Assembly (NCBI GenBank): GCA_028684885.1
Contig: JAQUFB010000006.1
Location: forward strand, 1-37,486
DNA from: Sulfurovum sp.
Lineage (GTDB): Bacteria > Campylobacterota > Campylobacteria > Campylobacterales > Sulfurovaceae
Reading direction: 5' to 3'
Length of the DNA stretch: 37,486 nt
Shown here: positions 1 through 37,486 of the stretch, in pieces
Layout of the letters: the number at the start of each line of letters is the position of its first letter
Numbering within the stretch: the stretch's first letter is position 1
The notes under the pieces: model-generated
What the model saw: only the letters and a program-made list of their open reading frames with translations
Database searches by the model: none
What the model was told of the DNA's origin: nothing
Program-made: the position numbers and the translations under genes

Positions 1-452
1 CCGATCTGCTCTTTATACTTTTCAAAAAGATCCTGCTCGATGCGTCGCTGGATATGATATTCAAGCTCTTTGAAAAGGTTTGCCGAGGCGGTACGACCAA
101 AATTCTCCAACACAAACTCTTCTTTCAACTGGTCTCCAAGCTCGATCGACTCGTCAAACTCTTTTGCTTCGGAAAGGGAGATGAAACTGTCCGACTCGAC
201 CTCCTGCACTTTCCCCTCTTTTGCGATCTCAGTATAGAGTTTTTCATCATCATCCTTGACGACCGTGATGACCTTGTTGATCTCATAGGTTTTTTTATTG
301 GGGTCGATCGTCACCTCAAAGGTGCTTGTGGGAGAGCTCAATTTTTTTGCTGTATTGATCAATGCCTCTTTAAATGCGTCGATCGCACTCTCTCTGGTAA
401 GGTTTTTTTCCAATGCTATCGCTTCAATAATATCTAATATCTTTTCCAACAT
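1..452 (-). CDS. nusA: Transcription termination/antitermination factor NusA, N-terminal part (cut by window edge)
   Basis: Reading the minus strand from ATG at 452 gives an open frame to the window edge, beginning MLEKILDIIEAIALEKNLTR and continuing through SAIDAFKEALINTAKK to LENFGRTASANLFKELEYHI and QRRIEQDLFEKYK. This is the pattern of the NusA N-terminal RNA-polymerase-binding domain (an acidic helical start with a K/R-rich amphipathic helix, then a FGR-x-A segment before the S1 domain). NusA binds RNA polymerase and modulates pausing, termination and antitermination. An AAGGAT ribosome site lies about 5 bases upstream of the ATG. The gene is missing from the ORF track only because it has no stop inside the window; the track ORF at 54-437 plus is its antisense shadow. 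About 150 residues are visible; the S1 and KH domains lie outside. Confidence 0.82.
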   Translation of the reverse strand, partial: MLEKILDIIEAIALEKNLTRESAIDAFKEALINTAKKLSSPTSTFEVTIDPNKKTYEINKVITVVKDDDEKLYTEIAKEGKVQEVESDSFISLSEAKEFDESIELGDQLKEEFVLENFGRTASANLFKELEYHIQRRIEQDLFEKYKEQI

Positions 453-481
453 ATATCCTTGTTTATCCGTTTATCCATCTG

Positions 482-510
482 TATATTCTTTAGTACAAAC
501 TCTGTTTCAA
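482..510 (-). promoter_or_regulatory. Possible sigma-70 promoter for nusA
   Basis: On the minus strand TTGAAA (505-510) is followed after 17 bases by AATATA (482-487), about 30 bases upstream of the nusA ATG. The spacing is ideal and the -35 good, but the -10 is weak. The region is AT-rich, so chance matches are likely. Confidence 0.35.
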
Positions 511-614
511 TTCTGACCGCTACAAGAGGTAACATAACAGTGTTAAGAACATCTAGGAAGTGGTGTTTTTGAAGATGATTATTATAGCTAAACATAGCTT
601 TACGAAAAATAAAG

Positions 615-620
615 TATAAT
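615..620 (+). promoter_or_regulatory. Probable -10 element upstream of the HP0268-like gene
   Basis: A perfect TATAAT lies 37 bases upstream of the ATG at 657 within AT-rich sequence. No TTGACA-like -35 is visible at the right distance, which is usual for Campylobacterota sigma-70 promoters. Confidence 0.45.
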
Positions 621-656
621 AGGATTAATTAAGCGTATAGAATAAAAGGAATATAG

Positions 657-896
657 ATGAAATTGAAACTTGCTAGAACCACTCTGAAAGCAAAACCAAA
701 GACCATTGAATTAGCAAAATTGGAAGAAGAGTTAGCAAACAGATCTATATTCTACTTTGATAAGGAAAACTCTCACAAAGAGCTAAAAGAGCTGATAGAG
801 TATTTTGAAGAGAAAGGATACTCCGTCTATATGAGAGAGGTCAAATACGGTATGGATGAGAATGAGTACATCTACGAAGTACATATTATCGCCTAA
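657..896 (+). CDS. Small conserved Campylobacterota protein, HP0268-like
   Basis: A 79-residue acidic soluble protein, MKLKLARTTLKAK..., with SIFYFDKENSHKELKELIEY in the middle and ending YEVHIIA. Length, the start MKL-LA-T, the central SIFYF and the C-terminal Y-VHII match what I recall of Helicobacter pylori HP0268, which has been described as a small protein with an SMR-like fold and nicking nuclease/ribonuclease activity. In H. pylori the next genes are miaB (HP0269) and a conserved acyltransferase-like gene (HP0270), the same order as here, which supports orthology. The start is preceded by AAAGGAA about 7 bases upstream. No signal peptide, cysteine or membrane segment is present. The family assignment is from memory and synteny; nuclease activity of this copy is inference. 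Confidence 0.75.
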   Translation: MKLKLARTTLKAKPKTIELAKLEEELANRSIFYFDKENSHKELKELIEYFEEKGYSVYMREVKYGMDENEYIYEVHIIA

Positions 897-911
897 TCCT
901 CTAAAACTGGA

Positions 912-949
912 TAAAGAAGAGGTTTGCTTATCACTACCGATCTTCTTTA
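912..949. repeat. Inverted repeat between the HP0268-like gene and miaB
   Basis: A perfect 9-bp inverted repeat TAAAGAAGA (912-920) / TCTTCTTTA (941-949) with a 20-base loop. It is AT-rich and has no following T-run, so it is unlikely to be an intrinsic terminator; it may fold in the miaB leader. Confidence 0.35.
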
Positions 950-1011
950 CAATGGGACACTCTTAAACTTCGTGTCTCATACAAAACTTTCACCGAATGG
1001 AAGACTGCACT

Positions 1012-2322
1012 ATGTCACAACCTAAAAAACTATTTATCGAAACGCTCGGCTGTGCGATGAATGTTCGCGACAGCGAACACATGATCGCAGAACTGAACAA
1101 AGAAGACTCCTACCAGATTACCGAAAACCTTGAAGAAGCGGATCTGATCATCATCAATACCTGTTCGGTACGTGAAAAACCCGTTGCCAAACTCTTCAGC
1201 GAGATCGGTATCTTCAATAAGCGAAAAAAAGAGGGTGCCAAGATCGGGGTCACAGGCTGTACCGCTTCTCACCTTGGAGAAGAGATCATCAAGCGTGCTC
1301 CGGTCGTGGACTTTGTATTGGGTGCCAGAAATGTCTCTAAGATCACTAAAGTCCTGGAGAAAAAACATGCCGTAGAGATCGCTACGGACTATGACGAAAG
1401 TACCTACGCCTTCGGCGAATACCGAAGCAACCCCTACAAAGCACTGGTCAACATCTCGATCGGATGCGACAAGAAGTGTACCTTCTGTATCGTCCCGGCA
1501 ACCAGAGGCGAGGAGATCTCCATCCCCAGCGATCTGATCGTTCAGGAGATCACCAAAGCGGTAGCCACAGGAGCCAAAGAGGTGATGCTTCTTGGGCAGA
1601 ACGTCAACAACTACGGGCGCCGTTTCGGCGGGAACGAAGAGAAGATCAACTTCACACAGCTGCTTCAGAAGATATCCGGGATCGAAGGGCTGGAACGTAT
1701 CCGTTTCACTTCTCCCCATCCGCTGCATATGGATGATGCTTTCCTCGAAGAGTTCGCTTCCAACCCCAAGATCTGCAAACAGATCCACGTCCCGCTTCAA
1801 AGCGGCTCTACCCGCCTGCTTCAGTCAATGAAACGCGGATACACCAAGGAGAACTTCCTGAACCGCTGTGCCAAGATACGTGCGCTCTGCCCCGAAGCGA
1901 CCATCTCAACGGATATTATCGTAGGATTCCCGGGCGAGAGCGATGAGGACTTTGAAGATACCATGGATGTACTTGAAAAGGTACAGTTTGAGCAGGTATT
2001 CTCATTCAAGTACTCTCCAAGACCGCATACGGAAGCACAGCACTTTACCGATGTGGTCCCCGACGAAGTCGCTTCGGAGAGACTCAGCCGCCTTCAGGCA
2101 AGGCATTTTGAGATGCTCGCCGCGCAGATGGATGATCAGTTTGGAAAAGTGCATAAGGTCTACTTTGACGAACTCAAACCCAACGGAAGGGTTTCAGGAC
2201 GCACCGATGACGGGAGACTGGTCTTTGTAGAGGGAAGCGAAGAGCTGCTTGGGAAGATCAAAGATGTCAAGATCACCAAAACCTCCAGGGCATCGCTCGA
2301 CGGAGAGGTGATCAACGCGTAA
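1012..2322 (+). CDS. miaB: tRNA-2-methylthio-N6-dimethylallyladenosine synthase MiaB
   Basis: MiaB is a radical-SAM methylthiotransferase that converts i6A37 to ms2i6A37 in tRNAs reading UNN codons; the i6A substrate is made by MiaA, also in this window. From the start MSQPKK, the N-terminal UPF0004 domain carries cluster cysteines C14 ([13 protein letters not shown]), C51 (NTCSVREKP) and C83 ([11 protein letters not shown]). The radical-SAM motif is C152-C156-C159 ([16 protein letters not shown]). A C-terminal TRAM domain ends near [15 protein letters not shown]. At 436 residues the length is normal. The ORF track begins at ATG 997, but GGAAG sits 8 bases before the ATG at 1012 and nothing similar precedes 997, so 1012 is preferred. 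TGCAM in place of the more common TFGCQMN is the usual form in this phylum as far as I recall. Confidence 0.95.
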
Positions 2323-2378
2323 CAGATTATGAAACCCTCATATTTCAAAAATACAAACAAGTATAAAAACCGAAGGTT

Positions 2379-2441
2379 TCACTCTTGCCAAAGGCAAAGC
2401 TTCAGTGAGAGGAATTTTCACTGGGCTTTGCTCAGTGAAAA
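2379..2441 (+). promoter_or_regulatory. Two-hairpin leader directly before the acyltransferase ribosome-binding site
   Basis: Hairpin 1: TTGCC-aaa-GGCAA (2385-2397), enclosed by TCACT (2379-2383) and AGTGA (2404-2408). Hairpin 2: a 12-bp stem with a three-base loop, TTTTCACTGGGC-ttt-GCTCAGTGAAAA (2415-2441, one G-U pair), ending at the first base of the AGGAG ribosome site. The placement could affect access of ribosomes to the downstream start. A structurally similar pair of hairpins precedes the EIICB gene at 35542-35598. Confidence 0.5.
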
Positions 2442-2453
2442 GGAGATTTTCGG

Positions 2454-3083
2454 GTGAAAAAACGAAGAGATATTACAAGAGCCATCGCCAAAGTGATCCT
2501 TCCTCCCCTGGGTTATCTGCTTATGCGGTTTTACTGGCATACCTCCAAAAAGACTTTCCATATCGAAGGGGAGATCACCCAGGAGCAGGGAGTGATCGTC
2601 TGCTGGCACGGGGAACTGCTCCTCTCTCCCCAGGCCTACCGCCACTTCCATAAAACCCAGTCTGCCTCAGGTATCATCTCCCGGCATTTTGACGGAGAGA
2701 TCATCGCCAGGGTCCTGCAGCTCTTTCGTATCACGCCGCTGAGAGGTTCAAGCTCCAGGGGTGCAAAACAGGTCCTTCTGGAAGCTTTTCGCGCACTTAA
2801 AAAAGGTGATGACCTGCTGGTTACCCCTGACGGTCCCAGAGGGCCAAGACATGAAGTGAGCGACGGTGCGCTTGCCCTGACGAGGAAAGGCAAACTCCCC
2901 TTGTATACGGTCAACTTCACCTGCGAAAGATACTGGCAGCTGGATAGCTGGGACCGGTTTGTCATCCCCAAACCCTTTTCGAAGATCGACTTTTATATCA
3001 AGGTGCTTCATCTCGATGAGATGGAGATGGATGAGGCGAAAGCCTATCTGACGAGAAAAATGCTCGAGCACACCATTATATAG
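2454..3083 (+). CDS. Lysophospholipid acyltransferase-like protein (DUF374 family)
   Basis: A 209-residue protein with an N-terminal hydrophobic segment (about residues 12-28). The conserved DUF374 signatures are CWHGELLLSPQAY near residue 50 (the acyltransferase H-x4-D motif is not intact; WHGE takes its place) and LLVTPDGPRGPRHEVSDGAL near 120, which defines the family. Members are related to the LpxL/PlsC acyltransferases and are thought to modify lipid A or phospholipids at the inner membrane; the exact substrate is unknown. The start is GTG at 2454 with AGGAG 8 bases upstream. It lies between miaB and a recombinase, with the stop codon abutting the next ATG, and its leader holds two hairpins. 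The miaB-DUF374 order matches H. pylori HP0269-HP0270. Confidence 0.82.
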   Translation: MKKRRDITRAIAKVILPPLGYLLMRFYWHTSKKTFHIEGEITQEQGVIVCWHGELLLSPQAYRHFHKTQSASGIISRHFDGEIIARVLQLFRITPLRGSSSRGAKQVLLEAFRALKKGDDLLVTPDGPRGPRHEVSDGALALTRKGKLPLYTVNFTCERYWQLDSWDRFVIPKPFSKIDFYIKVLHLDEMEMDEAKAYLTRKMLEHTII

Positions 3084-3923
3084 ATGAAAAAAAAGCTTCA
3101 GAAACTCGCCGACATTTTCCTGGACTATCTGACGGATATCAGGGGGTATTCCGAGGCGACCGTCTCCACCTACGAGATCGCACTCAGACAGATGATGGAG
3201 GTAAGCCACTTCTACGAAGAAGAGGATACGCTTGTACTGGATATTACTCCTTACAGGTTTGGTATCGCCAAAAAGAACAGACACACTATTGCCGCCAGAC
3301 TGACAGCCATCCATTCATTTGCAAGGTACCTGGAAGAACAAAAAAACCTGCGTATCAGACTCATTGCAGGCGACTCCGTCAAAGTACCCAAAAACCTTCC
3401 CAAGCCCATCGAGGCGCACTATATCCGGGAGGTACTTCAAAGCGCTGCATTGCCTGACAGGCTGCTCATCACACTTCTCTATGGACTTGGGCTGCGTATC
3501 ACGGAGCTGAGCACGCTGCAGCTCTCACAGATTCAGAGAGAATGGGTACAGGTCAGAGGGAAAGGGAACAAGGTCAGAGAGTTGCCGCTTCTGCCGATGA
3601 TCAGAGAGATGATAGAAACCTATACCGATGCCTACGCCCCCAAAAAGTATCTCTTTGAAAAAGGGAATGTCCCCCTCAACAGCGCACAGCTGCGCTACAG
3701 ACTGACCAAGATTTTCAAAGCACACGGGATCAAAGCGACCCCGCACCAGCTGCGCCACTCCTTTGCCACCCACCTGCTCAATGAAGGAGCAAGGATCTCC
3801 GATGTCAGTGAACTCCTCGGACACGCCACGATGGCAACCACGCAGGTCTATACCAAACTCGGCACGGCAAAAAAAAAGGATGAGTACATGAAGGCACACC
3901 CGCTGGTGAAGAGTGAAGAGTGA
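3084..3923 (+). CDS. Tyrosine recombinase of the XerC/XerD/XerH type
   Basis: A 279-residue phage-integrase-family recombinase. The N-terminal SAM-like DNA-binding domain spans about 1-95 (FLDYLTDIRGYSEATVSTYE). The catalytic domain shows all active-site residues: R138 (GLGLRITEL), K160 (RGKGNKVRELPL), H221-x2-R224 (HQLRHSFATHLL), H247 (LLGHATMATTQVY) and nucleophile Y256. It starts at the base after the acyltransferase stop with no clear ribosome site, so translation is probably coupled. It could be the chromosome-dimer recombinase or an additional Xer protein; it is shorter than the roughly 350-residue XerH of Helicobacter and Campylobacter, and no dif-like site was recognised nearby. Its last codons (VKSEE-stop) are made by the first units of a heptanucleotide array, so the C-terminus is set by repeat number. 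Confidence 0.88.
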   Translation: MKKKLQKLADIFLDYLTDIRGYSEATVSTYEIALRQMMEVSHFYEEEDTLVLDITPYRFGIAKKNRHTIAARLTAIHSFARYLEEQKNLRIRLIAGDSVKVPKNLPKPIEAHYIREVLQSAALPDRLLITLLYGLGLRITELSTLQLSQIQREWVQVRGKGNKVRELPLLPMIREMIETYTDAYAPKKYLFEKGNVPLNSAQLRYRLTKIFKAHGIKATPHQLRHSFATHLLNEGARISDVSELLGHATMATTQVYTKLGTAKKKDEYMKAHPLVKSEE

Positions 3924-4010
3924 AGAGTGAAGAGTGAAGAGTGAAGAGTGAAGAGTAAGTAGTAAGTAGTAAGTAGTAAGTAGTAAGTAGTAAGTAGTAA
4001 GTAGTAAGTA
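3906..4010 (+). repeat. Heptanucleotide array: 7 x GTGAAGA followed by 8 x GTAAGTA
   Basis: Fifteen 7-base units without interruption over 105 bp: GTGAAGA seven times (3906-3954), then GTAAGTA eight times (3955-4010). The switch keeps the 7-base phase. The first units form the last codons and stop of the recombinase gene. Change by one unit would shift the frame, but all frames of the repeat soon meet a stop, so the effect would be limited to the C-terminal residues. Confidence 0.97.
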
Positions 4011-4249
4011 GTATCATGACAGTGTTATGATAAGGTGTCAAATGCTTTCGTCATCCTCGGGCTTGTACCCCAAGGGCATTTCCTACGGGCACCCGGGGAT
4101 CCACAGGTTGAAGTACATGAATATCTGGATTCGTAATTGGTCACAATAATAAACGTGGCAGGCTTTGCTAGGTTCCGGTAGGCTTTAAAAAAACCACCCT
4201 TGTTGGTGCGTGATTACGCACACTACGCGACAACATTACATTTTTCTGT
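4011..4249. repeat. Gene-free region with dispersed palindromic repeats, including one repeat nested in another
   Basis: No credible gene is seen between the heptamer array and the tilS stop. At 4050-4104 a palindrome of the type TCATCCTCGGGCTTG ... ACCCGGGGATCC is interrupted in its centre by TACCCCAAGGGCATTTCC and the bases TACGGGC. The inserted block recurs at 31385-31408 and, diverged, at 35425-35449. At 4204-4230 lies TGGTGCGTGATTACGCACAC plus TACGCGA, matching 22 of 27 bases of 31569-31595. Both repeats look like REP-type or MITE-like elements. Confidence 0.7.
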
Positions 4250-5260
4250 TCACTCTGAGCCGTGACAATGAGAAAGGATGGATGCAGGGTCGATCTCCGC
4301 CTCAAAGAGATAGGCGCGTATCTTGGCAGGGATCTTTGCTACCCTGCACTGCTCTTTGAATGCTTTTGGCATATCAACAGTACTATATGGTGCGATATAA
4401 AGAAGGTCATTCTGCTCTTCTACTGCCCACTTTCCGCCGATCACCAGACTCTCTGATCTTACTAACTCCTCTCGTTGCGCTGCACTCATCAGATATCCCA
4501 TCTTTTTCAGTATCGTATCTGCAGCCTGTACTTTTGCCGCAGACGCATAAAGCCTGATGAGATGCAACTGTTTTTCTCTACAGATCACTTCAAACTGGCT
4601 CTCCAGCCTTTTCTGGTCGGCCTTCAGGTACCTGATACTTCGTCTGATCCCCTCTTTATATTCTGCGATCAACGGATCTGAAAAGTGTTTTCTGAAGTAG
4701 TTGCGTTCATACTTCACCTCTTCATTACTCTCATCGATGAAGTAGGGATAGCCATGTGACTCCAGGTACTCCAGAAGTTCTGCTTTGCTCACCTCAAGCA
4801 GTGGGCGCATAATCTGATAGTTCGCCTTTGGGGTCACGGCTTCCAGTCCAAGCAGCTCTGATAAGCCTGCACCTTTGGCAAGCCTCATAAACAGCCATTC
4901 GAGCTGGTCATTGAGCTGATGCGCAGTCAAAAGCGTCTCATACCCTTCCTCTCTGATCAATTCTTCAAAAAAGGCATACCTGAATCCCCTCGCCTGCTCC
5001 TCAAAACGGCTATCGAACTGCGGTGCTTTCACCGTATAGCACTTGAAACCATACTTCTCTGCCAGCTTCTTCGCATGTGCCTCTTCCAGATCAGAACTCT
5101 CTCTTGTACCGTAATTGACCAGAGCAATATCAAAGGGTATATGATGTTCCAATAAAAGGAAAAGAAGTGCAGAGGAGTCTACCCCTGCGGAGAAGGCCAG
5201 GAGATTCTTTTTCTCAAGTAGTAATGAGGAAGTAGGAAGTAGGAGTTTTTTTCGTCCCAT
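4250..5260 (-). CDS. tilS: tRNA(Ile)-lysidine synthase TilS
   Basis: TilS ligates lysine to C34 of the minor tRNA-Ile(CAU) so that it reads AUA; it is normally essential. The N-type ATP-pyrophosphatase loop is FSAGVDSSALLFLL (about residues 23-36; the usual SGGxDS appears as SAGVDS). LLTAHQLNDQLEWLFMRLAKG is the family's second conserved block, and EVSKAELLEYL a third. At 336 residues it matches the shorter Campylobacterota form. The ATG overlaps the stop of the upstream small ORF as TAATG, implying coupled translation. Residues about 6-15 (LLLPTSSLLLE) are encoded by four heptamer units (5216-5243), so the N-terminal extension appears to be repeat-derived and lies outside the catalytic core. 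Confidence 0.93.
   Translation of the reverse strand: MGRKKLLLPTSSLLLEKKNLLAFSAGVDSSALLFLLLEHHIPFDIALVNYGTRESSDLEEAHAKKLAEKYGFKCYTVKAPQFDSRFEEQARGFRYAFFEELIREEGYETLLTAHQLNDQLEWLFMRLAKGAGLSELLGLEAVTPKANYQIMRPLLEVSKAELLEYLESHGYPYFIDESNEEVKYERNYFRKHFSDPLIAEYKEGIRRSIRYLKADQKRLESQFEVICREKQLHLIRLYASAAKVQAADTILKKMGYLMSAAQREELVRSESLVIGGKWAVEEQNDLLYIAPYSTVDMPKAFKEQCRVAKIPAKIRAYLFEAEIDPASILSHCHGSE
5216..5243 (-). repeat. Heptanucleotide array inside the 5' end of tilS
   Basis: Four phase-locked 7-base units on the plus strand: AAGTAGT, AATGAGG, AAGTAGG, AAGTAGG. They lie about 6 codons after the tilS ATG and resemble the units at 3955-4010 and 9257-9305. Gain or loss of one unit would change the tilS frame. 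Confidence 0.8.
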
Positions 5261-5514
5261 TACTGCTTTTCTTTAATTGTTTTGGTACTTGAAATAAGTA
5301 GTTTTAACAGCTCATCAACTTCAGGATAAATACTCTGAAAAAAGCGCATCCTATCAAACGTAACGTCATCCTGAACTCGATTCAGGATCCCTTTCTGCTT
5401 CAGAACCATCCCTAAATCATAAAAAAATTCCGGAAGTTCGTACCGTAAATACACTTGGGGGAAATGTCCAAAATTAGAGATTTTTTTAGTATACAATAGA
5501 CTCATATAGATCAT
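5260..5514 (-). CDS. Small unknown protein containing a translated palindromic repeat
   Basis: An 84-residue ORF between the GIY-YIG gene (29-base overlap) and tilS (1-base overlap, TAATG). I do not recognise a family. The middle, KQKGILNRVQDDV, is the translation of the palindromic repeat ATCCTGAA-ctcga-TTCAGGAT (5368-5388), also found at 12063-12083. The C-terminal part (SIYPEVDELLKLLISSTKTI) is helical. It has no signal peptide or cysteine. It may be an ordinary gene that took up a repeat, or a decayed frame. The close overlaps on both sides favour some translation. An alternative start is the Met at residue 4. Confidence 0.4.
   Translation of the reverse strand: MIYMSLLYTKKISNFGHFPQVYLRYELPEFFYDLGMVLKQKGILNRVQDDVTFDRMRFFQSIYPEVDELLKLLISSTKTIKEKQ
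5368..5388. repeat. REP-like palindrome within the small unknown ORF
   Basis: ATCCTGAA-ctcga-TTCAGGAT, perfect 8-bp arms with a 5-base loop. The same family occurs at 5859-5879 (ATTCTGAA arms), 12063-12083 and 12121-12141. Confidence 0.85.
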
Positions 5515-5779
5515 TCCATTCTGGATTTTTATTCTCGATCAACTCTACTTTCCATTGCCTGTGCCAATTTTTCAACTGTTTTTCTCTTTTAATTGCTTCT
5601 TCTATACTATCCAATATTTCATAATAAACCAGTTTATCCAAATTATACTGCTTTGAAAATCCTGAAACGACCTTTGTTTTATGTTCATGAACTCTTTTTG
5701 CTAATTCACTGGTTACACCGATATAAAGCGTTCCATCTTTTTTATTTGTAAGGATATAAATATAACCTGTTTTGCTCAT
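5486..5779 (-). CDS. GIY-YIG superfamily small nuclease-like protein
   Basis: A 97-residue single-domain protein of the UvrC/URI (GIY-YIG) nuclease superfamily, similar in layout to the COG2827 or YhbQ group. It begins MSKTGYIYILTNKKDGTLYI, giving the paired GYIYILT and LYIGVT strands. The conserved Arg follows as SELAKRVHEHK, then FSKQYNLDKLVYYE and the helix EEAIKREKQLKNWHRQWK with the family's conserved Glu. The family cleaves DNA, but the role of these short stand-alone members is unsettled. It sits between rimO and tilS, which are adjacent in Campylobacter as I recall, next to palindromic repeats, so it looks like a later addition to that pair. Confidence 0.85.
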   Translation of the reverse strand: MSKTGYIYILTNKKDGTLYIGVTSELAKRVHEHKTKVVSGFSKQYNLDKLVYYEILDSIEEAIKREKQLKNWHRQWKVELIENKNPEWNDLYESIVY

Positions 5780-5835
5780 AGTGGAAACTCCTATGGTTTT
5801 ACAACTCGTTCAACACTGCAATCAGATTTCGTCTC

Positions 5836-5879
5836 CATGCATACAGTGTATGCATGAGATTCTGAATCAAGTTCAGAAT
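5836..5879. repeat. Perfect 10-bp-arm palindrome plus REP-like hairpin downstream of rimO
   Basis: CATGCATACA-G-TGTATGCATG (5836-5856) is a perfect palindrome around one base. It is followed after two bases by ATTCTGAA-tcaag-TTCAGAAT (5859-5879), a member of the dispersed repeat family. Both lie between the rimO stop and the GIY-YIG start. Neither is followed by a clear T-run, so they may stabilise RNA ends rather than terminate. Confidence 0.8.
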
Positions 5880-5902
5880 GACGATACATTCAAGTTCCTA
5901 GA

Positions 5903-7237
5903 TTATTCAGAAAATTCAATTCCTACTTGCTCACTGATCAGTGTTGCCAATAGTTGGCTTCCCACCAGTTCAGTAATCTTCGCCTCGTACACCTTGCCAT
6001 ACTCGACAGGCAGATCGGAGGTGTCGTTGATCAGGATCTCTCCGTCGATATCGACTGCCCATTCCAGCGGCCTTGCAGAGAGGAGAAGTTCATGCTCTTC
6101 GCTCTCTCCGTCAATGACAAGTTCCACCTTTTGGCCTACCATCTTCTGAAGTGATTCCAGTGTCGTTCTCTCGGCGATCTCTCCGAGGATCGCGGCGCGC
6201 TCCGCTTTGATCTCATCAGGAACCTGTTCCAGCGTATAGGCAGCAGTTGTCTCCTCGTTGGAGTAGGCAAAGGTATTGAACCTGTCAAAGCCGAACTCCT
6301 CCATGAATGCACAGAGTTTTGCAAAGCTCTCCTCAGTCTCACCCGGATGCCCTGCGATGACTGAAGTACGGATAAAAGCATTGGGCTTGGTTTTCATATG
6401 TTCAAGGAGCTCGATCGTCTTTTTCTCACCAAATCCGCGTTTCATGATCTTCAGCATGCCGTCATCGATATGCTGGATCGGCATATCATAGTAGGTCTGG
6501 AAGATTTCGGAGTCCGCGATCGCGTCGATCAGCTCGAAGGTCGTTGTGCTCGGGTAGAGGTAGAGAATACGTGCCGACCTGACCCCCTCCACCGCTTCGA
6601 TGGTTTTCACCAGCTGAAAAAGGCCGTCTTTCAATCCCATATCCCGTCCATAGCTCGAAGAGTCCTGGGAGATGAATGAGAAGTCGTAAAAGCCCTGAGC
6701 TACGAGGTTCTCCACCTCTTTTTTGATGGAACTGAGTGTTCGTGAATGCAGTTTCCCTTTGAACCTCGGTATCGCACAGAAAGCGCACGCCTGGTTGCAC
6801 CCCTCAGCGATCTTGATGTAGGCATGGTAGTTTGAACCGGTGATCACCCTGTCAGCCGTTTCGCTGGCAAGGTAGACTTCCGGGCTGAAAGTACTCTGTC
6901 TTGTAGCGATCAGTGTATCGATCTTCTCATAGTCACCGACACCGGTAAAGATATCCACCTCGGGCATCTCCGCTTGAAGCTCCTCTTTGTAGCGTTCAGA
7001 GAGACAGCCGCTCATCACAAGGATGGAGTCCTTTTTACGTGCATCATGAAGGCTCAGCACCGTGTTGATACTCTCCTCTTTCGCTGCATCGATAAACCCG
7101 CAGGTATTGACGATGATGACATCGGCTTCTTTGTTGTCATCGGTGATCTCATACGCTTTGAGACGCCCCAGCATGATCTCGCTGTCGACCAGGTTTTTCG
7201 TACAGCCTAGGCTGACTAAGTGTAGTTTCTTGCTCAT
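5903..7237 (-). CDS. rimO: Ribosomal protein uS12 methylthiotransferase RimO
   Basis: RimO is the radical-SAM enzyme that methylthiolates an aspartate of ribosomal protein S12; it is a paralogue of MiaB. The N-terminal domain has C12 (SLGCTKNLVDSE), C46 (NTCGFIDAAKEES) and C78 (MSGCLSERY). The radical-SAM motif is C147-C151-C154 (EGCNQACAFCAIPRFKG). GFIDAAKEES and CAIPRFKG are diagnostic for RimO rather than MiaB. A C-terminal TRAM domain follows GEIAERTTLESLQKMVGQ. The length, 444 residues, is normal. The start ATG at 7237 has a weak GGGAT site; a TATAAT (7273-7278 on the minus strand) lies about 35 bases upstream. Confidence 0.95.
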   Translation of the reverse strand: MSKKLHLVSLGCTKNLVDSEIMLGRLKAYEITDDNKEADVIIVNTCGFIDAAKEESINTVLSLHDARKKDSILVMSGCLSERYKEELQAEMPEVDIFTGVGDYEKIDTLIATRQSTFSPEVYLASETADRVITGSNYHAYIKIAEGCNQACAFCAIPRFKGKLHSRTLSSIKKEVENLVAQGFYDFSFISQDSSSYGRDMGLKDGLFQLVKTIEAVEGVRSARILYLYPSTTTFELIDAIADSEIFQTYYDMPIQHIDDGMLKIMKRGFGEKKTIELLEHMKTKPNAFIRTSVIAGHPGETEESFAKLCAFMEEFGFDRFNTFAYSNEETTAAYTLEQVPDEIKAERAAILGEIAERTTLESLQKMVGQKVELVIDGESEEHELLLSARPLEWAVDIDGEILINDTSDLPVEYGKVYEAKITELVGSQLLATLISEQVGIEFSE

Positions 7238-7272
7238 AAAAATCCCATAGAAAATAGTTAAAATTTTCCAGC

Positions 7273-7278
7273 ATTATA
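7273..7278 (-). promoter_or_regulatory. Probable -10 element of the rimO promoter
   Basis: Minus-strand TATAAT preceded by CGC, about 35 bases before the rimO ATG and downstream of the porin terminator. No consensus -35 is visible. Confidence 0.45.
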
Positions 7279-7323
7279 GCGTAAATGAAAAAAGGTATGA
7301 ATTGAAAGAGAAAAAGAGAGGAT

Positions 7324-7370
7324 GGAGCCGGGAAAACCCAGACTCCAATAAGAAACAAAAGTGTTTCTTA
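7324..7370 (-). terminator. Probable porin transcription terminator (two hairpins)
   Basis: On the minus strand TAAGAAACA-cttt-TGTTTCTTA (7349-7370) overlaps the porin stop codon. It is followed by a GC-rich hairpin built on GGAGTC-TGGG and CCCGGCTCC with a TTTT loop (7324-7346), then a pyrimidine stretch CCTCTCTTTTTCTCTTT. The second stem has a bulge. Confidence 0.6.
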
Positions 7371-8594
7371 GAAGTTGTATTTAGCAACCACTCTGATAAG
7401 ATTAACATCCTCATAATAAGCAGTGCCATCAACATCAGCATAAACATATGCAACAACACCAGCCAGACTGTCAGTGATGTTAGTAGAATATACTAGGTTA
7501 AATTCATTTACTTCAGTATCTAAAGGTGTACCGTCAGTATATGCATATGCACCACCAAGATTACCACCAAGTACATCTGCATTTGCAGCAACTACGAATT
7601 TGTCCATGTCGCTTCTAAGAGCATTACCAACCGGAGAAACTTGATCCAAAGCTGTTTCTGTGTAAAGCGCTGAAGTTGTACCGCCAAGTTGCAACATGCC
7701 TAGATCACCATCATTTACATTAGCGTAAGCAACATGAGCATTGATCATACCAAATGAACCGCCAACCATAGCACCAAATGCTGTAGTGTCATTAGTAAAT
7801 GCATCAGACATGATCGAACCACCTTGGATAGCTACATTGAAACTACCTGCATCATACTTTGCATCACCCCAAAGGATATTAAGGTCATCAATTGCGTAGT
7901 CAGGAGCGTAGTACCAAGAACCAGTCAATGTCAGGTTAGCGATAGACTTGTTCTGTGCTGTTAGCATGAATACACCATCATGCTCATTAAGTTGACCAAA
8001 TTTAGCCATATCTGCATGCATTCCATTCACGTTAGCACCATAAACCCATGCACCTACCAATGTAGTATCCGGAAGGTCACTGTTAACTACCAATACTGCA
8101 TCGAAAGTGTTTTTGAATACGTTCCAGTCTTCAGAGAAAGCAAACGGAGAGAGTGCTTTTGGAAGCTCTTGACGACCCGCTTTGATAGAAGTGTTACCAA
8201 ATCCGTAAGTCAAGTATGCTTGAGACATCCAACCACCTGTAATGTTACCATTAGTAGTTTGCATAACATTAGACACCATCCAGTTTTCTAGACCAAGTGT
8301 AGCCAGACCATTTACTTCAACACCTGCACCGATACCTGCAAATACATCTGTGTTTGTTGCTCTCAACTGGATACCAGCGTCAGCTGCTGAAGCTTCTTGA
8401 TCGAAAATATCAGCATTAGCAATTCCTGAAATTCCAGCATCATCAGTTTGATAGTAAACTGTTGCTGTTCCACTGAATTCCCATCCCGATACTACCGGAG
8501 CTGGAGTTTCTACTACTGGCTCAACTGGAGCGATATCTCCACCTGCCATAATCATTGACGACGCTACTACTGAAAGTAATAAAGCTTTTTTCAT
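7368..8594 (-). CDS. Outer-membrane porin (Campylobacterota major porin / OprD-like type)
   Basis: A 408-residue secreted protein. The signal peptide MKKALLLSVVASSMIMA (about 1-17) is followed by a Pro/Val-rich linker (APVEPVVETPAPVV), then alternating hydrophobic strands rich in Gly, Asn, Asp and aromatic residues such as WEFSGTATVYYQT, LTLTGSWYYAPDY and FNLVYSTNITDS. It ends VVAKYNF with a terminal Phe, the signature of beta-barrel outer-membrane proteins. Only Met codes for sulfur (no Cys). It probably forms a general or anion diffusion channel; the substrate cannot be told from sequence. It is a single-gene unit with a strong promoter, a good AAGGAG site 7 bases before ATG 8594, and its own terminator, which fits a very abundant protein. 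Confidence 0.85.
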   Translation of the reverse strand: MKKALLLSVVASSMIMAGGDIAPVEPVVETPAPVVSGWEFSGTATVYYQTDDAGISGIANADIFDQEASAADAGIQLRATNTDVFAGIGAGVEVNGLATLGLENWMVSNVMQTTNGNITGGWMSQAYLTYGFGNTSIKAGRQELPKALSPFAFSEDWNVFKNTFDAVLVVNSDLPDTTLVGAWVYGANVNGMHADMAKFGQLNEHDGVFMLTAQNKSIANLTLTGSWYYAPDYAIDDLNILWGDAKYDAGSFNVAIQGGSIMSDAFTNDTTAFGAMVGGSFGMINAHVAYANVNDGDLGMLQLGGTTSALYTETALDQVSPVGNALRSDMDKFVVAANADVLGGNLGGAYAYTDGTPLDTEVNEFNLVYSTNITDSLAGVVAYVYADVDGTAYYEDVNLIRVVAKYNF

Positions 8595-8626
8595 TGTAAT
8601 CTCCTTGTTTTTTTTGAATACTCCAC

Positions 8627-8656
8627 ATTATAGCAAACAAACCAAAACCGTGTCAA
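8627..8656 (-). promoter_or_regulatory. Strong sigma-70 promoter for the porin
   Basis: Minus strand: TTGACA (8651-8656), 18-base spacer, TATAAT (8627-8632), both perfect consensus. Transcription would start near 8620, giving a leader of about 26 bases ending in AAGGAGATTACA before the ATG. Sequence upstream to about 8830 is AT-rich (a possible UP region) and holds no other feature I can support. Confidence 0.85.
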
Positions 8657-8835
8657 TAAAAATAAACAAAAAGTTAACAAATCATTAATCATGCTGAATG
8701 ATGCCCTGAATTACGTGCTTTGAAGCGTTTTAAGCAGTATGAAAATTAGTAATAAAAGAGGATTTTCTGTTAATTTAGAGGCTTGGCTTAAGAAATGTAA
8801 ACGGTTTTTTGATTTTTTTATGAAAATTATAAGGA

Positions 8836-8911
8836 TGGTGGCGCTGGACGGAATCGAACCGCCGACACAAGGATTTTCAATCCTTTGCTCTACCGACTGA
8901 GCTACAGAGCC
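8836..8911 (-). tRNA. tRNA-Phe (GAA)
   Basis: A 76-base cloverleaf on the minus strand: acceptor GGCTCTG, D-arm GCTC-AGTCGGTA-GAGC, anticodon stem AAGGA/TCCTT with loop TTGAAAA (anticodon GAA), T-loop TTCGATT, discriminator A and genome-encoded CCA. The acceptor stem has one mismatch, T4 opposite C69 (GGCTCTG with CAGCGCC). All other helices pair. It probably has its own promoter (minus-strand TATAAT at 8931-8936). Confidence 0.95.
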
Positions 8912-8943
8912 ATTCTGTTGAGTGGATGAAATTATAGCTTCAT

Positions 8944-8965
8944 AAACTTAAGCTTTGCTTAGTTT
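8944..8965. repeat. Hairpin between the two tRNA genes
   Basis: AAACTTAAGC-ttt-GCTTAGTTT, a stem with one bulged base around a three-base loop. The AGC-TTT-GCT core is also the tip of the hairpin at 35578-35598, and that at 2415-2441 ends in GGC-TTT-GCT. The rest of 8912-9103 holds a short inverted repeat TTCAGAT/ATCTGAA (around 9009-9031) and no recognisable gene. Confidence 0.5.
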
Positions 8966-9103
8966 CAAGAAGCTTTTATTTCTATTCTCTTTATGCTTAC
9001 GCTTTTTCTTAGTTGTGTTCAGATTTTACGTGATCTGAATGCGGCGTACACCCCGTACGTCAAATGAAGACGCGTGAAAGATGAATACAAATAAGATAAA
9101 GAG

Positions 9104-9180
9104 TGGTACGACCATCAGGATTCGAACCTGAGACCTTCGGTACCGCAAACCGATGCTCTATCCAGCTAAGCTATGGTCGC
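9104..9180 (-). tRNA. tRNA-Arg (GCG)
   Basis: A 77-base cloverleaf on the minus strand: acceptor GCGACCA/TGGTCGT (closing G1-U72 wobble), D-stem GCTT/GAGC, anticodon stem TCGGT/ACCGA with loop TTGCGGT (anticodon GCG), T-arm TCAGG-TTCGAAT-CCTGA, discriminator A and encoded CCA. C35 and A73 are arginine identity elements. GCG reads CGC and CGU directly, whereas most bacteria use an ACG anticodon deaminated to ICG. Confidence 0.92.
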
Positions 9181-9200
9181 ACATTCTCATAAAGAGGGTG

Positions 9201-9219
9201 GAATATTACCATAATATTC
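9201..9219 (-). promoter_or_regulatory. Palindromic AT-rich site upstream of tRNA-Arg, possible promoter or operator
   Basis: GAATATTA-cca-TAATATTC, perfect 8-bp arms, 21-39 bases upstream of the tRNA 5' end. TAATAT within it could serve as the -10. Confidence 0.4.
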
Positions 9220-9256
9220 TTTATTTAGCAAGGGGTTTTAAAGTAAAAAGTAAAAA

Positions 9257-9305
9257 TTCCTACTTCCTACTTCCTACTTCCTACTTCCTCACTCCTCACT
9301 CCTCA
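9257..9305 (-). repeat. Heptanucleotide array at the 3' end of the membrane-anchored unknown gene
   Basis: Seven phase-locked units on the plus strand: TTCCTAC four times (9257-9284), TTCCTCA, CTCCTCA, CTCCTCA (9285-9305). The minus-strand stop codon of the adjacent gene (9296-9298) and its last codons (SEE) lie within the array, as in the recombinase gene at 3906-3923. Confidence 0.95.
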
Positions 9306-9640
9306 CTGTTAGTTACTTTCTCTTTTTTGATCTTGTCAAACTTGACTATCAGTTCTATCCTGCTGACGGGGATGCCCAGTCTCTCTGACAATGCTTCCCT
9401 GCTCTCCCCTGCCTCTATCCCAGCGATCACTTTATCGCTGATCGAAAAGTTCTCGATCACCTCTTTGACGGCAACACGCGAAGCTTCCAGGTTGGCGATC
9501 GTTCTGTTTTTGGTCTCCAGGACCTCATTGAGAACACTGTTCGCTTTTTTCAGCTTCCTGTTTTCTGAGATCAGCCCGAAGTGTACCAGCACCAGCAATG
9601 CCAGCAGCCCAATCACGACATAATCCAGCATCGCCATCAT
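9296..9640 (-). CDS. Membrane-anchored coiled-coil protein of unknown function with HTH-like C-terminal segment
   Basis: A 114-residue protein. An N-terminal membrane helix (about 5-24, DYVVIGLLALLVLVHFGLI) leads into a charged coiled coil (about 25-65, ENRKLKKANSVLNEVLETKN). The C-terminal half, VIAGIEAGESREALSERLGI then PVSRIELIVKFDKIKK, looks like a short helix-turn-helix or DUF6115-like segment; I cannot assign a function. It overlaps the prenyltransferase stop (ATGA), with GGAGG 4 bases before the first ATG and 7 before the second at 9637, so the second may be the true start. Its last residues come from a heptamer array. Topology predicts a cytoplasmic C-terminus tethered to the inner membrane. 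Confidence 0.7.
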   Translation of the reverse strand: MMAMLDYVVIGLLALLVLVHFGLISENRKLKKANSVLNEVLETKNRTIANLEASRVAVKEVIENFSISDKVIAGIEAGESREALSERLGIPVSRIELIVKFDKIKKEKVTNSEE

Positions 9641-10482
9641 AGTACCTCCAGAATGATAAAAGCCAGAAAAACAAAACCCAGATAACCGTTTACTGTAAAG
9701 AATGCCCTGTCTATCTTTGTAAAATCTTTGCTGACCAGATAGTGTTCATAAGTGAGCATCAGTGTTGCAAATGCGACTGCCAAAGCGGCAAAGAGCCCCA
9801 ACCCTGCCTGTATGACAAAGAGTGACCAGAAAGCGACGGCGAAGAGATGAAAAGTTCTTGCGATCCACATCGTTTTTGCCGCACCGAACCTTGAAGGGAT
9901 CGAGTGAAGCCCCTGTGCTTTATCAAACGCCATATCCTGCAGCGAATAGAGCAGGTCAAACCCCGCCACCCAGAACATGACACCCATTGCAAGGGATACG
10001 GACCACCAGCTGATCGTTCCCGATACGGCGACCTCCCCGGCGATCGGTGCCAGCCCCAGGCTGATACCCAGTATCAGATGCGCCAGCGCGGAGAAGCGTT
10101 TGAAGTAGGTATAGGCACCCAGCACGATAAGTATCGGAAGAGAGAGCAGCAGTGCAAGGGTATTGATAAAGCAGGCAACCGCTATAAATGCCGCTGCGTT
10201 AAGAAAGATGAACCAGAGCATCTGCGACTCAGAGACCCTGCCGTCTACAGAGGGTCTGTTCTTTGTACGGGGATTGAGGATGTCAATATCCCGGTCGAGA
10301 TAGCGGTTGACCCCCATCGCATAGTTTCTTGCACTCACCGCTGCCAGTGTGCCAAGCAGAAGGAGTTTCCACCCGAACCATCCATCAGCAGCTACCAACA
10401 TAGCAATAAAAATAAAAGGCAGGGAAAAAACCGAGTGCTGGAACATCACCAGTTCGGAAAAATCATTGATCAATTTTTTCAT
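9637..10482 (-). CDS. UbiA-family prenyltransferase, probably MqnP-type (menaquinone synthesis)
   Basis: An integral membrane protein with about 8-9 helices. The first Asp-rich motif is NRYLDRDID (NxxxDxxxD, near residue 61), preceded by ARNYAMGV; the second is DLLYSLQDMAFDK near 177. These bind prenyl diphosphate through magnesium. In Campylobacterota the homologue serves the futalosine (mqn) menaquinone route, attaching the polyprenyl chain to the naphthoate-type ring. Menaquinone is the electron acceptor expected for the complex I encoded downstream. The ORF track starts at an upstream TTG (10488); the ATG at 10482 is preferred, though no good ribosome site is visible because the upstream spacer is a heptamer array. 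Confidence 0.8.
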   Translation of the reverse strand: MKKLINDFSELVMFQHSVFSLPFIFIAMLVAADGWFGWKLLLLGTLAAVSARNYAMGVNRYLDRDIDILNPRTKNRPSVDGRVSESQMLWFIFLNAAAFIAVACFINTLALLLSLPILIVLGAYTYFKRFSALAHLILGISLGLAPIAGEVAVSGTISWWSVSLAMGVMFWVAGFDLLYSLQDMAFDKAQGLHSIPSRFGAAKTMWIARTFHLFAVAFWSLFVIQAGLGLFAALAVAFATLMLTYEHYLVSKDFTKIDRAFFTVNGYLGFVFLAFIILEVL

Positions 10483-10517
10483 ATTCAATTTTTAATTTCT
10501 ACTTTCTAATTTTTAAT
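10483..10517 (-). repeat. Heptanucleotide array between pssA and the prenyltransferase gene
   Basis: Five 7-base units on the plus strand: ATTCAAT, TTTTAAT, TTCTACT, TTCTAAT, TTTTAAT. The units vary but keep phase and fill essentially the whole 36-base spacer between the two genes. Confidence 0.75.
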
Positions 10518-10518
10518 T

Positions 10519-11076
10519 TTAAGGATGCGGGATTTTGAGTTTTGAGTTGAGTGACCAGGCGACTACTGCTACCAGGAGTGTTATCACATAGACATTTGCT
10601 ATCAGGCCGTAGCTATAGATCAGATAGAGGACCCACAAGAGGATCGCCCCCAGCGGTGTCGGAACCCCTTCAAAAAACTTTGCCACTTCGCCGGCATCGG
10701 TTTTGAGGTTGAACTCCACCAGTCTTCTCAGCCCCATAATAATATAAAGAAGGAAGACGATCCCGACGATCAGCTCTTGAAACACCGAAGTGATCCCGCT
10801 AGCCAGCGCATAAAAGAGCAGAAATGACGGCATCACCACAAAAGACAAAAAGTCCGCAAAACTGTCCAGCTGTACCCCGAACTCCGTAGAGAGCTGATAT
10901 TTACGTGCCAGTTTTCCGTCAATGATATCACACGCTCCCGCGATCCATGCCAGAATAATTGCTGTGAAAAAATCACCCTTGACAATAAAGTAGATCGCTA
11001 TGACCCCCAGAGAGATATTGGTGAAGGTTACCAGATTGGCGATATTGAATCGGTTGTTCTTGTCAAATAAGTTCAT
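10519..11076 (-). CDS. pssA: CDP-diacylglycerol--serine O-phosphatidyltransferase
   Basis: PssA makes phosphatidylserine, the precursor of phosphatidylethanolamine. The CDP-alcohol phosphotransferase motif D-G-x2-A-R-x8-G-x3-D-x3-D is complete in DIIDGKLARKYQLSTEFGVQ followed by LDSFADF (about residues 50-76). N-terminal NIANLVTFTNISLGVIAI is typical of the serine enzyme rather than PgsA, and there are about five further membrane helices. At 185 residues it is at the short end of the family. The start ATG at 11076 has a TGAGGT site nearby. It is divergent from miaA, with about 60 bases between the starts, and runs into the prenyltransferase gene on the same strand. Confidence 0.88.
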   Translation of the reverse strand: MNLFDKNNRFNIANLVTFTNISLGVIAIYFIVKGDFFTAIILAWIAGACDIIDGKLARKYQLSTEFGVQLDSFADFLSFVVMPSFLLFYALASGITSVFQELIVGIVFLLYIIMGLRRLVEFNLKTDAGEVAKFFEGVPTPLGAILLWVLYLIYSYGLIANVYVITLLVAVVAWSLNSKLKIPHP

Positions 11077-11102
11077 ACATACCTCAGAATAATTTGCCTC
11101 AT

Positions 11103-11130
11103 TTTACCCTTTTTGCGGTTATGGTATGAT
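11103..11130 (+). promoter_or_regulatory. Putative miaA promoter suggesting a leaderless transcript
   Basis: TTTACC (11103-11108), 16 bases, TATGAT (11125-11130). A start about 7 bases past the -10 would fall at 11137-11138, exactly on the ATG of MNETIK. No ribosome site precedes either candidate ATG, and the track's start at 11126 lies inside the -10. Confidence 0.4.
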
Positions 11131-11137
11131 TACACTT

Positions 11138-12043
11138 ATGAATGAAACGATCAAACAATTAGCCATAATCGGCCCTACCGCGTCAGGCAAAACTGCTCTT
11201 TCTATAGAGATAGCACAAAAGAGGAATGCCTACATACTTTCGCTTGATTCGCTCTCTATCTATAAAGAGATCGATATCGTCTCGGCAAAGCCGACGCTCG
11301 AAGAGCGCGCAGGGGTAGTGCATTTCGGTATCGACCATCTCTATCCCAATGAGCATTTTGATGTGACTACCTTTGTCAAACTCTACCAGGAGGTCTATCA
11401 AAAAGCGATAGTTGAGAGGAAAAATCTGGTGATCGTAGGCGGCACAAGTTTTTATCTCAAAATGCTGCTTGATGGGGTCAGTGACCTGCCTCCAATCAGT
11501 AAGACGACAAAAGAGAAGACACTCCAGTGGCTCAAAAACCTGAAAGAGGCCTATCAATTTTTATATGATATGGATCCAGACTATATGCAGCGCATCGCAC
11601 AGAGTGACAGATACCGTATAGAGAAAGCACTCAATATCTACTTTGAAACCGAGATGACGCCGTCAGAATACTTCCGTGCCAATCCCCCCATTTCTGTCAT
11701 CCATGGGACTTTGCCGATCTACCAGATCGACATAGAGAGGGAAGCTCTGCGCAAACGTATCGCACTAAGAACCGGTGTGATGCTCAAAGAGGGCCTGATC
11801 GATGAGATATGCATGCTGGAGAAAAAATACACACGCAACCCAAACTGTATGAAGGCGATAGGGATCAAAGAGACCCTGGATTACCTGGACGGTATCTATG
11901 ACAGAGCGATGCTCGAAGAGAAGATCACCACCAATACCGCACGCCTCGCCAAACGCCAAACCACATTCAACAACTCACAGTTTAAAGGTGTCATTAAAGG
12001 CAGTGTAGACGAATTGAAACGTATCATAAAAGATGCTAGATAA
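11138..12043 (+). CDS. miaA: tRNA dimethylallyltransferase MiaA
   Basis: MiaA transfers a dimethylallyl group to A37 of tRNAs reading UNN codons, producing i6A, the substrate of MiaB. The P-loop is GPTASGKT (residues 12-19). SLDSLSIYKEIDIVSAKPT is the D-S-Q/L region, and HFGIDHLYPNEHFDV and GGTSFYLKMLLDGVSDLP are family blocks. The C-terminal ARLAKRQTTF is the tRNA-binding motif (A-x-RQ-x-TW/F). At 301 residues the length is normal. The ORF track uses ATG 11126 (MITL...). Because TATGAT there looks like the -10 hexamer, the ATG at 11138 is preferred, possibly on a leaderless mRNA; this is inference. Confidence 0.93.
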   Translation: MNETIKQLAIIGPTASGKTALSIEIAQKRNAYILSLDSLSIYKEIDIVSAKPTLEERAGVVHFGIDHLYPNEHFDVTTFVKLYQEVYQKAIVERKNLVIVGGTSFYLKMLLDGVSDLPPISKTTKEKTLQWLKNLKEAYQFLYDMDPDYMQRIAQSDRYRIEKALNIYFETEMTPSEYFRANPPISVIHGTLPIYQIDIEREALRKRIALRTGVMLKEGLIDEICMLEKKYTRNPNCMKAIGIKETLDYLDGIYDRAMLEEKITTNTARLAKRQTTFNNSQFKGVIKGSVDELKRIIKDAR

Positions 12044-12062
12044 CACCTGTTTTCATGCCGTC

Positions 12063-12141
12063 ATCCTGAACTCGTTTCAGGATCTCTGTTGACACACGAT
12101 CACCTCTGCACCCCAACGGGATTCTGAATCAAGTTCAGAAT
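12063..12141. repeat. Pair of REP-like palindromes downstream of miaA
   Basis: ATCCTGAA-ctcgt-TTCAGGAT (12063-12083) and ATTCTGAA-tcaag-TTCAGAAT (12121-12141), related to each other in opposite orientation and to the copies at 5368-5388 and 5859-5879. Just before the second copy is CACCCCAACGGG, loosely like the 24-bp element found in the palindrome at 4067-4090. Confidence 0.85.
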
Positions 12142-12180
12142 GACATATAAATTCCAATAGAATTTCGGATCTGTGTTCTA

Positions 12181-12205
12181 AAAATGCCCTGACTCAAGCT
12201 CAGGG
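12181..12205 (-). terminator. Probable intrinsic terminator of the nuo operon
   Basis: Minus strand: CCCTGA-gcttgag-TCAGGG followed by CATTTTT. The hairpin (12187-12205) plus T-run lies about 80 bases past the nuoN stop and is the only hairpin with a U-tract in this spacer. Confidence 0.55.
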
Positions 12206-12251
12206 TGAACGGAAAATTGAATCATGCATTAAAAAAGAATAGAAAAAGATC

Positions 12252-12279
12252 TGAACGCTCAGCGCTAAACGCTGAACGC
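12252..12279 (-). repeat. Heptanucleotide array just downstream of nuoN
   Basis: Four phase-locked units on the plus strand: TGAACGC, TCAGCGC, TAAACGC, TGAACGC, then TAAAGAT. It lies within 10 bases of the nuoN stop. The unit sequence differs from the other arrays. Confidence 0.8.
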
Positions 12280-12285
12280 TAAAGA

Positions 12286-13776
12286 TTAATACCCGCTTGC
12301 GCTGATCATATAGTAGATATAGGAGACAAGCGGCTGAACGTAGAAGATCGCCCCTACAGTCGCCACGGTTGCAAAACCGATGATCACCATAAGCGGCCTG
12401 GAGATGTTGTAGTAGATCGTATCGACATCTTTGACCGGATCCTTCAGGAACATATAGACGACAAGCTTCAGGTAGTAGTACGCCGCGATCGCAGAGTTGA
12501 GACCCATCACAACCGCCAGCCAGATATACCCTGCATTGACCGCTGCCTGCATCACATAGATTTTACCCCAGAATACCGAGAACGGTGGTACCCCTGCCAA
12601 TGAAAGCATAAATAGCCCCATGATCACCGCACCGATTGGCATGATCTTGATAAACCCTGCAAACTTCTCATACGGGTGGTCATATCTGTTGTTAAACCTT
12701 CTCATCTTGTGGCGCGAAATCCATAACATCGCAAATGCACCGAGGTTGGTAAACATAAAGAGTGCATAATAGAGGAAGATACTTGTGTTACCCTCTGTCG
12801 TATCCAGTGCCAGTGCAGCCATGACAAAACCGGCATGTGAGATAGAAGAGTAGGCAAGCATACGCTTCACATCTTCCTGCACAAGTGCCATAATGTTGGC
12901 AAGTGTCATCGTAAGTACAGCAATCACAAGGATCATGATCCTTACCCACTCTACACCAAGATCGATATACATACCGAATATTCTGATCGCCACGACAAAT
13001 GCCGCAACTTTCGGCACTACTGACATATACCCTACCAATGCCGCGGATGCACCTTCATAGACATCGGGTGCCCATGTATGGAACGGATAGAGTGAAAGTT
13101 TAAATCCAAGTGCTACAAGGATCAGTACAAAGCCTCCGAAAATCGCGATCATAAGATCTGCTTCTCCAGTTCTTGTTGCAAGTACTTCAGCCACTTTGTA
13201 GAGCTCAACTGATCCGGTCAGTGCATAGATCATCGCCGATCCCATCGCAAAGAAACCGGCTGCCAGTGCACCCATAGTGAAATACTTCACTGCCGCTTCG
13301 TAAGAATTACTTCTGTTGTGCAGCGCGATCAACGTATAGAGTGAGAGAGATGCTGTTTCAAGTCCGACAAAGATAAGGATAAGGTTATCCGAAGCCACCA
13401 TAAACTGGAATCCTGCAACCATGAATAAGAAGAGTGCAAAGAACTCCGGGTAGGAGTACTCGTGGAATCTTTTTGAGCTGAGCGCCAACGGAATAAAGAC
13501 GATCGAACCGACAATCACAAGAAGCTGAGAAACAATCGAGATACCGTCGATAAGCATGACATCAAAAAATCCTCGTTCATTGATATTAAGACCAACAGTA
13601 GAAAGAAGATCAACCACCAATATTAAAACTGTCAACATAACATATAGAGACTTGTGAAGCCCCTCTTTGAGCAGATCGATAGACAAAATAATCAAACCAC
13701 CCGCGATCGCGATAAGCATCGGTGCGAGTGTGATAAGGTTTAGACTCTCTAAACTCACTTTAATAGGCTCTAACAT
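12286..13776 (-). CDS. nuoN: Complex I subunit NuoN (antiporter-like)
   Basis: A 496-residue membrane subunit with about 14 helices, homologous to the Mrp-type antiporter subunits, that contributes one proton channel. Conserved blocks include NLILIFVGLETASLSLYTLI (helix with the key Glu), MGALAAGFFAMGSAMIYAL, FKLSLYPFHTWAPDVYEGA (broken-helix Lys region), DVKRMLAYSSISHAGFV and MLSLAGVPPFSVFWGKIYV. Its start overlaps the nuoM stop as TAATG. It is the last gene of the operon, followed by a heptamer array and a probable terminator. Confidence 0.95.
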   Translation of the reverse strand: MLEPIKVSLESLNLITLAPMLIAIAGGLIILSIDLLKEGLHKSLYVMLTVLILVVDLLSTVGLNINERGFFDVMLIDGISIVSQLLVIVGSIVFIPLALSSKRFHEYSYPEFFALFLFMVAGFQFMVASDNLILIFVGLETASLSLYTLIALHNRSNSYEAAVKYFTMGALAAGFFAMGSAMIYALTGSVELYKVAEVLATRTGEADLMIAIFGGFVLILVALGFKLSLYPFHTWAPDVYEGASAALVGYMSVVPKVAAFVVAIRIFGMYIDLGVEWVRIMILVIAVLTMTLANIMALVQEDVKRMLAYSSISHAGFVMAALALDTTEGNTSIFLYYALFMFTNLGAFAMLWISRHKMRRFNNRYDHPYEKFAGFIKIMPIGAVIMGLFMLSLAGVPPFSVFWGKIYVMQAAVNAGYIWLAVVMGLNSAIAAYYYLKLVVYMFLKDPVKDVDTIYYNISRPLMVIIGFATVATVGAIFYVQPLVSYIYYMISASGY

Positions 13777-15302
13777 TATTTCGCCTCCTTCGTTGATTTC
13801 GCTACATGTATCATATCTTTTGCCTCTTGCGTGATCGCTTTTTCATCCATAAAGTTCAACATCGCTTTTACAGAGTTGTCGATCGGGTCAAGGATAGGTT
13901 TCGGATAGACACCCAGCCAGACCACGATTGCCACGAGCGGAATAAGTGACCAGGTCTCTTTTGCATCAAGATCTTTGAGGTTCTTGTTCTCTTCTTTGGT
14001 TACAGGACCGAAGAAACTCTTTTTAAAGAGTGTAAGCATATAGACAGAACCGATAATGATCGATGTACCGGCAAGGACCGTCATGATCGGAGAAACCTGA
14101 TAGAAACCTATCAATACAAGGAATTCACCGACAAATCCGATCGTCAGAGGCAGTCCCACGGAAGCCATCAGCATAATACCGAAGATCACTGCATATTTCG
14201 GCATGACCGCTGCGATACCGCCGAACTCATCCATCATCTTCGTGTGTCTTCTGTCATAGATCACACCTACAAGCATGAACAGTGCACCCGAAACAATCCC
14301 GTGTGAAAGCATCTGGAAGACAGAACCGCCGATACCTTCGGCATTCATCGCAAAGATACCGAGCATTACGATACCCATGTGGGATACCGATGAGTATGCG
14401 ATCACCTGTTTCATATCTTTCTGTGCATACGCTACCATCGCTGTATAGATGATCATAATGATAGAGAGTACCGCGATCGGTGTGATCCAGATCACCGCAG
14501 CATCAGGGAATAACGGTAGGGAGAATCTTACAAACCCGTAGGTACCCATCTTGAGCAGCACGGCTGCAAGGATCACAGAACCGATCGTCGGTGCCTGTCC
14601 GTGTGCATACGGAAGCCAGGTATGGAACGGGAACATAGGAACCTTGATCGCAAACCCGATAAAGAATGCGGCAAAAAGCCACATCTGGTAGCTGACCGGA
14701 AGGACCAGTGCATACCAGTCAGTCAGCGCGAAGCTCCACACACCGGTAAGGCTCTGATAGGTATATGCCATAAAGAGCATACCGACCAGCATGATCAGTG
14801 ATCCTGCAAAGGTATAAAGGAAGAACTTGACCGCTGCATAGACTCTCAAGGATCCGCCCCACGCACCGATGATATAGAGCATCGGCACAAGTGAGAGCTC
14901 CCAGAAGAGATAGAAGATGATCGCATCAAGCGAAACAAATACACCTACCATTGTCATCTCGAGGAAAAGCAGCGTTATGATCATGTTTTTCACATTCTCT
15001 TTTACACTCAGACTCATGATACCGATCAGAGTCATCATCGTCGTCATCAGGATGATGAAAAGAGAGATCCCGTCAACGCCGAGGTAGTAGTTGACACCGA
15101 AATCCGGAATCACCGGGATCAGCTCTACGAACTGCATCCCTGCATTGGTTCCGTCAAAACTGAACCACAACCATAATGAGAGGAAGAACTCGATCGCTGC
15201 TACAGTGATACCGTAAACCCTGGCACTGTCCTTGTCTATCACAAACCCCAGCAATCCCGCGATTGCCGGGAAAAATACCAATATACTTAAAATATAATCC
15301 AT
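13776..15302 (-). CDS. nuoM: Complex I subunit NuoM (antiporter-like)
   Basis: A 508-residue antiporter-like proton-channel subunit. IIFYLFWELSLVPMLYIIGA carries the essential Glu of helix 5, FAIKVPMFPFHTWLPYAHGQ the helix-7 Lys, and APTIGSVILAAVLLKMGTYG the next conserved block. DMKQVIAYSSVSHMGIVMLG and MLSHGIVSGALFMLVGVIYD complete the family pattern. It has a longer cytoplasmic C-terminal tail (TKEENKNLKDLDAKETW, ending KSTKEAK). It lies 11 bases downstream of nuoL. Confidence 0.95.
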   Translation of the reverse strand: MDYILSILVFFPAIAGLLGFVIDKDSARVYGITVAAIEFFLSLWLWFSFDGTNAGMQFVELIPVIPDFGVNYYLGVDGISLFIILMTTMMTLIGIMSLSVKENVKNMIITLLFLEMTMVGVFVSLDAIIFYLFWELSLVPMLYIIGAWGGSLRVYAAVKFFLYTFAGSLIMLVGMLFMAYTYQSLTGVWSFALTDWYALVLPVSYQMWLFAAFFIGFAIKVPMFPFHTWLPYAHGQAPTIGSVILAAVLLKMGTYGFVRFSLPLFPDAAVIWITPIAVLSIIMIIYTAMVAYAQKDMKQVIAYSSVSHMGIVMLGIFAMNAEGIGGSVFQMLSHGIVSGALFMLVGVIYDRRHTKMMDEFGGIAAVMPKYAVIFGIMLMASVGLPLTIGFVGEFLVLIGFYQVSPIMTVLAGTSIIIGSVYMLTLFKKSFFGPVTKEENKNLKDLDAKETWSLIPLVAIVVWLGVYPKPILDPIDNSVKAMLNFMDEKAITQEAKDMIHVAKSTKEAK

Positions 15303-15313
15303 CTATCTACTCC

Positions 15314-17212
15314 TTAACCTATCATCGCCGTTACTGCTGCAGCTACCATGAGTACAACCGCACCTACAGCCATCCAATTAAGGTAGTGTGAAAGGTTACC
15401 GGTCTGCATACGTCTGTTGACATCCCCGCTCTTATAGAGGAAATGCGCAACGCCATCTACTGTTCTGTCTACAATCTTCATGTCTACACCATGCCAGAAT
15501 TTCTCCGAAATCATCGCATAAGGCTTTGAGATCAACTCTGTATAGAGATTCGGGATATAGTACTGGTTTGACAGAAGCTTGTAGATAAAGCTGTTCTCGA
15601 GTTTCTCGTTTCTCTCAAGGCCTTTGTTGTATTTGATATAGGCAAGTGCGATACCGCCTACGGCAAAGAGTGTAACAATCGCTGTAAGCAACCATACATA
15701 GTGGTGTGTATGTTCACTCATATGATATGCAGGAAGGAGACTTGTTACAAATGTCTCAAATCCGTCTTTGAAAGCACCGGCGATCACGGCTAGGATCGCA
15801 AGCGGTGACATCGCGATCAGTACGAATTTGTACATCTCATGCGGATGGATCTCGTGGTGGTCATATCTCTCCGTTCCGTGGAATGTCAGGAATACCTGTC
15901 TAAAGCTGTAGAATGCCGTCATCCCTGCAGTCACTACAAGCATAATCCAGAGGATATAAGTCCCTTCATTGAACGCCGTCTCGATGATCGCGTCTTTGGA
16001 GAAGAATCCTGCAAGCGGGAAGATACCAGCAAGTGTCAAGGAGGCAAGACCCATATAGATATAGGTTGGTCTCATCACTTTTTTCAATCCACCCATCTTG
16101 AAGATATCCAGCTCATCATGCATTGCGTGCATGACGTTACCTGCACCAAGGAAGAGCAGTGCTTTGAAGAATGCGTGAGCCACAAGGTGGAAAAGTGCGA
16201 TCCAGTAGGCACCAAGACCCGCAGCGGCAAACATATAACCAAGCTGAGAGAGTGTCGAGAATGCAATGATTCTCTTAAGGTCCCTGTTGACCAATGCCAT
16301 GGATGCGGCAAAGAAGGCCACGAATGTACCGAGTGCTGCGATAAAGTAGCTTACTTCAGGAGTCACCGAGAAGAGCGGGTTCGCTCTGATCACCAGGAAT
16401 ACCCCTGCGGTTACCATCGTAGCGGCGTGGATCAGTGCAGATACCGGGGTAGGACCTTCCATCGCATCCGTAAGCCATGTATGAAGCGGGAACTGTGCTG
16501 ATTTACCCATCGCACCGATAAAGAGCGCAAGTGCCGCACCGTTCAGAATCCACTGATCAAGATTTGGAATCGCTGCAAATACGTCATCGTACTGAAGTGA
16601 ACCTACATTCCAGTAAAGGATAAACAGACCGACAAGCATACCAAGGTCGGCAATACGGTTCATGATGAACGCTTCGTTTGCTGCCCATGACGGAGAGATC
16701 GATGGATTCGCTTCTCTTGACTGGTCCGGTTTGTGATACCAGAAACCGATAAGAAGCCATGAACAGACACCCACGCCTTCCCAACCGATGAAGAGGCCTG
16801 CAAAGTTGTCACTCATGACAAGTACCATCATTGAGAATACGAATGCCGATAGGTAAGAGAAGAATCTGTTGAATGATTTGTCATGATCCATATACCCGAT
16901 CGAATAGACATGAACGATTGTTGAGATCAGTGACACCATCGTCATCATTGTCACAGAAACCTGGTCAGCTACAAAACCAAACGGGATATAGAGGTCTCCC
17001 ATCCCGATCCATTGCATCATCGTAACGGAGACTGCTTCACCTGTAGTGAAGATATTCACAGCCAGTGTTGCCGATGCGACAAACCCTGTAAAGAGCAGAA
17101 GTGACGCAATGATACCAACAAAAGTCTTTCTTGGTGTCATCGCGAACATCGCTGCAAAGAGCGAAGAGACCAGCGGTGCAAAGAGTGCGATATATACTAA
17201 TTTTTCCATCAT
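15314..17212 (-). CDS. nuoL: Complex I subunit NuoL (antiporter-like with lateral helix)
   Basis: A 632-residue distal pump subunit. LFIGWEGVGVCSWLLIGFWY carries the helix-5 Glu; QFPLHTWLTDAMEGPTPVSA and LIHAATMVTAGVFLVIRANP are the Lys and helix-8 blocks. HLVAHAFFKALLFLGAGNVM is the helix-12 segment. The C-terminal part, past about residue 500, contains the expected amphipathic lateral helix (NSFIYKLLSNQYYIPNLYTE) and a final membrane helix. The ATG overlaps the nuoK stop (TAATG), with AAGGGG just upstream. Confidence 0.95.
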   Translation of the reverse strand: MMEKLVYIALFAPLVSSLFAAMFAMTPRKTFVGIIASLLLFTGFVASATLAVNIFTTGEAVSVTMMQWIGMGDLYIPFGFVADQVSVTMMTMVSLISTIVHVYSIGYMDHDKSFNRFFSYLSAFVFSMMVLVMSDNFAGLFIGWEGVGVCSWLLIGFWYHKPDQSREANPSISPSWAANEAFIMNRIADLGMLVGLFILYWNVGSLQYDDVFAAIPNLDQWILNGAALALFIGAMGKSAQFPLHTWLTDAMEGPTPVSALIHAATMVTAGVFLVIRANPLFSVTPEVSYFIAALGTFVAFFAASMALVNRDLKRIIAFSTLSQLGYMFAAAGLGAYWIALFHLVAHAFFKALLFLGAGNVMHAMHDELDIFKMGGLKKVMRPTYIYMGLASLTLAGIFPLAGFFSKDAIIETAFNEGTYILWIMLVVTAGMTAFYSFRQVFLTFHGTERYDHHEIHPHEMYKFVLIAMSPLAILAVIAGAFKDGFETFVTSLLPAYHMSEHTHHYVWLLTAIVTLFAVGGIALAYIKYNKGLERNEKLENSFIYKLLSNQYYIPNLYTELISKPYAMISEKFWHGVDMKIVDRTVDGVAHFLYKSGDVNRRMQTGNLSHYLNWMAVGAVVLMVAAAVTAMIG

Positions 17213-17514
17213 TACCCCTTCATCGTCGCAAGATCGTCAAGATCAAGACTTCCGTGTTTTTTATACAGTACGATCAAGATACCAAGTCCAACCGCAACTT
17301 CTGATGCTGCGATCGCGATCACGAAGAACGCAAACATTTGACCCGTAAGATCATTGTAAAAGTGCGAAATCGCTGCAAATGCAATGTTCACTGCATTGAG
17401 CATCACCTCAGTCGCGAAGAAGAGCATCAATAGGTTTCTTCTTCTAAGTACGCCAATCAATCCTATAGAAAACAGAAGCGCTGATACGATCAGGTAGTGT
17501 GACAAACCTATCAT
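17212..17514 (-). CDS. nuoK: Complex I subunit NuoK
   Basis: A 100-residue, three-helix membrane subunit of the E-channel region. FATEVMLNAVNIAFAAI carries the conserved helix-2 Glu, and VIAIAASEVAVGLGILIVLY the helix-3 Glu. The length is standard for the family. The start overlaps the nuoJ stop by four bases (ATGA). Confidence 0.95.
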   Translation of the reverse strand: MIGLSHYLIVSALLFSIGLIGVLRRRNLLMLFFATEVMLNAVNIAFAAISHFYNDLTGQMFAFFVIAIAASEVAVGLGILIVLYKKHGSLDLDDLATMKG

Positions 17515-18110
17515 TTCTCATCCTTTTGTGTCAAAATTTCATCTTCTCCCGCATCTTCATCCATTATCTCGGTCAAAGATTGATCCATCTTTTTACCTGC
17601 AAGGATAATACCTGCGATCATCGCCACCAAGAGCATCAGTGCGGCAACTTCAAACGGAACAAGATATTTTGTAAAGAGTACGATACCCACATCCTGTGCG
17701 TTACCGACGCCTTCATGCATCGGGTAGAGCGCCTGGATGCTCTCAGAGTGGATCGGAGCGGCAAACATCAATACAAGCATCAATGCACTAAGCCCTCCAA
17801 GCACAAAGACCACCGCTCCGTTTGTATTCTTCTCTTTGATCTCCCTTGTTGCATCGAAGAACATCATTGCAAAGGAGTAGAGCGCCATGATAGCCCCCAC
17901 ATATACGATGAGCTGGACAACACCGAGGAAGTCCGCCCCAAGAATGAAAAAGAAGCCTGAAATCAGTACCATACCCGATGCAAGTGAAGTCATTGCGTAG
18001 AGTACGTTATTGCTCATAACAGTAATCCAGAAGAGGATTATCGTCAAAAATGAAAAGAGGTAAAATGCAAACCCCTGAAATGTAAACAGTGATGCCAAAA
18101 AGTTTTCCAT
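17511..18110 (-). CDS. nuoJ: Complex I subunit NuoJ
   Basis: A 199-residue, five-helix membrane subunit near the quinone site. GADFLGVVQLIVYVGAIMAL includes the family-typical pi-bulge helix 3 and is followed by YSFAMMFFDAT. The tail is acidic and soluble (DEDAGEDEILTQKDEK). The ORF track starts at 18182 inside nuoI, but ATG 18110 (MENFLASLFTFQ) has AAGGAGGA 7 bases upstream and lies 13 bases past the nuoI stop, so it is the real start. Confidence 0.93.
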   Translation of the reverse strand: MENFLASLFTFQGFAFYLFSFLTIILFWITVMSNNVLYAMTSLASGMVLISGFFFILGADFLGVVQLIVYVGAIMALYSFAMMFFDATREIKEKNTNGAVVFVLGGLSALMLVLMFAAPIHSESIQALYPMHEGVGNAQDVGIVLFTKYLVPFEVAALMLLVAMIAGIILAGKKMDQSLTEIMDEDAGEDEILTQKDEK

Positions 18111-18123
18111 GACTGTCTCCTCC

Positions 18124-18747
18124 TTAATACGCCAGCGGCGTTTTTTTGATGTTTTCATCAGCATTCGGAGATACGGCACCAAACCCGTCGTACTCTTGCT
18201 GCAAGCTCAGTTTGTCGATCGGTGTAAGCATATCCTCAAAGAGCGAGAAACTTGCTCTCTGCTCTGAAGCTGTCTCATATCGCGGACCATGGACGATTGC
18301 CAGTTCCGGACAGACTTCCGCGCAGTAACCGCAGAAAATACAACGGCCGAAGTTGATCGTATACTCGCTCACCTCTTTACGCTGATTTTCGTCGTAACGC
18401 GTCTCCATAGTGATACAGTTCGAAATACAGATTTTCTCACAGAGACCGCAGCCGATACATCTGTAGTGGCCGCTCTCCAGCAGCCTCAGCATCTCATGGA
18501 TCGCTCTGTATCTCGGAGAGATAGGGAGTTTCTCAAGCGGATATTTCACCGTATGCATCTGTCCCCTGAAGAGTGCATTGAACATCTCTCTTACCGTGAC
18601 ACCAAGACCGACAAAAAGTTCGCCTTTGAAAGTTCTCTTTGCCACCTGGGTAAACTTTGCCATCGGAGTCTTCGGCGACTCCTGCAGGTTAAGTACCTTG
18701 TACTCCTGAGTCCCTACATTTCTGTTTTTAAATTGTTCTAAACCCAT
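18124..18747 (-). CDS. nuoI: Complex I subunit NuoI (2 x [4Fe-4S])
   Basis: A 207-residue peripheral subunit carrying clusters N6a and N6b, which pass electrons from NuoG to NuoB. The ferredoxin motifs are C97-C100-C103-C107 (CIGCGLCEKICISNC) and C136-C139-C142-C146 (CIFCGYCAEVCPE), with the expected single Pro in the second. The N-terminus has an amphipathic segment (about 40-68) that meets the membrane. The start is MGLEQFKNRN, 10 bases after nuoH. Confidence 0.95.
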   Translation of the reverse strand: MGLEQFKNRNVGTQEYKVLNLQESPKTPMAKFTQVAKRTFKGELFVGLGVTVREMFNALFRGQMHTVKYPLEKLPISPRYRAIHEMLRLLESGHYRCIGCGLCEKICISNCITMETRYDENQRKEVSEYTINFGRCIFCGYCAEVCPELAIVHGPRYETASEQRASFSLFEDMLTPIDKLSLQQEYDGFGAVSPNADENIKKTPLAY

Positions 18748-18757
18748 CTTTACTCCC

Positions 18758-19798
18758 TTATACCATCATCACTATACCGGTGACTACAACGTTGATCACT
18801 GCAATCGGCATCAAGACTTTCCAACACAGCCACATCAACTGATCCGGTCTAACGTGCGGCCATGCTGCTCTTACCCACAGCATCAGGAAGAAGAAGAATG
18901 CCACTTTCAGAAGGATCATGATCCAACCTGCGATAAATCCGAAGTCGTTATATCCGCCGAGGAAAACCACCGCAGCAAGAATCGAGATCGTGATCATATT
19001 CGCATACTCACCGATGAAAAACATCCCCCATCTCATTCCCGAATACTCTGTCGCATATCCGGAAATAACCTCTGCCTCGTGTTCAAGAAGGTCAAACGGA
19101 GTTCTGTTTGTCTCAGCGAACCCTGCGATCAGGAAAAGGACAAATGCTACCGGCTGCTGCCAGATGAACCATGATGTGATTCCGCCTGACTGTGCCTCAT
19201 TGAAGTCGATCAGCGAGAGTGATCCCACAAGCATGATCGGAGCAAGAAGGGAAAGTCCCGTGACCACCTCATAGGAGAGGAACTGGATCGCTGTCCTTGC
19301 CGCACCGATGATACCCCATTTGTTCGCCTGTGCCATACCTGCCAGAAGCGGTCCGTAAAGCCCTGCAGCCATCATACCGATAACAAAAAGAATCCCTACA
19401 TTCACATCTGAAGCGATCGATGGAACAAATGTACCTCCAAGTACCGGAATAAACTCAGGAATCGTAAAGTCCGGGAAGACCGGAACACCTGCCAATGCGA
19501 TAAATGCCGTTGCCGCAGTAATCACAGGCGCTACTTTAAAGATCAGGGAATTGGCGTGCTGAGGCACGATATCCTCTTTGGTAAAGAGCTTGATACCATC
19601 CGCTGCAATCTGCAGCAAACCGTATGGACCGACATGCGTCGGCCCGAGACGGCGCTGCATAAACGCCAGAACCTTTCTTTCCAGGTAGGTACCGAAACCT
19701 GCTATCGCAGAGATAATCGCAAGGATCAGGATCGCTTTGATCGCCACACCTGCAGCCGTTACCTCCGGTAGTTGTCCTATAAGTGTTGTTGTTTCCAT
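18758..19798 (-). CDS. nuoH: Complex I subunit NuoH
   Basis: A 346-residue, eight-helix subunit forming the heel of the membrane arm and much of the quinone chamber. LERKVLAFMQRRLGPTHVGP near residue 40 and AETNRTPFDLLEHEAEVISG near 225 are the most conserved blocks of the family (the latter is usually PFDLPEGESELVSG; here LLEHEAEV). GMRWGMFFIGEYANM follows. It lies 3 bases after nuoG copy 2. Confidence 0.95.
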   Translation of the reverse strand: METTTLIGQLPEVTAAGVAIKAILILAIISAIAGFGTYLERKVLAFMQRRLGPTHVGPYGLLQIAADGIKLFTKEDIVPQHANSLIFKVAPVITAATAFIALAGVPVFPDFTIPEFIPVLGGTFVPSIASDVNVGILFVIGMMAAGLYGPLLAGMAQANKWGIIGAARTAIQFLSYEVVTGLSLLAPIMLVGSLSLIDFNEAQSGGITSWFIWQQPVAFVLFLIAGFAETNRTPFDLLEHEAEVISGYATEYSGMRWGMFFIGEYANMITISILAAVVFLGGYNDFGFIAGWIMILLKVAFFFFLMLWVRAAWPHVRPDQLMWLCWKVLMPIAVINVVVTGIVMMV

Positions 19799-19801
19799 CG
19801 T

Positions 19802-22282
19802 TTACACCTTCTTAATTGTTACATTTTTGTATCTTGACCCGCCGAAGAGATCATACACACCTGCCGCAGCCCTGAAATCTGATACTTTGACAATATCACC
19901 TTCCATCTTCCCGTCAGCGATCACATCCATCACAATGCTTCCGTTGTCAAACACGATTTCAACTCTCTCGCCCAGTTCTTCCGCTTTTGCTGGACTTACA
20001 TAGACCCCGAATGCCTCAAAGATCTCATGTGACTTGTCTGTAAAGTCATTGAACTGTCTTGCCGGGTTGCAGCGGTATGCGATCTCTCCCTCTAATGCTG
20101 CAGCTTCATCAAACTTTTCAACAGTCGGAAGTGCAGCTTCGGTTGATGTGATATCAAGCAAATATCCACGGTCTTCTGTACCGTTATTGAGGTAACGATT
20201 TGGCAGCGCATCAAAGGCAACTGCCCGGTATCCTTTCTCTACGGGAAGCATCGGTGTCCAGTCGATCGTAAGTGCCGGTGCCCCGACCAATACTTTCATC
20301 AGATCGTTCAGCTCATATCCACCGTATGGAAGCGCTGCATTGGTTGGAACGACTCTTTTTGACATCGTCGTAAATGTCCCTTCCTGCTGGTTCATTGCCG
20401 GCATATCAAGATCGCCGTTCCCCAGTGCGGAAAGCCTGAAATCACCGTTTTCATTGTATCCTACCGTATACCCTGACGCTTCATCATCGAGATCACAGAT
20501 CAGTGCCACACCAAGTGCATTTGATTTTGGTGGAGCCATCACCACATCGATAGTTGTTGTTGCTTCGATCAGCGCGATCAGTTTCGCGATATTTTCCGCA
20601 TTGTCATGGAAGTAGAGGTCTTCCCCTACCATCATTGAGAAGGACTCTTTTTTCTTCATCATCTTCTCAAATGCATCCGGGAACTTCTCGGAATCACCGC
20701 CGAGAAGATCGATTAGTCCGTTCTTTTCGACAGTGATCTCTTTTTCTACTGTCTCTTTGACTTTTTTGGTAACCTCTTCCTCTTCACCTGTCTCTTCGTT
20801 TTTGACCAACTCTTTAACTGTCTTATCGACCTTCTCTTTGATCGTCTTGGTCTCCGAGGTTTTGAAGGAATCGATATAGGCCTTTACCTCTTCGGGAAGC
20901 TTTTGTGCATCAGCAAAAAGATCAAGGATAAGATAGAGCGCTGCCTCTTCAAAACCCGGTTTATGGTTAAAGCACTCGACGCTCTTACCGAATGACGGGA
21001 TCAGCGTATCAGCTACCGGATGGAAATAGAGCCCTGCACCCTTGTTCAGCTTTTGAACATTGTTGAACGCATACTTCATACCCGGGCTGTCATTTCTGAG
21101 CGCGGCACCTACCGAGATCACAAAATCTGCACGCTTCATAATCGCATCCGTATCTGTTGACCAGAGCGATCTGCCGCTTGCTGCCTGATAATGGTTCAGG
21201 AACTTCTGGAACGCCCTCACTTCAGGGTTGTAGAGTTTGACACCCATCTTCTCTTTGAGCGTCTGAAGCATCATCGCCTCTTCATTGGTGATCACGGAGT
21301 TGAATCTGATCGTTCCTGCTTTTTTGAATGCTTCGACCGCGGCATTGAATGCCGCTTCATCTTTGGTTGCACCCTCATTTTCAAAGTCGTAGGCAAAACG
21401 CGCTGCACCGTCGAGTGATACATAGTTCCATTCGTTTGTCACGCGGAAGATCTTCTCTCTTCTGTCTTCGATCGATCTTGGCTTCGTCTCATAGTAGATC
21501 GCAAACCCGTCACTGGAGTGTGCCGAGACCGCAGGAATACGCTTAAGATCCCATGCATTTGACTGATAGACGAAATCTCTGCTTACAAGAGCTCCCACCG
21601 GACAGACCGCGATACATTCACCACAATCCGAACAGTTTGTATGATCTGTTCCGTTGCTTGGGGCGATCAATGACTTCTGGAGTTTGTTCCACATCGCATA
21701 GGCATCTTTCGGCATGCTCTCTTTAAATGCTTTGTCGATATCCGCGCCGCCTCTTTTTGTCGTAGAGATCGCTGCATCGCCGATCATATCCTTACATACC
21801 GTCGTACAACGCTCACACACGATACAGAGGCCCGGATCGTAGTGAAGTACGCTACTCCAGTTCTGCGTCTCTCTCTTGGTGTCAGGGATCGCATAGTTTT
21901 GGGAATCAACCTGCAGTTCAAGCGTATAGTTCTGTAATTCGCACTCACCGCTTTTGTCACACACACCACATTGAAGCGGGTGGTTGACATCATAGACTTC
22001 CATGATCGCCCTGCGTTCTTCAAGGATATTCGGAGTATTTACATTGATCTCCATTCCCTCTTTTACTTTCGCATTACACGCATATACCTGCTTGCCGTCT
22101 GCCTCAACCAGACAGATACGGCAAGCCAAAGTAGGCGAACATCTTGTCAAATAACAAATAGCCGGTATAAAGACTTCGTTGGCACGGGCTGCATTAAGGA
22201 TATACTCACCCTCAACAGCCTCATACTCCACACCATCGATCTTGATACTTACCATGTTTTCTACTGTTTTTACTTCACTCAT
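19802..22282 (-). CDS. nuoG: Second NuoG-like subunit (divergent paralogue)
   Basis: An 826-residue paralogue of the upstream NuoG. The [2Fe-2S] N1b ligands are C43, C54, C57, C69. N5 is H101-C105-C108-C114 (HPLQCGVCDKSGEC). CIVCERC (C153-C156-C159) and an extra ferredoxin-like CSDCGECIAVCPVGAL (C217-C227) provide N4 and perhaps one more cluster. The N7 motif is absent: the aligned stretch is IPAVSAHSSDGF, against SSCSHCGGGC in copy 1. A highly charged Lys/Glu segment of about 50 residues (KTIKEKVDKTVKELVKNEET and on) interrupts the C-terminal molybdopterin-like domain. ALGNGDLDMPAMNQQEGTF is nearly shared with copy 1, showing descent by duplication. The track start is too early; ATG 22282 has AGGAAG before it, one base after the copy 1 stop. 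Confidence 0.9.
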   Translation of the reverse strand: MSEVKTVENMVSIKIDGVEYEAVEGEYILNAARANEVFIPAICYLTRCSPTLACRICLVEADGKQVYACNAKVKEGMEINVNTPNILEERRAIMEVYDVNHPLQCGVCDKSGECELQNYTLELQVDSQNYAIPDTKRETQNWSSVLHYDPGLCIVCERCTTVCKDMIGDAAISTTKRGGADIDKAFKESMPKDAYAMWNKLQKSLIAPSNGTDHTNCSDCGECIAVCPVGALVSRDFVYQSNAWDLKRIPAVSAHSSDGFAIYYETKPRSIEDRREKIFRVTNEWNYVSLDGAARFAYDFENEGATKDEAAFNAAVEAFKKAGTIRFNSVITNEEAMMLQTLKEKMGVKLYNPEVRAFQKFLNHYQAASGRSLWSTDTDAIMKRADFVISVGAALRNDSPGMKYAFNNVQKLNKGAGLYFHPVADTLIPSFGKSVECFNHKPGFEEAALYLILDLFADAQKLPEEVKAYIDSFKTSETKTIKEKVDKTVKELVKNEETGEEEEVTKKVKETVEKEITVEKNGLIDLLGGDSEKFPDAFEKMMKKKESFSMMVGEDLYFHDNAENIAKLIALIEATTTIDVVMAPPKSNALGVALICDLDDEASGYTVGYNENGDFRLSALGNGDLDMPAMNQQEGTFTTMSKRVVPTNAALPYGGYELNDLMKVLVGAPALTIDWTPMLPVEKGYRAVAFDALPNRYLNNGTEDRGYLLDITSTEAALPTVEKFDEAAALEGEIAYRCNPARQFNDFTDKSHEIFEAFGVYVSPAKAEELGERVEIVFDNGSIVMDVIADGKMEGDIVKVSDFRAAAGVYDLFGGSRYKNVTIKKV

Positions 22283-22283
22283 C

Positions 22284-24557
22284 TTAGCTTCCTGCCTCTT
22301 CATTTTTGGTGGATGAAAAATCGACGCTTTTAAATCTATAAGAGGATAGCAAAGCCGCACTTAATCCCATATCATAGCTCGGATTAAGCGCAATATTTCC
22401 GCTCATAGATGTATCGATCTTAAACACACGGCTGAACGTGACACCATCGATTTCATATAGCACTCTCTGACCGTCATCGAGTCCTGTCTCTTTTGCAAAT
22501 GCAGCCGAACCCACCAGTTGTGCTTCACCTGTGATCGCCTCACATTTTGCCGTTAACGGCGAAAACTGTTCAACAGGATTGCAGTGATAGACCACGGGAC
22601 CCATATTCTTTGTACTCTCTACAGCCTCGATCGTCTGATCTAACGCTATGTTGACCTCGTCAAGAAGGTAGCCCCTATGCTCCCTGCCGCTAATATCAAA
22701 ATAGTCCGGCAGGTCGTCAAATGCTTCCTGTTTGAATCCCTGCAATTGGGGAAGTGCAGTTGTATATTCTATCGTATATTCGGCTTCAATTCCTATTGCA
22801 TTGGCAATGTCGTTAAGTATATAGCCGCCATATGACTTGGCCACATGCATCGGTACCAGACGCTTGTCGTTGCTGACCAGTGTTCCTTCCTGCTGATTCA
22901 TTGCCGGCATATCAAGGTCACCCTCTCCCAATGCGGAGAGTGTAAAGTCACCTTTGACATTGTATCCTACACTCATGCCTTCGATCTCATCATCCAGGTC
23001 GCAGATCAGTGATACACCCATCGCATTCCCCGCAGGCGGCACACATACGACATTGAATCCTGCATATCTTTCAAGCAGTGCAAGCAGTTTTGCGATATTT
23101 TCCGCTCTCGGGTGTGCATAGAGATCGCTTCCCACAACCAGAGAGAAGCCCTGTTTCTTGCTCAAAGCGTTCTGAAGCAGCCCGATCTCTTCACTGCTGA
23201 TCCCGCTTTGTGCTGCAAGCGTCTCCGGATCGAGTGTTTCCAGTACTGAAGTGATATTCTGAGGCATCGTTTCTGCTTCTCCGGACAACGCCAAAACCAG
23301 CTGCGCGGCTACCGCCTCTTCGCTACCCGGTGCATAGTGCATAAACTGGGTGACGATGTTTTTCATCTCCTCGTCACGTATCGGATGCAGGTAAGCAACC
23401 CTTGCTCTGTGCCATTTGCTCGCCATATTGATATGGTATTTCACATTCGGTGCATCATTATTGATACGTGTACCGAACACGATCACGCCTTTGGATTCGG
23501 ATATCTTCTTCAGTGTACCGCTAAAGAGGTTTTTGCCTGTAATGGAACCGTATGCCCGCATGAACTTCTGATAGGCCCTTGCCTCGTGGCAGATCAGTTT
23601 GGTTCCCTGCTTCTCTTTGATCTTTTGAAGGATCAGTGCCTCTTCATTGCTGATCTGCGGTGCGAAGAGGATACTCTGTGCATTCGCTACGGCATTTACA
23701 GCACTTTTAAATGCCTCTTTATCTTTGCTTACGCCTTCGTTGGCATAGTCAAACCCGTAACGTCCCGCACCGCACAGCGTGGAGAATTCCGCATGGTTGC
23801 TTACACGGTAGATCGTGTCTCTTTTGACCTCGTAGCTCATCTGGCACCCGCCGCCGCAGTGTGAACAGGATGAAGGGATCTTTGTAAGCTCCCATGCATT
23901 GGTACGATACTTGAAGTTCGTATCCACCAGCGCACCTACAGGGCAGACCGCTGCCGCTTCACCGAGGCTTGCATAGTTCTTCTCTTTCTTGACATTCACG
24001 ATACTGGATGAGTACCCTCCGAACTTCAGCTGAAGCGCTTCATCGCCCGTGATCTCCGTGGAGACCCTTACGCACTTCTCACACATGATACAGAGTGCCG
24101 GATCATAAGAGACATGTCCCCAGTTCTCTACGGGCCTGTGCTGGTCGCGCGCCGTAAAGGGCTGGTCTCCCACGTCAAACTCAAGTGTCTTGTTCTGAAG
24201 GTCACATTCCCCGCTCTGGTCGCATACGCCGCACTCAAGCGGGTGGTTGACATTATAAAGTTTCATAATGTTCTGACGTTCCCGGTAAAGCTCAGGAGTC
24301 TGCGTCATCACCACTGCACCGTCCGTTGCCTTCTCCTGGCAGGAGAGGATCGCACCGTCAACCCCTTCGACATTCACAAGACACATACGGCATGATCCGA
24401 TCGGCTGGGTTTTGGTCAAATAACACATTGTCGGGATATAGATGCCGTTTTCTCTTGCGATCTCAAGGATCGTCTTTCCGAAAGTGCTCTTGCACTCTTT
24501 TCCGTTGATAGTGACAGTGATCTCTTTTCCGAGTCCCAATGAATTATGTCTACTCAT
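22284..24557 (-). CDS. nuoG: Complex I subunit NuoG (copy 1, full cluster set)
   Basis: A 757-residue NuoG. N1b: C45, C56, C59, C73 (MCYLTKTQPIGSCRMCLV). N5: H105, C109, C112, C118 (HPLECGVCDQSGEC). N4: C156, C159, C162 (CIMCEKC) and C205 (CPVGAL). N7: C231, C234, C238 (CSHCGGGC) with C262 (LCGAG). All ligands of a canonical NuoG, including the off-path N7, are therefore present. The C-terminal molybdopterin-oxidoreductase-like domain is non-catalytic in this family. It starts one base after the FAD-fusion gene and ends one base before nuoG copy 2, so the three are tightly coupled. Confidence 0.93.
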   Translation of the reverse strand: MSRHNSLGLGKEITVTINGKECKSTFGKTILEIARENGIYIPTMCYLTKTQPIGSCRMCLVNVEGVDGAILSCQEKATDGAVVMTQTPELYRERQNIMKLYNVNHPLECGVCDQSGECDLQNKTLEFDVGDQPFTARDQHRPVENWGHVSYDPALCIMCEKCVRVSTEITGDEALQLKFGGYSSSIVNVKKEKNYASLGEAAAVCPVGALVDTNFKYRTNAWELTKIPSSCSHCGGGCQMSYEVKRDTIYRVSNHAEFSTLCGAGRYGFDYANEGVSKDKEAFKSAVNAVANAQSILFAPQISNEEALILQKIKEKQGTKLICHEARAYQKFMRAYGSITGKNLFSGTLKKISESKGVIVFGTRINNDAPNVKYHINMASKWHRARVAYLHPIRDEEMKNIVTQFMHYAPGSEEAVAAQLVLALSGEAETMPQNITSVLETLDPETLAAQSGISSEEIGLLQNALSKKQGFSLVVGSDLYAHPRAENIAKLLALLERYAGFNVVCVPPAGNAMGVSLICDLDDEIEGMSVGYNVKGDFTLSALGEGDLDMPAMNQQEGTLVSNDKRLVPMHVAKSYGGYILNDIANAIGIEAEYTIEYTTALPQLQGFKQEAFDDLPDYFDISGREHRGYLLDEVNIALDQTIEAVESTKNMGPVVYHCNPVEQFSPLTAKCEAITGEAQLVGSAAFAKETGLDDGQRVLYEIDGVTFSRVFKIDTSMSGNIALNPSYDMGLSAALLSSYRFKSVDFSSTKNEEAGS

Positions 24558-24558
24558 A

Positions 24559-26568
24559 TCACACCGCCACCATTGAAATATAATAACAACGCATACAGCG
24601 CTCAGCTTCGGCGATCGCCTCTTCTCCTGTAAACCCGAGGTTTACCTCTCTGTTGTTGTCTTTTCGCTCATCTACACCGAGTTTTTCGCTGACCGCTCTT
24701 GGAAGGCCGGGCATCCAGCCGGTGATCTTTTCTTTCTTGTCGTATACTTTGAGCTTATTGAGGTGATCTTCCATGATCTCATCATCGGTAAGCGTACACT
24801 TGCCGTCATAGATATAGCGGCTGATCACCGATGCGGCACGTCTTGCCTGACCCACCGCATTGACGATCGTCATCGGACCGTATTCACAGTCACCTGCCGC
24901 AAAAAGGCCTGGACGGGAAGTCATATAGTCTTTTCCGTTCGTCAACAGCGTATTCCACGATGTCAACTCTATGTTCCACTCTTCAGGAATCAGCTGCAGA
25001 TCCGCTGCCTGTGAAACCGCCGGGATCAGGTAGTCACACTCGAGCTCAAAGTCGCCGTCTTCCATCTTGACAAGCTGCGCACGTCCGCCGTTTGGATCGG
25101 GGACCAGCTCGAACCTGTTGCACTTGAGCTTTGTGATCTTCTCGCCGTCATCGATGATTTCCTCGATCGCCGAGTAAAAGATGAACTCCACACCCTCTTC
25201 TACCGCTTCATGGTACTCTTCGTAGGTCGTATTGCGGATGATCGTCCCCTCATCACGGCGGTACAGCATGATCACTTTCTTCGCGCCTTCACGCACAGAA
25301 CAGCGTACAACGTCCATTGAGGTAAACCCACCCCCGACACAGACGACTGTCTTGTCTTTCAGCTCATTGCTCGCCGGGCTTCCGATGCCGTACTTGCTCC
25401 AAAGGTTTACTTTGTCAAGCATCGCGATCGCACCCCAGTAACCGCCCATTTTCGGGTTTTCGTTCTCTGCATAGACCTTCTTGGAAAGTCTTGTACCAAA
25501 AGCGAGCAGTGTCGCATCATACTCCGCATCGATCTCCTTGAGACGATCAGCATCGACCCTGTGGTTATTGGTGATGCTTACTGTCGGCATCTGAAGGACA
25601 AACTCGATATCCTTGTTGTACTTGTCGATCGGCATACGGTACTCCGGTACACCTACGGCAACTTCGCCTCCGTTGACAGGAAGCTCTTCAAAGATATGTA
25701 CGTGAATCCCCTCCAGTGCCAGGTAGTAAGCCGCCGTAAGACCGGCAGGTCCTGCTCCGATGATCGCTACCTTTTTGCCGTCATTTCTAGGGGGCTTCGG
25801 TTCTTTCGGGTGCAGCCACGGGACCTGATGGTCCGTCTCATAGTCTGCTCCGATACGCTTCAGTTCCATGATCGAAATCGGCTCATCGAGGTTCGCTCTT
25901 CTACATGCATCTTCACACGGATGCGGACAGACACGCCCGCAGGTATGCGCAAGCGGCATCGTCTGTCTTGTTGCCTGAAGCGACTCGGTGAAGATCATAT
26001 CACGTACCCCTTCGATGTATGCCGGGATATCCACGTGTGCCGGACACATATCCGTACAGGGTGCCGTCACTTTGGCGATATAGGAAGTATCTCCGCCATA
26101 ATGTTTGGATGGTACCTGCGCATCGATACATCTGTCAAACTGCGCTTTATAGTGCTCCATCAGATCAAGGATAGGCTTGGGAACGGTCTTACCGATCTCG
26201 CACTTCGAAGTAGCCATCATTGTCTGAGAGACTTCCTTCAGATGGGCCACATCATCGTGCGTACCTTCGCCGCGTGCGATTTTATCGAGCAGGTCATACA
26301 GGATCCTGCCGCCCCAACGTCCCGGAGCACAACGGCCGCATGCCTCCGAGTACTGCTGATACTGTGCCGCATACTGGCTTGCCAGCTCAACCGCATCGAT
26401 GTCTTCGGTAAAGATGGCTACCCCATCCCATCCGATAAATGCTTTTGAACTCTTGTCTCCATGATAGGTTTCCGGCAGCTTGAACTCTGTTTCACTCCAC
26501 TCTTCAAGGGGTTTACCACGGTTGTCGATAAACTCGTCCCTCCAAGTTGAGAATACAATGTTTGACAT
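24559..26568 (-). CDS. NuoF C-terminal-domain remnant fused to a GltD-like FAD/NAD(P) oxidoreductase (complex I electron-input protein)
   Basis: A 669-residue protein in the nuoF position. Residues about 75-145 (EACGRCAPGRWGGRILYDLL ... SKCEIGKTVPKPILDLMEHY) align with the NuoF C-terminal N3-cluster domain, but the third ligand is Gly: C77-x2-C80-x2-G83 ... C123. The FMN/NADH-binding domain of NuoF is absent. Residues about 165-245 are the GltD/NfnB-type domain with C171-x3-C175 and C210-x3-C214-x3-C218-x3-C222. FAD binding is GAGPAG (271-276) within KKVAIIGAGPAGLTAAYYLA; NAD(P) binding is VVCVGGGFTSMDVVR, and FAAGDCEYGPMTIVNAVGQA closes the FAD site. A CxxC (658-661) sits at the end. The probable role is feeding electrons from NAD(P)H or another donor into NuoG. 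The fusion is seen directly; electron flow is inference. Confidence 0.9.
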   Translation of the reverse strand: MSNIVFSTWRDEFIDNRGKPLEEWSETEFKLPETYHGDKSSKAFIGWDGVAIFTEDIDAVELASQYAAQYQQYSEACGRCAPGRWGGRILYDLLDKIARGEGTHDDVAHLKEVSQTMMATSKCEIGKTVPKPILDLMEHYKAQFDRCIDAQVPSKHYGGDTSYIAKVTAPCTDMCPAHVDIPAYIEGVRDMIFTESLQATRQTMPLAHTCGRVCPHPCEDACRRANLDEPISIMELKRIGADYETDHQVPWLHPKEPKPPRNDGKKVAIIGAGPAGLTAAYYLALEGIHVHIFEELPVNGGEVAVGVPEYRMPIDKYNKDIEFVLQMPTVSITNNHRVDADRLKEIDAEYDATLLAFGTRLSKKVYAENENPKMGGYWGAIAMLDKVNLWSKYGIGSPASNELKDKTVVCVGGGFTSMDVVRCSVREGAKKVIMLYRRDEGTIIRNTTYEEYHEAVEEGVEFIFYSAIEEIIDDGEKITKLKCNRFELVPDPNGGRAQLVKMEDGDFELECDYLIPAVSQAADLQLIPEEWNIELTSWNTLLTNGKDYMTSRPGLFAAGDCEYGPMTIVNAVGQARRAASVISRYIYDGKCTLTDDEIMEDHLNKLKVYDKKEKITGWMPGLPRAVSEKLGVDERKDNNREVNLGFTGEEAIAEAERCMRCYYISMVAV

Positions 26569-26570
26569 AA

Positions 26571-26960
26571 CTACTCAGCCTTCTCTTCTTTTGCAGCTTC
26601 TACTTCTGCTGCCGCTTTTGCCGCTTTTTCAGCTTCTCTCTGTGCCTGAGCTTCAGCCTCAGCTTTTGCAGCAGCTTCTGCTTCTGCTTTTGCAGCTTCT
26701 GCTGCCTCTGCACGCGCTTTTCTTGTCTCTTCACTGACCTTTTTCACCACGATGGTCCAGTCCACTTCATTGAACTTCAGTGAGTTCATCAGGTCATGCC
26801 CCTGCGCTCTTACCAGATCTGCAGACTTCTGGATCGAACCGAAATCACCGACCTCAAAGAGGAAGATACCCACTTCATCGACATGCAGTCCCGTATCCAT
26901 CAGTTCGACCATTCTGTCATAGAAGTCGTCTTTCAAATGTCTTAAATCATATCTTCTCAT
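26571..26960 (-). CDS. NuoE-position small protein (HP1264/Cj1575c-like) with Ala/Glu/Lys-rich tail
   Basis: A 129-residue protein in the nuoE position. Residues 1-75 (MRRYDLRHLKDDFYDRMVEL ... VGIFLFEVGDFGSIQKSADL ... NSLKFNEVDWTIVVKK) match the short proteins that replace NuoE in Helicobacter (HP1264) and Campylobacter (Cj1575c), as far as I recall. It has no cysteine at all, so it cannot carry the [2Fe-2S] N1a cluster of true NuoE. Residues about 76-129 form an extra low-complexity Ala/Glu/Lys helix, encoded by GCAGAAGC-like repeats. It lies 2 bases before the FAD-fusion gene. Its function is unknown, probably a structural adaptor of the input module. Confidence 0.82.
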   Translation of the reverse strand: MRRYDLRHLKDDFYDRMVELMDTGLHVDEVGIFLFEVGDFGSIQKSADLVRAQGHDLMNSLKFNEVDWTIVVKKVSEETRKARAEAAEAAKAEAEAAAKAEAEAQAQREAEKAAKAAAEVEAAKEEKAE

Positions 26961-26998
26961 CTAACATATCCTTTGCAGTTCATTTTTTCCAACGCTTC

Positions 26999-28231
26999 TC
27001 ATCTATCAACTTCACCGAATACGATATTGGTCGTACCAATGATCGTAACGACGTCTGCAATGTATGTTCCCACAAGGATCTCCTGAAGCAATCCTGTATG
27101 GAAGAAGCTCGGTGCTCTACACTTCAATCTGTAGGCATACGGCTCACCTTCGGATTTGATATAGAATCCCAGTTCGCCTTTGGGAGACTCGGTCGGTACA
27201 TAGACTTCGCCTTTTGGCGGTCTCATCCCCTGAGTCACAAGCACAAAGTGCTGCATCAATGCATAGTTTTGTGTCATGATCTCCTCTTTGGGCGCAGAGA
27301 TATACTGCGGTGCATGTGCCATAAGCCTAGGCTCTGTCTTTTTGTACATCGGGATCAGCTGTCTAAGGATACGTGTAGACTGTTTCATCTCTTCCATATA
27401 GAGGCGGTAGCGTCCGTAGGAGTCACAGGTTTCCGCTACAGGGATATCGAAGTCAAGCTCGCTGTAAAGCTCGTAAGGCTCCTCTTTTCTGATATCATAC
27501 TTCACCCCTGAACCTCTGAGCATCGGACCGGTACATCCCCATGAGAGTGCCTCTTCCGCCGAGATCACACCGACATCCTCAAGACGCATTTTCCAGATAC
27601 GGTTCTCTGTAAGGAGCGCTTCGTAGGTGTGTTCAACTTCATAGTCCACCTTGTCACAGAACGCGGCAAGGTTTTCCAGCCACCCTGCAGGAAGATCCAA
27701 CGGTACACCGCCGATACGTACAGAGGAGTGAGTCAATCTCGCACCACAGTAATCCTCCATAAGGTCCATCGCATACTCACGCTCTCTGAAAGCATAGAGG
27801 AATACCGACATCGCACCGACATCGAGCGCATGCGTTGCAAGGAAGAAGAGGTGGGAGATCACACGGTTAAGCTCAAGCAGCATCGTTCTGATCACCTGTG
27901 CACGTCTTGGTGCTTCGATACCGAGAAGTTTCTCTACCGCCAATGCATAGGCATAGTTGTTTGCCGTTGATGCGATATAGTCAAGTCTGTCCGTTGTCGG
28001 GAGAAACTCATTGTAGGTCATGTTCTCCGCCATCTTTTCGATCCCTCTGTGAAGGTAACCGATATCAGGATAGGCTTTGACTACCTGCTCACCGTCAAGT
28101 TCCAGTACGAGTCTCAACTGTCCGTGTGCAGAAGGGTGCTGAGGACCGAAGTTGATCACCATGGTGTTATCATCACGCTCAAAATTGAGGTTTTCAAAAA
28201 ACGGGGTTAATTTATTGGGTTGTTGGCTCAT
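26999..28231 (-). CDS. nuoD: Complex I subunit NuoD (49-kDa type)
   Basis: A 410-residue quinone-site subunit related to the [NiFe]-hydrogenase large subunit. [20 protein letters not shown] includes the His of the quinone site, followed by [20 protein letters not shown] and [20 protein letters not shown]. The C-terminus [20 protein letters not shown] then [18 protein letters not shown] is the family's conserved end (the usual final D-x-D-R appears as EVDR). NuoC and NuoD are separate genes here, unlike E. coli. It starts 8 bases after nuoC. Confidence 0.96.
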
Positions 28232-28239
28232 CTTCCCTC

Positions 28240-29022
28240 CTACTTTCTTTCATCAAGCTGTTTTGTGCCAGCATTGTAGTTGACAAGGATCGTTTCGCTG
28301 TACTCGATCGCCTGCTCTTTTTCGCCCTCGCTGATATCAGCACCGAACGGTACTTCATATCCTACACGCGAGAAGCGTTTCGTATCATATCTCTCTACTT
28401 TTGCCGGATCTCTGTTCTCAGGCCCGATGATATCTCTGTACTCTTTGCCGAAGATCTTGTCTACCTCATACCATGATGCAAACTCGTCACCATGCAGCGG
28501 ATAGGTCTTGAGCAGCGGATGCCCTTCCCAGTCATCAGGCATAATGATACGTTTAAGGAACGGATGGTTGTTTACTTTGATACCGAACATATCATACATT
28601 TCGCGTTCTGCAAAGTTTGCTGATTTATACAGCGGTACGATACTCTCGATCGCCTCACCCTTTTTGATACGGCAAACGACCCTTACTCTCTTCGCTTCAG
28701 CATGATTAAGCAGCTGGTAGAAAAGCTCGAACTCCCCATCCTGCGCCAGGTAATCCACAGCAGACTGCTCAGAACACTGCTTATAGCCGCACTCGTCTCT
28801 CAGCGTCTTGATCACGGCAAAGTTCTCCGATGCATCGATATGGACGACCAGTTGACCCACTTCGATATAGGACTCTTTTACCTGGCTTCCAAGCGCATTC
28901 ACCACTGTTTCAAAGTGTGAACCCTCTTCTACCTCTTCTCTCGGTACACGCGGTGCCACCCAGAATCTGTCCGTGTAGTACGATTTTCCCTGTACATTGT
29001 CTTTTGGCGTATACTTTCTCAT
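28240..29022 (-). CDS. nuoC: Complex I subunit NuoC (30-kDa type)
   Basis: A 260-residue peripheral-arm subunit. The family core is [40 protein letters not shown] and [20 protein letters not shown] (the usual ERE-x-YDMFGI and [18 protein letters not shown]). There is an extra charged N-terminus of about 35 residues ([20 protein letters not shown]) and a C-terminal tail beyond the core. The ATG overlaps the nuoB stop as TAATG. Confidence 0.95.
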
Positions 29023-29540
29023 TACACTAACCTCAAGTTCTGTTTTGTATTCTTGTTCATGTTCGCTGACTCTTTTCTGATCTTCTTCTGAAGCATCATC
29101 AGTGCATACTGCAGTGTCTCAGGACGCGGTGCACATCCGGGAAGATAGATATCCACCGGCACGATACGGTCTACACCCTGTACCGTTGCATAGGTATTGA
29201 ACATACCGCCCGTATTTGCACATGATCCCATGGAGATGACCCATTTCGGTTCGCTCATCTGGTCATAAAGTCTTCTGGCAAACTCAGCGTGTTTTTTGGA
29301 AAGCGTCCCTGCAAGGATCATCACGTCAGATTGTCTCGGGGATGCCCTGAAGATCGTTCCGAAACGGTCGAAATCATATCTTGCACCACCCGCGGCCATC
29401 ATCTCGATCGCACAACATGCCAAACCATAGGTTAGCGGCCAAAGCGAGTTTGAACGCCCCCAGTTTACTAAATGATCTACCGTAGTCAACGCTATCGGCA
29501 AGCCTGCTGATGAGGCATAATTTACTTGATGCTGTGCCAT
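29022..29540 (-). CDS. nuoB: Complex I subunit NuoB (PSST type, cluster N2)
   Basis: A 172-residue subunit that holds the terminal [4Fe-4S] cluster N2, next to the quinone site. The ligands C42 and C43 ([11 protein letters not shown]), C107 (MGSCANTGG) and C136 ([10 protein letters not shown]) are all present, with [19 protein letters not shown] between them. The start lies inside the end of nuoA (19-base overlap), giving [10 protein letters not shown]; this overlap may be real or the start may be a few codons later, but no better Met is available before the conserved core. Confidence 0.95.
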
Positions 29541-29911
29541 TCAAGTGCTCCTTTCTTCCATGCATAAATAAATCCGATTGCAAGCAAAAGGATAAACAGA
29601 ATCATCTCAGCGAATCCGAACCATCCCAGCAGCTTAAAGTCAATCGCCCATGGGAACATAAAGATAATCTCTACGTCAAACAGGATAAACAGCAGGGCTA
29701 TCAGATAGAACTGTGCCGAGATCGTGTTTGGCTGCTTGGTTACCTCCGGTCCACATTCGTAGATCGTCAGTTTAAGCTTTTCAGTGTCGAGCCTTGCAAG
29801 TTTTCTACTTACAAAACGCGCTGCAAAAAGAGTCGCCGGAAAGGCAACCGCAGTAAGTGCAAACAGAAGAAAAACACCAAAATACGGGTGCTCTGTAATT
29901 ACGTGAGTCAT
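29522..29911 (-). CDS. nuoA: Complex I subunit NuoA
   Basis: A 129-residue, three-helix membrane subunit. [10 protein letters not shown] is the conserved loop with the quinone-site-proximal Cys (usually YECG). [13 protein letters not shown] and [20 protein letters not shown] are helices 2 and 3, with the family's Glu/Asp residues. The first gene of the operon; AAGGGAT lies 7 bases before the ATG. Confidence 0.95.
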
Positions 29912-29978
29912 TATTCATCCCTTACTTTAATTATCTCCCCCCTAATTCCAGGGCAGAGAATTCTCAGAATATGGAATT

Positions 29979-30006
29979 AATATAGCGAAAAGTTAATTAA
30001 AGTCAT
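29979..30006 (-). promoter_or_regulatory. Candidate promoter of the nuo operon
   Basis: Minus-strand TATATT (29979-29984) with ATGACT (30001-30006) 16 bases upstream, giving a leader of about 60 bases to nuoA. The -35 is weak. The divergent rhodanese gene starts about 130 bases away, and the AT-rich interval probably holds both promoters. Confidence 0.4.
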
Positions 30007-30138
30007 TGGGTAGTGTTGTATAGAAATTGTATGAATTTTGTGCTGTAACTAAGTGAAACAAAAATATCTCATAAGTAAAATATATAATTAAACCTCTTGT
30101 TACGTAAAATAGAAAATATGTGATAAGATAACAAAAAA

Positions 30139-30567
30139 ATGGCCAATCTGATGAAAAACGATACAAAACTTACCGATATGCTCTACTGGGCCGCACTGGC
30201 AGGTCTCATCTTCTGGTTCGCCTACTCCAAAGGGTGGATACTTGCCAATTTCGTCTCTGTCGATGCCTCAACAGCCGTTGCAATGATAGAGAATGATGAC
30301 AATGTCACACTCCTGGATGTCAGAACCGTTCCCGAATACAAAGAGGGGCATCTGAGAGATGCAACACTGATCCCGCTGCAGCAGCTCGACAGCCACATCG
30401 ATAAGCTCGCAGAGAGAAAAAAGACAAAGATCCTTGTCTACTGCCAAAGCGGCAACCGAAGCGTCGCAGCCTCACGTATCCTGGAGAAGCACGGATTTAC
30501 CCCGGTCAATGTCAGGGGCGGCATCCAGGCACTGAAAGGTGCCGGAGCAGAGGTTGTCAGGCAGTAA
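30139..30567 (+). CDS. Membrane-anchored rhodanese-domain protein
   Basis: A 142-residue protein with one N-terminal membrane helix (about 13-37, DMLYWAALAGLIFWFAYSKG) followed by a single rhodanese domain: VTLLDVRTVPEYKEGHLRDA, then the active-site loop ILVYCQSGNRS with the persulfide-forming Cys, and GFTPVNVRGGIQALKGAGA. It may move sulfane sulfur at the membrane, which would suit a sulfur-oxidising host; the substrate is not known. It is divergent from nuoA. No ribosome site is visible before ATG 30139 (AACAAAAAAATGG); the Met at 30151 is an alternative. A TAAGAT at 30124-30129 would start transcription almost at the ATG. Confidence 0.88.
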   Translation: MANLMKNDTKLTDMLYWAALAGLIFWFAYSKGWILANFVSVDASTAVAMIENDDNVTLLDVRTVPEYKEGHLRDATLIPLQQLDSHIDKLAERKKTKILVYCQSGNRSVAASRILEKHGFTPVNVRGGIQALKGAGAEVVRQ

Positions 30568-30596
30568 ACATTGTTTAGGGAGAAATTATCATTGAT

Positions 30597-30618
30597 GTCG
30601 GGGTGAGGACACCCCGAC
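30597..30618. terminator. Strong symmetric hairpin between convergent genes, possible bidirectional terminator or repeat
   Basis: GTCGGGGTG-agga-CACCCCGAC, perfect 9-bp arms, sitting between the rhodanese (plus) and lipoprotein (minus) stops. No T-run follows on either strand, so it may be a dispersed palindrome that stabilises 3' ends rather than a true terminator. Confidence 0.55.
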
Positions 30619-30650
30619 CTACACGATATCATTGTGCAAACGGCAACAGC

Positions 30651-31208
30651 CTACTGTATCCTGATCATACTATCATCGAGTATATTCTCTCTTTTCTCAG
30701 GGGAACTGCCATCATGCTCTAAATCATCCCCTTTGGCAAAGACCAATACATCCTCGTACTGATCAATATCTAGCATTGCAATCATACTATAACGTGTTTG
30801 CTCCAAGTTTTCCTCTTCATCTCCATTCGGTTCACCTACGATAACCTCTTCGCTGATTTTTGTCATATCAAACTCATACGCTTCATCACCATTTGAAGCT
30901 TGCACAAGATCACCAATCTTGTAACGAATTGTTATTACTTCATGATAAATGAGATCATCTTCATTACAACCAAACTCAGAATAAGTTTTTTTGTCAGCCT
31001 TTACTATAGTGTCAGAGATAAAGTGAGCTACAGTTTTCTTAGACTCTCCATAAAATTCATCATTCTTGCAGGGACTATATAAAGGTTCCCATACACCCAG
31101 TATCTTATTTTCTATGGTTTCATCAGTAGTATTTGTGCTTCCGCCCCCGCATCCTGTCATAAACAGTGTTCCCAATATCAGCGCTGTGTTTAAAAGATTT
31201 TTTGTCAT
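30651..31208 (-). CDS. Predicted lipoprotein of unknown function
   Basis: A 185-residue protein with a lipoprotein signal peptide MTKNLLNTALILGTLFMTGC (Cys20), then a Gly/Ser/Thr linker. The mature part begins KILGVWEPLYSPCKNDEFYG and contains VAHFISDTIVKADKKTYSEF and YHEVITIRYKIGDLV. Alternating strands and the N-terminal GVW resemble lipocalin-like or DUF-type beta proteins, but I cannot name a family. The acidic tail is DDLEHDGSSPEKREN. The start has GGGGAGA 5 bases upstream. It stands alone, convergent with the rhodanese gene, and is more AT-rich than its neighbours, which may mean later acquisition. Confidence 0.75.
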   Translation of the reverse strand: MTKNLLNTALILGTLFMTGCGGGSTNTTDETIENKILGVWEPLYSPCKNDEFYGESKKTVAHFISDTIVKADKKTYSEFGCNEDDLIYHEVITIRYKIGDLVQASNGDEAYEFDMTKISEEVIVGEPNGDEEENLEQTRYSMIAMLDIDQYEDVLVFAKGDDLEHDGSSPEKRENILDDSMIRIQ

Positions 31209-31636
31209 GATTCTCCCCTTCCCAAAGTAGAATGATAATATAGTTCTGCGATAGTATCAGAAAACGGGTGGAGAGTCAAGAGGAGCTGGGGTGTTCAGGT
31301 CATGCAAGGAGGGTAATGTTTATGAAAAAAGTGTGTTATCCCTGCTACGATACTATAAAAAAACTTACGGAAGTAGAGACTTTCACCCCAAGGGTATTTC
31401 CTACGGGCCGTCCCACAACCCACAACTATGTTTTTAGCATAAAGAAGCAGTTGCCTTCAGAATGTTTCTATCGTTTTTGAGAAAAAACTTAAAAGTATCC
31501 CGCTTTTAGGTGGGGCTAAAGCCTCCACTTCCCAATCAATACAAGTTATTTCACAATCTCCTGCCTCTTGATGCGTGGTTACACATCCTACGCGAAAGGA
31601 CTTATCCCTCTGTTGCAAAAAGGGATCGTATAATAC
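31209..31636. repeat. Gene-poor region with dispersed repeats
   Basis: No convincing gene. It holds the lipoprotein promoter area (minus-strand TATATTATCAT), the 24-bp element ACCCCAAGGGTATTTCCTAC plus GGGC (31385-31408), a hairpin GTGGGGC-taaa-GCCTCCAC (31510-31528, one bulge) and TGATGCGTGGTTACACATCC plus TACGCGA (31569-31595), which matches the copy at 4204-4230. A 54-codon frame beginning at 31316 has a good AAGGAGGG site but is largely repeat sequence. Confidence 0.6.
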
Positions 31637-33370
31637 TCATACCTTGAACCCCATGCTCTTGCTGCCATCGAAACTGCTGCCGAGCTCTTTTTCGATCTCT
31701 TCGAGGAAGTCCTGGCTGCTGAAGATGCTCTCCTCCCTGACGGCGACTTTGTAGGCGGTGTTTTTGATGATCAGGTTGATCTGGCCCCCCGTCAGGTCAT
31801 GAGCGGCTAACGCCTGCACATCGAAATCCTCCGTATAGTCCGCATTCTCGGGGAGCATGAACTGCCAGAGTCTCAGACGCTGTCTTTTCCCCGGTTTTTT
31901 AAACTCGATCTTGTAGTTGAAGCGCCGTGAGAAGGCTTTGTCGATGTTGCCCAGCAGGTTTGTCGTGGCGATCAGTATCCCCTCGAAACGCTCGATCTGC
32001 TCCAGAAAGATATTCTGCATCTGGTTGTGCATCTTGTCTGCGCTGCTGCCTGTCCCCTCGGTTCTGCTGCTCAGAAACTGGTCGGCTTCATTGAGCAGCA
32101 GGATCGGTTCCACTTTCGCTTTCTGGCTCAACTCCTTAAACTCGTCAAAAATGCGTCTCACATTCTTTTCGCTCTCCCCCACATACATCGAGAGGATCTT
32201 CGAGCAGTCAAAGGAGAGGATCGGACGCTTCAGTGTCTTCGCCAGGCTCATCGCCGTCATCGTCTTGCCCGTTCCCGCACTGCCGTAGAAGATGATGCGT
32301 GCATCGATCCCCTTGCGCTTGTCTTTGATCCCCCACTCTTTGAGTTTCCTGAAAACCTCTTTATCCACCTGTTTGATCAGGTTGTCCAACGTCTCCCTGG
32401 TTTTGGGATGCAGCACCACATCATCCAGCGTTGTCGTCGGCTTGAGATACTCAAAGAGCTCCTGCTCCTGCACCAGTGCATCGAGTTTGAGTTTGGTCAC
32501 CTTCTTTTTCTTGCTCGGGTGGATGATACGCTGCATCACCTCCTCCTGCAGATAGAATGAACGGCTGACACCCCCGAACATATTGAGTATCTCTTCATAG
32601 TCGATGATATCTTCAGTGATCAGTTTTGCACCGTCCTCGAGCAGTGAACGGTTTTTGATCTTCTCATACTCATCAAAGCTGATCAGCTCAATCAGTGTGT
32701 TCATATCCCTGAACTGCCCTTCACCGCCGCTGTACTCCTCTTTGAGCAGCGCAAGAAAGATACGCTGCTCTTTTTCATCCAGGTCCTTCTCTTTGAAAAA
32801 CTCCTCCACAACGATCGGTGTCTCGGTTAGCTTCACCCGCTCCTCGATACGGGTCGTAAGCAGGTTCAGTTTATTTTTAAGCCGTCCGATACTGAGTGAG
32901 TTATCCGCAAAGCCCTGTTTATAGGTGGCGATCTTATGCAGCAGCGTCACCATATCAAACTGGTCCTGCAGATACTCCAGGTGGTCTGTATAAGGCTTGA
33001 TATCGGGCAGGTAGATCTCCAGTGAGCCCTCCTCGAGAAGTTTAAGGAGAGAAATGCTCGGCGTCACCGAGGTATTCAGCAGCTCCAGTGTAGATGCATC
33101 ATGCGCTTTAAGCTGACCGAAACTCACCTGTATGATCCATCCCAGGTCAAGCAGGTTTTTTACCAGTTTGAGTTCCTTGAGATACGCATACTCCTCTCCT
33201 GAAAAGTTATCCTGCAGCATCTCAATGACAGGTACCTCCTCAAGGCCCTTGACATACCGCAGGCAGACATACTGGATCAGCTGCGCTTCCTCTTCCGTAC
33301 ACTTCAGATGTTCAAATACCGATGTCGACGCCACATCTTTGGCTTCTATAAACTCTATTAGATATTTCAA
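31637..33370 (-). CDS. AAA family ATPase (Cj0377-like)
   Basis: A 577-residue protein. Residues 1 to about 310 are mostly helical and match no domain I can name. The AAA module shows Walker A GSAGTGKT (363-370), Walker B ILLLNEAD (423-430, with Asn where most AAA proteins have Asp), sensor 1 ATTN (468-471) and arginine finger SRRF (481-484). The pattern resembles the Cdc48/FtsH-like ATPase Cj0377 of Campylobacter, of unknown function. The C-terminal lid contains ALAAHDLTGGQINLIIKNTA. The start is TTG at 33370 with GAGGA 6 bases upstream; the nearby ATG is out of frame. It is monocistronic and divergent from the PTS genes. A remodelling or unfolding role is inference. Confidence 0.83.
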   Translation of the reverse strand: MKYLIEFIEAKDVASTSVFEHLKCTEEEAQLIQYVCLRYVKGLEEVPVIEMLQDNFSGEEYAYLKELKLVKNLLDLGWIIQVSFGQLKAHDASTLELLNTSVTPSISLLKLLEEGSLEIYLPDIKPYTDHLEYLQDQFDMVTLLHKIATYKQGFADNSLSIGRLKNKLNLLTTRIEERVKLTETPIVVEEFFKEKDLDEKEQRIFLALLKEEYSGGEGQFRDMNTLIELISFDEYEKIKNRSLLEDGAKLITEDIIDYEEILNMFGGVSRSFYLQEEVMQRIIHPSKKKKVTKLKLDALVQEQELFEYLKPTTTLDDVVLHPKTRETLDNLIKQVDKEVFRKLKEWGIKDKRKGIDARIIFYGSAGTGKTMTAMSLAKTLKRPILSFDCSKILSMYVGESEKNVRRIFDEFKELSQKAKVEPILLLNEADQFLSSRTEGTGSSADKMHNQMQNIFLEQIERFEGILIATTNLLGNIDKAFSRRFNYKIEFKKPGKRQRLRLWQFMLPENADYTEDFDVQALAAHDLTGGQINLIIKNTAYKVAVREESIFSSQDFLEEIEKELGSSFDGSKSMGFKV

Positions 33371-33515
33371 TAAAATTCCTCATTATTTCACTATGGTTAT
33401 ATACTAAGAGTATAGCAAATATTTTCAATTTTTCGTTGAGCGCAGCCTTTGAACCTAAAAGAATATAAAAGATGAAAACATCTAAACAGGCTGCCGGCAG
33501 ACTCCCCATAAAGAT

Positions 33516-33526
33516 TTTGGTATACT
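33516..33526 (+). promoter_or_regulatory. Extended -10 promoter for the PTS genes
   Basis: TGG-TATACT (33518-33526) is an extended -10 element; transcription would start near 33533, about 20 bases before the ATG at 33554. The upstream TTG used by the ORF track overlaps this element and is therefore unlikely to be the start. Confidence 0.5.
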
Positions 33527-33553
33527 TTGAAAAATCCATTTTTAAAGTATCCG

Positions 33554-35380
33554 ATGATGCCATTTAAAACACTTTTCTACAAACCGCTTTCAAGTACGCT
33601 CACCGTGACCTCGATCAACGGGTTCCACCTCAGGCCTGCAGCGAAATTCGCCACCGAAGCCAAACAGTTTCTCTGCGATATTCATATCGAGTTTGACCAG
33701 AAAAGAGTCAATGCAAAAGCGGTCAATGCGATCCTCTCTCTCAACCTTGACAGGGAGGATACGTTTACCCTGACTGCCCATGGGAAGGATGCGAAAAAAG
33801 CGATCGAAATACTCAGGGATACCTTTGCGACACTTATGAACGCAGAGAGCGAACCAAAACAGATAGTAAAGCGGAATACCTCTTACCAAAGTCCCACACT
33901 CTCAGGTGAGATCATCAGTGAGGGGATTGCGGTAGGAAGCCTGCATCGTTTCACTGTCCGGGAGGTAGCGCATGCATCACTGTGTTCCTTTGAAGAAGCG
34001 CTCAAAAAGAGTGGCGATGAGCTGGAGAGGCTCTATGCCCATTCCAAAAAAAATGCGGATGCACCTATCTATCTGGCACAAAAAGCCCTGCTTCTCTCAC
34101 TCGCTGAGGGGATCGATACGCTTGAAGATTTCATCGCACGTATCGAAGCCGAAAAAGAGGGCCTCAAACATGGGCGGCATGCAACAAAGATCGCAGATCT
34201 CAACGACCTGCTTTACCGGATCAAAAAACAGATGGGATATGACTATCAGGTTTCACTGCCAAAAACCCCGTTTATTCTGAGTGCGGATGACCTGCTTCCG
34301 GGCCAGATCAAGATCCTTGAGAACAGTACGGTGCTTGGTGTTGTGCTGACAAACGGTTCCTTGACTTCGCATACAGCGATCCTTCTGCGTGCAGCTGGCA
34401 TCCCCTCTCTTTTGCTGGACAGCCCTATGCACAGGGAAGAAAAGAAAGTGATCCTGGATGCCTACAGCGGCGTGATCGTCATTCAGCCTTCGCCGGAAGA
34501 TCTGATACAAGCCTTCAGGCGACAGAACGAGGATGAAAAACTGCAGCTTGAGATCCGACAAAACCGTTTCACTCCCGCCCTCACCAAATCAGGAGAAAAG
34601 ATCAACCTCTTTGCCAATGTCTCCGACCTCGACTCTGCAAAGCGTGCCAAGGAGGAGGGTGCAGAGGGTATCGGTCTGCTGCGATCGGAGTTTCTTTTCA
34701 AAACACACAAACCCATCATCAGGGATCAGGTCAAAGCCTACCGTGCGATCTTTGATCTCTTCGAGGATGTCACGGTACGTACCCTTGATGTGGGCGGAGA
34801 CAAGGCACTCCCCTATATCGATATTCCCAAAGAACAGAACCCCTTTCTGGGTATTCGCGGTATCAGGCTGTTAAAGACCGAACCTAAACTGCTTGAGGAG
34901 CAGCTGGAGGCGATCTTCCTTGCCGCGGAGAACAGGCCGGTCAAAGTGATGTTCCCGATGATCAGCACACCCGAGGAGTTCAGCGAAGCCAAAAGTTTTG
35001 CTCTCAATATCGCCCTTGAAAAAGATATCCCCATCGACAAGCTGCGTTTCGGCATGATGATCGAGGTTCCCTCCGTACTCTTTGCGCTCCGGGAGTTCAA
35101 CGATCTTGTGGATTTCTACTCTATCGGCACCAACGACCTGGCGCAGTACCTTTTTGCCGTGGAGCGCACCCACCCTACCCTCAAGATCGACCCCGCTTCC
35201 CCGATACTTTTTGATGTCATCAGGCATGTGATGAAGGAGTCGACCAGGCCGGTCAGTCTCTGCGGCGAACTGGCAGGGGATACACGAGCGATCCCTCAGC
35301 TTCTTGAAACCGGTATCCGCACACTCTCCGTCTCGGGAAAACGTATCGGACAGATCAAGGAGAGAATAAGAAATGTTTAA
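33554..35380 (+). CDS. ptsI: Fused HPr-Enzyme I of the sugar phosphotransferase system
   Basis: A 608-residue fusion of the two general PTS proteins. HPr (about 15-95): the phosphorylated His25 is in NGFHLRPAAKF, while the regulatory Ser46 site reads NAKAVNAILSL with Ala, so HPr-kinase control is not expected. Enzyme I follows: SGEIISEGIAVGSLHRF, phospho-His about 273 in NGSLTSHTAILLRAAGIPSL, RSEFLF, RTLDVGGDKALPY, MFPMISTPEEF, MIEVPSVLFALREF and the PEP-site block SIGTNDLAQYLFAVERTH and LCGELAGD. It takes phosphate from PEP and passes it to an EIIA, which is absent here. The first Met choices are 33554 or 33557; no strong ribosome site is visible. The stop lies in the first copy of a 13-bp direct repeat. 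Confidence 0.92.
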   Translation: MMPFKTLFYKPLSSTLTVTSINGFHLRPAAKFATEAKQFLCDIHIEFDQKRVNAKAVNAILSLNLDREDTFTLTAHGKDAKKAIEILRDTFATLMNAESEPKQIVKRNTSYQSPTLSGEIISEGIAVGSLHRFTVREVAHASLCSFEEALKKSGDELERLYAHSKKNADAPIYLAQKALLLSLAEGIDTLEDFIARIEAEKEGLKHGRHATKIADLNDLLYRIKKQMGYDYQVSLPKTPFILSADDLLPGQIKILENSTVLGVVLTNGSLTSHTAILLRAAGIPSLLLDSPMHREEKKVILDAYSGVIVIQPSPEDLIQAFRRQNEDEKLQLEIRQNRFTPALTKSGEKINLFANVSDLDSAKRAKEEGAEGIGLLRSEFLFKTHKPIIRDQVKAYRAIFDLFEDVTVRTLDVGGDKALPYIDIPKEQNPFLGIRGIRLLKTEPKLLEEQLEAIFLAAENRPVKVMFPMISTPEEFSEAKSFALNIALEKDIPIDKLRFGMMIEVPSVLFALREFNDLVDFYSIGTNDLAQYLFAVERTHPTLKIDPASPILFDVIRHVMKESTRPVSLCGELAGDTRAIPQLLETGIRTLSVSGKRIGQIKERIRNV

Positions 35381-35629
35381 CGCTATAGAGAATCATCAAA
35401 TGAAACGCGACCAGTCGCGTGAGCACCCCAAGGGCACTTCTTTCAGGGCGCTCTCTGCTGAAGACAAGCAACTATATTGCAGTACAAGTGAAGCACTAAA
35501 TGCTGAATCGTGGAACCCAGTGTTAACAATCTCAAATAAAGAAAGTTGCCTGAACGGCAAGTTTTTTAACAGAGACAGGATGGAGCTTTGCTCTATCTCC
35601 GTCCTTCAAATGGAGCTAAGAAATGTTTA
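35367..35629 (+). mobile_element. 250-bp insertion flanked by a perfect 13-bp direct repeat, between the HPr-EI and EIICB genes
   Basis: TAAGAAATGTTTA occurs at 35367-35379 (EI stop) and again at 35617-35629 (EIICB start), exactly 250 bases apart. Without the insert, the EI end (RNV-stop) and the EIICB start (ATGTTTAG) would overlap as one stretch. The insert holds CGCGA-ccag-TCGCG (35406-35419), a diverged copy of the 24-bp element (35425-35449), a terminator-like hairpin TTGCC-tgaac-GGCAA with six T bases (35546-35567) and a hairpin at 35578-35598. It has no credible gene or terminal inverted repeats. Confidence 0.7.
35542..35598 (+). promoter_or_regulatory. Two-hairpin leader of the EIICB gene, first hairpin terminator-like
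   Basis: Hairpin 1, TTGCC-tgaac-GGCAA followed by GTTTTTT, could end transcription coming from ptsI. Hairpin 2 (35578-35598) has a 9-bp stem with two G-U pairs around TTT: GGATGGAGC-ttt-GCTCTATCT. The pair resembles the leader at 2379-2441. Confidence 0.5.
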
Positions 35630-36999
35630 GTCTGCTCCAGAAGATCGGGAAAGCCCTGATGACACCCATCGCGGTGCTGCCGGTAGCGGCACTGCTGCTG
35701 CGCCTGGGCTTTGGCGATATCTTTGACGGAGAGATCGCAGCCATCATGAAGAGTGCGGGCGAAGCGGTCTTCTCTCACCTTGACCTGCTCTTTGGAATCG
35801 GCATCGCCTACGGACTGGCAAAGAACAACGACGGTGCCGCTGCGCTCTCCGGAGCGATCGGCGTGCTGATCGCCAAAGCGGTTTACAGCACGATCGACGA
35901 AAGTGTCAACATGGGAGTCTTTGTCGGGATCATCATCGGGGTGCTTGCCGGGACCCTCTACAACCGCTATCATGCGATCAAGCTTCCGGAGTTTCTCGGC
36001 TTCTTCGGAGGTAAACGCTTTGTGCCGATCATCACAGCGATCTCCGCCATCGGTGTCGGGATACTGGCAGGATACTTCTGGCACTATGCCCAGGGAGCGA
36101 TCGACAGTTTTTCCAACCTTATCATCGGCCTAAAAGAGTTCGGTACCTTCATCTACGGGACACTCAACCGTACGCTCATCCCGCTTGGGCTGCACCATAT
36201 CCTCAACTCGGTCTTCTGGTTCCAGCTGGGCGAGTACACCTACCTCAAAGAGGGGGTAGAAGTCGTCGCCAACGGCGATCTTCACCGTTTCTTTGCAGGA
36301 GACAAGAGTGCGGGGGTCTATATGGCAGGCTTCTATGTGGTGATGATGTTCGGGCTGCCGGCCATGGCACTGGCGATCTACCTCAATACCCCGAACTCCT
36401 ACCGCAAAAAGGCAGGGGCGATCCTTGCCGGGGTGGCGTTTACCTCGTTCCTTACAGGGATCACAGAACCGTTGGAGTTCCTCTTTCTGTTTGTCGCTCC
36501 TGTGCTTTTTTTACTGCATGTACTCCTTACGGGACTGGCGCTGGCAAGTGCACAGATGCTCGATATCCATGCGGGATTCGGTTTCTCTGCAGGATTTATC
36601 GACTACCTGATCAACTACAAACTGGCGACCAACCCGCTGCTGCTGCTTCCATTGGGTGCGATATTTGCAGTGCTCTATTTTTTCACAAGCTACTACACGA
36701 TCAGAGTGCTGAAACTGCGGATCTTTGAAGAGGCACAGAGTGAAAATAATCTGCAAAGCGATGAGGAAGCGATGGCTTTTATCGCTGCACTGGGCGGGAA
36801 TGAAAACATCCTCGATACCGATGCCTGTATCACCAGGCTCCGCATGCGCGTCAATGACAGCAGCGGACTCAAAGATGAGGATTTTGTGGCACTGGGCGCC
36901 AAAGGGGTGATACGCCCCGACAGACAGACGATACAGATCGTGCTGGGAAGCAGGTCTGAAAAGGTGGCGGAGAAGATCAAAGAAGCACTGGGAGGATGA
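35623..36999 (+). CDS. PTS EIICB permease of the glucose/N-acetylglucosamine class
   Basis: A 458-residue membrane transporter that imports and phosphorylates a sugar. The EIIC domain (about 1-375) has some ten helices with family marks LLQKIGKALMTPIAVLPVAA, YGLAKNNDGAAALSGAIGVL, IPLGLHHILNSVFWFQLGEY and the substrate loop FLTGITEPLEFLFLFVAP. The EIIB domain (about 385-458) carries the phosphocysteine C402 in TDACITRLRMR. GlcNAc or glucose is the likely substrate; GITEPLEF and the overall layout favour a NagE-like GlcNAc permease, with low certainty. No EIIA domain is attached. GGAG lies 7 bases before ATG 35623 and comes from the insertion. Sugar PTS genes are uncommon in this phylum, so transfer is possible. 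Confidence 0.88.
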   Translation: MFSLLQKIGKALMTPIAVLPVAALLLRLGFGDIFDGEIAAIMKSAGEAVFSHLDLLFGIGIAYGLAKNNDGAAALSGAIGVLIAKAVYSTIDESVNMGVFVGIIIGVLAGTLYNRYHAIKLPEFLGFFGGKRFVPIITAISAIGVGILAGYFWHYAQGAIDSFSNLIIGLKEFGTFIYGTLNRTLIPLGLHHILNSVFWFQLGEYTYLKEGVEVVANGDLHRFFAGDKSAGVYMAGFYVVMMFGLPAMALAIYLNTPNSYRKKAGAILAGVAFTSFLTGITEPLEFLFLFVAPVLFLLHVLLTGLALASAQMLDIHAGFGFSAGFIDYLINYKLATNPLLLLPLGAIFAVLYFFTSYYTIRVLKLRIFEEAQSENNLQSDEEAMAFIAALGGNENILDTDACITRLRMRVNDSSGLKDEDFVALGAKGVIRPDRQTIQIVLGSRSEKVAEKIKEALGG

Positions 37000-37133
37000 T
37001 CAGTTTTATCCGGAAGAGAGAAAACAACCAATAGTATTCACATCACCCTAAAACCCACCTGCTTTTCCAAGTGTTTTAACCGCTTCGATCCATACTGCTT
37101 TCATTATTTATTTTTTATTGTGCTAGATATCGT

Positions 37134-37139
37134 TATAAT
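37134..37139 (+). promoter_or_regulatory. Probable -10 element of the interrupted lipoprotein gene
   Basis: TATAAT about 100 bases before the ATG at 37242, preceded by T-rich sequence. The leader contains CACACA-atg-TGTGTG (about 37184-37198) and an AGGA site about 11 bases before the ATG. Confidence 0.4.
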
Positions 37140-37241
37140 TCCAAAACTTTTAGCAGACATCGCTTAAAGAGATACAATGATTCCACACAATGTGTGTGAT
37201 ATCAGAGTATGACCAACCAAATATTGCCCAGGAAACCTTAA

Positions 37242-37324
37242 ATGAAATTTTTACACTTGTCCATCATTATTGCACTTTTAACATTTCAGGGATGTGCGAC
37301 CAAAGAGGCTGCTCCGGATGCAAA
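37242..37324 (+). pseudogene. 5' fragment of a lipoprotein gene broken by an IS element
   Basis: The first 27 or so codons, MKFLHLSIIIALLTFQGC then ATKEAAPDA, form a lipoprotein signal peptide with Cys18 and the start of a mature lipoprotein. From about 37325 the frame continues only into sequence that, on the other strand, is the end of a transposase, so the ORF track's 70-residue product is a chimera. The rest of the gene would lie beyond the IS, outside the window. Promoter and ribosome site are still in place. Confidence 0.6.
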
Positions 37325-37486
37325 GATAGCGTCAAAAATTTTCTGTAAATTCTTCCTCGGCTTCTTTAAATTGTACCAAATTATCCCACGAAACATACTT
37401 GCGATCCAGCCACTTGGCATTGGTATCCACAGCCAAAGGCACCAACAGGCGTAATACAGAGTTGTCTCCGGGGAAAGCACCCACAA
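37325..37486 (-). mobile_element. End of an IS256-like insertion sequence
   Basis: The IS edge is placed at about 37325, where GATAGCGTCAAAAATTTTCT resembles terminal inverted repeats of IS256-type elements and the lipoprotein reading frame ceases to make sense. The other end is outside the window, so the repeat pair and target duplication cannot be checked. Confidence 0.55.
37332..37486 (-). CDS. IS256-type (mutator) transposase, C-terminal end (cut by window edge)
   Basis: Minus-strand frame ending in TGA at 37332-37334, not in the ORF track. The 50 visible residues include VGAFPGDNSVLRLLVPLAVD, NAKWLDRKYVSWDNLVQ and end EAEEEFTENF. The V-G-x-F-P-x-D/N-x-S-x-x-R-L segment followed by W-x(3-6)-R-x-Y-x-S is typical of the C-terminus of IS256/mutator transposases, downstream of the last catalytic Glu. 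The overlapping ORF-track entry 37286-37486 is the wrong frame. Confidence 0.6.
   Translation of the reverse strand, partial: VGAFPGDNSVLRLLVPLAVDTNAKWLDRKYVSWDNLVQFKEAEEEFTENF

Follow-up and report, generated by a model that had tools for sequence, protein, structure and literature searches.

A NuoF N3 domain fused to a GltD-type flavoprotein as the proposed NADP(H)-input subunit of complex I in Campylobacterota

Complex I is the textbook NADH:quinone oxidoreductase. In the window analyzed here (the whole 37,486-nucleotide stretch of Sulfurovum sp. contig JAQUFB010000006.1), the nuoF slot of a complete nuo operon, between nuoX and two nuoG genes, is occupied by a gene for another kind of protein, and no FMN-type NuoF is present in the operon. 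The locus raises the question of how, and from which donor, electrons enter this complex I. Our answer is that in many Campylobacterota they appear to enter via an N3–GltD fusion protein rather than as NADH through NuoF. Coordinates are collected in Table 1.

Table 1. Features of the nuo locus in window coordinates
Feature	Position	Strand	Remark
N3–GltD fusion protein, proposed NADP(H)-input subunit of complex I, nuoF slot	24559..26568	-	669 aa, ATG start
NuoF-derived part (lead-in plus N3 domain), residues 26–147	26128..26493	-	Pfam and PDB matches
GltD-type region, residues 165–661: Fer4_20 cluster domain, FAD and NAD(P)H Rossmann domains, C-terminal Cys motif	24586..26076	-	
N3 ligands Cys77 and Cys80 (codons)	26329..26340	-	Cys in 61/61 homologues
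Gly83, replaces third N3 cysteine	26320..26322	-	Gly in 61/61; Cys in same-phylum NuoF/HydB-type proteins
Cys123 (fourth canonical N3 ligand) and invariant Glu124 (candidate fourth ligand, inferred)	26197..26202	-	
Lys237, aligned with StnC Lys170 (flavin-proximal cluster ligand; Glu in bifurcating NfnB)	25858..25860	-	
Arg437-Arg438 of YRR motif, invariant; probable NADP 2'-phosphate site (from GltD/NfnL/StnC homology)	25255..25260	-	
Cys658-x2-Cys661, completes GltD-type clusters from C-terminus	24586..24597	-	Permuted vs NfnL, as in StnC
NuoX (PF16514, HP1264/Cj1575c type, nuoE slot), Ala/Glu/Lys-rich tail	26571..26960	-	Pfam E 7.5e-38; PDB 2lxr E 2e-23
NuoG1, likely partner of N3–GltD protein	22284..24557	-	757 aa
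NuoG2, likely intrinsic NuoG	19802..22282	-	Start probably ~22282, not GTG at 22360
nuoA to nuoD block	26999..29911	-	B, C, D: orthologues in same order in other loci
nuoA	29522-29911	-	By position and sequence
nuoB	29022-29540	-	
nuoC	28240-29022	-	
nuoD	26999-28231	-	
nuoH to nuoN block	12286..19798	-	J and K by position
nuoH	18758-19798	-	
nuoI	18124-18747	-	
nuoL	15314-17212	-	
nuoM	13776-15302	-	
nuoN	12286-13776	-	

Architecture of the fusion protein

The initial annotation described the nuoF-slot product as a NuoF N3 domain plus a GltD-type flavoprotein, with the FMN/NADH domain of NuoF lost, and both parts of this description were borne out by Pfam and PDB matches. PF10589 (NADH_4Fe-4S) was significant on residues 68–145 (69.6 bits against a cut-off of 23.5; E = 2.2e-19), whereas the Pfam search gave no match to Complex1_51K (FMN; PF01512) or to an SLBB domain. 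Over the proposed GltD region (residues 165–669), it returned PF14691 (Fer4_20; residues 168–247, E = 2e-22) and PF07992 (Pyr_redox_2; residues 265–575, E = 7.7e-26). In the PDB search, residues 26–164 resembled HydB/NuoF chains from just before the N3 domain through it (7p5h_B, E = 3.6e-16), and residues 168–662 resembled Stn/Nfn-type chains (9bov_A, E = 4e-80; 8oh5_C, StnC, E = 3e-63). The NuoF-derived stretch is thus present as claimed, with a length of about 120 residues rather than about 70.

The protein stayed below the cut-offs of the full-length family models. The NuoF model TIGR01959 matched only over profile positions 298–408 of 410 and scored 50.8 bits, its threshold being 558.65, and NCBIfam NuoF models aligned only over their last ~110 positions, far below cut-off. 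Curated GltD models likewise stayed under threshold (TIGR01318, 197 bits against 482.95; TIGR01317, 165.7 against 447.7), as did the NAD(P)-binding protein model PRK12771 (NF009410; 360.8 bits against 516). The neighboring genes are nuo genes, and the fusion is not paired with GltB. In the source genome, which is 83% complete, the fusion is the sole PF10589 copy found, and no canonical NuoF was found. An AlphaFold2 model built with ten homologues (mean pLDDT 50, pTM 0.38) was too poor for judging docking. In seven homologues from two genera of one family, the N3 stub and the GltD part are separated by polar-rich inserts of ~60–300 aa, for total lengths of 724–962 aa.

Cofactor sites of the GltD half are strictly conserved. 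We aligned 61 Campylobacterota homologues (~47–92% identity): All eight Cys of this half are invariant, as are its nucleotide motifs, including YRR (R437, R438), and Lys237. Fer4_20 and Pyr_redox_2 domains with conserved cluster Cys and nucleotide motifs together make up a GltD-type NADPH:FAD module. Its ERCMRC cluster motif lies C-terminally, the same order as in the StnC-like chain 9bov_A; in the NfnL-type chain 4ylf the motif precedes Fer4_20. The closest characterized relatives of this half, StnC and NfnB/NfnL, are NADP(H) users. StnC takes NADPH at a non-bifurcating FAD, and its Lys170 is an unusual flavin-proximal cluster ligand that matters; bifurcating NfnB has Glu instead. Homology and the YRR motif support, but do not prove, NADP(H) as the substrate of the fusion, in line with the NADPH first suggested for it. 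Likewise, the StnC-type Lys in place of the Nfn-type Glu argues for a non-bifurcating FAD, short of proof.

A conserved three-Cys site at the N3 position

The third N3 cysteine was initially read as replaced by Gly83, and the homologue alignment agrees. Positions 77, 80, and 123 are always Cys and position 83 is always Gly, so that every one of the 61 homologues carries CxxCxxG...C in place of the four-Cys CxxCxxC...C of NuoF; in complete NuoF/HydB-type proteins of Campylobacterota, position 83 is Cys. Because all homologues share the Gly, it is neither a sequencing error nor a sign of a decaying cluster site. Calling the site a "remnant" or "damaged" is therefore misleading: Three Cys and one Gly, invariant across the phylum, constitute a conserved three-Cys site.

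Such a site may hold a [3Fe-4S] cluster, a [4Fe-4S] cluster with another ligand, or no cluster. The N3 part contains no other Cys conserved across the 61 homologues (C147 is Cys in 26 only). A compensating Cys three residues past the fourth ligand is absent, and G126 is invariant in the campylobacterotal fusions. Glu124, invariant in the same proteins and Gly or Ala in HydB-type relatives, is a candidate N3 ligand.

The Gly form also occurs in other phyla, as seen in a pattern scan of 85,462 species genomes. It was found in NuoF-N3-GltD fusions of ~1,070–1,130 residues from Victivallaceae, Lentisphaeria, and one deltaproteobacterium, and in NuoF/HydB-like proteins from Phycisphaerae, Ruminiclostridium, and an actinomycete. 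Five of six compared non-Campylobacterota Gly-form proteins have a new Cys three residues past the fourth ligand (CGLG -> CGLC), a proportion that is not a frequency because the six were found by their Gly. This exchange, missing in the campylobacterotal protein and in the deltaproteobacterial one, reads as a ligand swap in the sequences of the other phyla. Together, a three-Cys site fixed in Campylobacterota and a reciprocal exchange of Cys in other phyla amount to a natural experiment on N3 ligation.

A set of 12 NuoF-N3-GltD fusions (~1,000–1,370 aa) from a deltaproteobacterial group and Lentisphaeria/Victivallaceae probably combines FMN and FAD sites in one chain; these proteins are possible NADPH/NAD transhydrogenases or bifurcating enzymes.

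Gene order, NuoG copies, and the origin of NuoY

The order nuoD-nuoX-[N3-GltD]-nuoG1-nuoG2-nuoH recurs in nearly every fusion-bearing locus examined, across many families of the phylum; in the few exceptions, a contig end removed a neighbor or the simple ORF picker overlooked one. The fusion was found in about 80 of 298 sampled Campylobacterota genomes and NuoX in 242 of them. One genome of an otherwise fusion-bearing genus has two nuoX copies, one of them in a NuoY-type operon; its second nuoX lies at a contig end, and both complex I types may coexist there.

Within the window, NuoG1 retains the N1b, N5, N4, and N7 ligands and has lost the extra 4Fe-4S site, whereas NuoG2 retains N1b, N5, N4, and the extra site and has lost the N7 ligands; the losses are thus complementary. 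NuoG2 is of the Campylobacter/Helicobacter NuoG type.

Several side observations concern the surroundings. NuoX has a low-complexity Ala/Glu/Lys-rich tail (26571-26740); open frames of 170–205 aa in four genus relatives, versus ~76 aa elsewhere, suggest a genus-specific extension of variable length. A 185-aa putative lipoprotein without a Pfam match adjoins the operon (30651-31208). Farther along (33527-36999) lies a sugar phosphotransferase set, an HPr–enzyme I fusion plus an EIIC/EIIB protein, which to our knowledge is unusual for Campylobacterota; a search for PF02378 hit 10 of 12 further members of the genus and none of the other genera sampled.

Fusion-less loci of Helicobacter, Campylobacter, and other types carry in the slot after NuoX a protein of ~230–340 aa, NuoY, for which no Pfam family matched. 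The source operon has the NuoX (PF16514) of the NuoXY-type epsilonproteobacterial complex I, and after it stand the fusion and then a full-length NuoG1 rather than NuoY. One fusion-less locus, L132, encodes a NuoX differing from 2lxr at 1 of 76 residues; 2lxr is H. pylori HP1264, so the NuoY of L132 is of the HP1265 type.

NuoY is related to NuoG1. In HHalign comparisons it matched the C-terminal half of NuoG1 at E = 1e-60, versus ~1e-22 for NuoG2, and showed no profile similarity to the fusion (E = 0.46); the Helicobacter pair alone gave E = 4e-33 against NuoG1 and 2e-7 against NuoG2. In the tree, NuoY and NuoG1 form one group split from NuoG2-type sequences with 100% SH-aLRT support. The NuoG1-to-NuoY truncation may have happened once or more often: the test against a single NuoY clade gave a p-AU of 0.055, with long branches. 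Judged by sequence, NuoY (Cj1574c/HP1265 type) is an N-terminally truncated NuoG1 without the FeS half, an identification that is new here.

Reviews describe the replacement of nuoEF by nuoXY together with flavodoxin/ferredoxin input (PMC4178425, PMC6682613, PMC4585668). Given the truncation, the flavodoxin-linked complex I of the pathogens looks derived, and what passes for a "NuoF replacement" in Helicobacter and Campylobacter appears to be a leftover after loss of an input module. Retention of the NuoG1 C-terminus as NuoY, in the same slot and without the fusion, suggests that NuoG1 belongs to the structure of complex I and that its C-terminal domain is needed there structurally; it also suggests that the fusion and the NuoG1 FeS half form a detachable input module. 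If so, NuoY would be what structurally remains of a second NuoG rather than an electron acceptor resembling NuoF, and the flavodoxin docking site should therefore be sought elsewhere, in NuoG2 or NuoX.

Electron input and relation to known systems

We consider it likely, from sequence and gene context, that electrons enter complex I through the fusion and that the enzyme works as an NADP(H):menaquinone oxidoreductase. For such an enzyme we infer the following path. Hydride would be exchanged between NADP(H) and FAD in the GltD-type domain, and electrons would pass singly through its two [4Fe-4S] clusters to the three-Cys center at the old N3 position, then through the NuoG1/NuoG2 cluster wires to NuoI and menaquinone. 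The NuoF stub would have been retained because through it the protein docks natively on a NuoG and exchanges electrons with it. Run reversibly, the enzyme could oxidize NADPH and pump protons, or use the proton-motive force to reduce NADP+ during lithoautotrophic growth. Reverse electron transport in the source organism is plausible because the genus is autotrophic: ATP-citrate lyase, a marker of autotrophy, is present in 9 of the 12 other members searched. It was not found in the 83% of the source genome that is available.

A competing explanation holds that the N3–GltD protein pairs with NuoG1 in a soluble NADPH dehydrogenase of its own, SfrAB-like and only co-transcribed with complex I, the true complex I consisting of NuoG2 and NuoX and being fed by flavodoxin or ferredoxin. 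The two NuoG copies in the operon fit this, as do the Campylobacter/Helicobacter affinity of NuoG2 and the habit of SfrB-like proteins elsewhere of pairing with NuoG-like or hydrogenase partners (Collinsella; PMC3543383, PMC9888536). A bystander enzyme is nevertheless unlikely, given that its gene is embedded between nuoX and nuoG phylum-wide and that the NuoG1 C-terminus survives as NuoY, in the same slot, in fusion-less complex I operons.

Two further readings keep the fusion in complex I and change its chemistry. Direct ferredoxin or flavodoxin input at this subunit, also raised initially, would follow the proposal for the Campylobacter enzyme; flavodoxin input is reported (PMC4178425, PMC6682613) for the Campylobacter/Helicobacter complex I, which also has NuoX. 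The absence of a ferredoxin-binding domain from the fusion, the conservation of its FAD and NAD(P)H sites, and the lack of the fusion in the very lineages reported to use flavodoxin leave this reading with a small probability. Smaller still is the chance that the FAD bifurcates, Nfn-like, between the quinone wire and a second acceptor: The GltD fold is common to NfnL and an Arg near the FAD is conserved in the fusion homologues (R311), but Lys237 is of the non-bifurcating type and neither an NfnS-like partner nor a second acceptor site was seen in the operon.

Taking NADP(H) input through the fusion as the preferred reading, lineages that lost the fusion would also have lost the FeS part of NuoG1, leaving its C-terminal domain as NuoY while input shifted to flavodoxin. 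In a broader scenario, which we hold only tentatively and rate at somewhat under even odds, most Campylobacterota descend from an ancestor that had this enzyme: an NADP(H):menaquinone complex I with a three-Cys N3 center ([3Fe-4S] or Glu-ligated [4Fe-4S]) and a stoichiometry of two NuoG wires in one complex, from which the Helicobacter/Campylobacter form would have been reduced by deletion of the input flavoprotein and the NuoG1 FeS half, with NuoY left behind. A widespread input module rebuilt for NADP(H), if real, would change models of NADPH supply and reverse transport in sulfur- and hydrogen-oxidizing Campylobacterota.

The initial annotation knew of no description of this fused architecture with a damaged N3 site. 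The architecture itself is not unique: Collinsella aerofaciens has an FMN-less N3-GltD protein (610 aa) with a canonical CGKCTPCR, encoded immediately upstream of an [FeFe] hydrogenase whose N-terminus is NuoG-like. For complex I, no description of such a fused subunit was found in the open-access literature. The search covered open papers, so that the mere presence of a GltD-like gene among these nuo genes may already be on record. Related arrangements are an [FeFe] hydrogenase of Pelobacter whose NADPH partner is SfrB-like (PMC3543383) and a hydrogenase chain of Desulfitobacterium that contains an SfrB-like region (PMC9888536). The module of a GltD docked on a NuoG-like wire thus recurs, and complex I is, per the open literature, a new setting for it.

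Among known systems, the StnABC/Nfn-Bfu transhydrogenase, whose StnC is a GltD–NuoG fusion, shares with our protein a GltD-type NADPH:FAD module with two FeS clusters and a flavin-proximal Lys that feeds a NuoG-type wire. In Stn, however, GltD is fused into the NuoG-like chain and passes electrons to a bifurcating NuoF/NuoE pair (StnAB); the campylobacterotal GltD follows a NuoF stub that has no FMN site. SfrB of Geobacter and Pcar_2503 of Pelobacter are likewise NADPH oxidoreductase subunits, but soluble ones outside complex I, Pcar_2503 standing beside an [FeFe] hydrogenase like the Collinsella protein. With NuoF, the 51-kDa subunit of complex I, the fusion has the N3 domain (PF10589) and the operon slot in common; it differs in lacking the FMN/NADH domain and in having Gly as the third N3 residue. 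The epsilonproteobacterial NuoX/NuoY complex I (Cj1575c/Cj1574c, HP1264/HP1265) shares NuoX, a NuoG2-type NuoG, and gene order with the Sulfurovum operon, and has NuoY, which is not a NuoF analogue, where the latter has the N3–GltD protein and a full NuoG1.

Follow-up and report, generated by a model that had tools for sequence, protein, structure and literature searches.

The stretch of DNA analysed here, referred to as the window, comprises 37,486 nucleotides of contig JAQUFB010000006.1 from Sulfurovum sp. and carries an HPr-enzyme I (ptsI-type) gene followed on the same strand by a gene for an EIICB permease, with an inserted element between them (Table 1). The perfect repeat predicted at both edges of the insert was confirmed, as TAAGAAATGTTTA is present as two identical 13-mers spaced 250 bp from start to start. 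The left copy ends at the ptsI stop codon TAA (35378-35380) and the right copy includes the EIICB start, and both restored gene ends are present as originally described. The exact repeat is shorter than the 37-43 bp found at most other sites of the family (see below). Alignment of one flank to the other runs past the 13 bp with divergence, extending over approximately 40 bp (score 15, 95th percentile of the null), and 13 bp is thus the minimum length of the duplication.

Table 1. Features of the ptsI-EIICB junction in the window.
Feature	Position	Strand	Description
HPr-enzyme I (ptsI-type) gene	33527..35380	+	ORF and Pfam (PTS-HPr, PEP-utilizers)
Left target-duplication copy	35367..35379	+	Exact core of 13 bp; the full copy is probably longer and diverged
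Bridging ORF	35373..35630	+	85 codons; start is the duplicated EIICB ATG
Inserted element E	35380..35616	+	237 bp; missing in ~20 relatives, with relatives elsewhere in its own genome
Hairpin H1	35405..35420	+	ACGCGA-CCAG-TCGCGT; covariation
Optional module 0	35424..35451	+	CACCCCAAGGGCACTTC..GGGCG; motif also alone in other intergenic repeats
P2 5' arm and loop GCTGA	35452..35461	+	Possible pseudoknot partner CCCAG near 35517-35521
Optional module 1	35464..35511	+	Two CTAWA-loop hairpins; ~48 nt in relatives
Optional module 2	35527..35577	+	Outer stem CAATCTC..GAGACA, inner TTGCC-TGAAC-GGCAA plus GTTTTTT; terminator-like
Terminal hairpin P4	35579..35597	+	GATGGAGC-TTT-GCTCTATC; then CGTCC at 35600-35604
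Right target-duplication copy	35617..35629	+	Includes the EIICB start
EIICB permease gene	35623..36999	+	ATG at 35623; ORF and Pfam

The nearest relatives, identified by a ptsI protein search, are metagenome-assembled genomes labelled Sulfurovum sp., Epsilonproteobacteria or Campylobacterales, and the four nearest records all have an empty site. At approximately 20 orthologous loci the junction is compact, with ptsI ending in ...GTT TAG/TAA, EIICB starting with ATGTTTA, an overlap of 8 nt between the genes, and the repeat present only once (...TAAGA(G/A)ATGTTTAGTCTG...). The claim that the genes once overlapped and that a short insert entered with target duplication was thereby borne out; these relatives lack the spacer altogether rather than carrying it without the repeat, and the family has many further copies. 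A tree of EIICB places the lineage of the window amid empty neighbours (JAQVHV, JACXUO, G001/DSDW, G029 and G034), and because it is nested among them the insert represents a gain and not an ancestral spacer. G020, placed elsewhere in the tree, has a family copy of its own at this junction, which is an independent second insertion. In G016 (L133) the junction holds 87 bp of inserted DNA, unrelated to the family, between copies of ATGTTTRA and with an open bridging frame, and a long spacer is present in G036. The GGAG preceding EIICB had been attributed to the element. The motif is there as described, but GGAG is found in nearly the same position in the empty relatives; it need not derive from the element, and the duplicated target is a possible source.

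A search of the window's own genome at the DNA level detected relatives of the insert at about a dozen places. Aligned cores share H1 (a stem with a YYAG loop), GAGC, P2 with the loop GCTGA, a CTCAGC-like segment downstream that is able to pair with the P2 loop (a possible pseudoknot), and GTTAGC. For H1 and P2 together, 88.8% of the alignment cells are paired and nine pairs show two-sided changes, with a covariation score of 0.517 versus 0.226 in shuffled alignments (reached in 0/500). Pairing of the P2 loop is compatible with the alignment, which tests it weakly since the positions are mostly conserved, with G-U variation. Copies are distinguished by optional inserts, namely a CACCCCAAGGGC hairpin inside GAGC..P2, a hairpin pair of roughly 48 nt within P2, and, following GTTA(A/G)C, a hairpin resembling a terminator, and the unit with its covarying H1 and P2 amounts to ~85-250 bp. 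The window copy holds all three modules. Its predicted hairpin with a T-run was found at 35546-35560, terminator-like and with a 5-bp stem followed by GTTTTTT, and the 5' boundary of the element is diffuse. Module presence can vary even at one site, as L237 is without module 1 in G000 and with it in G001 and G070. As a side observation, a CACCCCAAGGGCATTTCCTACGGGCA motif related to module 0 occurs alone in intergenic and repeat contexts (4050-4102 and 31384-31410 of the window, L020-L025) and looks like a separate mini-repeat able to nest in other elements.

With a covariance model of the core, 788 matches were obtained in 58 of the 61 genomes of the genus Sulfurovum, with up to 79 per genome. 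Among genera sampled from the order Campylobacterales, 17 of 61 gave matches to the model, and among those sampled from the phylum 10 of 48 did so, every one of the latter in the same order; the E-values behind these counts are rough, owing to a short calibration. Rfam searched at permissive thresholds with the window copy and shorter copies yielded nothing convincing or near the gathering score, and virus contigs gave no match to the core pattern. Identical copies in G300 were set aside as candidates for recent transposition; they adjoin 23S rRNA genes, were probably homogenised by the rRNA operons and are therefore uninformative on this point.

Target duplications at other copies were evaluated by local alignment of the left against the right flank of 118 copies, with swapped flanks as the null. 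Eighteen copies exceeded the 99th percentile of the swapped flanks, several of them being tandem copies or tRNA genes, which leaves roughly nine to ten separate true sites; a few further sites, the window included, lie near the threshold. In total, the 118 copies include only about a dozen independent sites whose flank duplication rises above the null or comes near it; in the other copies the duplication may have decayed or never existed. Seven sites were then resolved by matching a chimeric query to relatives. Of the other copies that had been anticipated, the family has many, and seven more sites across genomes have flanking duplications. The lengths at the eight sites are variable, with 13 bp in the window, 19 bp at L154, 37 bp at L237, 38 bp at a hisF start, 39 bp at L239 in the tail of dnaK, 41 bp at L248, 43 bp at L251 and 55 bp at C80, those outside the window being BLAST overlaps that may be a few bases off. 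At six of these seven sites the empty relatives are contiguous through the site and the target is single; the exception is L239, where the empty relatives match the dnaK side only and the site rests on the repeated flank in filled genomes. Since the left and right target copies have diverged, most insertions are old. The duplications span gene starts or ends, a bias that may reflect both tolerance of such insertions and the loss of recognisable duplications outside coding sequence.

Two further observations concern the repeated targets. At L237, L260 and L281 the two target copies of any one genome agree at a variable position (C in G000, T in G001 and G070), a possible sign of gene conversion across the ~120-170 bp that separate them. 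Tandem target-plus-element arrays with runs of N at L017 (G000:C89:5036 on) and L162 (G011) suggest expansion via recombination between target copies.

These sites bear on whether the family is mobile at all. A conserved structured regulatory RNA or terminator spread by ordinary duplication or template switching would agree with sites often common to several species (e.g., L152/L153/L160 and L155/L170) and with the terminator-like module, but several loci with empty sites and clean target duplications largely refute it, as do two independent insertions at one junction, and we regard it as very improbable. The family is a new one, consisting of non-autonomous REP/YPAL-like mobile elements with unusually long and variable target duplications.

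The ends of the element and the length of the duplication argue against a classical MITE, that is, a deletion derivative of an insertion sequence with a DDE transposase, terminal inverted repeats and a fixed, short duplication. The element is short, multi-copy and mostly intergenic, as a MITE would be, and imperfect outer inverted repeats occur in G011 and in family f20, for example TTAGACTTCTTGCA..TGCAAGAACTCTAA. However, the window copy has no terminal inverted repeat pairing its two ends, none was seen by eye in the other copies with long duplications, and the duplications of 13-55 bp are too variable for this class. A parent element was not found and the copies viewed have no ORF between H1 and P4. 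Overall, a classical MITE is unlikely. Like the Correia/NEMIS, RUP and ERIC MITEs, the elements are short, dispersed near genes and without a transposase of their own; unlike here, those have terminal inverted repeats and short duplications. Within G011, two subfamilies that look young, L208-L217 and L218-L235, have outer inverted repeats that are imperfect; mosaics with the 5' part from one subfamily and the 3' part from the other were also observed.

The terminal hairpin P4 points in another direction. In 66 of 77 distinct copies free of module 1, a hairpin is followed by NGTY, the commonest form being GTA-G..TTT..C-GTC, a count that also takes in some hairpins of module 2 that satisfy this rule. 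The arms vary among copies and yet pair within each, with 95% pairing for the own partner (inflated, as hairpins were chosen for pairing) versus 57% for swapped partners. Most of the 66 copies have GTAG at the 5' foot and CGTC at the 3' foot, and the window copy has kept CGTC and lost GTAG. Both tags have been reported as REP tags in Sulfurovum NBC37-1, and the CGTC class is without a known transposase (PMC3733652); a word search of that paper on GTAG/CGTC REPs gave no mention of target duplication. REPs measure 20-40 bp, in contrast to the ~85-250 bp unit with further conserved hairpins described here.

Because the tags match REP superfamilies, a RAYT partner is suggested, and P4, with its GTAG-palindrome-CGTC organisation, would fit a REP-type element mobilised by a Y1 transposase (RAYT/TnpA-REP). 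Nevertheless, no correlation between copy number and the number of Y1_Tnp genes was observed (rho 0.17, p 0.19), and Y1_Tnp is missing from eight genomes that carry at least 10 copies, although presence or absence in draft genomes is imperfect evidence, for this enzyme as for the reverse transcriptases considered next. Y1 transposition is not known to generate target duplications. CGTC repeats also lack a dedicated transposase (PMC3733652), and mobilisation by Y1 therefore appears improbable.

A SINE-like retroposon, whose RNA would be copied by a reverse transcriptase in trans with target priming, would be consistent with the conserved and covarying RNA-like fold, with a conserved 3' end next to a variable 5' side and with long, variable duplications. 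Nevertheless, RVT_1 was found in only 16 of 61 genomes and not in G011, which carries 72-79 copies, and reverse transcriptases are not correlated with copy number (rho -0.08, p 0.54), making this origin quite unlikely.

The closest behavioural precedent found is YPAL, or RU-2, of Yersinia, a likeness in behaviour and not drawn from sequence. This ~170-bp element is likewise non-autonomous with internal palindromes and without TA termini, has filled and empty sites, and generates target duplications of variable length, 3-26 bp (PMC2229807). The present family differs by duplications of up to ~55 bp, by its modular build with H1, P2 (possible pseudoknot) and a GTAG/CGTC P4, and by its phylum.

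Inspection of the open reading frames showed that the insert is not strictly non-coding as had been assumed, since the forward frame 35373-35630 is open throughout its length and connects both genes. This bridging ORF overlaps the ptsI stop by 8 nt at its start, and its end (...AGA AAT GTT TAG) overlaps the real EIICB start by 8 nt, reproducing the original ptsI/EIICB geometry. The same arrangement is found in G020 (39 codons) and G016 (33 codons), and the junction periods of 250 (window), 112 and 94 are all 1 mod 3. In shuffled sequences the chance of an open frame was 0.015, 0.073 and 0.16 for the three ORFs, and multiplication of these values by 1/3 each gives ~7e-6. This figure was calculated post hoc, leaves other acceptable outcomes out of account and comes from a test conceived once the data were known, on three loci, one of them with the unrelated insert. 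An in-frame fusion (period 0 mod 3) might also be tolerable. The GTAG, which would have closed the bridging frame in G020, has been lost from that copy. Pfam gave no match for the 85-aa product of the window nor for a 70-aa bridging ORF at C80, and these are thus not known proteins.

Rickettsia palindromic elements, of which RPE-4 and RPE-6 correspond to CGTC repeats (PMC3733652), are structured repeats of 100-150 bp readable as protein. The present repeats are likewise structured, but their forward frames are depleted of ORFs and the genes are restored by target duplication, not by in-frame fusion. A generally coding element of the RPE kind was rejected for the forward strand, on which only 7 of 162 frames are open versus 26.5 expected. 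On the reverse strand, bridges into a restored gene start were observed in L237-type copies (56 or 72 codons) and at C80 (70 codons, ending in ATGA); as the number of open reverse frames is close to that expected by chance (39 versus 40), these cases are only illustrative.

The original prediction also held that the element may uncouple the permease from ptsI. As three filled junctions carry an open ORF overlapping both neighbours, translational coupling is probably kept, relayed through the bridging ORF, judging from the arrangement of the reading frames, and uncoupling is less likely, although the weak terminator-like hairpin may still lower transcription into EIICB.

Taken together, we consider the following course of events probable. 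One copy of a non-autonomous, structured Campylobacterales family would have entered the 8-nt ptsI/EIICB overlap through staggered breaks, whose filling-in would leave a direct target duplication on each side; the duplication itself is evident from the empty sites, and the enzyme and its chemistry are deduced. With the target duplicated, the end of ptsI and the start of EIICB no longer had to share the same bases, which is why the insertion was tolerated. In the copy that persisted, the frame from the duplicated EIICB start stays open across the element and stops in the duplicated ptsI end, such that ribosomes leaving ptsI could restart on the 85-codon ORF and pass on to EIICB by relayed stop-start coupling, possibly with reduced transcription into EIICB due to the terminator-like hairpin. 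Since it is the folded strand that is conserved, the element may be recognised as single-stranded DNA or RNA. That this amounts to an undescribed class of mobile element, with variable staggered cuts of 13-55 bp made by a probably widespread host or trans enzyme on a folded strand and with persistence at closely coupled gene junctions as relay ORFs that maintain translational coupling, is a tentative suggestion.

The order-wide family missing from Rfam joins the poorly understood palindromic repeats without a known transposase, and its target duplications are unusually long given the small size of the element. The many loci with empty and filled sites open the mechanism of insertion to testing. 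The case also illustrates how overlapping genes can survive an insertion unharmed: duplication of the target restores the two of them, and translation from one gene to the next can be preserved by a bridging ORF.

Repeats of another kind were also noted in this genome. Adjacent perfect heptamer arrays, (GTGAAGA)7 and (AGTAAGT)8.6, are located at 3906-4013 of the window, and similar arrays flank several intergenic regions elsewhere (L019, L021 and L023).
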